From: Ascidia mentula
Taxonomy: Eukaryota > Chordata > Ascidiacea > Phlebobranchia > Ascidiidae
Length of the DNA: 64,000 nt
Reading direction: 5' to 3'
NCBI GenBank assembly: GCA_947561715.1
Contig: OX387198.1
Coordinates: 19,819,145 to 19,883,144, forward strand
Shown piece by piece: positions 1 to 64,000 of this stretch (the first letter of the stretch is position 1; each line of letters begins with the position of its first letter). The notes under the pieces are model-generated. The model did no database searches, had not been told where the DNA came from, and was given only the letters and a program-made list of their open reading frames with translations. A program made the translations under genes and the position numbers.

Positions 1-72
1 GTAGTCATTTTTCTATTTGCACAAAGTATGCTTTGAATTGCTCATAAATGTCGTCAAAACAGACTAACAAAC

Positions 73-179
73 GTCTACGGCCATTCCAGTTTGAAAGCAC
101 CCGATCTCGTTCGATCTCGGCAGTTAAGCAACCTCAGGCTTGGATGGGTGACCGCCTAGGAATACCAAGTGTTGTAGTC
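73..179 (+). pseudogene. 5S rRNA copy 1, 11-nt deletion
   Basis: 107 nt. It lacks the 11 nt at about positions 70-80 of the 118-nt copy (between two CTTGG repeats), which overlaps the intermediate element and the edge of box C of the internal promoter. Probably non-functional. Confidence 0.85.
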
Positions 180-245
180 ATTTTACTGTTTGCACAAAGT
201 ATGCTTTGAATTGCCTGTAAATGTCGTCAAAACAGACTAACAAAC

Positions 246-363
246 GTCTACGGCCATACCAGGTTGAAAGCACCCGATCTCCTTCGATCTCGGCAGTTAA
301 GCAACCTTGGGCTTGGTTAGTAATTGGATGAGTGACCTCCTAGGAATACCAAGTGTTGTAGTC
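246..363 (+). rRNA. 5S rRNA copy 2, variant
   Basis: 118 nt, full length. It differs from the commonest copy by CTCCTTCG in the box A region and TAATTGGATGAG near box C, so activity is uncertain. It is repeated at 3488 and 5109. Confidence 0.85.
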
Positions 364-429
364 ATTTTTCTATTTAAACAAAGTATGCATTGAATTGCGA
401 ATAAAGATCGTCATAACAGACTAACAAAC

Positions 430-535
430 GTCTAAGGCTATACCAGGTTAAAAGCACCGATCTCGTTCGATCTCGGCAGTTAAGCAACCTCAGGCTTGGA
501 TGGGTTACCGCCTAGGAATACCAAGTGTTGTAGTC
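430..535 (+). pseudogene. 5S rRNA copy 3, 11-nt plus 1-nt deletion
   Basis: 106 nt. It carries the 11-nt internal deletion, loses one C in the CACCCGAT block, and starts GTCTAAGGC. Confidence 0.85.
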
Positions 536-601
536 ATTTTACTGTTTGCACAAAGTATGCATTGAATTGCGCATAAAGATCGTCATAACAGACTAACAAA
601 C

Positions 602-718
602 GTCTAAGTCTATACCAGGTTAAAAGCACCGATCTCGTTCGATCTCGGCAGTTAAACAACATCGGGCTTGGTTAATATTTGGTTGGGTGATTGCCTAGGA
701 ATACCAAGTGTTGTAGTC
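602..718 (+). rRNA. 5S rRNA copy 4, divergent
   Basis: 117 nt. It starts GTCTAAGTC, lacks one C near position 29 and has TTAATATTTGGTTGGG near box C. Probably a degenerate copy. Confidence 0.7.
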
Positions 719-784
719 ATTTTACTGTTTGCACAAAGTAAGCTTTGAATTGCCTGTAAATGTCGTCAAAACAGACTAACAAAC

Positions 785-902
785 GTCTACGGCCATACCA
801 GGTTGAAAGCACCCGATCTCGTTCGATCTCGGCAGTTAAGCAACCTCGGGCTTGCTTAGTACTTGGATGGGTGACCGCCTAGGAATACCAAGTGTTGTAG
901 TC
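785..902 (+). rRNA. 5S rRNA copy 5, near consensus
   Basis: 118 nt. It keeps the intact head, the GATCTCGTTCGATCTCGG block and the TAGTACTTGGATGGG block. GCTTGCTTAG replaces GCTTGGTTAG. A T5 run follows. Confidence 0.95.
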
Positions 903-968
903 ATTTTTCTATTTACACAAAGTATGCTTTGAATTGCGCATAAAGATCGTCAAAACAGACTTACAAAC

Positions 969-1086
969 GTCTACGGCCGTACCACGTTGGAAGCACCCGA
1001 TCTCGTTCGATCTCGGCAGTTAAGCAACCTCGGGCTTGGTTAGTACTTGGATGGGTGATTGCCTAGGAATACCAAGTGTTGTAGTC
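969..1086 (+). rRNA. 5S rRNA copy 6
   Basis: 118 nt. Head variant GGCCGTACCACGTTGGAAG, with intact internal promoter blocks and GATTGCC in place of GACCGCC. T5 terminator. Confidence 0.92.
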
Positions 1087-1152
1087 ATTTTTCTATTTGC
1101 ACAAAGTATGCTTTGAATTGCTCATAAATGTCGTCAAAACAGACTAACAAAC

Positions 1153-1259
1153 GTCTACGGCCATTCCAGTTTGAAAGCACCCGATCTCGTTCGATCTCGG
1201 CAGTTAAGCAACCTCAGGCTTGGATGGGTGACCGCCTAGGAATACCACGTGTTGTAGTC
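1153..1259 (+). pseudogene. 5S rRNA copy 7, 11-nt deletion
   Basis: 107 nt with the CTTGG-bounded deletion. Same type as copy 1 but ending ACCACGTG. Confidence 0.85.
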
Positions 1260-1325
1260 ATTTTACTGTTTGCACAAAGTATGCTTTGAATTGCCTGTAA
1301 ATGTCGTCAAAACAGACTAACAAAC

Positions 1326-1432
1326 GTCTACGGCCATACCAGGTTGAAAGCACCCGATCTCGTTCGATTTCGGCAGTTAAACAACCTCAGGCTTGGATGG
1401 GTGACCGCCTAGGAATACCAAGTGTTGTAGTC
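1326..1432 (+). pseudogene. 5S rRNA copy 8, 11-nt deletion
   Basis: 107 nt, the same deletion, with GATTTCGG in place of GATCTCGG. Confidence 0.85.
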
Positions 1433-1498
1433 ATTTTACTGTTTGCACAAAGTATGCTTTGAGTTGCCTGTAAATGTCGTCTAAACAGACTAACAAAC

Positions 1499-1605
1499 GT
1501 CTACGGCCATACCAGGTTGAAAGCACCCGATCTCGTTCGATTTCGGCAGTTAAACAACCCCAGGCTTGGATGGGTGACCGCCTAGGAATACCAAGTGTTG
1601 TAGTC
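1499..1605 (+). pseudogene. 5S rRNA copy 9, 11-nt deletion
   Basis: 107 nt. Close neighbour of copy 8, probably a local duplicate. Confidence 0.85.
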
Positions 1606-1671
1606 ATTTTACGATTTGCACAAAGTATGCTTTGAATTGCCCATAAATGTCGTCAAAACAGACTAACAAAC

Positions 1672-1789
1672 GTCTACGGCCATATCAGGTTGAAAGCACC
1701 CGATCTCGTTCGATCTCGGCAGTTAAGCAACCTCGGGCTTGGTTAGTACTTGGATGGATGACCGCCTAGGAATACCAAGTGTTGTAGTC
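1672..1789 (+). rRNA. 5S rRNA copy 10, near consensus
   Basis: 118 nt with GGTTAGTACTTGGATGG intact. Minor changes (CATATCAGG, GGATGACC). Confidence 0.93.
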
Positions 1790-1855
1790 ATTTTTCTATT
1801 TAAACAAAGTATGCATTGAATTGCGCATAAAGATCGTCATAACAGACTAAAAAAC

Positions 1856-1972
1856 GTCTAAGGCCATACCAGGTTGAAAGCACCGTTCTCGTTCGAACTC
1901 GGCAGTTAAGCAACCTCGGGCTTGGTTAGTATTTGTTTGGGTGATCGCCAAGGAATACCAGGTGTTGTAGTC
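1856..1972 (+). rRNA. 5S rRNA copy 11, divergent
   Basis: 117 nt, with CACCGTTCTCGTTCGAACTC and TATTTGTTTGGG at the promoter blocks. Likely a degenerate copy. Confidence 0.7.
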
Positions 1973-2038
1973 ATTTTTCTATTTACACAAAGTATGCTTT
2001 GAATTACGCATAAAGATCGTCAAAACAGACTAACAAAC

Positions 2039-2156
2039 GTCTACGGCCATACCAGGTTGAAAGCACCCGATCTCGTTCGATCTCGGCAGTTAAGCAACCT
2101 CGGGCTTGCTTAGTACTTGGATGGGTGACCGCCTAGGAATACCAAGTGTTGTAGTC
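2039..2156 (+). rRNA. 5S rRNA copy 12, near consensus
   Basis: 118 nt, the same type as copy 5 (GCTTGCTTAG). Confidence 0.95.
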
Positions 2157-2222
2157 ATTTTTTTATTTACACAAAGTATGCTTTGAATTGCGCATAAAGA
2201 TCGTCAAAACAGACTTACTAAC

Positions 2223-2340
2223 GTCTACGGCCGTACCACGTTGGAAGCACCCGATCTCGTTCGATCTCGGCAGTTAAGCAACCTCGTGCTTGGTTAGTAC
2301 TTGGATGGGTGATTGCCTAGGAATACCAAGTGTTGTAGTC
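2223..2340 (+). rRNA. 5S rRNA copy 13
   Basis: 118 nt, the type of copy 6, with CTCGTGCTTGG. Confidence 0.9.
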
Positions 2341-2406
2341 ATTTTTCTATTTGCACAAAGTATGCTTTGAATTGCTCATAAATGTCGTCAAAACAGACTA
2401 ACAAAC

Positions 2407-2513
2407 GTCTACGGCCATTCCAGTTTGAAAGCACCCGATCTCGTTCGATCTCGGCAGTTAAGCAACCTCAGGCTTGGATGGGTGACCGCCTAGGAATACC
2501 AAGTGTTGTAGTC
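2407..2513 (+). pseudogene. 5S rRNA copy 14, 11-nt deletion
   Basis: 107 nt, the type of copy 1. Confidence 0.85.
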
Positions 2514-2579
2514 ATTTTACTGTTTGCACAAAGTATGCATTGAATTGCGAATATAGATCGTCATAACAGACTAACAAAC

Positions 2580-2696
2580 GTCTAAGGCTATACCAGGTTA
2601 AAAGCACCGATTTCGTTCGATCTCGGCAGTTAAACAACCTCGGGCTTGGTTAGTATTTGGTTGGGTGATTGCCTAGGAATACCAAGTGTTGTAGTC
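2580..2696 (+). rRNA. 5S rRNA copy 15, divergent
   Basis: 117 nt, with TAAGGCTATACC head and TTTGGTTGGG. A hybrid of types 3 and 4. Confidence 0.7.
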
Positions 2697-2762
2697 ATTT
2701 TACTGTTTGCACAAAGTATGCTTTGAATTGCCTGTAAATGTCGTCAAAACAGACTAACAAAC

Positions 2763-2880
2763 GTCTACGGCCATACCAGGTTGAAAGCACCCGATCTCCT
2801 TCGATCTCGGCAGTTAAGCAACCTTGGGCTTGGTTAGTATTTGTTTGGGTGATCGCCAAGGAATACCAGGTGTTGTAGTC
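2763..2880 (+). rRNA. 5S rRNA copy 16, hybrid
   Basis: 118 nt. The head is of type 2 and the tail of type 11, which suggests gene conversion or unequal exchange inside the gene. Confidence 0.78.
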
Positions 2881-2946
2881 ATTTTTCTATTTACACAAAG
2901 TATGCTTTGAATTACGCATAAAGATCGTCAAAACAGACTAACAAAC

Positions 2947-3064
2947 GTCTACGGCCATACCAGGTTGAAAGCACCCGATCTCGTTCGATCTCGGCAGTTA
3001 AGCAACCTCGGGCTTGCTTAGTACTTGGATGGGTGACCGCCTAGGAATACCAAGTGTTGTAGTC
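2947..3064 (+). rRNA. 5S rRNA copy 17, near consensus
   Basis: 118 nt, the type of copy 5. Confidence 0.95.
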
Positions 3065-3130
3065 ATTTTTCTATTTACACAAAGTATGCTTTGAATTGCG
3101 CATAAAGATCGTCAAAACAGACTTACAAAC

Positions 3131-3248
3131 GTCTACGGCCGTACCACGTTGGAAGCACCCGATCTCGTTCGATCTCGGCAGTTAAGCAACCTCGGGCTTG
3201 GTTAGTACTTGGATGGGTGATTGCCTAGGAATACCAAGTGTTGTAGTC
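3131..3248 (+). rRNA. 5S rRNA copy 18
   Basis: 118 nt, the type of copy 6. Confidence 0.92.
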
Positions 3249-3314
3249 ATTTTTCTATTTGCACAAAGTATGCTTTGAATTGCTCATAAATGTCGTCAAA
3301 ACAGACTAACAAAC

Positions 3315-3421
3315 GTCTACGGCCATTCCAGTTTGAAAGCACCCGATCTCGTTCGATCTCGGCAGTTAAGCAACCTCAGGCTTGGATGGGTGACCGCCTA
3401 GGAATACCAAGTGTTGTAGTC
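3315..3421 (+). pseudogene. 5S rRNA copy 19, 11-nt deletion
   Basis: 107 nt. Duplicate of copy 1, 3242 bp downstream. Confidence 0.85.
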
Positions 3422-3487
3422 ATTTTACTGTTTGCACAAAGTATGCTTTGAATTGCCTGTAAATGTCGTCAAAACAGACTAACAAAC

Positions 3488-3605
3488 GTCTACGGCCATA
3501 CCAGGTTGAAAGCACCCGATCTCCTTCGATCTCGGCAGTTAAGCAACCTTGGGCTTGGTTAGTAATTGGATGAGTGACCTCCTAGGAATACCAAGTGTTG
3601 TAGTC
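3488..3605 (+). rRNA. 5S rRNA copy 20, variant
   Basis: 118 nt. Duplicate of copy 2 at +3242. Confidence 0.85.
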
Positions 3606-3671
3606 ATTTTTCTATTTAAACAAAGTATGCATTGAATTGCGAATAAAGATCGTCATAACAGACTAACAAAC

Positions 3672-3777
3672 GTCTAAGGCTATACCAGGTTAAAAGCACC
3701 GATCTCGTTCGATCTCGGCAGTTAAGCAACCTCAGGCTTGGATGGGTTACCGCCTAGGAATACCAAGTGTTGTAGTC
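3672..3777 (+). pseudogene. 5S rRNA copy 21, 11-nt plus 1-nt deletion
   Basis: 106 nt. Duplicate of copy 3 at +3242. Confidence 0.85.
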
Positions 3778-3843
3778 ATTTTACTGTTTGCACAAAGTAT
3801 GCATTGAATTGCGCATAAAGATCGTCATAACAGACTAACAAAC

Positions 3844-3960
3844 GTCTAAGTCTATACCAGGTTATAAGCACCGATCTCGTTCGATCTCGGCAGTTAAACA
3901 ACATCGGGCTTGGTTAGTATTTGGTTGGGTGATTGCCTAGGAATACCAAGTGTTGTAGTC
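3844..3960 (+). rRNA. 5S rRNA copy 22, divergent
   Basis: 117 nt. Duplicate of copy 4 at +3242. Confidence 0.7.
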
Positions 3961-4026
3961 ATTTTACTGTTTGCACAAAGTAAGCTTTGAATTGCCTGTA
4001 AATGTCGTCAAAACAGACTAACAAAC

Positions 4027-4144
4027 GTCTACGGCCATACCAGGTTGAAAGCACCCGATCTCGTTCGATCTCGGCAGTTAAGCAACCTCGGGCTTGCTTA
4101 GTACTTGGATGGGTGACCGCCTAGGAATACCAAGTGTTGTAGTC
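4027..4144 (+). rRNA. 5S rRNA copy 23, near consensus
   Basis: 118 nt. Duplicate of copy 5 at +3242. Confidence 0.95.
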
Positions 4145-4210
4145 ATTTTTCTATTTACACAAAGTATGCTTTGAATTGCGCATAAAGATCGTCAAAACAG
4201 ACTTACAAAC

Positions 4211-4328
4211 GTCTACGGCCGTACCACGTTGGAAGCACCCGATCTCGTTCGATCTCGGCAGTTAAGCAACCTCGGGCTTGGTTAGTACTTGGATGGGTGA
4301 TTGCCTAGGAACACCAAGTGTTGTAGTC
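4211..4328 (+). rRNA. 5S rRNA copy 24
   Basis: 118 nt. Duplicate of copy 6 at +3242, with AACACC near the 3' end. Confidence 0.92.
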
Positions 4329-4394
4329 ATTTTTCTATTTGCACAAAGTATGCTTTGAATTGCTCATAAATGTCGTCAAAACAGACTAACAAAC

Positions 4395-4501
4395 GTCTAC
4401 GGCCATTCCAGTTTGAAAGCACCCGATCTCGTTCGATCTCGGCAGTTAAGCAACCTCAGGCTTGGATGGGTGACCGCCTAGGAATACCACGTGTTGTAGT
4501 C
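4395..4501 (+). pseudogene. 5S rRNA copy 25, 11-nt deletion
   Basis: 107 nt. Duplicate of copy 7 at +3242, sharing the private ACCACGTG ending. Confidence 0.85.
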
Positions 4502-4567
4502 ATTTTACTGTTTGCACAAAGTATGCTTTGAATTGCCTGTAAATGTCGTCAAAACAGACTAACAAAC

Positions 4568-4685
4568 GTCTACGGCCATACCAGGTTGAAAGCACCCGAT
4601 CTCGTTCGATCTCGGCAGTTAAGCAACCTCGGGCTTGCTTAGTACTTGGATGGGTGACCGCCTAGGAATACCAAGTGTTGTAGTC
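4568..4685 (+). rRNA. 5S rRNA copy 26, near consensus
   Basis: 118 nt, the type of copy 5. Confidence 0.95.
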
Positions 4686-4751
4686 ATTTTTCTATTTACA
4701 CAAAGTATGCTTTGAATTGCGCATAAAGATCGTCAAAACAGACTTACAAAC

Positions 4752-4869
4752 GTCTACGGCCGTACCACGTTGGAAGCACCCGATCTCGTTCGATCTCGGC
4801 AGTTAAGCAACCTCGGGCTTGGTTAGTACTTGGATGGGTGATTGCCTAGGAACACCAAGTGTTGTAGTC
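4752..4869 (+). rRNA. 5S rRNA copy 27
   Basis: 118 nt, the type of copy 24, 541 bp downstream of it. Confidence 0.92.
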
Positions 4870-4935
4870 ATTTTTCTATTTGCACAAAGTATGCTTTGAA
4901 TTGCTCATAAATGTCGTCAAAACAGACTAACAAAC

Positions 4936-5042
4936 GTCTACGGCCATTCCAGTTTGAAAGCACCCGATCTCGTTCGATCTCGGCAGTTAAGCAACCTCAG
5001 GCTTGGATGGGTGACCGCCTAGGAATACCACGTGTTGTAGTC
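4936..5042 (+). pseudogene. 5S rRNA copy 28, 11-nt deletion
   Basis: 107 nt, the type of copy 25. Confidence 0.85.
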
Positions 5043-5108
5043 ATTTTACTGTTTGCACAAAGTATGCTTTGAATTGCCTGTAAATGTCGTCAAAACAGAC
5101 TAACAAAC

Positions 5109-5226
5109 GTCTACGGCCATACCAGGTTGAAAGCACCCGATCTCCTTCGATCTCGGCAGTTAAGCAACCTTGGGCTTGGTTAGTAATTGGATGAGTGACC
5201 TCCTAGGAATACCAAGTGTTGTAGTC
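5109..5226 (+). rRNA. 5S rRNA copy 29, variant
   Basis: 118 nt. Duplicate of copy 2 at +4863. Confidence 0.85.
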
Positions 5227-5292
5227 ATTTTTCTATTTAAACAAAGTATGCATTGAATTGCGAATAAAGATCGTCATAACAGACTAACAAAC

Positions 5293-5398
5293 GTCTAAGG
5301 CTATACCAGGTTAAAAGCACCGATCTCGTTCGATCTCGGCAGTTAAGCAACCTCAGGCTTGGATGGGTTACCGCCTAGGAATACCAAGTGTTGTAGTC
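5293..5398 (+). pseudogene. 5S rRNA copy 30, 11-nt plus 1-nt deletion
   Basis: 106 nt. Duplicate of copy 3 at +4863. Confidence 0.85.
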
Positions 5399-5464
5399 AT
5401 TTTACTGTTTGCACAAAGTATGCATTGAATTGCGCATGAAGATCGTCATAACAGACTAACAAAC

Positions 5465-5581
5465 GTCTAAGTCTATACCAGGTTAAAAGCACCGATCTCG
5501 TTCGATCTCGGCAGTTAAACAACATCGGGCTTGGTTAGTATTTGGTTGGGTGATTGCCTAGGAATACCAAGTGTTGTAGTC
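5465..5581 (+). rRNA. 5S rRNA copy 31, divergent
   Basis: 117 nt. Duplicate of copy 4 at +4863. Confidence 0.7.
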
Positions 5582-5647
5582 ATTTTACTGTTTGCACAAA
5601 GTATGCTTTGAATTGCCTGTAAATGTCGTCAAAACAGACTAACAAAC

Positions 5648-5765
5648 GTCTACGGCCATACCAGGTTGAAAGCACCCGATCTCGTTCGATCTGGGCAGTT
5701 AAGCAACCTTGGGCTTGGTTAGTACTTGGATGGGTGACCTCCTAGGAATACCAAGTGTTGTAGTC
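5648..5765 (+). rRNA. 5S rRNA copy 32
   Basis: 118 nt with TTAGTACTTGGATGGG intact and GATCTGGGC replacing GATCTCGGC. Confidence 0.88.
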
Positions 5766-5831
5766 ATTTTTCTATTTAAACAAAGTATGCATTGAATTGC
5801 GAATAAAGATCTTCATAACAGACTAACAAAC

Positions 5832-5948
5832 GTCTACGGCCATACCAGGTTAACAGCACCGATCTCGTTCGATCTCGGCAGTTAAGCAACCTCGGGCTTG
5901 GTTAGTACTTGGATGGGTGACCGCCTAGGAATACCAAGTGTTGTAGTC
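5832..5948 (+). rRNA. 5S rRNA copy 33
   Basis: 117 nt. It lacks one C in CACCCGAT but has intact promoter blocks. Confidence 0.85.
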
Positions 5949-6014
5949 ATTTTTCTGTTTACCCAAATTATGCTTTGAATTGCGCATAAATGTCGTCAAA
6001 ACAGACTAATAAAC

Positions 6015-6122
6015 GTCTACGGCCATACCAGATTGAAAGCACCCGATCTCGGCAGTTAAGCAACCTCGGGCTTGGTTAGTACTTGGATGGGTGTCCGCCT
6101 TGGAATACCAAGTGTTGCATTC
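6015..6122 (+). pseudogene. 5S rRNA copy 34, 10-nt deletion
   Basis: 108 nt. One of the two GATCTCG repeats is lost (a different deletion from the 11-nt class), and the 3' end reads GTTGCATTC. This is the last full unit at the array edge. Confidence 0.85.
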
Positions 6123-6597
6123 ATTTTTCTATTTACGCAAAGTATGGTTTGTATTGCGCATAAAGATCGTCATAACAGACTAACAAACGTCTACGGCCGT
6201 AGGGAAACATGCGTGTTGCTACAATGGTTCCTGGTAATTCCCCTTACTAAATTTGTCAACATGTTGAAATCAACGCAATTTAAAAAATATTTCCCAACTA
6301 CACCAAAAAATAAAATACACCGATTTTATTCCAGGAACACTTAGTTCTGTTATGTTAATTTTGCATTGAATTTGGTTGTTTCAAATATCGGATGAGGGTA
6401 GAAATCTTCCTCCGGATCTTCTCCCTTTCCTCGTATGATCATCATCCCCAGATTTCCTCCTCCTTCTTTGTTCCTCATCCCACGATGGAATTTTCTTCGT
6501 ATCCGAGTTCGTTGTAGCGAGTAGCCAATCGTAAGGTCGCTTGCGCAGGCTGCAACGAGACTATTATTTTCACATTTTTTTCACAAAGCGAAAGCAC
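6123..6597. other. Array edge and 3' flank of the ankyrin gene
   Basis: Apart from the 5S stub and the 28-nt shared segment I see no gene. TTTATT at 6325-6330 is AATAAA on the minus strand and could end the ankyrin transcript. Confidence 0.5.
6189..6226 (+). repeat. 5S stub joined to a dispersed 28-nt sequence
   Basis: The first 13 nt of a 5S copy (6189-6201) run into a 28-nt segment at 6199-6226 that recurs exactly at 46684-46711. This marks the array breakpoint, probably an insertion or recombination junction. Confidence 0.7.
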
Positions 6598-7096
6598 TCA
6601 CGTGATTTTGTCACGCAAAGCTGCGGAAATGACGTCGGCACATTCCATGTGACCGTAAAGTCTCGCCAATGTCATCGGCGTGTCTTCATAACTACGACAG
6701 AAACATGCAAATGATATGTTTGACTTAATTCATTGACTTACTTGTCGATTGCTGTTTCGTCACCTCCGTTTTCTATCAAAATTCTGAGAATATCGTTTCT
6801 ACCACTTTCGGCAGCAAAGTGCGCGGCTGTTTTGCCTTCATCGTTACGCATGGTTGGGTTTGCTCCAGCCTGAAATAATAAGGAAATTTATTTCTTTGAA
6901 ACGAATCACGTCACCAGCAAACCAAAAGTAAGAGTTTGACGGATCTGACGTTTCCGGAAATGACGCCACACATCAGTGGAGTTCGACCCCCCCAATCTTC
7001 GTCTCTTTCGTCTTTGTTAAATTTTTGCTGATCAAGTAAGTCTTCCAACCGCTCATTGTCACCAGAGGCAGCGCATTCGTGTAACACAGACATCAT
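6598..7096 (-). CDS. Small ankyrin-repeat protein, ANKRD66-like
   Basis: Three-exon minus-strand gene: 7096-6923, 6869-6742 and 6691-6598, totalling 396 nt and 131 residues, with phases 0 and 2 that fit exactly. It starts at MMSVLHE and stops at TGA 6600-6598. The protein is almost wholly ankyrin repeats. Visible signatures are GRTPLMCGVISGN (about 38-50), LLLAGANPTMRNDEGKTAAH (about 57-76) and EDTPMTLARLYGH (about 104-116). Ankyrin repeats bind protein partners. Length, the D-W before the first G-R-T-P-L, and the A-H-F-A-A-E block recall vertebrate ANKRD66, from memory only. No transmembrane segment is seen. It lies beside the 5S array and faces away from the spinster gene. The exon 1 donor (gtttgc) is weak; I chose it because the repeat then reads through without a gap. 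Confidence 0.8.
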
Positions 7097-9387
7097 CACG
7101 TTCTTTTACTTTTCATTGATGATAATAACGGCCGGACCTTACACTAAAACTTTGTGAGCGAAACTTCAGTTTCGCAAAACCTAGTGATTTTAACAACTTT
7201 TCAATAAAATTGGAAGGGCAACATCACATCAAGACTGAACAAAACAAGAACATTTAAGTATAGTTTGAACATTGTTCTTGAGCTGCACCAAAAGCGAGTC
7301 GAAAAGTCCATACATTGCGCATTTGTTCCGTGGTTGGCTTCTGTGACACCTTTGTGTGCATAAACGAACAAACAGACTTGAAACCAAAGCGTTCAATATG
7401 AAGCCAACATAGAATTCACACTAAAGTTTTATACAAACTGACCCGTATTTAAAAAGTTATTTATATCCCATACTCACTTTGCTTCTAGTTGTTAAAAGTA
7501 CCCATGTTTGGTGGAACTCAAAAAAGTTGAGGCACTCTCTTTAAAAAAGTTACCTTCCTAACCATGGGTTATATCTGTATTCAATTCATATTTCGTATAC
7601 TCTTGTTTTAAACCTGTTATTTGAAGCCAACTCTGAGAATTAAAACAGATTCTGGCATTTAACAAAACAAAACCTTTTGAAACAGGGGCTTTATTACACA
7701 ACAAAGCAGACTTTCGTGGAACAATGGAAATGAGAAATCAACACCAATAACTGTTGTTTCCTTTTCCTCTGTCTTTCCAATGAAAGAAATCTTCGACCTT
7801 CTTGCCTGTGTTGCTCATCCTTCAACGAAAAACGAATGGGAACGCATCGATAAATTAAAGGTAATATTATCATCAAAAATTGTTAACTAGAAGCTCGGTT
7901 AGTGTTTACATAAAACCACAATATTCAACTTTGTCCGAAATTCTGTATTGTACTATTTAAAACTATACATATAGGCCACAAAGTTGAGTTTTACATTTTT
8001 TAGAAAGAATTCAAACTGATGCGCTCGCTTTTGCATTTCTATGTTACTCGATTAAGAAAATAAAACAAATATTTGATCGAAATAACATTAAGTGGAACTT
8101 GACGTTCTGTGGTGACCACCAAGTTTTGCGTGGCCACATAAAGGTTGGGAAACAGTGTACTGGACTACGTGTCAACTTACCTGTTTGTGTTGCTTTGGTG
8201 GCTTTTATTGAAACTACGCTGACAGAAACTGATGATGCGTATTTAGGCAAAATATATTTTTCTGACATAAAACATCCATAAAGCATCGACATTTCTGGCT
8301 TTACGCATAAACTTAATACCGCACATTTTTTTATCGTTGTTGGTTCAACAAAAATCACCAGATTAAATAATTTCCGCATGACTGCGTCTGACCTGTAGTA
8401 CCCTCTTCAGGCTTGTAGTAGCGCACGAGTGACCTTGCTGTTGTTTAAGAAAGATGCCGGCTTGTGTTGGGGCGAAAATGTACTTTGCTCTATAAATAAA
8501 GCCTTCTTCAGCAGTTGTGATTGAGCGAAGGTGACATTCCCACTTTACTTTGTCACCAAAGGCGTCAGAATATTGCATAGTATAAATATGCCAGTGTTGC
8601 TTGAAGTTTAAACTTTTCAACAATTTTAGATATTTTCCTGGTGTTTAACCATCAGGTTGTCTTTATTTGAAAACCTGTGGGTACTTTTTAGTGTATATGG
8701 TTGGTAATAATTACATTGTTGTCTGTTTGGATAATCAAAGGCGAGTTTAGGTGCTGCTACTGCGTCTGGTTTTTCATTCATAAAATCTCTATCTAGCCCA
8801 TAATATCAGTCTTCAGTACGCCTATTGTTTTCAATATGTTTTTTTTATAGTAGGAACGAAATTATAGTAGAATGGTAGATAAAAATTTAGACAGTGGAAC
8901 ATCTGGTCAGCATTGAAACAGGAAAACTTGGTTTATATCAGAATACTTTTGACTAATTTTCAGAAAAAACCTTTTGTCAGTAACAAGTTTGCTTCCACTA
9001 ATATAATTCTCCTGCTCCTTGTAGATATTGCAGAAAAAATCAACTTTATAATTTGCATACCAAGTGTTAACTTTTTGTAGGAAATATATCAAAAATTAAA
9101 ACATGAAAATGGCAAAAAGTTGGCCTGTGATTTTACGTAAAGTATTACTTACAATATCAATAATTAACAACAATTTTTACTTGGAAAAAATTTTTGATAC
9201 GTGTTACATTGAAATAGTTTTTGGCAGTTTTTGGAGTCTTGGTAGTTTTTCAGCACCATAAAGATTGTTGTAGATTTAACTATTTGTTTTCTCTGTAGTT
9301 TAGTGAAATCAAAGAAAGAATAATTTAGTGATTAAAAAAGTTGGTGTTAAGTGTAAAAAGGTGCATAGTTTTTCCACTGAAATCAGC
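7097..9387. other. Intergenic region between divergent genes
   Basis: About 2.3 kb between the ankyrin gene (-) and the spinster gene (+). Open frames at 8044-8379 (-), 8363-8623 (-) and 8099-8281 (+) overlap each other and show no family signature or convincing splice context. Promoters of both genes should lie here, but I can pick out no core element. Confidence 0.4.
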
Positions 9388-12300
9388 ATGTCTTCTGCCA
9401 CTGTTGCTCCAAACAGAAATAGTGATGACAACAGCAGTGATGGAAGTTCTAATGGAGTAGATGGAAGTCAAAGAGGTTGGGAATTTCTTCTTCTCTCTAA
9501 ACTGGGATTAAATGTTTCTTGACAAATTACCACGGTGTAAAACAATTGGCTTCAAATGTTACTCCTGGCTGCTTTGGTTTAGTATGTACATATTTTAATT
9601 ATAATCAAGTTCAAAGCTATTCCATGCCATTATACTTCTAGTCATAAAAATAGTTGTGCTTTTATAACTTGCTGGTAGGGAGTGTACACAGAACACAGTT
9701 ATTCATTGTAGTTGAATATTGTGAAATGCACATGATCCCAATCAGACTTTGTGGTCTGTCTTACATCATGTTGGCATTCAAGTCAAACATAGGAGTGTTA
9801 TTGACACCATGCGACCAAAGTCCACAAAGATTAAACCTCTTATCATTACAATATTATCGGGAAAAACAAATTGTGAAATTGGAAAAGTTTTTTAATGTGA
9901 CTAATTTTCATGCATCAAATTGTTGTCATGGAGACAAATACTCATTAGTTTTTATGTCACTTGATGCAATGTAAGTCTTAATCAGAATGTGTGGTTTTGT
10001 CATAAAAGTCTTAATGCATGCATGGGTGGTTATGAATGGCCTGAAGGCAGCTTGATTAAGTCGCCTGATAACTCACAAAACCACTGATAATACATCAAGT
10101 GCAAGGAACTGCAGTTGTGATTTTTGATCACAGCAAAATTAAATTTGTTTACAATTGGTTACTTTGAATATATTTGACCCTAAACTGCTCTTGTTACATT
10201 GCCATGTATAGCAGCACCGCTAAATACAAGTCAGTTAAAATCAACCAACTATGCTTGGTCCAGGAAGCTGCATACTTCACTATTGGACATTTTATATTAC
10301 TTTGGGGGTTGTTTCTGTTACCCTTAGTGACGTCATATGTGTGTTTATGACTAATCTATGTTAAGTTTTTGCGATTATTCAACTTTGACATACAATGTTG
10401 TTCTATTAGTTTCTGTGTCTTGTTCCTAAATCACAGATAAAACTTTTTACACTAAAATAACGTTCAGAAGGTAAAGGAATAAATAAGAACCCGCGCCATT
10501 CCAAACCGTTTCGTCGAACCACCTTGTGACCCAAGGTAACCTCGACCAGAAGTAACCCGAGGCTATTCAGGCGTCGTCAGGGGGAAGTCCCATTCATTTA
10601 ACCGCATCGGATGGTTGAATGGCGGCGTTGATATCAATGCTGTTTTATTTTTGCAATATTCGTTTTAAACACATTTTATTTAGTGTGTTAAAATATAAAT
10701 ACATGTGTTGGAAGCCAAAGTTGTCAAATAATCCATTCGCGTGACCTCTAACTTGACCTCCAGTGACCCTAATAACACGTAACAATCAACCTCATATGGA
10801 GCCTTCTAGTTGTCACCACGCTTTCCTGCTTTAGAAAATAAATCACTTTAAATATACGTAATTTGAAACTCGATATTAAGTAAGTTGTGTAAAGGTGGTT
10901 TTTTCTCATCTAAATATTCGTCCTGCTGTTTCAGCTTTGCTTCCGCACGAAATCAAACCGCGTCATCCATCCCAGAAACAGGAAATGACGAAAAACCTCA
11001 CAAAAGAAGATGGCGGGGAAGAGATTTCACTGCGGAGAAAATATTTCACTGTTGGAATCCTCTTCACTATCAACTTGTTGAACTACATGGACAGATATAC
11101 AATAGCAGGTCGGACACCACTCTGTAAACTGTGAAACCTGAATGAATGTTTATTTATAAAACAATCAACAATTGCATGTAAATTTAACACTTTCTGTGTT
11201 AAGATTTGTTAAAAGAAAATCTTTAGTATATTCCTGTGTTATAATGCACAGAAAGCACTAGCTTATAACAACAAGATCAGCCTGGCTGTTGTTAGGAATA
11301 TGTATTTCCCATCATCAGTTCCTTCATGTAAGCACAATAATGTGATAAGGGCAGGCAATACACTGTGTTGCAAGCAGTGCATGAGAAGGCACGAGAATTG
11401 CCTGCTCAGCTCAAAGGCAGTATCGACCGCGTGAACATTGCAATCCGCAAATGTTCGGTTGATTTGCAAACATTGATTTGTGCTGAGTTAAGCTATGTTG
11501 TCGTCACCTTTATCAATGGTAAAACTGCTCTGTGACCGCGTGGCATATATATTCCATAATTATTGGCAAGTAAACTTTTGTTGGATTTTTTTTGTGTTGG
11601 TTGGGAGGGACTTATATGCAAGACATTGCTGGAACAAACCACTGCGAACAGTAGTTGGAACAAACCACTGCGAACAGTAGTAGTGATCGTCTGAGAGTGC
11701 AATTTGTTTGTAGTTTGATGAGCAAAGTGGAGCCAATAATATGAATTTTGTAAGCTGTCTGTACAGGTCAGAACACTGGCCATTTGTTTGCTGCTTACGC
11801 AGTGTTTGTAGTTTGTTAATATGCAAGATAGTGTCGGTGGTCTTTTATAGACAAGCATGGCACCTTGCTTAAGTGTTCTTTTTCTGAGAACTTGGCCTTG
11901 GAAACCAGGTCGCCTACATAGTCTGATTGCTTCACCCTATGCAATCGCCCTATAGACGGATAAAGGGTGGTGTGAGGCGCCGTGGCGAAACTTCCGGTGT
12001 GCTCCTGTTGCTTTTGTGAAGTCTTTTATAACAAACCTGAATGGATGGTCTGTGCTTGTAACATGCTTCACGTCCAAGAACTCCAATTCTTCGCAGTGCA
12101 AATGGTGCGGAAAGTTAATTTTAAATTATGTTTGGCCGGCGCTCGCTTGTTTTTTGTACGAACAACATAAATTACCGTCGCTGGAAAATATTTCTTTGCA
12201 TATCCGCTAAAAAAAGCAATTGCAAAAGATTTGAAGTAATTTAGTTGAAGACATTTATTATCAAAAAATCACCCAACTATCTTCTGAGATTTTAACTGCT

Positions 12301-15300
12301 CGAAGGTTTTTGTAAAAAAATATTTTGCAGTCGATAATACCAGGGGAGTTGACTTTGTTTTGAGTGGAGTGATTTTAATGCAGTTGTGTTGGCTTGAAAC
12401 CGAGAGCATTCAGGATGCTTTACAGGGAACTTCCTGGTTTATTAGAGGGTGACCTAAAGTAACCTTAATCAGAAAGGTTACTTTAGTTACACAAAATCTC
12501 AATCCCGTTAAAACGTTGCGTTTTCTTTATTGTTTAAATACAGCTAATTCCCCGCCACGTTTTTACAGCTCTGCATTGTCACCTACACACCTAGTAATAT
12601 AGCGCCCCAAGTGTTGTTGTTCCTTTATGTACTGCATACACGTGGTGGCGCGCTGGAGGGGTTAACATGCGAATCTTGTCTTCTTTCCCACGTTCTTGTC
12701 AGCTTTCCTGATTGGTTTAACCATCGGCTAATCAGGAAGCGGCACAAGGTCAAAGAGGTTGCTAGGTTAATTTCGTGTGAATAGTTAAAGTATTTTCGCA
12801 CAAGCAGCCTGATGAATATGTCGGATGGTCTGTAGGTCTATAGTCTAGACGTTGTTGATGTAATTTCGATAAAAGTTAATGTTCCAATTTCAACTCCCAA
12901 TCTTTCCCATGCTTTCTTATCATTTTCACGGGAGGCACAGGGTTGGTATTCGACGCTTGCCAGATTATGCGACTTGGTTGCACCAATCCACCGACGCAAA
13001 TAATCAACAAGTCTGCCCACAAGCGATTAAACACATGCCTCGTATTATTTGTTTGATGTAACAAATTGGAAGAATATCAGCAATTACAAATGTTCCATTG
13101 TAACCACCAACGTCGTCATATCGAAATTTGAGAAGCAACACAATAACATTTGTTTTTCAATTTTGTTTTTGATATCACACTTGTTACTAATCCAATTTAT
13201 CCGCAGGTGTTTTGCTGCAAATTCAAAACTTTTTTGAAATCAACAACGCATCAGCTGGATTTATACAAACCGTTTTCATCGTCAGTTACATGGTATTTGC
13301 TCCGCTGTTTGGTTATCTGGGCGACAGATTCAACAGGAAGATTGTGATGTTGGTTGGAATGCTGGTGTGGTCGGGATGTACTTTACTCGCTTCATTCATT
13401 TACAATAGACAAGTGAGTCATTCTCGTTTCACCCCCAATTATGACGTCACACTGTCACAAGACTGCCGGGTTCCAGTGACGTCACTCTTCAAGTCATCAC
13501 ACGTTTAGGATTTTTTGTATTCAGCGTAAACTTATTGGATGCACTTAACACTTGACCTTGACCCTAATTTTGCGGCCCGCGATTTTTATGTTAATTTATT
13601 TTGAAAGTTTGACCACAAACATGTGACATGTTTCACTACTTCCATTGTTGCATTATAATGATCATTATTCCCATTGTCTATACAATGACATCACATCGAT
13701 GATCCTTATTTACCTCAAGCAAATTTGAATATTTTCCAACACCCGCTTCAAGTAAAGTTCAAGTTCATTCGTCACGTGGTCTAAGCGTGGAAGTGACCTT
13801 GATTTAATCCGGTTTTATTTATTTGACCGGGCTGTGATAAACTTTACACAAAATATTACTTCAAACACCTTTCAAGTAGGGAACGCTCTTTGCCGCTTCG
13901 TGATTTCTTGGTTTTAGCGCTTCCGTGTTAGTTGTTACGTCATAATGCGTAACAGTCGGTTGTTAAAGGGGATTGAGCGCAATAAATATTGCGCAGTTAT
14001 TTCGTGTCTCTATTTCTCTTGTTGTTTATAATGTTGCCATTCTAAATTGAAAACTTCGTATAATAACCGTGCATGAATATTTGCCACAAGTTGCAAGGAC
14101 TGAAAAAACCCGCTGTGACGTCACGCTGTTCAGATAAAGTACTTTCCACAATGCATCACACTGATTCATGCTGTGCACTCAATATTAGGGGCGTGACGTC
14201 ATAGTAAAGATTGTTAGTTGTAACGCAACGCAAGGTAACAACGACTTTTCCTTGCAGCACTTCTATCTGTTCTTGTTACTAAGAGGATTCGTTGGGATTG
14301 GAGAGGCATCGTATTCAACCGTCGCCCCCACAATAATAGCCGATCTCTTTGTTAAAACTCAAAGAACTCGAATGCTTTCAGTGTTTTTCTTCGCCATTCC
14401 CGTTGGAAGGTAAGTTGTCGATATATGGGTCAAATACTTCCTCGTTCTCAAATCGCTCCCTGCGGCGTCCGCATACCACACATATTTCACGCTTCGCTAA
14501 CCACAGTCACGTGGTTTGTTGGGTGTGGCTTCGCATCTAAGTTTGTTTGTCGAGAAATAAGTGTTTTTGTGACGTAAAGTCGACTGACCAAGCTTTGTTC
14601 GAGAATATAGCTGCGTTAACAATGAATAATTGATTGTGACGTCACAAAATCTTGCTGTTGTAAGTTTTTTCACTGCCAGCAAATTTCGAATCAATTAAAT
14701 GCGTCTGGGCGCGTGACTTGCATTGTTACGTCGATCCTGCATAAAGTCCATTTTGACGTCATATTCCCGGAAGAGAATGCTTTCGAACGATTTGGAGCTG
14801 TTTCAATCGAACAGTGCGTTCTCTTGAGATACAGTTTTTCAGTGGTTCGTTTCAACTTTGTTAAAGTAGACGGAGCCAAATAGCTTTCCAATTAATTGTA
14901 TGTTGTTCCTTATTTGAAAGGTAACTGGAATAAGTTTAAAGTTGTAAATGTATTTGCTGCGTGTTTGATCTTATTGCATTTTTACGAAGTAACTTTTTAG
15001 TTAATTATCGACTGACAAGTTTGACATGGGACAGGTTGTGGTACCAGGCACTGGTAATATTTACAAGCTGATCAAACACTGGTGTCTTGTTACACATTTA
15101 CTTCGTGACAGCGCGTTCCGTTGATAAGGTCATTTGCTCAACAGCTACTGGTGGCGGTAATTTAGATTTTTACCGAATTTAGTTGACGTCACTGTGACGT
15201 GTAGTCAATAATCTAATATCGGTTTTTGTGAGACCAAAAAATGGTTGCGCGAGTTTATGTGCAATAAAAGAATGTATTTTTCACCACAAAAGTCGACCTG

Positions 15301-18300
15301 CGGTTCCATGCCTAGTTGACCGGTTCCGCTTGGATGCGTTCTCTCGTTTTTTTTTTTCTTTCGTCTCTCATAATATTTTCCACGTGATAGTCTGGGCCGT
15401 TCAGCAATTTAAGAAGTTTTCGTTTGAGAGTTCCAGCGGACGGTTTGCCGGGAAGTTTCTGCTTATCAGAGGTTTACGAATATTTGGTTAAACTTCCTTT
15501 GTGTTGGTAGCTGGGTTTTAATATTCACGAAATCTTTCAAGCTTGGAAGTTGTTCGTTTTGATGGTTTGAAACTTTAAGAAAGGTGGGGTTTTTCTGTTC
15601 TTATCCTTGTTTTTTGAAAGTTTTAGAGAAAACCTTGGTTATTTTCTATAGTTTTGACTCATTCTACGTCACAAAGAGTTAAAAAGTGAGTTTGAATAGT
15701 TGTGAGTGTAAAGTGACCTGGAAAGTACCTATTTTCTCTGTGGTTAATTGAAACCCAGTGATTTCTATGTCACAACGTGCTTGCAGGAAAAGGCGGGAAG
15801 GAACCACGTGGTGTAAAAACATAGAAACCATAATAAGTATTTTTCATATAATGGAGTTTTGTCATCAAATCTCAAGAGGTTTCTGTCAAACATGGACCGG
15901 CACTTTGCAAATTAACCCACTCTCCCCAAAAAACTTGTGTGACAAGCTGGACGTGACGTGCAATCATTGTGTGATGTCATAATAGGTCTGTCGTAATGTG
16001 CAACCTGTGTGATGTCATAATAGGTCTGTCGTAATGTTCAACCTGTGTGATGTCATAATATGCCAGTCGTAATGTGCAACCTGTGTGATAACATAATAGG
16101 TCTGTCGTAATGTGCAACCTGTGTGATGTCATAATAGGTCTGTCGTAATGTGCAACCTGTGTGATGTCATAATAGGCCAGTCGTAATGTGCAAAGCCCAA
16201 TCATGTCTAAACCAACACAATGTAGACGTATTGGATGTTGCACAAAACGGCTGACACCCTTCGAAGGGGTTGATGGCCAAATTGCTGCATCGTGCGTTCC
16301 CAACAATATTTAATGATGTTCAAATTTCAAATATCCATAGTAAATATATTGGTAAGAAACAAGAGTAAGGTTGAATTGATCCAAAGTGAGTTCAGACCGA
16401 GTAACGTTAAAGTGAGTGAACGCAGTGTTACAGCAATCATTAAACACCGCGTATTGTCCGGGAGGATACTCGAGCCAAGCACAGAGTTGTGGGTCTGGGT
16501 AGTTAATGTATGGCAGGCGACTGGTGCTGCTTGGAGAGGACGGCGCTTACATCACGCTAATGGAATGTTCCTGTTTGCCTTTTGGCAAAACGCTACTTCC
16601 AGCTAAAGCTTTGAGTGTGGGTCGTTGGAAACTCTTTATTGTGTTTGCAACGCTCTTCGACGCTTTGTTTCTGTTGATTGTGACGTCACTATTGTAACAG
16701 AACGCGCTAAGTGTTATCTAAGTTTGTGCAAAAAAAAAACAATTCACTGATTTTTTTCGTCGCAATCAAAAGCATTATTTAAACGCACTTGACGAATAAC
16801 TTAAATCCCCGCTTAAACTGCCTCATGCATCTGCATTAAGTGCAACATGCCTTTGCATAAAGTACCACATGCCTCTTGCATAAAGTGCCACATGCCTCTG
16901 CATTAAGTGCCACATGCCTCTGTATTATGTACAACATGCCTCTACTTAAAGTGCCACATGCCTGTGCATAAAGTGCCACATGCCTCTGCATTAAGTGTCA
17001 AATGCCTCTGCATGAAGTGCCACATACGTCTGCTTATATTTACCAAGTATCGTATTTTAGTGGACTTGGATACATCGTTGGATCTGGAGCAGCACAAGGA
17101 CTTGGATCATGGCACTGGGCACTCAGGGTTAGAACACATTTAAATAGGAACAACAACTAATTATTTCCTCATCTTAAAAATAATTTTATTCTGATTCGTC
17201 AAATTAGATTGAACATATTTCCTGTATGTTGTCGATAAAAACACCAAATTTAATTAAATTTTTTATTACTGTACCTTATTTCTTATGGTAGTTCACGCCG
17301 GTTTTGGGATTGGTGACAATGATTGTGATGATGATCGTGGTGCCCAACCCGCAACGTGGCGCTGTGGAGGCGAAGGACAAGAAATGCATCGAAACGAATG
17401 AAAACCAGAGAAATTATTTCCGCGACTTGAAACACATTCTGACCAAGTAAGTTCGCCGTAGAACCAATGAAATGAACCCCCTAAGTATTATGACGTCACA
17501 AGATAGCACCATGGCAACTTGATTCAACAAACATTTATTTTGACAGTAAAAGTTTTGTGCTGTTGACGATCGCTTTCACCTTCATGGCGTTTGTTGTTGG
17601 ATCCTTGACAATCTGGGGCCCAATTTACGTTGCTTACAGCCAGGTCGTCACAGGACAACTCGCACCATGCACTGATGACGCATGCGAATATGGAGAGTAT
17701 GTGATTGTGACGTCACACTGTGGTATTTTGTATTAGAACAGTGATTGTTTTTAGTGTTTCGTTTATATTCGGTCTTGTGACGTGCGTGGCCGGATTCCTG
17801 GGAGTTGTCATCGGTGCCGAAAGTGCCAAATTGTGGAAGGACAAAGGAAGGAAGAATGCGGACCCACTCGTTTGCGCCATCGGTATGATGACGTCATACT
17901 CTCTAGTGTACTGACGTAAGAATATTGTTTGCCGTTGCAGGTTTGTTAGCGGCGGGTCCTTCACTTTTGCTCGGGTTTCAACTGACGACTGTCAACCTTC
18001 CAGCTGCCTGGGTAAATCCATTGTGACGTAACAATTAAAACAGATTATTGAGAATTTGTTGGCGAATACTTACTGTTTACAGGTTTGTATTTTTCTTGCG
18101 GATATGGGGATGTGTCTAACTTGGACACTAGTGGGCGATATGACTATGGTATGATATCTATGTTTTGATTCTTTACCCATTGTTTTACTAACAATCGTTG
18201 TTTTAGTACGTAACAATGCCCAGTAGACGGTCGACCGCGAATGCTGTTCAAATCCTTACCATGCATTTATTCGGTGACGCCGGGAGTCCATATCTTCTAG

Positions 18301-19151
18301 GCGTGGTAAGTACAACTCACGGGCTCCCTCTCCCGACCTTAAAATCATTAAATTTCCCGTCACTGGAGGAAAGGAGCTAATCTGAGCCATACTTTATTAC
18401 CAGCTTTCCGACAGTCTGATCTCGTCAATGCCGGACACTTACTTCTCCAAATACATCGGTCTACAGCGCGCTATGTACATAACCTTGTTCGCTGCCGTTG
18501 TAAGCGGGGCTTCCTTCCTAGTAGCTGCACTTTTCATTGTAAAGGATAAACAAAAAGTTGACGACTGCCTCGCGGGTAAGGCTCATTCCGCTAGATGTCG
18601 TTAGAGTTCGGTAAATATGTGGATTCTGTGTTAGGTCGGTTGCCAGGCAACAAGGAACAAATCGAACTCGTCGACCGTGAATCTGTGATTTGAGCTTCTT
18701 TAAATTTGTCTGCGTTTAAACACTGTGAATAAATTATGTTGTTCATTATTACGTCTGATTGGAGCGACTGAGGTGATTGTGACGTGTGCAGTGCTGACGT
18801 AGAGCATGATTTTGTCGATGGAATCGTTGCAGTGGGGCTCCATGTCATGCCCAACCAATTTAAATGGTTTTATTCACAGGGAAGTCTTCAGTGACTGCCA
18901 GCACGACTTCAGACGAACTCACTCCGTTGTCCACGGATGCTGAGAGCGGTTCTAACACGCCTCTGACGTATCCAAACGAAGATGACGTCACTGCGATTCA
19001 ACCAAGTAGCGTTGACATCACCGTGCAACAACTACAACGCGACAATCAAGTCGAATTCGAACAATATGACAATTACCTGACTGTTGAACCACCGCGTGTT
19101 GGAACTGATGACGTCAGTCTATTAACGCCCGGGAAAGAAAGTGACGTATGA
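9388..19151 (+). CDS. SPNS1: Spinster-type MFS lysosomal lipid transporter
   Basis: Thirteen exons join to 1800 nt and 599 residues: 9388-9475, 10935-11108, 13207-13412, 14258-14409, 17061-17127, 17292-17446, 17547-17696, 17755-17882, 17941-18011, 18083-18148, 18207-18305, 18404-18575 and 18880-19151. All phases match. Spinster hallmarks in order are [10 protein letters not shown] (79-88, first membrane helix), [10 protein letters not shown] (123-132, MFS motif A), [16 protein letters not shown] (165-180), [14 protein letters not shown] near 200, GSWHWALR near 225, then GLVTCVAG and [11 protein letters not shown]. Vertebrate SPNS1 exports lysophospholipids from lysosomes; SPNS2 exports sphingosine-1-phosphate. 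I cannot separate these paralogues with certainty. The first 29 residues are Ser/Asn/Asp-rich; exon 1 rests on phase and a weak donor (AGAG|gttggg). The C-terminal tail is long and acidic, and an alternative last exon is at 18635. Confidence 0.93.
15968..16191 (+). repeat. 38-bp tandem repeat, about 6 copies
   Basis: In spinster intron 4. The unit AATAGGTCTGTCGTAATGTG plus CAACCTGTGTGATGTCAT starts at 15981, 16019, 16057 and onward. The minus-strand open frame across it is a repeat artefact. Confidence 0.9.
16815..17035 (+). repeat. 22-23-bp tandem repeat, about 10 copies
   Basis: In spinster intron 4, just before exon 5. Unit close to TGCCTCTGCATTAAGTGCCA plus CA, moderately diverged. Unlike the arrays in C1QBP and the LDLa gene, it does not resemble the adjacent splice site. 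Confidence 0.85.
18635..18693 (+). CDS. SPNS1: Alternative last exon of the spinster gene
   Basis: After exon 12 (ending 18575) there is a second acceptor (gtgttag|GTCGG) with an in-frame 59-nt exon. It encodes 19 residues after the split glycine codon, ends in RESVI, and has TGA at 18691-18693. AATAAA follows at 18728-18733. Using it gives a 528-residue protein in place of 599. The phase fit and the private poly(A) signal argue for real alternative termination. No transcript evidence is available here. Confidence 0.65.
18728..18733 (+). terminator. Poly(A) signal AATAAA for the short spinster isoform
   Basis: Canonical hexamer 35 nt after the alternative stop codon, followed by GT-rich sequence from about 18775. 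Confidence 0.6.
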
Positions 19152-19329
19152 TGACGTCATTTTGGTTCATATTTATTCTTCGTCGTCACAATCACACACA
19201 CCGTATAACGTCACTGTTATGACGTAAAAATACACAAATGGTGCAAAGCTGTTAATGACGTCATCGTGCTTGTACAAAATAATTTGGTTCCCCGATTTGA
19301 ACTGTGCGTTTTAATATACATGAATAATA

Positions 19330-20451
19330 CGGAATCCTGTGGTTATTAAGCTGCCATTATTTAGCCAAAAATCCAATTGTTTTCTGCCCATCTCGGTATT
19401 TCTGTGAAGGACGCATATTGGTATTTCCATGAAAATAAGTTTTGGTGCTGGGAAATGCCCACCGTGTGGACCTATGTCGCAATAGACATTCATGCATCAC
19501 CAAGCAAAGCAGTGATGCATTTAAGTTAAATTTACGGTCGAATGAGCGCACATGTGCGTGCTGTTGTCATGGCGAATTTTAGGGTGTTTGGGGCAGTTTT
19601 AGTGGGGGTTTTGGGTTATTTCAATTAGGTAGTTACTTGATGGTGTGTGTTGCTGAAAATTATGTTGAAAATGGAGCAAAAAATTCAGGCTGTATTTGTG
19701 GAAAAATGAATGGTTAAAGTGTCCAATCATTCGTGATTTTTTGAAGGATCCATCCCATATCTACAAATTTTGATCAAAATTAGTCTCCGAAAAAATGGTT
19801 TAGCCACCCCCCTAGAGCCATTTGCCCCCCTGGTTACTCAGTATTTTGGTAAAATGAGCAACAAAAAATTGAATTGGATTTTGCAAAAAAATGAATCGTT
19901 TAACTACCCACTCATTTGCATTTTTTGTAAGTTCCAACTCTTCTCTATGCAATGGCATCAAATTTAGTTGCTGAAAAAGTGTCAAAGCCCTCCCCCAAGG
20001 GCTGGGTATACCCCCCTGTTCCTTGCTCTGTACAGTCTCATCCAGGAGCAAAAATTTTTTTTTTCAACTTTGTAGAATTTTAGGTCCCTATATGTAAGTC
20101 ACAAGACCCATCAACGGTCATTGGGAAACAAGCGGAACAGTCGCTAGATGCATTACAGCTGAGGGCCTTGAAAACAGGATTTTTCCAATTTAATACCCAT
20201 AAAGGTTCTAAAAGAGAGTTGCGTAAGAAAAATTTCTGTTTAAGAGAGTTTGCGTGAGGAAAATTATATGTAACAATGCAATGGGTGTTGCATGGGCGCA
20301 GACGCTAGACGGGGAGATTTCCAGCGCGTTTTGGGCATTTTTATTGTGGTTTGCAGGGATTGAGTCGGGAAATTGGGCTGGTTGTTGTTGAAAATTGAAA
20401 GATAAGAAATTTCCCTATCCGTGATTTTTTGTTTATCAAACCACTTACACA
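19330..20451. mobile_element. Dispersed repeat family, copy A left part
   Basis: Shares several blocks with 21733-22460: GGAAATGCCCACC/GGAAAATGCCCACC, CCTTGCTCTGTACAGTCTCA, CCCATCAACGGTCA, GGAAACAAGCGG and GGGCCTTGAAAACAGGATTT. Related sequence also occurs at about 43300-44030 (opposite orientation) and 49330-49690. No coding capacity is seen. Class unknown; probably a non-autonomous transposon. Confidence 0.65.
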
Positions 20452-21732
20452 AACCCTGTTTACATGGCCAAGTCGACTTGAGCATCAAGTCGACTCGTGA
20501 CCGGGTCACGTGATTTTCAAATTCGACGCGCGAAAACGACGAATTTACATGGGGCTTTTTAGTCAGCTTAAGTTAAACTGTCTCGGGCTGACAGGCTGTA
20601 AATTCAGACCCTGTACTAAATAAATTATCAATATTTCTAATCTAAGCATGCAGAGAAAAGTTATTGGCAGTTAGTTTACGCAAATGCTTGCTGTAAATTG
20701 GTCCTTGATTATAATGTGAGTTTACTTTACCAGATATAATAGATGATTTAACTAGAAAGTCTGCTGCAACCCATATTTTTTTAATTTCTGATTAAACTAA
20801 AAGGCTGCATTTTCCTGGAATGTGTTCACAACTACACCATGGTAAGAGTATTCAAGTGAAAATTTCATGTTTAGTAGTATTAATTATCTCTGTCCTTCTT
20901 TACTCTCCTTTTCAGAAGCTGTCTAATCCTGTAATCCCATGTACAATTGAGTGTCAGAAAAGACTGAATGGAATGTTTCATACCAGCCCAATGTTAATTA
21001 ATTTGAAACAAATATACAGAAGATGTGATAGTTACATAACATAAACTTGTGTCATGGCATTCTTGTCATATTTGTTTTTTTTTTGACAAAAAGAAAAGGT
21101 TTACATAAGCCTGCTTTTGTATTTTATGGTTGATTGTTGTTCACATAATCCTTGCATAAATAAGATGCAGTGGCCTAAATATGAATAAACAACCAGTTTG
21201 CATTATTGTTATATTATAGCACATCCAGCAGCAACACAAGTGCATTCTTCTTTCAAGCAAGTGTCGGCATTCCTGCAATGCATTTGTTTCCTTCAGGTCT
21301 CCAAAATGCAACTTAGGTCCTCAAAACGAATGTTGCTTTTTGTATCTTGATGCTTGTACAATTCATTTAACACTTGCGCAGTATTTATCAAAATTAACTC
21401 GAGTAAGCACATCCTTCTCGCCCCTGCAGCATAGAGCATACTCACGTAGTTGTACTAGAACTAGTTTATTACTTTTAAGGTTTATTGTAAACAGCAAACC
21501 CTCAACGCACAACCTCATAAACAAATTACCTAATCCGAACTTCTTCGCGGCACTTGTCGCAACTGGGTTTAAGCTGACTTAATCGCTTAAGCTGTCCCGT
21601 AAACCACTCTCCGCGTTAGATCGAAGGCCGAGACGGCTTAAGACGCTTGCCTTTTTCTCTTTGCCGAAAACGAGAGAGTCGGATCGGCGAGTCAGCTTCG
21701 AAGCCGTCTTAAACCGTCATGTAAACGGGGTT
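20452..21732. mobile_element. 1.28-kb element with terminal inverted repeats
   Basis: The left end AACCCTGTTTACATGG and right end CATGTAAACGGGGTT form imperfect inverted repeats. It sits inside the dispersed repeat family, whose copy A continues on the right. No transposase frame is visible, so it is non-autonomous. The target-site duplication was not resolved. Confidence 0.55.
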
Positions 21733-22460
21733 ACTGACTCCGGTCAAAATTAATTGCGAAAAAACTACCTTAAACGCTCCCTCAGGGGCATCCCCCCTGT
21801 TGGACATTACTTGGCTAAAAACGCAGAAAAAATTTAGGTTTATTTTGTGACCAAATAAATCGCAAACGTAACTCCATTTGCAATTAAATGCAGTCTTGAA
21901 TTCTCTGCACAATGCATTGAGAATTATAAAAGTGCTTTTGCAATCCCATAAACATTTTCGGTTTGCGAAACCTCGCTGAGTGCATCCTCGAGGACTTTCG
22001 ATTAAAATAAGTTTCGCCGGTGGAAAATGCCCACCTTGTGTTTAATCCTCTGTCACAAATGAACATGAAGTTCTTTTGTGGTTTTATGCAAAGCCTATCT
22101 CTCCTCCGCACAATATCACCAAAGTTAGTTACTAAAAAAGTGCCGAAGCGCCCCCCCTGTTTAAACCCCTTTGTTGGCCATAAGATCTTCCAGGAGGCTC
22201 CACAAGTCCTTGCTCTGTACAGTCTCATCCAAGAGCAAAATTGTTTGTTTTTTTACGTTAAATAGTATTAGGCCCCTATGCAAGCACCCAGGCCCATCAA
22301 CGGTCACTAGGAAACAAGCGGGACAATCGCTAGATGCATTATTGCAGAGGGCCTTGAAAACAGGATTTCTCAGGTACTCATTTTTTCTGTAGATCAACAG
22401 TTGGTCTAATCCCCCTTCATCAGTCACAAAGACTCAGGAATTGTTTTTAGCAAACAAGCG
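21733..22460. mobile_element. Dispersed repeat family, copy A right part or second copy
   Basis: The reverse complement of about 21733-21800 (near TTTTGACC and GCCCCTGAGGGAGC) matches about 43590-43650. The part from 22000 to 22380 matches 19430-20190 block for block, so a second tandem-like copy is also possible. Confidence 0.55.
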
Positions 22461-22509
22461 AAACCGCCGCTAGATGTTGAGACTATTTTTGAATCATTCA
22501 GCCCTAAAC

Positions 22510-23273
22510 CAGTGGTGGGATTGAGCTGATTCGAACCGAAATTTGACAGTCCAATCGAACCGGTTGTTAACAAGCGTATGAATAGGTCTATGTTTTAATT
22601 CGAGCGCTGTATTCGCACTGTTGCTATGGCATGCTGCTTCCTCACCAGCAAACAGTTTAGTATCAGGCTGTGGGAATAAATCCAAAGACGGCAAATAGCT
22701 TGTAGATAGGGATGCACCGAAAGTTCGGTTTGCCGAATTTATTCGGCCGAAACTAAGGTTTTCGCAATTGTTCGGTTTCGGCCGAATATTTCTGCAAAAT
22801 TCGGCCGAAACCGAAACTTTTTTACTGCATAAAACGCTGATACGCAAAGTTTAGAAAAGGTTAGAATCCTTGTTTAAACTGTAGGATTGTGTTCGTTTCA
22901 TTTGTTTATTTTCACAGAAATGATAAAAATCAAGTTATAGCAGTTGGAACAAGTCGAGGTTATTCTTTAAGCGCCAAAAAGGCTGTATGATAGGATTAGA
23001 TCCAATCCAGTACATCATGTTTTGTTTAAATTTATTGCGTTGAAAGAGATGGATACCAAAATTAGTTTCGGTTTATTCGGCCGAATTAATTCGGCAACTT
23101 TTGCCGAATATTCGGTTTCGGCCGAATATAAAAATAGCTGTTTCGGTGCATCACTGCTTGTAGAGTCTCAGTGATAATAAAGTAGTGTCTTGTCACCGAA
23201 TAGAAGATCAAAAATAGAACGACGATTCCGAATACAATAGAGTAGATTCGAACCGAATGCATAGAACCCACTT
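22510..23273. mobile_element. Degenerate hAT-like element interrupted by a MITE
   Basis: The left edge CAGTGGTGGGA is typical of hAT termini. The block with AACCGGTTGTTRACAA, a TATGAGTA/TATGAATA stretch and GCTATGGCATG also occurs at 42290-42618. The right edge is uncertain. Confidence 0.4.
22706..23155. mobile_element. 450-bp hAT-type MITE
   Basis: The termini GATGCACCGAAA and TTTCGGTGCATC are inverted. Subterminal TTCGGCCGAA repeats are dense. It is flanked on both sides by an identical 8-bp target duplication, GCTTGTAG (22698-22705 and 23156-23163), which is diagnostic of hAT insertion. No coding frame. Confidence 0.9.
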
Positions 23274-23517
23274 AACAGGCGCACATGACGTCAGTCAGTC
23301 AGTTTCCGCGAATCGAAATAAATAAATAATGGACATATTTTGTGTACACAGGAAAATCCTTTACCAACCGCCAGCACTACTGATTTCTGGGAAGCAGCTA
23401 GATGTTACAGTAGTGTTTCAGAAAGAAAACACACAATGATTGCAAAAGTGCTGAGGCACAGAAAAAAAATACAACAAAGAGTGTTGGTGGACTTGATTGA
23501 CACGCATAAATTTGTCA

Positions 23518-24577
23518 TTAAAAATTAAAAATTGAGTTGAAATATTTAAAGGCAAACATTGAAATTTCTACGATGTGGATTTTTTTGAGAGACAATATGT
23601 CGAGTTGGTGAAACAAGGGCCCAAGATATGCTCTGTAAGGTTGTTTGACATTGTTTTTATGATTCGATTTTGTTGGGATGAAACTGGTTGTAAGTATGTG
23701 GAGGGAGCAAAACTTCAAATTATCAGTCTGTAAAGCAAATGAGGATGAACTAAACTGTAATAAACTGTACGGGGCGTTCACATATTTTGTTCAGCTTTTT
23801 TCATAGCACCTGCAGACTGTGCCAACTTTTTTTGTATGGTGTTGCCATGTTAGATTATTATCTATTGTTATACCAAGACACTGCACATTGGAAACTTGTG
23901 TGAGAGGACTCCCATTTACCAGCACCTGAACAGTTGACCAGTTATAATTCTTGTTTTTTGTGAAAATCATGAACTTAGGTTTTTGTACAGCTTAATGATA
24001 ATTTATTAGCACAAAGCCATTGGTGTATGCGGTTCATTTGTAACTTAGCTTCTTGCCCTAATTTACCTGGGTCTGAGTTTGATAACCAAAGACAGGTGTC
24101 ATCAGCGAATATGGTTGAGTGCATGGAGGTGACGTCCGGTATTTCATTTATGCAAAGAGTGAAAAGCAATGGTCCCAGGATGCTGCCTTGAGGAATTCCA
24201 TACAATACATCTTCATATGTAGATTGCTCCGAGTTTACATTGGTGCATTAATCACTGCGGCCCTGCAGGTAGTTTTTAAAGAAACGAAACACCTTACCTC
24301 GAAAACCATAGTTTTGCATTTTTAATAACAGTTTTGCGTGATCTACAGTGTCGAATGCCTGGGCAAGGTCTATAAAAACTGCCAGGAAACGCGCTGCCGT
24401 TGATCCAGTGCTGAAGTGATGTGATTGTGAAACTCTGTCAATGCTGTTATTGTTGAATGTTTTGATCGGAATCCATGGTTGCAATGATATTGGCCTGTAG
24501 TTATTAATTTTATCCTTATTTCCACCTTTATGAAGTGGTATAACTTTGGATATTTTTAGGCATATACATGGACTATT
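23518..24577 (-). mobile_element. Fossil non-LTR retrotransposon (reverse transcriptase)
   Basis: Minus-strand fragment of LINE ORF2. In order: ISKVIPLHKGGNKDKINNY, NYRPISLQP, FIDLAQAFDTVDH, YGIPQGSILGPLLF, FADDT (catalytic YADD-like box) and CLGITIDNNLTW, then a C-terminal block around 23520-23780. One in-frame TAA interrupts it near 24240 and an extra base near 23978 shifts the frame, so it is dead. The 5' part is missing, as expected from truncated insertion. Confidence 0.85.
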
Positions 24578-25412
24578 GGAAGCTTATTGGTTGGTTTAGT
24601 CACATACCGTGTTGTACACCACTTGGGTTAATATAATACAAGAACATAGGTGTGGTGTGACATAAGCATAGGAGAACATTTTATGTGTTGAACAGGATGT
24701 TAAATGAATCACTTTATTCGAGAACATTCGATGGACAAATCATTAGGGTCACATTATGGGGTTAACACTTGGATCGGAAATTGCGAATTATCCAATGTCT
24801 AGTAGCGGGCTTGCAAATGCTTGTGCGATACTGCAAACGAAATGAATTGTGCAACACTTGTGCAATGCTGCCCACAAGACATTACGCAATATAAGCACTG
24901 GTTTATGTGACGTATGTTACAGTCCCAAACCAATATTTCCGTGCAAGATTTTATTTCCATGCAAGACACAAGGTTTTACTCTAATTTTGTAACAACTCTT
25001 TGTGTCGCTATAAAAAATAGCTTGCGCCGGGATAATGCAGCGGGCGGGGATTTACTCCGGTCAAAAGGGAAAAAATGCCTAAAATTTTCTTGATTAAAAT
25101 AGAAGTTTCGTACAGCAGTACATGACAACGAACCAATTGTTATATCGTCAACCCCTGTGCAATCATCGCGAAATTTTGTGAAACTATGGCAACCCTTGCA
25201 CGAAAAACTGTTGGAAAAGCGAAAACGTTTTAAATAGTCCAGTTATTTTTATGTGTGTCTGGCATATCAATGAAGAAATTAAATAAAATATTACTATAAC
25301 GGCACAGTTAAAGTACGTACGACGCGCACGTTGTCGAATCTCCGGCGTGGTTTCTTTGTAACAATTTGTGATTAGGTAATTTTGCTTCGAATTGTTTACA
25401 TACGAATTAAAA

Positions 25413-28400
25413 ATGTCTTCAGCATTTGCAAGAAGTTTTACACAGTACGTTAGATCGTTTAAAATTTTCACAAAACCGACAACCAGGCAAGTTTTTTTTT
25501 ATAATTGGCCAATTGAAATAAAATGAAAGTGGTAGTGTTGTTGCTTTGCTTGATGTTTTTGTTCCATATTGATGGTAGTTAATGCAACTATTTAATTGTT
25601 GAACATAAATTAGATAACTGTTTGTGCACCTGTCTGTAGTTCTCATTGATCAATATATTTGTGCCAGTAAATTTGTTTTTTTAGACCTGAGCACATTTCT
25701 TCACTGTTGACCTCACACATTTTGTCTGTGAAAAGTTGTGCGCTATCTGGTCACAGTCGATCTTTGTGGTATCTTGCTCCAAGTTGGTCGCGCTCCTTTA
25801 ACGGAAAAAGCTCTGTTCCATCCCTGACCTGTAGTTGTGGTGGGTTCCACACAGAAAGTGAGTTTGACTTTTTATCACAATTTACTGCAAAATCAATGTA
25901 ATGTTTGGGATACAGGTGACAAAAAGTTCACAGAGCTGCTAAAAAGTGAAGTTTCAAATGAGAAAACAACCATGCTTGAAATTCCACAATTGTCAGATGA
26001 TTGGAAGGTTTCAATCAATGGAGCAGATTGTTCCCTTGAGAAGCAAATCAAAGGGGACAAGTAAGATCAACTTTTGTTATGTGGAAATTTTCTGCTAATT
26101 TTGCTGACATTCTGTGTTTTACTTTTTAACCTTTTAATGTGTTTGGTGGTAGATTGCTATTCTATAAACTGTTCCAAGAGCCAAATTACTGAAAAATGTC
26201 TATTTAGTGAATAAAAATTGTTGTTCTAGAATTAAAATTTTGTTCAACGTGAACCAGTCTGTACCCCCAGCTGGCGAGGATGACCCTGATGCTAATGAGG
26301 TATTTCCATAATACATTTTTTCTATTTTATGTCTTCTGTAAGATTGTGAATTACAATAAGCATTATCATTTATAGGTGACAAGTAATGGTGTTCTTGAAC
26401 ACCTTCCCGGGGTAGTAGATTCAAGACTACACGAGCTCAGCATATGAAATGCTGTCAATTTAATTTATATGTATTATCAGAGTACCACTTTGCATTAAAA
26501 ATAACCACATAATTGCTCAAACTCATTTTAATGTAAAATGTGCTATAATGTGGCAGCTGTCTATCAAAACAATTTGGCAGTAACATCAAGCTCAATAACA
26601 CAAGACCCTTAGTTTTAATAAGATTTATAAAATTTGAATGTAGTTCAGTTCTTGATAGCAACAGTTGTTATGCAAACCATGCCATAAAGCAATAATGTAA
26701 TTTCTGATAAAAGTACAGAAATAATTGTTACATCATAATTAGGGATATGTGGTACCCAATCCCACCACAATAAACATACAGTGAATTTGGTTGGGGTTAA
26801 TATGACCAGTGTATAAGTATGCAAATCTTAATTTTAAGGAAATCATATCCAAACCTGACTTTTCTGTGGAAATTGAAAAACCTTCAACGAAAGATGCTTT
26901 AACTTTTGATTGCTATTTTCCTGACGCAGAACTTGAAGATGAAACAGGTTTAAATTTTACTACTTTTTGTCCGGGGGGTAATTTAATAAACCTCTCATAA
27001 ATGTTTCTTTAATTGGATATTATGTTTATAAATCTGCTAACTATTTTCAGTAGTTGTCCAATGCAAATATAAAGTAGGTGAAGGAATGATTTTTGAATGC
27101 AGAATACCCAAATGTTTTCAGCATAAGGTCAATCATTTTGCACAGTGGGGAGATCACTGAAAAAACCTACTCAATAGAAATGGAAAATGTTGACTCCGTA
27201 AGTAATGTGTGAAGTTAGTTGAACATACAGGATAAAATATTTAGTCAAAGGTATACATGCGAAATGCGCAATAATAATAAATAGAGATGCCAACACATAT
27301 GTTTTGATTCATACTGGCCCTGACAAGTAAACTGCAGAGTAACTCAAAAATCATAAGGAATTATCTGCAGGTTTATCACAACTTTCCTCTAGAAAGCTGC
27401 AATAACATGCAAAGTTTAATTGTTTTGTGGATATTTTTGATTGTTTTGTAGGAAATGTACGACTGTTTTGTAGGAATTTTTGATTGTTTTGTAGGAAATG
27501 TACAATTATTTTGTAGGAATTTTTGATTGTTTTGCAGGAAATGTACGACTGTTTTGTAGGAATTTTTTATTGTTTTACAAGTAGGAAATGTACGATTGTT
27601 TTGTAGGAAATGTACGACTGTTTTGTAGGAAATGTACGACTGTTTTGTAGGAATTTTTGATTGTTTTGTAGGAAATGTACGATTGTTTTGTAGGAATTTT
27701 TGATTAATTTGTAGGAAATGTACGATTGTTTTGAAGGAAATGTACGATTGTTTTGTAGGAAATGTACAATTGTTTTGTAGGAGTTTTTGATTGTTTTGTA
27801 GGAAATGTACGATTGTTTTGAAGGAAATGTACGATTGTTTTGTAGGAATTGTACGATTGTTTTGTAGGAGTTTTTGATTGTTTTGTAGGAAATGTACGAT
27901 TGTTTTGTAGGAAATGTACAATTGTTTTGTAGGAAATGTACGATTGTTTTGTAGGAAATGTACAATTGTTTTGTAGGAAATGTACGATTGTTTTGTAGGA
28001 AATGTACGATTGTTTTGTAGGAAATGTACGATTGTTTTGTAGGAGTTTTTGATTGTTTTGTAGGAAATGTACAATTGTTTTGTAGGAATTGTACGATTGT
28101 TTTGTAGGAGTTTTTGATTGTTTTGTAGGAAATGTACGATTGTTTTGTAGGAAATGTACAATTGTTTTGTAGGAAATGTACGATTGTTTTGTAGGAGTTT
28201 TTGATTGTTTTGTAGGAAATGTACGATTGTTTTGTAGGAAATGTACGATTGTTTTGTAGGAAATGTACGACTGTTTTGTAGGAAATGTACGACTGTTTTG
28301 TAGGAAATGTACGATTGTTTTGTAGGAAATGTACGATTGTTTTGTAGGAAATGTACAATTGTTTTGTAGGAAATGTACGATTCCCTTTTGGAATTTCTCT

Positions 28401-28519
28401 CAGATCGGGGAATCGGTTCCGAATTCGGCGATGACGTCATCAATCTAGCCACTGCTGTTGAGAACCGCGAATACGTCAAATCATTGGAGAAGCTACACAA
28501 TTTCGTCAGTTGCAAGTGA
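25413..28519 (+). CDS. C1QBP: Mitochondrial p32 / C1q-binding protein (MAM33 family)
   Basis: Seven exons, 816 nt and 271 residues: 25413-25486, 25685-25857, 25916-26060, 26230-26299, 26839-26947, 27103-27197 and 28370-28519. Phases agree throughout. The N-terminus MSSAFARSFTQYVRS is basic and amphipathic, as in mitochondrial presequences. The MAM33 domain starts near CSCGGFHTESDKKF (about 74-87). It continues through ILFNVNQSVPPAG, FDCYFPDAELEDE and FSIRSI, and ends in YDSLLEFLSDRGIG and LEKLHNFVSCK. Known p32 proteins form acidic trimers in the matrix and support mitochondrial translation. Human C1QBP has 282 residues. Intron 1 is of the GC-AG type (ACCAG|gcaagt). The last intron is mostly a minisatellite whose units repeat the exon 7 acceptor. 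Confidence 0.95.
27417..28378 (+). repeat. 21-22-bp minisatellite containing the exon 7 splice acceptor
   Basis: About 44 units of two types: GAAATGTACGATTGTTTTGT+AG (22 bp) and GARTTTTTGATTGTTTTGT+AG (21 bp). Nearly every unit contains TTGTTTTGTAG followed by GAA. The last unit is the real intron-exon junction of C1QBP, exon 7 starting GAAATGTACGATT at 28370. The long minus-strand frame across it is spurious. Confidence 0.95.
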
Positions 28520-29633
28520 CGTCACCAGTATAGCGAAATAAAAACTTCTGCTTTTGTTTAGTTTACGTCTCTGGAATGAAAGCAAGTATTCAAGAGAAAT
28601 CTGAAACATTTGATTTTACCCAAAACGAAAAATATTTATTTACAATCGCGCTATTAAATTTTTATTGTCAACCTTAAAATCAACGAACATCTGTTTCATG
28701 AAGAGCTAAAAAGTTGCCAATTATCACGTGATGTGAAGGCAGTCAGTTGGAAGAAGGCGTTGCTAAGAAACGACATCAGTCGAGTATTTGCAAATATCCC
28801 AAACCAGGGGTCTGGTGATAATTTGCAACCCGATTATGGAGGGAGAACAAATTATTGGTTTGAGCTTCACCGTTTACCCACTACGAAAACCGATTGCAAT
28901 CCCAGCCACTGACAATCGTCACAACTTGGTGTTTGAAACCTCCCCATTCACTGTTTGTAGTTATTTAACATTTCTCGTTTCCATCTTGTCGGGGAGAGTT
29001 AGGATACGGAATGTATGGCGAAATAGCGGGAGTTCAACCATATGGAAAAGTTGAGCCCAACATTTCATCACTTATGTTTCGTGTATTGATGATGGATTTA
29101 CAGCAGCAGACAAAAAGGAATGCCAATGTGGTTTATTCAATCAAGTCATTCGCCACACCTTGTGCAAACCATTGCTAATATTTCAAAAGCAATGCTGGAC
29201 ACATAGCGTAAATTTCAACACATTACGTCGGTACAGTGGCCCTATCTGAAACTTTCGATCAAAAACTTATTTGAGTCGCGCACCCTGGGTGTAGAATAAG
29301 GGCTTCCAGGTTGTATAAAAATCAAATAAAAACGCCAACGAGGAAGTTTGAGAAACTTATTTATCTGCCACGCCTTGATATAACTAACTCTTGTATAAAA
29401 TGGATGGGTTTCGCCCGGTTGAGAAATTAATGTACTGTGACGTCAGCGGGAAAGGAGTTGGTTGTAGAATAGTCGCTTGACAGTTGAAGAGGAAACTAGT
29501 GGAAACTCCACGTCATACGTCCATAGAAATCATGTTTCCTGCTTGTCCGGGCATCCACAGTGACGTCATACGAGGATTTATTGCGGAAAGTTAGGGTTAT
29601 ATGAAAGTTGTTGGTTAGTTGGATGACAAGAAA
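28520..29633. other. Intergenic, C1QBP to LDLa gene
   Basis: No convincing exon or repeat. The frame at 28788-29054 has no family signature. Confidence 0.4.
28537..28542 (+). terminator. C1QBP poly(A) signal AATAAA
   Basis: Canonical hexamer 18 nt after the stop codon. Confidence 0.75.
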
Positions 29634-32600
29634 ATGGTTTGTCGAATTTTGTGCTGTATTGTGTGGTTATTGGTGGTATGTTTTAGCAGAGGTAAGATTC
29701 CATGTTTTAGTAAATTGAACTTTTGTGTTATATAACGTAGCTAAATATATTAGTTCCACAAATGTGCGGAAATCTGTGTTGGGAACATTTTCCTATATTT
29801 GTTTTAAAATAAAAATATTTCATAAAAATTACTTGATAATCATCTGGAAACTGCTAAGAACCCGGCCCACATATAAATCTGTTGAACAAAAAAATCTGGG
29901 TTGGTATTAAAACTAAAATACATTATAACGTCGTTTCACAGCCTTATATGTTGATCAAGTTTGTCGACCTGCATGGGTTAGATCGTTCTTTTACCTAAAA
30001 ATCTAGATTATATCTATCTGAAAAGCGGCTGGAATTTCCCATCTATTCATTACAGCGATTAACTAAGGTGCTGGAACATTGATTTTGACTTTTTTATTTT
30101 GCACGCAAAGTTAGTTCACATGAACAATAGAACAATAGAGCAAAATATTTAGCAAAGATTAAGTTTTTAGTAATATTTTGTGTTTTTCCTCAAACAAGTA
30201 TTTGGGCAACCTATTTTTACTTTGACGCCATAAAGATGGCTGTTGACGTCATAACGCGTTTGGTTTGTTTTGATTTAAAAAGTGGAATGAAACTTTATAC
30301 ACAGTGCAAGGTGTTCACTAAAGAAGTATTATTACCGACACCAATCAAGTTTTCAAAAGCAAATTATGATGTAATAGACACCCAGAATCTGATCAAATCA
30401 CTTTTATTTTGCACGCAAAGAACAATAGAGATGTACAACAATAAGGGTTATCGAGTCATATTTCCCCACAAACAATCACCGTCTGGCGTAGGATCGCAGT
30501 CCGTCGCACTGGGATGTGATGATGGGTTGAGACAGTAATCAGTGTTACGTCTCATACGTCACGAGATCAGTGTTACGTCACATGTTCAGTGGTACGTCTT
30601 ATACGTCTTGTGATGAATGTTACTTCACATACGTCACGTGATAAGTATTATGTCTCATACGTCACATACGTCACGTGATCAGTGTTACGTCACATGCGTC
30701 ACGTGATCAGCGTTACGTCGCATTCGTGACGTGACGTGATCAGTGTTACGTCACATACGTCACGTGTTTATCATTTCACAGGAAATTGTTCAAAGAAAAT
30801 CACTCGGATTTCTATGAGAGGTTTTGCTCCAGTTAATGACGGTCCATCCTCCCTCACTGGTGAGGTCATAATAGCGGGAGGTGACGTCATAGGAGGCACA
30901 GCGGTAATATATGTTTAATTTTATCTATTAATTTTCATGACGGCAACAATTATCATTATTTCCTCACAGGATGAGGGAAACAGCTCATGCGTGAAGTACA
31001 GCGAATTCGCTTGTAATGATGGTCAGTCATGCGTGTCGGTATTGCAAGAATGCAACAAAGTGGCTGATTGCTCGGACGGAAGTGACGAACACAGAAACTG
31101 CTCATATTTCTCATGCGGAGACGGAAGTTACATCAGTGCACTGTAAACAATCTTCAATTAAAACGAAGAATTTATTCCCATGTAAAACAAATTGGGGTTA
31201 AATACCTTTGCATTAATTTTGTTTTAAGATTTACTTGTGACGAATTCGAGGATTGTCCGGATGCAAGAGATGAAGATCTGGAACACGCGAATTGTTCGGT
31301 TGTGGAATGTGTCAATTCAATGATGGCTGTTGTGAGTTTTGTGATCTGAATTATTTCACGGTTTCATGAAATTAATTGTTTCAGGTGAGAGGCACTAATA
31401 TTTGTGATGGCATAAGCGACTGTCAAGACGACTACAATAGCGATGAATGCAATTGTTCTTTTACGTTTGTTTGCAAGAATAAAAAGTGAGTAATTACAGA
31501 TAATTTTTGTGACGTCTGTTTATGAGACGTGTACAACTCATGACACTTCATCACAAAATATTTTATATGATTAGGTATCATAAGAGATTTTTGAGTTTTC
31601 ATTTCAAACGATAGTCATATGATGGCGATTCTCTATTTTTCAGAGGCATTTACAGGTTTACGATAAAAATTCGCTCGATAATGTTCAGATTCATTCGAAT
31701 GATCAAGTTAATCATATGATCTCGATATTGTTCACAAGCATTCACATGTTCCAGTTTATCACATGATCTCGATATTGCTCAAGAGCATTCACATGATTAA
31801 GTTGATCATATGATCTTTATATTGTTTAGATGCATTCACATAAATCAAAGATGTGACGGTGACGATCAATGCGGAGATGGAAGCGACGAAGCCGATTGTC
31901 CTCGGTTTACATGTAACAATGGAGATCGCGTGCTCAGTAGTCGACTGTGCGACGGAATCGATCAGTGCGGTGACTCCAGTGATGAGTGCGATTGTACGGA
32001 TACATTTACCTGCGCCAACGGAAGGTAAAACCGATGCTCTTAATGCAAATGTTCAAATTATGCCTGTTGAACCATATGACTTGCAACCATCCGTTATAAA
32101 TGTTCAAATTGGATGCGTGTTGAACCATATGACTTGCAACCATCCGTTATAAATGTTCAAATTATATGCGTGTTGAACCATATGACTTGCAACCATCCGT
32201 TATAAATGTTCAAATTATATGCGTGTTGAACCATATGACTTGCAACCATCCGTTATAAATGTTCAAATTATATGCGTGTTGAACCATATGACTTGCAACC
32301 ATCCGTTATAAATGTTCAAATTGGATGCGTGTTGAACCATATGACTTGCAACCATCCGTTATAAATGTTCAAATTATATGCGTGTTGAACCATATGACTT
32401 GCAACCATCCGTTATAAATGTTCAAATTATATGCGTGTTGAACCATATGACTTGCAACCATCCGTTATAAATGTTCAAATTATATGCGTGTTGAACCATA
32501 TGACTTGCAACCATCCGTTATAAATGTTCAAATTAGATGCGTGTTGAACCATATGACTTGCAACCATCCGTCATAAATGTTCAAATTATATGCGTGTTGA

Positions 32601-35600
32601 ACCATATGACTTGCAACCATCCGTTATAAATGTTCAAATTATATGCGTGTTGAACCATATGACTTGCAACCATCCGTTATAAATGTTCAAATTATATGCG
32701 TGTTGAACCATATGACTTGCAACCATCCGTTATAAATGTTCAAATTAGATGCGTGTTGAACCACATGACTTGCAACCATCCGTTATAAATGTTCAAATTA
32801 GATGCGTGTTGAACCACATGACTTGCAACCATCCGTTATAAATATTCAAATTATATGCGTGTTGAACCATATGACTTGCAACCATCCGTTATAAATGTTC
32901 AAATTATATGCGTGTTGAACCATATGACTTGCAACCATCCGTTATAAATGTTCAAATTATATGCGTGTTGAACCATATGACTTGCAACCATCCGTTATAA
33001 ATGTTCAAATTATATGCGTGTTGAACCACATGACTTGCAACCATCCGTTATAAATGTTCAAATTATATGCGTGTTGAACCACATGACTTGCAACCATCCC
33101 TTATAAATGTTCAAATTATATGCGTGTTGAAACATATGACTTGCAACCATCCGTCATAAATGTTCAAATTATATGCGTGTTGAACCATATGACTTGCAAC
33201 CATCCGTCATAAATGTTCAAATTATATGCGTGTTGAACCATATGACTTGCAACCATCCGTCATAAATGTTCAAATTATATGCGTGTTGAACCATATGACT
33301 TGCAACCACCCGTTATAAATGTTCAAATTGGATGCGTGTTGAACCATATGCCTTGCAACCACCCGTTATAAATGTTCAAATTAGATGCGTGTTGAACCAT
33401 ATGACTTGCAACCATTCGATATAAATGTTCAAATTGGATGCGTGTTGAACCATATGACTTGCAACCACCCGTTATAAATGTTCAAATTAGATGCGTGTTG
33501 AACCATATTACTTGCAACCATCCGTTATAAATGTTCAAATTAGATGCGTGTTGAACCATATGACTTGCAACCACCCGTTATAAATGTTCAAATTGGATGC
33601 GTGTTGAACCATATGACTTGCAACCACCCGTTATAAATGTTCAAATTGGATGCGTGTTGAACCATATGACTTGCAACCATCCGTTATAAATGTTCAAATT
33701 AGATGCGTGTTGAACCATATTACTTGCAACCATCCGTTATAAATGTTCAAATTAGATGCGTGTTGAACCATATGACTTGCAACCATTCGATATAAATGTT
33801 CAAATTGGATGCGTGTTGAACCATATGACTTGCAACCACCCGTTATAAATGTTCAAATTAGATGCGTGTTGAACCATATGACTTGCAACCATTCGATATA
33901 AATGTTCAAATTAGATGCGTGTTGAACCATATGACTTGCAACCATCCGTTATAAATGTTCAAATTGGATGCGTGTTGAACCATGTGACTTGCAACCACCC
34001 GTTATAAATGTTCAAATTGGATGCGTGTTGAACCATATGACTTGCAACCACCCGTTATAAATGTTCAAATTAGATGCGTGTTGAACCATATTACTTGCAA
34101 CCATCCGTTATAAATGTTCAAATTAGATGCGTGTTGAACCATATGACTTGCAACCACCTGTTATAAATGTTCAAATTAGATGCGTGTTGAACCATATGAC
34201 TTGCAACCATCCGTTATAAATGTTCAAATTATATACGTGTTGAGCCATATGACTTGCAACCACCTGTTACAAATGTTCAAATTAGATGCGTGTTGAACCA
34301 TATCACTTGCAACCACCTGTTACAAATGTTCAAATTAGATGCGTGTTGAACCATATGACTTGCAACCATCCGTTATAAATGTTCAAATTAGATGCGTGTT
34401 GAACCATATGACTTGCAACCATCCGTTATAAATGTTCAAATTAGATGAGTGTTGAACCATATGACTGGCAACCATCCGTTATAAATGTTCAAATTAGATG
34501 CGTGTTGAACCATATGACTTGCAACCACCTGTTATAAATGTTCAAATTAGATGCGTGTTGAACCATATGACTTGCAACCATCCGTTATAAATGTTCAAAT
34601 TAGATGCGTGTTGAACCATATGACTTGCAACCATCCGTCATAAATGATCAAATTATATGCGTGTTGAACCATATGACTTGCAACCATCCGTCATAAATGT
34701 TCAAATTAGATGCGTGTTGAACCATATGACTTGCAACCATCCGTTATAAATGTTCAAATTAGATGAGTGTTGAACCATATGACTGGCAACCACCCGTTAT
34801 AAATGTTCAAATTAGATGCGTGTTGAACCATATGACTTGCAACCATTCGATATAAATGTTCAAATTGGATGCGTGTTGAACCATATGACTTGCAACCACC
34901 CGTTATAAATGTTCAAATTAGATGCGTGTTGAACCATATTACTTGCAACCATCCGTTAAAAATGTTCAAATTAGATGCGTGTTGAACCATATGACTTGCA
35001 ACCACCCGTTATAAATGTTCAAATTGGATGCGTGTTGAACCATATGACTTGCAACCACCCGTTATAAATGTTCAAATTGGATGCGTGTTGAACCATATGA
35101 CTTGCAACCACCCGTTATAAATGTTCAAATTGGATGCGTGTTGAACCATATGACTTGCAACCATCCGTTATAAATGTTCAAATTAGATGCGTGTTGAACC
35201 ATATTACTTGCAACCATCCGTTATAAATGTTCAAATTTGATGCGTGTTGAACCATATGACTTGCAACCACCTGTTATAAATGTTCAAATTGGATGCGTGT
35301 TGAACCATATGACTTGCAACCACCCGTTATAAATGTTCAAATTAGATGCGTGTTGAACCATATGACTTGCAACCATTCGATATAAATGTTCAAATTAGAT
35401 GCGTGTTGAACCATATGACTTGCAACCATCCGTTATAAATGTTCAAATTGGATGCGTGTTGAACCATGTGACTTGCAACCACCCGTTATAAATGTTCAAA
35501 TTGGATGCGTGTTGAACCATATGACTTGCAACCACCCGTTATAAATGTTCAAATTAGATGCGTGTTGAACCATATTACTTGCAACCATCCGTTATAAATG

Positions 35601-38600
35601 TTCAAATTAGATGCGTGTTGAACCATATGACTTGCAACCACCTGTTATAAATGTTCAAATTAGATGCGTGTTGAACCATATGACTTGCAACCATCCGTTA
35701 TAAATGTTCAAATTATAAACGTGTTGAGCCATATGACTTGCAACCACCTGTTACAAATGTTCAAATTAGATGCGTGTTGAACCATATGACTTGCAACCAC
35801 CTGTTACAAATGTTCAAATTAGATGCGTGTTGAACCATATGACTTGCAACCATCCGTTATAAATGTTCAAATTAGATGCGTGTTGAACCATATGACTTGC
35901 AACCATCCGTTATAAATGTTCAAATTAGATGAGTGTTGAACCATATGACTGGCAACCATCCGTTATAAATGTTCAAATTAGATGCGTGTTGAACCATATG
36001 ACTTGCAACCACCTGTTATAAATGTTCAAATTAGATGCGTGTTGAACCATATGACTTGCAACCATCCGTTATAAATGTTCAAATTAGATGCGTGTTGAAC
36101 CATATGACTTGCAACCATCCGTTATAAATGTTCAAATTATATGCGTGTTGAACCATATGACTTGCAACCACCTGTTATAAATGTTCAAATTATATGCGTG
36201 TTGAACCATATGACTTGCAACCATCCGTCATAAATGTTCAAATTATATGCGTGTTGAACCATATGACTTGCAACCATCCGTCATAAATGTTCAAATTATA
36301 TGCGTGTTGAACCATATGACTTGCAACCATCCGTTATAAATGTTCAAATTATATGCGTGTTGAACCATATGACTTGCAACCATCCGTCATAAATGTTCAA
36401 ATTATATGCGTGTTGAACCATATGACTTGCAACCATCCGTCATAAATGTTCAAATTATATGCGTGTTGAACCATATGACTTGCAACCACCTGTTATAAAT
36501 CTTTAAATTATGCCTGTTGAACCGTATGACTTGCAACCATCCGTTATAAATGTTCAAATTATATGCGTGTTGAACCATATGACTTGTAACCATCCGTTAT
36601 AAATGTTCAAATTAGATGCGTGTTGAACCATATGACTTGCAACCATCCGTTATAAATGTTCAAATTATATGCGTGTTGAACCATATGACTTGCAACCATC
36701 CGTTATAAATGTTCAAATTATATGCGTGTTGAACCGTATGACTTGTAACCATCCGTCATAAATGTTCAAATTAGATGCGTGTTGAACCATATGACTTGCA
36801 ACCATCCGTTATAAATGTTCAAATTAGATGCGTGTTGAACCATATGACTTGCAACCATCCGTTATAAATGTTCAAATTAGATGCGTGTTGAACCATATAA
36901 CTTACAACCACCTGTTATAAATGTTCAAATTAGATGCGTGTTGAACCATATGACTTGCAACCACCCGTTATAAATGTTTAAATTAGATGCGTGTTGAACA
37001 ATATGACTTGCAACCACCTGTTATAAATGTTCAAATTGGATGCGTGTTGAACCATATGACTTGCAACCACCCGTTATAAATGTTCAAATTAGATGCGTGT
37101 TGAACTATATGACTTACAACCATTCGATATAAATGTTCAAATTAGATGCGTTTTGAACCATATGACTTGCAACCATCCGTTATAAATGTTCAAATTGGAT
37201 GCGTGTTGAACCATATGACTTGCAACCACCCGTTATAAATGTTCAAATTGGATGCGTGTTGAACCATATGACTTGCAACCACCCGTTATAAATGTTCAAA
37301 TTGGATGCGTGTTGAACCATATGACTTGCAACCACCCGTTATAAACGTTCAAATTAGATGCGTGTTGAACCACATGACTTGCAACCATCCGTTATAAATG
37401 TTCAAATTAGATGCTTGTTGAACCACATGACTTGCAACCACCTGTTATAAATGTTCAAATTAGATGCTTGTTGAACCATATGACTTGCAACCATCCGTTA
37501 TAAATGTTCAAATTATATACGTGTTGAGCCATATGACTTGCAACCACCTGTTACAAATGTTCAAATTAGATGCGTGTTGAACCATATGACTTGCAACCAC
37601 CTGTTACAAATGTTCAAATTGGATGCGTGTTGAACCATATTACTTGCAACCATCCGTTATAAATGTTCAAATTAGATGCGTGTTGAACCATATGACTTGC
37701 AACCACCCGTTATAAATGTTCAAATTGGATGCGTGTTGAACCATATGACTTGCAACCACCCGTTATAAATGTTCAAATTAGATGCGTGTTGAACCATATG
37801 ACTTGCAACCATTCAATATAAATGTTCAAATTAGATGCGTGTTGAACCATATGACTTGCAACCATCCGTTATAAATGTTCAAATTGGATGCGTGTTGAAC
37901 CATGTGACTTGCAACCACCCGTTATAAATGTTCAAATTGGATGCGTGTTGAACCATATGACTTGCAACCACCCGTTATAAATGTTCAAATTAGATGCGTG
38001 TTGAACCATATTACTTGCAACCCTCCGTTATAAATGTTCAAATTAGATGCGTGTTGAACCATATGACTTGCAACCACCTGTTATAAATGTTCAAATTAGA
38101 TGCGTGTTGAACCATATGACTTGCAACCATCCGTTATAAATGTTCAAATTATATACGTGTTGAGCCATATGACTTGCAACCACCTGTTACAAATGTTCAA
38201 ATTAGATGCGTGTTGAACCATATGACTTGCAACCACCTGTTACAAATGTTCAAATTAGATGCGTGTTGATCCATATGACTTGCAACAACCTGTTACAAAT
38301 GTTCAAATTAGATGCGTTTTGAACCATATGACTTGCAACCACCTGTTACAAATGTTCAAATTAGATGCGTGTTGAACCATATGACTTGCAACCACCCGTT
38401 ATAAATGTTCAAATTATATACGTGTTGAGCCATATGACTTGCAACCACCTGTTACAAATGTTCAAATTAGATGCTTGTTGAACCATATGACTTGCAACAA
38501 CCTGTTACAAATGTTCAAATTAGATGCGTGTTGAACCATATGACTTGCAACCATCCGTTATAAATGTTCAAATTATATACGTGTTGAGCCATATGACTTG

Positions 38601-39276
38601 TAACCACCTGTTACAAATGTTCAAATTAGATGCGTGTTGAACCATATGACTTGCAACGGATTGGACGATTGTGGAGATGCCAGTGATGAATGCGGTTGCC
38701 GGGATTCATTTCATTGTAACAACGGCCGTTGTATTCAAAACGTTTTTGTTGGTAAGAACAATGTTATTGAAAACACTCGGTCATGGCCTGAGAAGGGGCG
38801 AATTTTTAATACCCGTCATATAATTGACCTGTGACACAATACCTATAATCTGATGTACAAGCGATAAATTCAACTTCATGCTTATTTTGTTCTCTCTTTT
38901 TTCGGCACTTTCATAACAAAATAATCGCTGTGCAGGAAATGACGTTGACGATTGCGGGGATAATAGTGACGAAATACAACATACCACTAAATCTATCCCC
39001 CAAACCGCCTCACACATAACGTCATCACCCAATAAACAACGGCAATCTACACTTTATAAGATGCAAGACACGACGAGAGCCGATACGACCTTGAATGTGA
39101 AAGAAGGTCAAAACTTTCAAACAACTCATTTGTCTACAACTTCTAAATACCAGGGAACTCCCCAAGACCAAAAATCGCCTTTCCAAACCACGTCATCTTC
39201 CAGTGTCCCTGACAACGATTCGTGCTTTATTTTCACATTTGTTGTTTCCATGTTTGTCGCCGTATCACAAATATGA
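29634..39276 (+). CDS. Secreted/GPI-anchored protein with seven LDLa modules
   Basis: Eight exons, 1215 nt and 404 residues: 29634-29691, 30782-30903, 30970-31142, 31229-31331, 31385-31485, 31830-32024, 38630-38751 and 38936-39276; all phases match. Exon 1 encodes a hydrophobic signal peptide (IVWLLVVCF). Seven LDL-receptor class A modules follow, with the acidic calcium-binding S-D-E signature: [45 protein letters not shown] and CGDNSDE. Then comes a Ser/Thr/Gln-rich stalk of about 90 residues, probably O-glycosylated. The end, [18 protein letters not shown], is hydrophobic with no cytoplasmic tail, which suits a GPI-anchor signal. LDLa modules bind ligands at the cell surface; the ligand is unknown. 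Modules 2, 3, 5 and 7 lack cysteines. Intron 6 is filled by a 6.6-kb minisatellite. Confidence 0.85.
30537..30770 (+). repeat. Tandem repeat of about 28 bp, ACGTCACATACGTCACGTGA type
   Basis: Just before exon 2 of the LDLa gene. Irregular units built from CAGTGTTACGTC, CATACGTC and ACGTGATCA, giving a dense cluster of ACGT cores and CACGTG E-boxes. It may be regulatory or only a repeat. Confidence 0.8.
31623..31850 (+). repeat. 47-bp repeat, five units including exon 6 start
   Basis: GCATTC-type cores occur at 31646, 31691, 31738, 31785 and 31832, spaced 45, 47, 47 and 47 bp. The last is exon 6 itself (attgtttag|ATGCATTCACAT). Upstream units keep acceptor-like sequence (tttttcag|AGGCATTT and atgttcag|ATTCATTC), with more divergence than in the big arrays. 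Confidence 0.8.
32036..38657 (+). repeat. Giant 53-bp minisatellite, about 124 units
   Basis: It fills intron 6 of the LDLa gene from about 12 nt after the donor (32025) to the exon 7 junction. Unit: GTGTTGAACCATATGACTTG, CAACCATCCGTTATAAATGT, TCAAATTAGATGC. Three junction variants exist: ATTAGATG, ATTATATG and ATTGGATG. Only ATTAG keeps the AG used by the real acceptor at 38628-38629. The first 28 nt of exon 7 are the last unit. Blocks repeat at 1484 bp, exactly 28 units. Confidence 0.97.
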
Positions 39277-40031
39277 CAATTTCTCTGACGCTTGATGGCG
39301 CTGTACATAACCGATTTTTGTGCTCGACCCTGGAAATTAAACTGGCGGGCGGGTGTTTGGCAGCATTTGTCAAGCGCCCGATCGGGTTTCGTGACCAGAA
39401 TATCCTGTCTCACCTCACGGTTGTTCGTTGAATTTCAGTGAAGCCCGGCTTGGTTAAACGTGGGAGTACGGCGGTACCGCATAGTCACCTCACAGTATGT
39501 TAGTTGAATTTCAGTGAAGCCCGGCTTGGTTAAACGTGGGAATACGGCGGTATCGCGTATTCACCTCACAGTATGTTAGTTGAATTTCAGTGAAGCCCGG
39601 CTTGGTTAAACGTGGGAGTACGGCGGTATCGCGTAGTCACCTCACAGTATGTTAGTTGAATTTCAGTGAAGCCCGGCTTGGTTAAACGTGGGAATACGGC
39701 GGTATCGCGTACGGGTGTGAGTTGAATCCCGGTATGGTCTCGAGCCAATTAAATATCCAATCTTTTATCGCGATTCACAAACCGATGAAAGTGTCGTCAT
39801 AAATCATAAGACTGGTCGAGAAAGAACGGGATTATGACGTCACGCAGAGTTGAAGAATGTGGATAATCCTGATTGATTCCGCATGACCTAGTAGCGCTGG
39901 AAAATGAAAAATATTGATTGATTTTTTATCGGGTTTGAAGACAATGGGTTTTAGAACTAGTTGATTGTCCACTCGCGAATCTGGCATTATTTCATTCGAA
40001 CTCATTCGCGACGGCAACTCAAGAAAACAGC
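39277..40031. other. Intergenic, LDLa gene to CRALBP gene
   Basis: Contains the SINE-like repeat. The remainder (39736-40031) should hold the CRALBP promoter; no clear core element is seen. Confidence 0.45.
39336..39735 (+). repeat. tRNA-derived SINE-like element with internal 76-bp repeats
   Basis: The head GGCGGGTGTTTGGCAGCATT plus GTCAAGCGC resembles a polymerase III A box and matches 60666-60700. A 76-bp unit starting GAATTTCAGTGAAGCCCGG begins at 39430, 39506, 39582 and 39658, four exact-period copies. The tail GAGTTGAATCCCGG resembles a B box. It lies just after the LDLa gene stop. Confidence 0.6.
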
Positions 40032-43000
40032 ATGGCATCTGTGGTAAGTTTTGTGTTTATTCTAAGAGTTTGATGCTTTAGTTGTTTTATTTGTGTTTTT
40101 ATACCTAATCTCATTTTATTAAAATAATTGGAATTATTCCAGGAGTCGGCGAACTTACGAATATTTAGTTTTTCTACATTTCATACTGCACAAGTTCTTG
40201 ACAAACGTTAAAGAAGATTCGTACGATCTCGATGTTTCGTTTCTCATACTCATAAAATGTTTATGTTCCGTGAATTCAAACAGGCTGGATCCTTCAGAAA
40301 ACTCTCAATTTCTGAACAATCAACTTTGTCATCCAATGACTACGGCCCAGTGGTGGGAAATACCCAACCATTGTCACGTCATACAGTCAGAAAGGTTGGA
40401 CATAAACATCTTCTTTATTCACACTGGTTCAGCCATAGAATTAATGAATTTCTTTTTAGGCGGAGAAAGAATTGAACGAATCAACTACCATAAAAACTGA
40501 AGAAGTTAAAAATCTCAGAAAGTTGATTAACGGGAGGTGAGAATTCTCGACTGTTTGTAGGCTGTGTTATTTATGTGATGTCACAATAAAATCTTATCAT
40601 AAACGAACTTCACAATGAGACCATTGTGTGTCTTTGTGGATATTTTACTTTGAAAAAATAGCACAAGAACTCACATTTGTATGAATAAATTAATTCGTAT
40701 GAATAAATTAATTTGTATCAATAAATTATTTGTATGAATAAATCAATTTGTGTTAATCAATTAATTAGCATGAATAAATTAATTTGTATTAATAAATTAT
40801 TTGTGTAAATAAATAATTGTTTGAATAAATAAATTTGTATGAAGAAATTAATTTGTATTAAAAAATCTGTAGCTACCTTATGGTTTTAGTCGCGTTTCTG
40901 CATTGATTTCTTGTGTTTTTAATTTCTTACGGTTTCGAACATTTGGCAGTTCGACTTCAGATGACGACGTTAAAGTATGCAAAGCTGTGCAGGAAACTTT
41001 TACGTCTCAACCTGATTCAACTCTGCAGAAGTTTTTGAGAGCTCGAAAGTTTGATTCAGATCGCGCTTATCAACTAATGAAAGGTGAAAAATATCTATTT
41101 GGTGGCATTTTAAAAAATCTGCCTAACATAACAGATTTCCACGTTTAAACTACAGGTTACGTGAGATACAGAATAAATTACCCGCAAGTATTTACTGACG
41201 TCACAACCAATGAAGTTCGCCACTGGGTGGAGAAAGGTCAACCAGGTGTCCTACCGTCACGTGATTCAAAAGTAAGTCATATATGAACCCTATATGACGT
41301 AAAAAGAGGGCATTGTCAGCAAAGGTATTTGTGGGCTGCAGATGTATTAGGTATCATCAGTGCAGTTTATGACATTGTCAGGCAAATTGCCACACAGACA
41401 CATTTCCACTTTATTGAGACTTTGCAAACTTGCAGAGTTTTTAGACCTATTGATTGTTTGTTCTTTATTTTGAAAGTGGAAAACTTGTTTACAGGGCCGC
41501 GCAATTATGTTTTTCCGATTCGACAACTGGGACCCTGACGAATATCCATTCACACAGGTCTGTTACGTCATCAATAGATTTGGAATATTGTTGATTATTT
41601 GGAATCTTATTTTTAAATTCAATTATTAGGATTTGTATAAAATTTGTTTTTTTCATTCACAACAATTATTTTTGTTTTACAACAATTTATTTATCGTTGA
41701 AAATGAATCTTTTCACTGGAAATTCCTGACCCAACACTGGAGGTTTATTCTCACAGGCGGTAAAGTCCCTCGTCATGGTATTGGAGAAACTTCTAGAAAG
41801 TGAAGAAACCCAAATCAATGGCATTTGTCTGGTTGAGGATTTTAGCGGTTACACCTTGTCCCAAGTTGCCGCTGTTGGTGTCAACGAATACAAACAGATG
41901 ATTGACATGCTTCAGGTATGTTAGGTCACAATACGAAAAGGAAAATTGTATTGTGAAAAAGTGTTTTTGAAAACATATAATAATAGCTTGAGATATTAAA
42001 GACCTAATATTGCAAGGTAGGTAATCTACAGCGTTAAGTTATGTTACCTTTTAGCACATTTGGAAAGATAAAATGATTTAAATATAACGTACTGGATTAA
42101 TAAATTACTGTAAAGTTTTGTTGTTGAATCACAGGTAACAACTAAACATTGATTGTTGCAGGGTTCTTTCCCATGTCGGTTTAAAGGTGTTTACTGCATA
42201 AGACAACCGTGGTTCTTTTCCAAGGCATTCAACTTAATCAAACCTCTACTCAAAGCAAAATTATTTGATCGGGTAATTAACATGAATCTGGTGCAATTGT
42301 CGTATTCACTCGGTCCACACCGCTTCGGCAAACCGTAATTGACAGCGAACCGGTTGTTGACAACCGTATGAGTACGTCTATGTTTCACTTCGCTATGGCA
42401 TGATGCTAGTGAGAGAACCGTATTCCCACGGTTACTATGGCATGGTGCTAGTGAGAAAACTGTATTCCCACGGTTGCTATGGCATAATGCTAGTGAGAGA
42501 ACTGTATTCCCACGGTTGCTATGGCATGATGCTTGTGAGAGAACTGTATTCCCACGGTTGCTATGGCATGATGCTAGTGAGAGAACTGGATGCTAAAATA
42601 TTTAAATTCCACCACTGGCCTGATAGTGTAGTAAATTCTGTGCAACAGAAAAGCCAAAGCTATAATATGCTGACCATTATGAGCAAACGATTCATAAACT
42701 GCTGTGCTCATCACCAGTGCTGTGAACTAAGCTTCGGGTTTTTGCTTTGCTGTGATTAACTCCAAGTTTTGATTCTGTGATTTTTTTTTAGATATACGTG
42801 CACGGCGAAGATCTTGATTCATTCTTCAACGAATTTCCATCCAGCTTTCTTCCTGTGGATTTGGGTGGAACTGGACCAGCTTATGATGGAAAAGCAGCAG
42901 CCGAAATGTTATTTGGGCCGGTAAGTCCACACTCACTTATAAATAAACAGCCGAAGTAATGGCTGCACACTAACATTCTCCCAAAAGTTTCTGTATTCAT

Positions 43001-43204
43001 TTGTTTGTTGTATTTATTTGATATGCATCACTGCTTGCGCGGTGAAATACTCTGGTTATTACATCAGCGTTCGATGATAATTGTATTTGTCGAAAACTGT
43101 AACTTTTAATTTTAAACTACTTAATTTTAAACTAGTTAACTTGGGCAACTGAGCAATGTTTAAAGCTAATTGTTTTACAGGAATCCGAGGACACACCTTT
43201 GTGA
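40032..43204 (+). CDS. RLBP1: Cellular retinaldehyde-binding protein-like (CRAL-TRIO)
   Basis: Nine exons, 825 nt and 274 residues: 40032-40043, 40460-40536, 40950-41083, 41156-41271, 41495-41557, 41757-41915, 42162-42272, 42792-42920 and 43181-43204; all phases match. The start exon is only 12 nt (MASV). The CRAL-TRIO N-terminal helix block is FLRARKFDSDRAYQLMKGY (about 56-74). The lipid-binding domain runs from GRAIMFFRFDNWDPDEY (about 114-130), through NGICLVEDFSGYT and IRQPWFFSKAFNLIKPLLKA, to FLPVDLGGTGPAYDGKAAA and MLFGP. The order and the C-terminal L-G-G-T-x-x-x-Y-D-G-K-A block match RLBP1, which carries 11-cis retinoids in photoreceptor support cells. Clavesin and alpha-TTP are relatives; CRALBP fits best. 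It is shorter at the N-terminus than human (317). Intron 7 carries a hAT-like repeat. Confidence 0.92.
40680..40870 (+). repeat. AT-rich tandem repeat (TGTATGAATAAATTAATT type)
   Basis: In CRALBP intron 2, about ten irregular units of 15-20 bp. Confidence 0.75.
41320..41450. repeat. Dispersed intronic repeat
   Basis: The ATCATCAGTGCAGTT and TTCCACTTT blocks in CRALBP intron 4 recur at about 52430-52540 in transcobalamin intron 2 (TCATCAGTGCAGCT, CTTCCACTTTGTGG). Probably an old transposon family. Confidence 0.45.
42290..42618. mobile_element. hAT-like MITE with internal 42-bp repeats
   Basis: In CRALBP intron 7. It shares AACCGGTTGTTGACAA and neighbouring blocks with 22540-22650, and ends TTCCACCACTGG, an inverted hAT-like CCAGTGGTGG terminus. 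Confidence 0.5.
42391..42590 (+). repeat. 42-bp tandem repeat, about 5 copies
   Basis: Unit GCTATGGCATGATGCTAGTG plus AGAGAACTGTATTCCCACGGTT, within the hAT-like element. Confidence 0.9.
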
Positions 43205-43271
43205 AACATCAATATTTTTTGTTGTAAATATTTCGTTGTTGTTTAGATGTTATCATAATGTGTATGATCAA

Positions 43272-43277
43272 AATAAA
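43272..43277 (+). terminator. CRALBP poly(A) signal AATAAA
   Basis: 68 nt after the stop codon. Confidence 0.7.
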
Positions 43278-43299
43278 TAACTTAGTGGGTCCTCAGTTC

Positions 43300-44030
43300 A
43301 TCACATAGATTCTCTGCCCTCCTTGAGGCCGCATCTCACAATTAATCCTAAAAATTGAGTTTTAGAAGGCATTTGTGTGCACCTGGTTACAGTTTCTCTT
43401 GTACAAACAGCCCTGGGGGGCCCTAAAAACAGTTACAAGACATCTAATTCTCAATGAATTGTGTAGAGGAGGGTTGGTGGCTTCACTCAATGGCAAATGG
43501 AGGGTACTTTCTGTGATTCATTTCTTCACAAAACAAACCTACACTTTTTTCTGTTTTTTCTTGCCAAAATAATGGGCAACAGAAGATAAAAATGCCCCCG
43601 GGGGAGCAGTTAAAGTAGTTATCTCGAGTATAATTTTGACCAGAATTCCTAGACAAGGGTCGGGACTAACAGAAAATTACAAATTGACCATACGTTCTGT
43701 GATTCATTTTTCCACAAAATGTACCTCAATATTTGGGTAGTTTTTCAGCTACATGTTCAACAGCACCCTGTGTCAATTTACTGCCTGATAATAACCCTGA
43801 AAACCATAGTAAAACTGCCCCAAACACGCTGAAAATCGCACTGATAACAGCCTGTTCATCTGCGCTCATTCAACCAAAACACTGGCGCCCATGCATGACC
43901 CATTGCATTGTTACACATAATTTTACTCTGTTACGCAGGAGGTCGTGAAGGGCATTTCCCAACCAAGAAAGTCTTTCCATAGAAATACAGAGATACGGCC
44001 TTGAGTTAATGTTGAGTTTTGGGGGCAGTT
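43300..44030. mobile_element. Dispersed repeat family, copy B (inverted)
   Basis: Shares GCGCCCATGCA plus CCATTGCATTGTTAC with the reverse complement of about 20270-20310, and TTTCTGTGATTCATTT (also at 49545-49562). No coding capacity. Confidence 0.6.
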
Positions 44031-46196
44031 TAGCTCTTTCCACTCCGAGCGTCTATATAGAGACGATTTCGCCCATGCCGTAGAATTCGAGCTTCTATAT
44101 ATAGACCGTAAATAAAATCGTCATTGCGACGCGATCGTAAGCCTTGGCCGCGCAAAAAATACATTTAGTTTAATGCACTAGGATGGAAAAACAGTTCCTT
44201 GCGTCAACAAAAGTCTACAATAATGTTTTGATGAAATTTGATCAATATGTATAACGCTAATTTTTTAGCAAATTTTTGGCCTTTTTTGCACTGCTCTCAC
44301 ATATTTCGGTTGCAATACGACCAGCAACGCGCTGTTAAAAAGAAAATAGAATCGGTGCTGTAAGTACAGAGATCGCTTGAACATTCGGCATAAATATTAC
44401 GAGCGTATTAAATGTCTACTGTGACGTCATAAAGCCTGCGAAGCAAATACAAGATGATGGTCGTTGTGGCAGAAAAGGAATGAGTCGGATAGATATTTTT
44501 GTCCTGTAATTAATCAGCTTGCACATGAATCAAGAAAACCTTGTGCTGTTCAACAACAGAAGGCAGTTTTACCAAAACAGATCCAAAATACATTAAGAGG
44601 TTAAATATGGCAAGTGGGGGTATTTCTGAGACCGAACGACAAGAAAATGTTGTTACACGGGGTCCCAGTATCAGACCCAAATACCTTTTTTGTTTACAAT
44701 GTATATGGGTAACGGGAAGAAACCGCATGTGGGACAAGGTCGCAGCTGGAGGCAGTTTTGATGAGAACTTTTTTCCGTGTCCATCATTTGGGGGAGTTTT
44801 TTGTTTGACAGGGACACTTTATCTTAAAGTGCATATGACACGTAAAAATAAAACATGTTAATAATCAAACTAAGAAATGTTCATAACTTTAGAACATTTT
44901 TGGCGAAAAAAGTAGCTTGATACGATGACTGGTTTCTGAGATACAGCTGATCAAAGTCGCACTTTTGCCGCTGCGAACGAGATCGTGCGAAAGCGAGATA
45001 TTGTTGTGTGACGTCATAGAAGGCGCTTCGGTCGTGCGCGAGTGCTGGCAGCAAGCCTTATGCGTAGGAATGGAAAACATTGTAAAACTGGTTTAAGCAC
45101 AATATTGCATTAAACAGGGGAAAAAGGTGAACAAGTGCAATAAACGGATTTTGATGTTAATTTAAGCTGAAGACAGATGGCCGCTATTATGTCTTATTAA
45201 GTTTTGTAATAATAAAACAGTTACTGGGACAGGGTGTTCTTGTTGTTACAGCATTTATGATCGCTAACGTGATACATGAACTTTTGAAAACACGACAGAG
45301 ACAAACCGTTACTTTAGCATTGTCGTTTTGTCCACTCACAGTTATGTCGTTTCTGCTATACCCTATGGTCTTTCGTTAATTAGGGACAAATAAGCCTTTG
45401 ATTCCTGACGTCACAATGACAAATTTTGTGTGATGCAAAACCCTGTCCTGACCATTAAGGTTACGTAATCTGTGGATTCTCCTATGTTTGAAACTATTCG
45501 ATATCTGCAAAAATGGCGCCTTCTCCTATCTAAACAATGCATTTTTTCGACGCAAGCGCCTAATGTGACAACTTTTCTCCTTAGCGCAAAAGGTTTACGA
45601 TATTTGGTCGCCGTTACTTTTCGTGCAGTTTTCTACATTTTTTAGTTGACGTAGAACCGTGAAACTTTGGATATATGTTTGTTGTAGATGTACCTTTAGT
45701 TTTACGCAAAGTTGCCATGGCCATGTCATATGCACTTTAAATAATGCTCCAGAGACTTATCCACATGGTATTTACGAACACACTGCCTTTTCTAACAATA
45801 TTGCCTGTCACGTGACTTTCAGTTCATACGGTAACGCTTTCGCCTTTCTGACCTTTCGATTCCATTCTATTCGATTCTATTCGATTCGATCAATAAACTA
45901 TAACTGGAGTTATTCAGCCTGCCTGTATCTCAGCCGAGAGCACAGGTGAACAGACAATTCCGTGGCAATTAGCCGGCAGGTCAACCGACCTTCATTTGAG
46001 ACTCATTGCGCTAGCATCATCGAGACAAATTGTCAGGGAAGCCGAGAACCCTGCAACTGGTATGTACAGTTACTAACCAATAAAAACGGTCTTGTACGAC
46101 ATAAGAATGTGCATTGTTGAAGTGAAAGACAATTATCGATTGTTTATGCGTTAATGTTACGTGATAAATTGAACTCACGACTCTTTGTTGATAGTT

Positions 46197-46248
46197 GTGC
46201 GTGTGCGTGTGCGTGTGCGTGTGCGTGTGCGTGTGCGTGTGCGTGTGC
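46197..46248 (+). repeat. (GTGTGC)n microsatellite
   Basis: About 8 hexamer copies. Confidence 0.95.
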
Positions 46249-46683
46249 TTTGACGATGTTGCAGCGTACAAATAGAATTCCCTGTTGCTGCTTTGCTGAA
46301 TCTAAAGTCTGCTTGCGTGTTCTTACTGTATAGGTTACTTAGTTCGACTTCGTGGCAGACTTGTTTATTATATTGAAAGGCACGATTGCAATACCAGGTG
46401 GCTTAAGTTTAATTTGTTTCAAGCGCGTTTAACACGTGACTGAATTGCAGCGAATTTACTATTAAAAGAACGTGCGATCGTATCAGCGCGAATGGCAAAC
46501 CGAGAGAGAGACTGAGAGACTGCGAGAGGGAACGATTATTAGGAGGGCGTTTTATAACAAAAAAGACAGGAAAAACGTGGTTGTCCAGCAGGATGCCAGA
46601 AAGCTTGTGGGAGCTCCTACAGGAGAGCTTAACACCGTTTGCAGTCTTTGGTCCGTATGTGTTCCAAATGTGTGAAGAATTAA

Positions 46684-46711
46684 GTAGGGAAACATGCGTG
46701 TTGCTACAATG
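46684..46711 (+). repeat. 28-nt sequence shared with the 5S array edge
   Basis: Identical to 6199-6226 (begins GTAGGGAAACATGCG, ends GCTACAATG). Confidence 0.85.
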
Positions 46712-47939
46712 CCAACGAATGTGCACGCGGAATATAAAAAAAGTTATATATAAAGGTATAAAAATCACGGGGCGGCCCCTAGGCCGTCAATTTACGGGAG
46801 GCGAGGCCCCCCGGCCCCTCAGTCGGCGCCCGTGATCTCTATAGGACACTGGATGAGCACCGATTGACTGAAAAACGAGGCAAATTGAAGACCATGTCCC
46901 ACTCTGCTAATATGGTAAAGCATAAGGTATAAAAGTAAATTACAATTTGAAGTTTGTAGTTTTTTTGGTAGATAAGTAGCTAGTTTGCTACAACTTCGTT
47001 ACCTAAAGAAATATTTTGTTGGCAAAACTCAGCAAAGCTTTGGCGATATTGGTAAATACGGTTGTAATCAAAAATGTTTCATTTTATGATATTATATTTA
47101 TGAAAAGAATTCCAATTATTGTTTTCTGTATGCATCAGAAAGTTAATACTTGTACCTTCGCCTAATTGGACATAAGTAGATCAATATAAACCAACATGAA
47201 TGGTTTGAAAACACAATACAAAACATTAGCATCAATTTACACCAACAGGATGTGACAACCTGAATCCGTCGTATTCTATTCACCTCGAAATGACTTAAAC
47301 GCTGACAGTGCGACTCGCGATATTTGGTAATCAATCACCAATCTCTATTCAGAACTATAACATACCTCAAAATTTAAACTTTTCCGGTACAATTTCTTTG
47401 GACCCTGTGTTCACTCTTGTACCAAATTTCGTCATTTTTGTACCAAATCATGTTTTTTACCAGTTGTTGATTTCTTCGACCAACATAGTTAGTTAGCATG
47501 TTCTGACTCCTTGGTGCACTTGTAAAGTTTTGTGCAAGCTTTACCCAAATAACCATCATTTTAGAGGTGAATGACCAAGTGGAATCCTGTTTTCGATGTG
47601 AGAATTCCACATCTATTGTTCCTCACCAAAAACGCGCTCAAATAAACATACAGGTTTTAACCAATATTATTTGTTTTCTGAAACAAACGGAATTGTTCAA
47701 CATTGACACAGCAACAACGTCATAAACAATAAGAAAACACTCAACAACTGGTTTTGGTACAGGACAAAAACATACTTTTTGAATTCATAATCAGTTAAAA
47801 CCTTCATTGTTCAGCACGCCTTTTGAGGCAATGGCATTCTTATCCAAGAATAACGCTTATGACGTCACATACGTTGTGGTAAACAATATTACACGGCAGG
47901 AAACAGAGATATTACATTGCAATATCACATCACTTCTGC

Positions 47940-47945
47940 TTTATT
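47940..47945 (-). terminator. Possible poly(A) signal for the Gly-rich gene
   Basis: TTTATT on +, hence AATAAA on the minus strand, about 400 nt after the stop. Low certainty. Confidence 0.35.
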
Positions 47946-48350
47946 AAAACCTCACACACTTCACGACGGCCGAGCTTTCTTGCAACAAATGTATCAGAAA
48001 CCAATGGAACTTTGTTCACTAACAAGTACGTACAAAGCATAATAACAGACTGCAATGCAAAGGTCAATGTGTCACACATTATAAATTTCAGCCAAATTGT
48101 CTTTGTGAAACATAACAATAAAATGTCAAAATAGCAAAAATTGTATATTTCAGTTATGATTGTAGTATTTACATAAGAACAGCAGGCATGTTGAAGTTTG
48201 AAAGATTGAAAAAAGTATTTTAAATTGAAAAATGTCACAAAAAGAATAAAGTAACAATGGAAAAGATATTTTAATGTAAAATTATAAAAACTAAATTTAC
48301 AATTACAAACTTTTATCAATTTATCTCCACCATTGCATGCAAATTATGTA

Positions 48351-50600
48351 TCATCTTAAACCAAGGTTTGAAGACATTTTGCTTTCTGTGGACTTTTCAC
48401 ACTTAGTTTTGTCTTCTTGTTTATTTTCCACCTTGGTTTTCTTGCTTTCTATGATAGACACAAGCTTCTGGATTCCAAAACCCACTCCGACCCCAATCCC
48501 AACTGCTGCCACACCAACCAATACCAACCCACCAGTTGATACAACAGCAGAAAGCGCAAGTGCCCCAGAAACTGCAACTGTACCTACAGCTCCACCGGTA
48601 GCCACACCGACACCTGCAGCAGAACCTGCCATTACTCCACCTGCTATTGAGCCAACACTTGGCTTTTCCTCATTCTCCTTTTTCAGTTCATGATATTTTA
48701 TCATCAATGCTTCCTTGAAGGCGCGTGTTGTGAACATGTTGCTGTCAAAGTCAGACATAAACTCAGTGACTGCGACTGCTTGGCTGTTTTCGTGGATTTC
48801 ATCAAATTTCTCTTTATCAAGACGATGTCTTTGACAACATTTCTACATAAAATGATGACAACAGATCAGTCAAAGGCATACAACAATTAAAGTCTAGTTT
48901 TTTTCATAAATGTAACAATACATTTTTCTGATATGCTTGCCATTATTTGCAAGCCTAAAGACACAAGTTGTTGCAAGATACTACAAGTAATTAATTCTAG
49001 TTAATAAACATTGCAGCAGCATTGTCACCGTACACAGGTTAAATATTATCTTTACAAAAATCAAAGTCAGTACCTCCGGACTTACAATCACATTAGTTTT
49101 CTATAACAGTAAGAAACAGGGTTTCCTATGGGTACAAAGTCTCTCTGTAACTTATATTTGCAGTGCTAGACCAACTAAGGTGCAAGTTCAGCATTTCACA
49201 CCAATATTTTAAGGCCCCATATCAGTAATAAATCCCCAAACTCAAGTTTTGTAGGCCATCAACATGATTACCCATACTGAGTGATTTGCTTGTTTGCCCA
49301 CCACAATTCCAGTGGTCGGTGACCCATGAAGATCTACTGGTACTATTTGAAGAGAAAAGAAATTGATTGCAGCTGCATCCGCCAAAACACAGCAAGGATC
49401 TGAGGAGCCTCCAGGAGGATCTTATGTCCTATAGGATAGCAAAGACCGTCCCAGGGGGCAACCAAAGCAACTTTTCAGTGACAATTTTTTTGCAATTGCG
49501 TAGGAAAGGGTTGGGGCCCACATTAAATTGCAAATTCGATGAGGTTTCTGTGATTCATTTTTTCGCAAAACCAACTTACATTTTTGCACACTATTCAGCT
49601 AAAAAAATGTCCAACCAGGGGGCGAAATAGGGGGGGGGCTTATTCAAATAGAATTTGACGTTTTCAATATCATTTAATGTGTTTACTGAAGGAACTAAAG
49701 ATGCCCATGGGGCAAAATATATATTCCTGATTTATAAGCCAGGCTGATCCTGTAATAAAAAGCTACTGCTTTTTTAGTATTATAAAATAAGTTGCAGTGA
49801 TCGCTAGGCCTGCATCTGCAGTTTTGGGCAGATGCCAATATTTCAATATTTGAAGTCTATTTACTGAAAATATGTTTTGCTAGAAAGCATCAACACTTCC
49901 TGAACTGAGATGTTGATTTTGGTAAGATGCACATATGCTTAAAAATATGTGAAAAATTGAAAACAATCAATAAATTTTGCTTTCAAAAAACATGTATTTC
50001 TATGTTAATTCCAATACAGTGATCATGCAGAAAGCTCAGTTTGTTGGTATTTAGAAAAATGTATTTCGTCTAAAAAGCATCACATGTCTAACAACAAACT
50101 GAGCTGTCTGTAGGGGGCTGTATTGGAATTAACATAGAAATGCATATTGAGATATGGCGCGTGATCGACAACCTGTCAGGGGACTTGGATTCAAACTGAT
50201 CCAAATTAGTTTAATATTCTTCAAACACAATTGGCTTTCAAAAAGATTTGCAAATAATTAGTATAATGTAATGAGGTACATAGTTTAAGTAGAAAACCTG
50301 TGATTTAAAAGGTACCTGTTTCATTTGCTTTTCATATTCACCAATCAACCTTTGCTGGAGCAACGACATTCTCTGAAAATATAAAAATGCAATAAAATCA
50401 AACATTCACAGCACATTCATTACTTTTAGTGTCTAAAAATTACAAATAATGTAAATTTTTCTACATTACTAGTTTATCATAGACAAAGCACGTGTATTGT
50501 ACAACAATATTTTTGTTGAGAAAATAATTCAAGTAACAATGTTTGTGAGCTAACAGTTTAATACCTGAGGAGACTTGATGAAAATATGTTCGTTAACCAT
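48351..50600 (-). CDS. Unrecognised Gly/Ala/Val-rich membrane-like protein
   Basis: Three minus-strand exons, all phase 0: 50600-50565, 50372-50316 and 48842-48351, giving 585 nt and 194 residues. The N-terminal 100 residues are polar and probably helical, with SLLQQRLIGEYEKQMKQKCC and KEALMIKYHELKKENEEK. Residues about 115-170 form a long run of Gly, Ala and Val (for example GGVMAGSAAGVGVATGG) with Ile/Val-rich ends. It could pair two membrane-inserting segments as in small Gly-rich pore or interferon-induced mitochondrial proteins; I do not assign a family. The tail is Lys/Ser-rich and charged. The opposite-strand proline/threonine frame (48337-48693) is its antisense shadow. It is divergent from the transcobalamin gene with only 322 bp between starts. 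Confidence 0.7.
49330..49690. mobile_element. Dispersed repeat family, copy C
   Basis: Within intron 2 of the Gly-rich gene. TTTCTGTGATTCATTTTTT and CAGCTAAAAAAATGTCCAAC match the 43500-43760 copy. Confidence 0.55.
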
Positions 50601-50922
50601 CAGTCTTTATGCAAAAAACAATCATAATATCAATAAACACCATCAATACAAACACTATTTAAACGTTTCTGAAACAATTAGACACTAAACTGTCAATAAT
50701 CCTTCAGAATACCATTATCATTCTACCAGAGGGATTTTTTTTGTCAATGTATCTACCCCTCTGGTATGGTTGATGAGTGACGTATGTTGACGAGTCGTGA
50801 CGTAATTCGTAAGCAAATATCTGTCAGCAACATCTACAAAGTGCGGCGGAGCGTGACGGGGATGGACTTTGTATTTTGAAGGTTGAGCATTTCGGCAGGT
50901 TGTTGAAAACATAAAGAAAATT
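50601..50922. promoter_or_regulatory. Candidate bidirectional promoter
   Basis: 322 bp separate the start codons of the Gly-rich gene (-) and the transcobalamin gene (+). No TATA box is evident for either. Inferred from geometry only. Confidence 0.4.
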
Positions 50923-53900
50923 ATGAGTTTCGTGGTGGTTTTGCTGCTCATAGTGGCTTCAAATATTTTTCCAACTAATTCAGATTATGCCGTTTGTGGT
51001 AAGTACGCAAATTTGTTTATTTTGTTCCAAACGTAAAGGATTTAACCTTTGTTACATCATACTCAGGACCGAAAGCTTGATTTGTTTTTTTATTGCAACA
51101 AACGTTCGCTGAATGCTAACAATTTTCTAAACTTTCAACATGGTATATTGTTGCTATTTAACAATTGCATGATATAGCACAGGGTATAACGACGTTTGAC
51201 GCAATTGTTGCATATCGAACCAGCAAGAGCAGTTATAAACAAAATACTACAGGAAATCAACAGTAACCCGCGATAAACATGTGGAGTTATAGAAACCACA
51301 CAGACAACCTTATTTAAACCGATCTGGAACCAAAAAAAAATGCTGCAACGTTTTTTTAAACATAGGTTAACGTTAGGGTCTTGGAGCAGTTAAGTCGCAC
51401 TATAAGGTGCATTAATATGCAGTAAGTTGTAGTTATGTGCAGCAAGGTGCAGTAATGTGCAGTAAGTTGTAGTTGGTGCAGTAATATGCAGCAAGTTGTA
51501 GTTAGGTGCAGCAAGGTGCAGTAATGTGCTGTAAGTTGTAGTTAGGTGCAGATACTTGCAGTAATGTGCATTTAGGTGCAGCAAGGTACATTTAGGTGCA
51601 GTAAGTGAAGTATGGTTTAAAGCATTGTTGAAAATAAAAACAAACGTTGAAAATACGGGCGGTATGAAAGCTTGTTCACATGCCCTCTATGTTTGCAAAA
51701 TGCGCCCTTTAGTTAATTTGCCATACATCTGGTTTTGCACATTTGAACAAAGTAATTGGGTTGTCGTAGCAACCTTTGCTCTTATCACTTTTTATCTTTT
51801 CATCCAACATTTATAGCCGAAGTATTTAAGATTATCTTTTTTCCAACGATCAGGGTCAGTAAATAGCTTTTTCTATCACACCGGGATTTGAACTCTGGAT
51901 ATCCTGGGCACGAATGTCGAGCAGGTTTTCTTCTTGGTGGGGCCAGTAAATAGCTGAAGTGATTTGCATATTACAGAAGGCACTAGCTCCATCGAGCGGC
52001 AGCTGCTGGAGGAGTACATTAGTCGCTTGGCGTCGCCTCGTAGCAGCGAAGTGCTTCTCAGTGTCCAATTGGTGGATTCTGCCGGGTATCACGTGATCAA
52101 CTCTAACTCTAATTGGCTTAGATCTTCGATACAACAAGTTAATCGAAGGTGAGCAGCATGTCCTTTATAAACCTCGTGATTTAGGTTCATATTTGAGTGC
52201 TGATAGCTCTTGAAAATTATAGCGTGATTGTCATAGTGTTTTGAATAATGCAAGCAATGGATCCAACCTATGTGGTCTCATCAGGGCAGCTTGTTGCAAC
52301 TAAGTACGATCCATCGTGCTTAACTGCCAGACAAATCCGTTCAGCACCAACAGGTCAAGAAAAACTCTATCTCTAAAAAGAGTGAACAGGAAAAGAAATT
52401 GTGTATAAGCTGCAGACAGATGGCCACTGTTTCGACCTAAAAGGTCTCATCAGTGCAGCTGGTGTGACTATCAGACGACTTTGCTGACCAAACGGCCAAG
52501 CAAAGACTTCCACTTTGTGGTGGCTATACAGTCAGGAAAAGAAATATAAACTAGTAACCGACTTTCTTTCAAAACACTCAGAGATATTTAAAAACATCCT
52601 GGAAAAAACATGTATGAGTTATTAACTGTTTGTAGGCTTGTTATCCAAAGTTTTTCGACTAAAATAAAAGAAGAGTTTTACGCAGCACACACGACATTGG
52701 AAAGATGGCTTACCACGCGATGGCGGCATTAAGCATATGCGAAGATCCACGAAGTTTTGGTGACGTCAACTTGTTACGCTTGGTTGATCACGCAATGCGA
52801 CAACAATTTCACCACCGAGAAGGTGAAAAAATAAACTGCATTCTGACGTATTAAATTTTTCGTACAATTTCTTGAACAGAACCACGTGATGGCTGGTATT
52901 CATTCGCGCTTTCTGTCCAAACCCTTTGTGTCGCTTCAGTTCCATTAAAAGAAAGATATATAGAAAAAATATTGAATTCCCAGAAAAGGGATGGGAGTTT
53001 CTGTAATATTGCAGGTAATTGCGTCCCGAGTTGACATGACATGGTGTATCGCTATATTGTTGCTGCTTTCCAGATACAACTTCGCAAATCTCTATCGCCC
53101 TCTTGTGTGCACGAGACAAGCCGGAAATCTCCAATCCCATGAGGAAAAAGATTAATTTGGCGCTTTACCGTGCCAAAGCCTACCTCTCATCCAAGCTAGT
53201 GACGGACGAGGGAAATTATTTTCTAGGCAACCGTTATTCGTCACCAGAGGCGCTGCTGGCACTCCACGAAATCAAACCAAATAAAACTCCGTGGTTTTGC
53301 AGGTGACGTCATATAGGTTAGAGTTTAAAAATTATAAATAAGGAAGCTTCAATTTTAATTCCCCCGGGAATCGGACCCACGCTATCCCGAGTAAGAATTA
53401 GATTTCTTTGGTGTGGTGCCTTGAATGTTGTCGCCAGTCAAAAAAGTTTTTACATTCTATCCTAACTCATCTTTACCGCAGCCTAGTGGCGAGAAGCACG
53501 CTCACATATCCTCGTTATGGGGATTCCCCAGCATTTATTGCGAGATCCTTACAGGCGCTTGGTGGCGCCAGTGTGCTACAACTGATGGACGGATGGAGTT
53601 GCAAGGATAGGGGTGAGTATAATTACATGGAAAAACCGAATTCAACTTGATCATTCGCAGCATGACGTAGGTTGTTTGTCAAATTCCATTGCACCGAGAT
53701 ATATGTGACGTAACAAGTACACGTTGACTGTAATGAACACTCAAGAATGTCTGTTTCCCGTTTTGCTGACAATCTGAATAGAGTTTTAAATTTTTCAAAA
53801 TTATTTCTTCCAATATTTGATTTACCCTCAGATCAACTGCTTGGAAGGTACACGCCCATGACCACTCCCACTTTTACTCTTTACTGCCCTCCAGCAGAAA

Positions 53901-54318
53901 ACTATGACGAATTTCTTCACATTCCTATCTCTGTATCGCTCACAATAATTTCAAACGGTAACCGGCGTTCCGTGACCTTGAACAACGTGACCAAGGACAA
54001 AAGTTTGCTTGAGATTTTACACCAAGCCCAGTGCGATCGTATTCTGAGGTACAAGTTGTAATTTCAAGAAAAAATGCATTTTAATAATTAAAAATACCAA
54101 TACAAATTAAATGACTTAAAATTTCCAGGTTTAAATACAAGATGACATCATGGGGTCCTATGCTGACGTCATTAAATGGTCGGACGGCTAGGATTCACAG
54201 GAAGGAATATTGGTCACTACTGGACGGAAAAAATAACCTTCCTTTCGCTCATGGGATCGCTGGCATTCTGCCATCCGACTGTGATGACGTCATAATGAAG
54301 TTAACGAGATACGACTGA
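50923..54318 (+). CDS. Transcobalamin / intrinsic-factor-like B12 carrier
   Basis: Eight exons, 1302 nt and 433 residues: 50923-50998, 51977-52148, 52671-52822, 52880-53014, 53074-53302, 53482-53612, 53832-54048 and 54129-54318; all phases match. It starts with a signal peptide (MSFVVVLLLIVASNIF). The helical barrel domain shows DIGKMAYHAMAALSIC (about 90-105), GWYSFALSVQTLCVAS, KRDGSFCNIADTTSQISIAL, SSPEALLALHEI and SPAFIARSLQALGG. The C-terminal beta domain has a GRTARIHRKEYWSLLDGKNN block and ends HGIAGILPSDCDDVIMKLTR, like transcobalamins. These proteins are secreted and bind cobalamin between the two domains. Human TCN2 has 427 residues. I cannot say which vertebrate paralogue is nearest. 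Exon 3 has a tandem acceptor (AAGAAG, 52671 or 52674). Confidence 0.9.
51384..51606 (+). repeat. Tandem repeat of GTAGTTAGGTGCAGCAAGGT type
   Basis: Irregular units in transcobalamin intron 1, built of GGTGCAGTAA, TGTGCAGTAAG and TTGTAGTTAG. Confidence 0.85.
51860..51960 (-). repeat. SINE-like tRNA-derived fragment
   Basis: On the minus strand, CATTCGTGCCCAGGATATCC then AGAGTTCAAATCCCGG (B-box-like) matches 60726-60764. Confidence 0.55.
52250..52560. repeat. Dispersed intronic repeat
   Basis: In transcobalamin intron 2. CTGCAGACAGATGGCC recurs at about 45168 (CTGAAGACAGATGGCC). Other blocks match 41320-41450. Confidence 0.45.
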
Positions 54319-57219
54319 TTGTGACGAAACTGCTGCTTTAATTGTTCGTTGTAATAATTGAATATTAAATAATGTGTTAACGTCATTAAACCCCAATTCA
54401 TGACCGAAAGTGACCTTTTAATATCTGGACAAACTAGAAGCAGAAATATGAGCTTATCGATTCCATCAAAACCTTCTCCTCATAAAGCGTTCTACTTGTT
54501 AGTCGGGTCTGGTATTATGTGGTCATAATGCCACGTTCGATTACCGTAACGCGATCCCGCACCGTCTCGTTGCCCAAATGTCGCCTCTCTGCGATCTATT
54601 GCATCTGCATTGTGACGTAACAGACAGGTTGAAGCGACCCAAGATTGTTGCTTGCGATTTGTGAAGCACAAGATTAGATTGAGGTGGAGAAGTTTTAGGT
54701 GCTTTACTACGTTGCCGAACGCATCAGTTTACCAGAAAAATCCTCTAGTTTTATTGTTGTAGTTTTTTTGCTGTAGTTTTATTGCTGTAGCTTTATTGCT
54801 GTAGCTTTATTGCTGTACTTTGTAGAAGTTGTTTTGTCCAACATTCAAGACGAATGTTGTTTGCCTGTATTCGGTCTCTATTTATGGTTTCAACTTCGCG
54901 TTAACGATGGGTCTGACATCACAATGCTGCAGGTAAAAATTGGTGACGCAAACATGAATAGCGGTAAAGATATAATTTATCATTCTTGTTGGCGAATTCT
55001 TGTGTAGAAAGATTCTGACTGGACTAAAATTTAGGCGTGACACGAGGAATCATCCAATCACAGACCTCACAGACTATTTACGAAGTTGGCAGAAACACTT
55101 TGATTTATGAAAGTTTGATCAAATGACCTTTTGCGATGACCTCAATATAATTAGTACATTCTTGCTGAAAGACCTTTGACCTCTGTTGCTCGCGGAGATC
55201 TCTACGTTGGTCGCTCATAACAATTATGACCCAGTTTTGTGTCGTATGTTTTTCAATAGTTTCCTGGTTCAAGTGTTACAAGGTATAATGACAAACCTGT
55301 ATCACCACGACATTTTGTTCCAATTCTTTCTTGTTACCTTGAGTTGTTTCCTGTGGATATTCAGGTTGCGCAGGTCTGGCAACAAACAATTTCTGGCAAA
55401 ATAGCCTCAGGGGTTTTCCAGATATTCGATGAAACAAAAACGAGATTTATTTGGACTGGGAACAAACATGCCTGGAGTTAAACAAGGAAATCGTCAGATT
55501 CGAATTATTTCTTGACACATAGTTGTAACGTTGTATTAATGGCTGGATACGGGCCGAGAATTTCTAATTCGATAAAATCATTTTAAACCGAGGAATGTAC
55601 GTGATGGCCAATTATTACGTCACAATTATAGCGGTGAGTTTGTGTGGTTTTCGACTTTGACATAATCGCCTGGAGACAAACAAGATTAAGATTAAACGTA
55701 TTTAAGTGGGCTCGTCCTCAAAATCGCAACAAGAAATTTTTCGTTGGAATTCCAATGTTTTTTAATCAATGTCCGAAAAACTTTTTTCTTTTAATTGTGC
55801 AGAAAACCTTTACAAAAATTGTTTTTTTTTAAATTGCGATAACATCGACTTTATTTATTGTTGCTTTTTGATGTTTGTCGTCACAATACTCCTTTGTTTG
55901 ATGACAGTGGGATAATTCACCTCAATCTTACACTTTTTCTCCAACAAAGACTGAAGTTGTTATAACTGGAAATCGCATGGATTGTTTCTGCATTTCCTAA
56001 CTTTGAAACTCAATCTAAGCAAGAAACTACTTCAAAGTAAAGTTCGGGTGCAACCGAACTAGAGACAAGAACAATCGTATTTGATAACGTAACAATAGAT
56101 ACAGAGGTTTTACGAACCGAGTGATGTCATTGAAGGTAAACGGCAGAGAGAGTTGAACTTAATAACCCCAGTCATGAATCAAGCACTTTGATTACAACCT
56201 GACATATTCTATGCGTTACGCATCACTCGTAGAAGGTTTAATTGTTGCGTAATAATGGGGATTTGATGATGTCAAGTGCAGAGGTTATGTGGGTTTGAGT
56301 TAGAACTATAAGCATTGTTAGGCTTCAGGCCATTCAGGGCTTGTTTAGAAGGAACTTGGTGTTGATATTCGGTTGAGATTGTGTACGTAGTTAGCGAAAA
56401 AGTGGAATGCTGGAGTTGGAACGGTAATTGTTGTCATCTAAATATTTCATGGCTTAATTTTTCCATGACTTATTTAACTTAAAGCTCTCAGGCAAATTAT
56501 CAACACAGAAAAGCTCTTCTGGCAACTTAAGCTCTCGCAACAAACAAACCAGAATGAGACCATTGTTGGCATTTTACGCAAGGAATGATTGAGGCCGTAT
56601 CACGTGATAAAACGCACACATCCGATTGGAGCGTTGTAAGTGATAGGAATGTTTTGGTGTGTTAATCTGGGCACCGCGCGAACTTAACGTAAAGCAGATT
56701 GTTACATCACAAATTTCAGGCGAGAGGCATCGCAACAACAGCCTACGGCGCGGAAAGAATTTCGTGTAAAGCAAGTGATAAACAAGTGGCTCTGGTGCAA
56801 AGAACTTTCTAGGAAAGGTAGAAGTTGTTTGGCTGCCTTTGGTGCGAGATCTACTATTGCGGAATTGTATTGAGATGATGCGAAGCGTTTGGATTTTAAT
56901 GTAAGAGGGTTAGTGAAGTTATTCAGTTGGAACTGATGATGGACAAGTTACACTGAATGTGAACATACTTAATGTTGATGTGACACAGGTTGTGACAAAA
57001 CTCGATTGTCAACAAGAAAAACGTCGAATGTATTTAAATTGTGAAACACCGTAGAAAGTCTTTAGTAATTTATTGTGAAGAACCCAAGTTTAATTTCATG
57101 TAATCCTTTTTTCCGTTCTGTCACAGATCCACCATCAGTCTTTAATATTTATTAACAATTTTGTTGAAATATTTGAAGAAAGTTAAGATTTATTTGACAA
57201 TGCTGCAAAGGAGAACAAT
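54319..57219. other. Intergenic, transcobalamin to BTB gene
   Basis: A short run of TTTATTGCTGTAG(C/T) units lies at 54740-54820. A frame containing FQLRVNDGSDITMLQ, ending near a donor-like CAG|gtaaaa at about 54930, could be a decayed exon. I found no partner exon and do not call a gene. Confidence 0.4.
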
Positions 57220-57223
57220 ATGA
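57200..57223 (+). promoter_or_regulatory. Upstream ORF overlapping the BTB start
   Basis: ATG at 57200 opens a 7-codon frame ending TGA at 57221-57223. The BTB start ATG is 57220-57222, so the stop and start overlap as ATGA. This arrangement can set translation by reinitiation; inferred from sequence only. Confidence 0.5.
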
Positions 57224-60200
57224 CGGAACAAAGCTGCATTCAATACGATGACATGCATTGTTCGAATATTATGAAGACGCTCGACCAACAAAGAAAACAA
57301 ACCAACAGATCATTTTGTGACGTAATGCTGATTGTCGAAGAAACGCAATTGTTTGCTCACAAAGCAGTTCTCGCAGCATGTAGCGATTTTTTTAAAACAA
57401 GACTTGATGACGAAAACCGAAAGGATTTCAAAGAAGAAATGACGTCATCCAAGAAAAAAAGTGACTCGCATCCCTCTGCATGCAACCACGTGGTCGTGCT
57501 ACCCGGGATTAAAGCATCGGTTTTAAAACTTATATTGGATTTCGTTTATCGAGGGTCGATACGAGTTGAAAGGAAAACGTTGGGTGAAGTTGTTCGTGCT
57601 TCCTGTTTGCTTCAGGTGAGAAAAGTTGGTTTATCTACATTATAAATTACGAAAACAACATTCAAGACAAACTAAAAAATCACTTTCCTTTCCTTTTTGC
57701 TTGATATAAGATTCTGTGATCACTTCCTTCTTGCTTCAAATAATATTCTGCAATCACTTTATACTTGCCTTATATGATATCCTGTGATCATTTCCTTCTT
57801 GCTTCATATGAGATTATGTAATCACTTTCTACTTGCTTCATATAAGATCCTGTGATCACCTTGTACTTGCATCATATGGGATCCTGTGATCATTTCCTTC
57901 TTGCTTCATATGAGATTCTGTGATCACTTTGTACTTGCATCATACGAGATTCTGTAATCACTTTCTTCCTGCTTTAAATGAGATTCTGTGATCACTTACT
58001 TTTTGCTACATATGAGGTCCTGTGATCACTTACTTTTTGCTTCATATGAGATCCTGTGATCACTTTCTACTTACTTCATATGAGATCCTGTGTTCACTTC
58101 CTTCTTGCTTCATATGAGATTCTGTGATCACTTTGTACTTGCATCATATGGGATCCTGTGATCATTTCCTTCTTGCTTCAGATGAGATTCTGTAATCACC
58201 TTCTACTTACTTCACATAAGATCCTGTGATCACTTCCTTCTTGCTTCATATGAGATTCTGTGATCACTTTCTTCTTGCTTCTTATGATATCCTGTGTTCA
58301 CTTACTTTTTGCTTGATATGAGATTCTGTGATCACTTCCTTCTTGCTTCATATGAGATTATGTAATCACTTTCTACTTGCTTCATATAAGATCCTGTGAT
58401 CACTTTGTACTTGCATCATATGAGATCCTGTGATCATTTCCTTCTTGCTTCATATGAGATTCTGTGATCACTTTGTACTTGCATCATACGAGATTCTGTA
58501 ATCACTTTCTTCCTGCTTTAAATGAGATTCTGTGATCACTTACTTTTTGCTACATATGAGGTCCTGTGATCACTTACTTTTTGCTTCATATGAGATCCTG
58601 TGATCACTTTCTACTTACTTCATATGAGATCCTGTGTTCACTTCCTTCTTGCTTCATATGAGATTCTTTGATCACTTCCTTCTTGCTTCATATGAGATCC
58701 TGTGTTCACTTACTTTTTGCTTGATATGAGATTCTGTGATCACTTACTTTTTGCTACATATGAGGTCCTGTGATCACTTACTTTTTGCTTCATATGAGAT
58801 CCTGTGATCACTTCCTTCTTGCTTCATATGAGATCCTGTGATCATTTCCTTCTTGCTTCGTATGAGATTCTGTGATCACTTTGTACTTGCATCATACGAG
58901 ATTCTGTAATCACTTTCTTCCTGCTTTAAATGAGATTCTGTGATCACTTACTTTTTGCTACATATGAGGTCCTGTGATCACTTACTTTTTGCTTCATATG
59001 AGATCCTGTGATCACTTTCTACTTGCTTCATATGAGATTCTGTGATCACTTTGTACTTGCATCATACGAGATTCTGTAATCACTTTCTTCCTGCTTTAAA
59101 TGAGATTCTGTGATCACTTACTTTTTGCTACATATGAGGTCCTGTGATCATTTCCTTCTTGCTTCAGATGAGATTCTGTAATCACTTTCTACTTACTTCA
59201 TATAAGATCCTGTGATCACTTCCTTCTTGCTTCATATGAGATTCTGTGATCACTTTCTTCTTGCTTCTTATGAGATCCTGTGTTCACTTACTTTTTGCTT
59301 GATATGAGATTCTGTGATCACTTGCTTCATATGAGATTATGTAATCACTTTCTACTTGCTTCATATAAGATCCTGTGATCACTTTGTACTTGCATCATAT
59401 GAGATCCTGTGATCATTTCCTTCTTGCTTCATATGAGATTCTGTGATCACTTTGTACTTGCATCATACGAGATTCTGTAATCACTTTCTTCCTGCTTTAA
59501 ATGAGATTCTGTGATCACTTACTTTTTGCTACATATGAGGTCCTGTGATCACTTACTTTTTGCTTCATATGAGATCCTGTGATCTTTTCTACTTACTTCA
59601 TATGAGATCCTGTGTTCACTTCCTTCTTGCTTCATATGAGATTCTTTGATCACTTCCTTCTTGCTTGATATGAGATCCTGTGTTCACTTACTTTTTGCTT
59701 GATATGAGATTCTGTGATCACTTTGTACTTGCATCATACGAGATTCTGTAATCACTTTCTTCTTGCTTTAAATGAGATTCTGTGATCACTTACTTTTTGC
59801 TACATATGAGGTCCTGTGATCACTTACTTTTTGCTTCATATGAGATCCTGTGATCACTTTCTACTTGCTTCATACGAGATTCTGTGATCACTTACTTTTT
59901 GCTTCATATAAGGTTTTGTGACAATTTCCTTCTTGTTTCATATGAGATCCTGTGATAACTTTCTACTTGCTTTAAAAAGATTCTGTGTTCACTTCCCTCT
60001 TGCTTCATATGAGATTCTATGATAACTTCCTTCTTGCTTCATATGAGATTCTATGATAACATCCTTCTTGCTTCATATGAGATTCTATGATAACTTGGTG
60101 CAGTTGTTCTCACTCCAGCTGTAATTATGGACCCAGAGTTTTTGTGTCGAATTTTTCGTCACCCGCAAAATGTCGGTTTTACAATAATGGAAACCAGATA

Positions 60201-61685
60201 CACGGGGTTACCTCCAACAAGTGGCGAGTTCTTTCTCATCCCTAAACACACTTTCCAACCGCGATCCCCGATCAGGTCAATGCACTAAAATATGTCAAGG
60301 ACAAGTATGTTACTAGGTACTTAACGCATTGTTTACGCTTTTCATCTAGCCAATGAGGATCGAGATCTGGCACACGTGAACTGTGTGTCTCTACCATTTA
60401 TTTTACTTTTTGTGTTTTTTTTTAGATTCAAACCTTGGTTGAAATTTCTGTCAAACTTTTGTCCGACGAAAACCAACGAAGCATAACCAGAATGAAACCA
60501 ATCAGGTAAATCCGTTAAACTTTAATATTTATTTGTCAAGTCAAATAATTATTCGTGAAAATTCTGTGTTTCAGACGGAGAAGAATCCCTGAAGTCAGCA
60601 GGCCAACAATTCTGCCACAAGGTGACGCACTTCTTATGACCGTTAAACCTTTATACAAAAACTTGGGCGGGTGATTGGCAGCATTGGTCAAGCGCTCGAC
60701 CCAACAAGTAGAAACCCTGATCGGGATTCGTGGTCTGGATATCCTGGGTTCAAACCCCGTTGTGGTCAAAGACAATAAAAAACCTTGATTGTGTTATTTA
60801 AAAGCATTGACCACGTGACAATTATATATTTATGTAGAATCGAAAAAGCGAGTTCAACCAATCAGAGAGCTCGACCACCATCACGCATCTGGTATCCCGG
60901 ATGTACAACGAAACTCCAAAGACGACGGAAAATTTCCACAATTTTCGGAATATTATGAAAAACATCACAACGCCAAATTTTACAAAGAGCTGAAAGAATT
61001 AACAAGGTTAAAAAATCAACAGCGCCTTCTAGCGGCACAACGAAAACGGGGTAAAAAGACCGACGAAAAATCTCACGGAAATTTACAACAACTTTGTAAA
61101 AATCAACAAAACAAACCAAGTGCTTGTGACGTCACAAGTGAATTGACAAAGAAACGCAGGATGTTGGCCGGGTGGCAAATCCATAGTGACCCGGATGTTG
61201 GTGGGTTGCTTGCCAACAATAAATTCGATGAACAATCGAGGGGTTTCTTTCAAATGCCCAACATGTATTTTACCCCCAGTGTGGTGGTGGCTGAAAGACC
61301 CCCAAACCCCTTCACGTGGGGAATTCCCCCGAATATTTTCCCCCATCGACGTCACGAACAATTTTTTATGTTGCCAGGCAATCCACGTTTCAGTTACAAC
61401 GTAAACCCTAAAACATTACAGCAAGACGTGTCGTCAATCAAGCACTTACGTAAGAGGAAGCTGATGTCAGCAGCTTTTCACGATTCTGGAACTGACACTG
61501 AAAGCGTGGGAACCGGAAGTATCGACAGTGGTGTTTCCATAGAAACCAACCGAAATCAACAAAACCTCTCGTTGGAAGAATTCCCGCCAAACGCATCAAT
61601 GTCAGTTACGACAATGGCTTGCGATGTGACGTCACTGAAGGAATGTGAAAACAAACTTAGACGTCATCAGCAGTGTGTGATGTAA
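57220..61685 (+). CDS. BTB/POZ-domain protein, subtelomeric
   Basis: Four exons, 1371 nt and 456 residues: 57220-57615, 60426-60505, 60575-60621 and 60838-61685; phases match. The BTB domain covers about residues 20-150: RSFCDVMLIVEE, FAHKAVLAACSDFFKTRLDD, VVVLPGIKASVLKLILDFVY, RGSIRVERKTLGEV, then ASCLLQ joined to IQTLVEISVKLLS. BTB domains dimerise and recruit corepressors or cullin-3. The rest, about 290 residues, is basic and polar (KRVQPIRELDHHH, LLAAQRKRGKKTDEK, LRKRKLMSAA) with no zinc finger, Kelch or BACK repeat I can see. RKRGKK and RKRK suggest nuclear import. An insertion, DDENRKDFKEEMTSSKKKSD, widens the BTB fold. It is the last gene before the telomere, with a 2.4-kb minisatellite in intron 1. 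Confidence 0.85.
57680..60095 (+). repeat. 34-bp minisatellite, about 70 units
   Basis: In BTB intron 1. Unit close to GATCACTTCCTTCTTGCTTC plus ATATGAGATTCTGT. Variants with ACTTTGTACTTGCATCATAC and TACTTTTTGCTACATATGAG recur in blocks, showing higher-order duplication. Each unit has TGATCA. The segment CTTCCTTCTTGCTTCATATG plus AGA matches the exon 1 end and donor (57601-57621) at 19 of 23 positions. Confidence 0.95.
60660..60775 (+). repeat. tRNA-derived SINE-like element
   Basis: In BTB intron 3. A-box-like GATTGGCAGCATTGGTCAAG and B-box-like GGGTTCAAACCCCG are 60-80 nt apart. The head matches 39345-39385, and the B-box region matches 51870-51905 (reverse). Confidence 0.65.
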
Positions 61686-62182
61686 AAATTACGACGAAAC
61701 CAATGTTTTTTTGCACTGCCAAATTTCTTGCCATATTTGCGACGACGGGAAACTCCCTGAATAGATATTACCACCGCTGTCATACGTTTTGTACAAACTG
61801 TTCCTTTTTGTTCTTCGGCGATCGCGTGGTTCCCTTTGTACGTAAGGTGTCAAACGTTTTTTTAAACGATTATCGTTTTATGTAATAAAATCTATCAATA
61901 ATTGCAGCGACTTACTTCAAATAATTCAAAAGAAACATTACAAGTAGATCGGCCGAACCCACAAAATACGTTGAATCGTTTTACAAAGTACAGCTTGAAG
62001 GCCTCAAAAATTATGTTTTCTTGACCTCTTTTTGACGAAATCCAGACAGCGTTATAACAGTACCTGCACCTGAGCAGATTGGTTAAGGTTAGGTCATAAT
62101 ATTTGCAACAGGGAGAGACGAACGTGTTTCGCGACCTAGTAAAATTGTAATAAAACTAAAAGCTGTTGATATAAACGTATGG
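61686..62182. other. BTB 3' UTR and minimal subtelomere
   Basis: Apart from the poly(A) signal there is no gene and no satellite. Sequence is unique up to the first TTAGGG. Confidence 0.6.
61884..61889 (+). terminator. BTB gene poly(A) signal AATAAA
   Basis: About 200 nt after the stop codon and about 290 bp before the telomere. Confidence 0.65.
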
Positions 62183-64000
62183 TTAGGGTTAGGGTTAGGG
62201 TTAGGGTTAGGGTTAGGGTTAGGGTTAGGGTTAGGGTTAGGGTTAGGGTTAGGGTTAGGGTTAGGGTTAGGGTTAGGGTTAGGGTTAGGGTTAGGGTTAG
62301 GGTTAGGGTTAGGGTTAGGGTTAGGGTTAGGGTTAGGGTTAGGGTTAGGGTTAGGGTTAGGGTTAGGGTTAGGGTTAGGGTTAGGGTTAGGGTTAGGGTT
62401 AGGGTTAGGGTTAGGGTTAGGGTTAGGGTTAGGGTTAGGGTTAGGGTTAGGGTTAGGGTTAGGGTTAGGGTTAGGGTTAGGGTTAGGGTTAGGGTTAGGG
62501 TTAGGGTTAGGGTTAGGGTTAGGGTTAGGGTTAGGGTTAGGGTTAGGGTTAGGGTTAGGGTTAGGGTTAGGGTTAGGGTTAGGGTTAGGGTTAGGGTTAG
62601 GGTTAGGGTTAGGGTTAGGGTTAGGGTTAGGGTTAGGGTTAGGGTTAGGGTTAGGGTTAGGGTTAGGGTTAGGGTTAGGGTTAGGGTTAGGGTTAGGGTT
62701 AGGGTTAGGGTTAGGGTTAGGGTTAGGGTTAGGGTTAGGGTTAGGGTTAGGGTTAGGGTTAGGGTTAGGGTTAGGGTTAGGGTTAGGGTTAGGGTTAGGG
62801 TTAGGGTTAGGGTTAGGGTTAGGGTTAGGGTTAGGGTTAGGGTTAGGGTTAGGGTTAGGGTTAGGGTTAGGGTTAGGGTTAGGGTTAGGGTTAGGGTTAG
62901 GGTTAGGGTTAGGGTTAGGGTTAGGGTTAGGGTTAGGGTTAGGGTTAGGGTTAGGGTTAGGGTTAGGGTTAGGGTTAGGGTTAGGGTTAGGGTTAGGGTT
63001 AGGGTTAGGGTTAGGGTTAGGGTTAGGGTTAGGGTTAGGGTTAGGGTTAGGGTTAGGGTTAGGGTTAGGGTTAGGGTTAGGGTTAGGGTTAGGGTTAGGG
63101 TTAGGGTTAGGGTTAGGGTTAGGGTTAGGGTTAGGGTTAGGGTTAGGGTTAGGGTTAGGGTTAGGGTTAGGGTTAGGGTTAGGGTTAGGGTTAGGGTTAG
63201 GGTTAGGGTTAGGGTTAGGGTTAGGGTTAGGGTTAGGGTTAGGGTTAGGGTTAGGGTTAGGGTTAGGGTTAGGGTTAGGGTTAGGGTTAGGGTTAGGGTT
63301 AGGGTTAGGGTTAGGGTTAGGGTTAGGGTTAGGGTTAGGGTTAGGGTTAGGGTTAGGGTTAGGGTTAGGGTTAGGGTTAGGGTTAGGGTTAGGGTTAGGG
63401 TTAGGGTTAGGGTTAGGGTTAGGGTTAGGGTTAGGGTTAGGGTTAGGGTTAGGGTTAGGGTTAGGGTTAGGGTTAGGGTTAGGGTTAGGGTTAGGGTTAG
63501 GGTTAGGGTTAGGGTTAGGGTTAGGGTTAGGGTTAGGGTTAGGGTTAGGGTTAGGGTTAGGGTTAGGGTTAGGGTTAGGGTTAGGGTTAGGGTTAGGGTT
63601 AGGGTTAGGGTTAGGGTTAGGGTTAGGGTTAGGGTTAGGGTTAGGGTTAGGGTTAGGGTTAGGGTTAGGGTTAGGGTTAGGGTTAGGGTTAGGGTTAGGG
63701 TTAGGGTTAGGGTTAGGGTTAGGGTTAGGGTTAGGGTTAGGGTTAGGGTTAGGGTTAGGGTTAGGGTTAGGGTTAGGGTTAGGGTTAGGGTTAGGGTTAG
63801 GGTTAGGGTTAGGGTTAGGGTTAGGGTTAGGGTTAGGGTTAGGGTTAGGGTTAGGGTTAGGGTTAGGGTTAGGGTTAGGGTTAGGGTTAGGGTTAGGGTT
63901 AGGGTTAGGGTTAGGGTTAGGGTTAGGGTTAGGGTTAGGGTTAGGGTTAGGGTTAGGGTTAGGGTTAGGGTTAGGGTTAGGGTTAGGGTTAGGGTTAGGG
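62183..64000 (+). repeat. Telomere, (TTAGGG) x 303
   Basis: 1818 bp of perfect TTAGGG with no variant unit seen. The G-rich strand runs 5' to 3' toward the window end, the correct orientation for a right chromosome end. It runs off the window. Confidence 0.98.

Follow-up and report, generated by a model that had tools for sequence, protein, structure and literature searches.

Mirages are tandem duplications that lie across an intron-exon boundary of a functional gene. Those of the amphioxus Adh3 gene were reportedly described by Canestro et al. in 2002. According to the account in PMC3087553, the Adh3 units measure 10-72 bp, and mirages are also found in two amphioxus globin genes, BflGb6 (units of 150-160 bp, 6 in one haplotype and 3 in another) and BflGb9 (a duplicate of 157 bp); further cases, in PGBD5 and TnC of amphioxus, are told of in PMC3902484. 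The Adh3 data and RT-PCR suggested, as these papers relate, that mirages leave splicing undisturbed even though many of the copies keep their AG or GT (PMC3087553; PMC3902484). Here we describe an array in an LDLa gene of the tunicate Ascidia mentula that shows every mirage feature we examined in sequence and belongs to this known kind. The mitochondrial COX1 gene is read properly if AGA/AGG are translated as glycine, as in the ascidian code, but with none of the other tables tried, which marks the host as a tunicate. The DNA analysed (the window) comprises the terminal 64 kb of a contig of 19.88 Mb.

Anatomy of the LDLa array and its gene

Intron 6 of the LDLa gene, the exons of which (5-8) are numbered as in the first-pass annotation of this DNA, consists almost entirely of a tandem array (Table 1), for which TRF reports a period of 53, 124.8 copies and 94% matches. 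If the array is split at its TTCAAATT core, 125 unit starts are obtained, with 122 spacings of 53 nt and 2 of 51 nt (the final unit was taken as 53 in the unit tally). The unit reads AAATGTTCAAATTAG/ATGCGTGTTGAACCATATGACTTGCAAC/CATCCGTTAT, with 15 nt from the end of the intron, 28 nt from the beginning of the exon and a further 10 nt of intron. In the last unit the acceptor TTCAAATTAG (38615-38629) is intact and is directly followed by exon 7 from 38630 on, the match between exon and unit extending over 28 nt to 38657. Chance cannot account for 28 exonic nt repeated across 6.6 kb. The first-pass annotation, made from the letters of the sequence alone, had identified the start of exon 7 with the core of a unit present in about 124 copies, had called the array an acceptor-plus-exon minisatellite and had noted that the unit adjoining exon 7 keeps its acceptor. 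All three statements hold; of the limits it gave, the end is correct, but the start (32036) was set 11 nt too early.

Table 1. Positions in the window of the three arrays and of the exons and intron that they adjoin. A slash between sequences marks the exon-intron boundary; TRF, tandem repeat detection.
Feature	Position	Strand	Basis or remark
C1QBP/MAM33 22-bp mirage, 44 units, TTGTTTTGTAG/GAAATGTACGA, true boundary 28369/28370	27419..28382	+	TRF
C1QBP/MAM33 last exon, to stop codon	28370..28519	+	end read by eye
Degenerate 47-bp mirage at LDLa exon 6	31634..31841	+	4 upstream copies and true boundary 31829/31830
LDLa exon 6, ends ..GGAAG/gtaaaa, phase 2	31830..32024	+	splice-phase model and in-frame translation
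LDLa intron 6, 6605 nt, 99.7% array	32025..38629	+	all but 22 nt are array
LDLa array, 125 units (53 bp)	32047..38657	+	final 28 nt are exon 7
Last unit: true acceptor TTCAAATTAG/ and ATGCGTGTTGAACCATATGACTTGCAAC	38615..38657	+	completes LDLa domain
LDLa exon 7, 122 nt	38630..38751	+	splice-phase model; frame lost if skipped
LDLa exon 8, to stop codon	38936..39276	+	splice-phase model

Exons 5-8 share one open frame, which is shifted by the skipping of exon 7. Intron 6 splits an LDLa domain that becomes complete, with all six cysteines (PF00057, E 1.8e-8), when splicing takes place at the last unit; the peptide that would result from a decoy acceptor matched no family in a Pfam search. The whole product, 344 aa read by eye and free of stops, matches PF00057 with an E value of 2.9e-39. 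With such an open product it is hardly conceivable that the gene is a decayed copy in which decoy acceptors would be irrelevant. Among the 110 matches listed (150 of 471 candidates scored) there is no close paralogue whose intron lacks the array, and the best-scoring one of them outside the gene is 40% identical. Within the single assembly at hand, no haplotype or relative with an array-free intron was found.

Sister arrays at the chromosome end

The same arrangement is present at two further acceptors nearby. The claim that acceptor-plus-exon arrays occur independently in another gene and with another unit length is borne out by the 22-bp array of the C1QBP/MAM33 gene, the product of which, read by eye, matches the MAM33 family (PF02330, E 1.9e-17). 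A third case, not yet noticed then, lies at exon 6 of the LDLa gene itself. Its copies start at 31634, 31679, 31726, 31773 and 31820 (the last being the true one), and all of them span the boundary. This recurrence, three cases in all, bears on the suggestion that the LDLa array is an ordinary intronic minisatellite which touches the exon by accident, so that the overlap would be meaningless for origin and splicing. Indeed, for eight of the 11 arrays in the window's genic part no spanned acceptor was recognised (gene structure was partly read by eye), as such a suggestion would have it. However, the LDLa unit holds 28 exonic nt exactly at a domain boundary that is defined by homology, and together with the recurrence this makes an accident very improbable.

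The window ends in perfect TTAGGG-type telomere repeats (62181-64000, 303 copies; TRF) and therefore represents a chromosome end. Its positions 1-6198 are filled by a 184-bp tandem array, which we take to be 5S rRNA-like; the same period covers 1-19042 and 28210-40000 of the 40 kb preceding the window (L030-L033). Directly after the LDLa gene there are four copies of a 76-bp unit (39410-39711; TRF). Furthermore, a 34-bp array of 71 copies (57688-60096) lies in the intron downstream of an exon that by eye is BTB-like. Its unit aligns to the upstream donor CTTCCTGTTTGCTTCAG/GTGAGA with a score of 21 (maximum in 200 block shuffles, 20; one of 22 tests), and this resemblance is too weak to claim a donor-side mirage without GT in the BTB-like gene. 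In the joined block L010-L029, a 20-bp array occurs twice in inverted orientation (184488-184698 and 188597-188807), ~4 kb apart and with flanks that by eye are similar, an arrangement resembling the termini of a mobile element.

With a threshold of a period of at least 15 and at least 2.5 copies in one standard TRF setting, the genic part of the window (6199-62180) contains 11 arrays in 56 kb, and a block of C1 contains 9 arrays in 200 kb, none of which, judged by eye without gene annotation, lies at a clear exon start. No such array was found in 20 kb from two interior stretches with 16 listed LDLa matches (8 each), nor in 6 kb near the end of C67. The genic part of the window is probably enriched in arrays, which says nothing about chromosome ends in general, and so small a sample gives no rate of arrays. 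A pattern search for clustered TTTTCAG returned 588 places in forward and 14 in reverse orientation (12 and 1 for the reversed-pattern control), while the rearranged motif TTTTAGC gave 0 and 2 (control, 1 and 1). As the first-listed TTTTCAG places fall in one array with a 42-bp unit (C1, 24.869-24.875 Mb), this search is no measure of mirages. Note that the unit of that array (G000:C1:24869217-24874725), which holds TTTTCAG, has a length that is a multiple of 3 and is perhaps a coding repeat.

Growth of the array and choice of one acceptor

The LDLa array is very probably a mirage-type minisatellite: the junction was duplicated and amplified in place, and the last acceptor is presumably chosen by exon definition. 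A 53-bp segment covering the 3' end of intron 6 together with the first part of exon 7 would have been duplicated in tandem and amplified through unequal exchange or conversion, partly in blocks of several units. Each new copy would arise upstream of the functional boundary and would, owing to this position, be intronic from birth, provided that splicing uses the acceptor adjoining the complete exon with its donor.

The arrangement of the units fits block copying. Identical LDLa units recur most at lags 4, 28, 74, 46 and 1 (109 lags tried), and the identity at the top lags is 15-19%, compared with 5.4% for any two units. The last 601-nt stretch, taken from the LDLa array and its flank, had 33 listed matches in the genome, all inside the LDLa array, and the stretches of the sister arrays with their flank matched only themselves (6 and 1), with the reservation that this DNA search omits very common words and absence elsewhere is not absolute. 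Each of the arrays therefore seems to have grown in place, and an origin from a dispersed satellite or a transposon-derived repeat was rejected, as every listed match lay within the arrays themselves. An error of assembly, enlarging the LDLa array or mixing units into it, has to be considered since a single assembly is available, and the array size could still be off. Nevertheless, the 124 upstream units comprise 46 distinct sequences that recur at fixed lags, and both DNA and protein searches of the genome lead to a single locus; we thus regard such an error as highly unlikely.

Among the 124 upstream units, the acceptor dinucleotide is AG in 62, AT in 35, GG in 24 and TG in one, and it is deleted in two. 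The three classes AG, AT and GG had been correctly named before; TG and the deletion are two minor additions. AG at other places than the acceptor occurs in nine variant units only (six at column 26, three at column 19). As many as 39 of the upstream units are identical to the last one across the 15 intronic and 28 exonic nt, so the sequence near the acceptor alone cannot explain the choice; none of these 39 also matches the last unit in all of the 38 nt before that stretch. All intact decoys (62/62) read on into a stop within 1-21 codons, mostly TAA after 13 codons (51 cases), otherwise TGA after 21 (8) or after 1 codon (3). The earlier expectation that the use of a decoy leads to TGA in the next unit thus holds only in part.

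In exon definition, an acceptor is recognised as a pair with the donor at the other end of its exon (PMC3488318). This appears to be the most likely selector in the LDLa gene, in which the last copy alone belongs to a complete exon of 122 nt that is followed by a donor, and it is presumably this acceptor that is used in the mRNA. RNA structure was considered as a mask for the decoys as well. The 305 nt folded (38456-38760) gave no sign of it, the predicted folding being weaker than that of shuffled sequences (z +1.5; equal or better folding in 95 of 100 shuffles).

The loss of AG from so many units raises the question of whether AG-destroying units are favoured by selection because decoys cost mRNA. 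No other adjacent pair of the LDLa unit is broken as often as AG (62 of 124 units; next pair, 57; rank 1 of 52), with a mean of 32 deviating units at columns 14-15, 0.46 at columns 1-13, 2.04 at the exon-derived columns 16-43 and 11.8 at columns 44-53. The pair is also the highest in the number of backgrounds carrying more than one state (6/37; next pairs, 5), and the sole deletion type within the array removes it. However, these losses comprise three substitution kinds and one deletion type, found in blocks of related units, and owing to the block copying that relates the units their counts are not independent. Of 40 substitution kinds only those three hit AG (~1.5 expected for two columns of 53), and columns 46 and 48, for which no role in splicing is known, deviate at a level (50 and 24 units) similar to that of columns 15 and 14 (37 and 27).

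The sister arrays speak against selection, too. In C1QBP, AG/GA is kept in 42 of the 43 upstream units, the sole exception being the first unit (the tally covers all 43 units; the ranking of AG was done on the 31 that are 22 bp long, with AG broken in 0/31). In the exon 6 array, the aligned AG is kept in two of four upstream copies (31634 and 31679), and those that lost it (31726 and 31773) have another AG 3 and 1 nt downstream, respectively. In the comparison that the first-pass annotation had suggested, for an excess of AG-destroying variants, AG does rank first, but with so few mutation kinds and with AG kept in C1QBP, selection is an unlikely cause of its loss.

Counted against the distance from exon 7, the share of intact AG in five parts of the array is 3/24, 17/25, 15/25, 11/25 and 16/25, starting from the donor end. 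Loss is hence densest far from exon 7, unlike what protection near the exon would produce, and this too argues against selection on decoys. The contrast between the first LDLa units (AG lost in 21/24) and the last ones before the exon (9/25), together with the position of the sole AG-less upstream unit of C1QBP at the start of its array, could be read in terms of position: copies near the donor, which would be transcribed and encountered by the spliceosome long before the true exon is, may have been selected to lose AG, while those near the exon may be shielded by exon definition. We consider this positional self-disarming more doubtful still. In one block-copied array such a pattern is inseparable from drift, and units at the edge of an array decay anyway; in general, one array of related units is insufficient to decide on selection on AG. 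Duplication and amplification in place, with exon definition choosing the last acceptor, remains the reading that we prefer.

Comparison with amphioxus mirages and other systems

The LDLa array amounts to a natural experiment, in which a single 3' splice site has to be selected from dozens of copies that are nearly the same, and it is an example of the growth of an intron to 6.6 kb with the protein unchanged. Competition of neighbouring acceptors is familiar from NAGNAG tandem acceptors, where they are 3 nt apart; in the LDLa array they are 53 nt apart, and each intact decoy runs into a stop. Tandem copying over splice signals is likewise the basis of the Rogers model of intron gain through tandem duplication, as named in PMC3087553. 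In contrast to this model, the LDLa copies enlarge an existing intron, and no new intron is shown. No tunicate mirage was found in the literature searched, in which a case could be missed, and the passages of the Ciona huntingtin paper that match four terms (PMC1636649) contain none.

The closest counterparts are the amphioxus mirages, as far as they are described in the accounts cited above. They share with the LDLa array the minisatellite-like tandem duplication of a unit across the intron-exon boundary (15 intronic and 28 exonic nt here), the retention of the splice dinucleotide, AG or GT, in many but not all copies (62 of 124 here) and the position of the authentic boundary, here that of a protein-coding LDLa gene, at the edge of the array. 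What is new is the host, a tunicate rather than a cephalochordate, the size, with 125 units and 6.6 kb, and the occurrence of three cases within a stretch of about 11 kb at one chromosome end. The range of mirages thereby comes to include a tunicate besides the cephalochordates, and the process may be more widespread among chordates than the small number of amphioxus reports implies.
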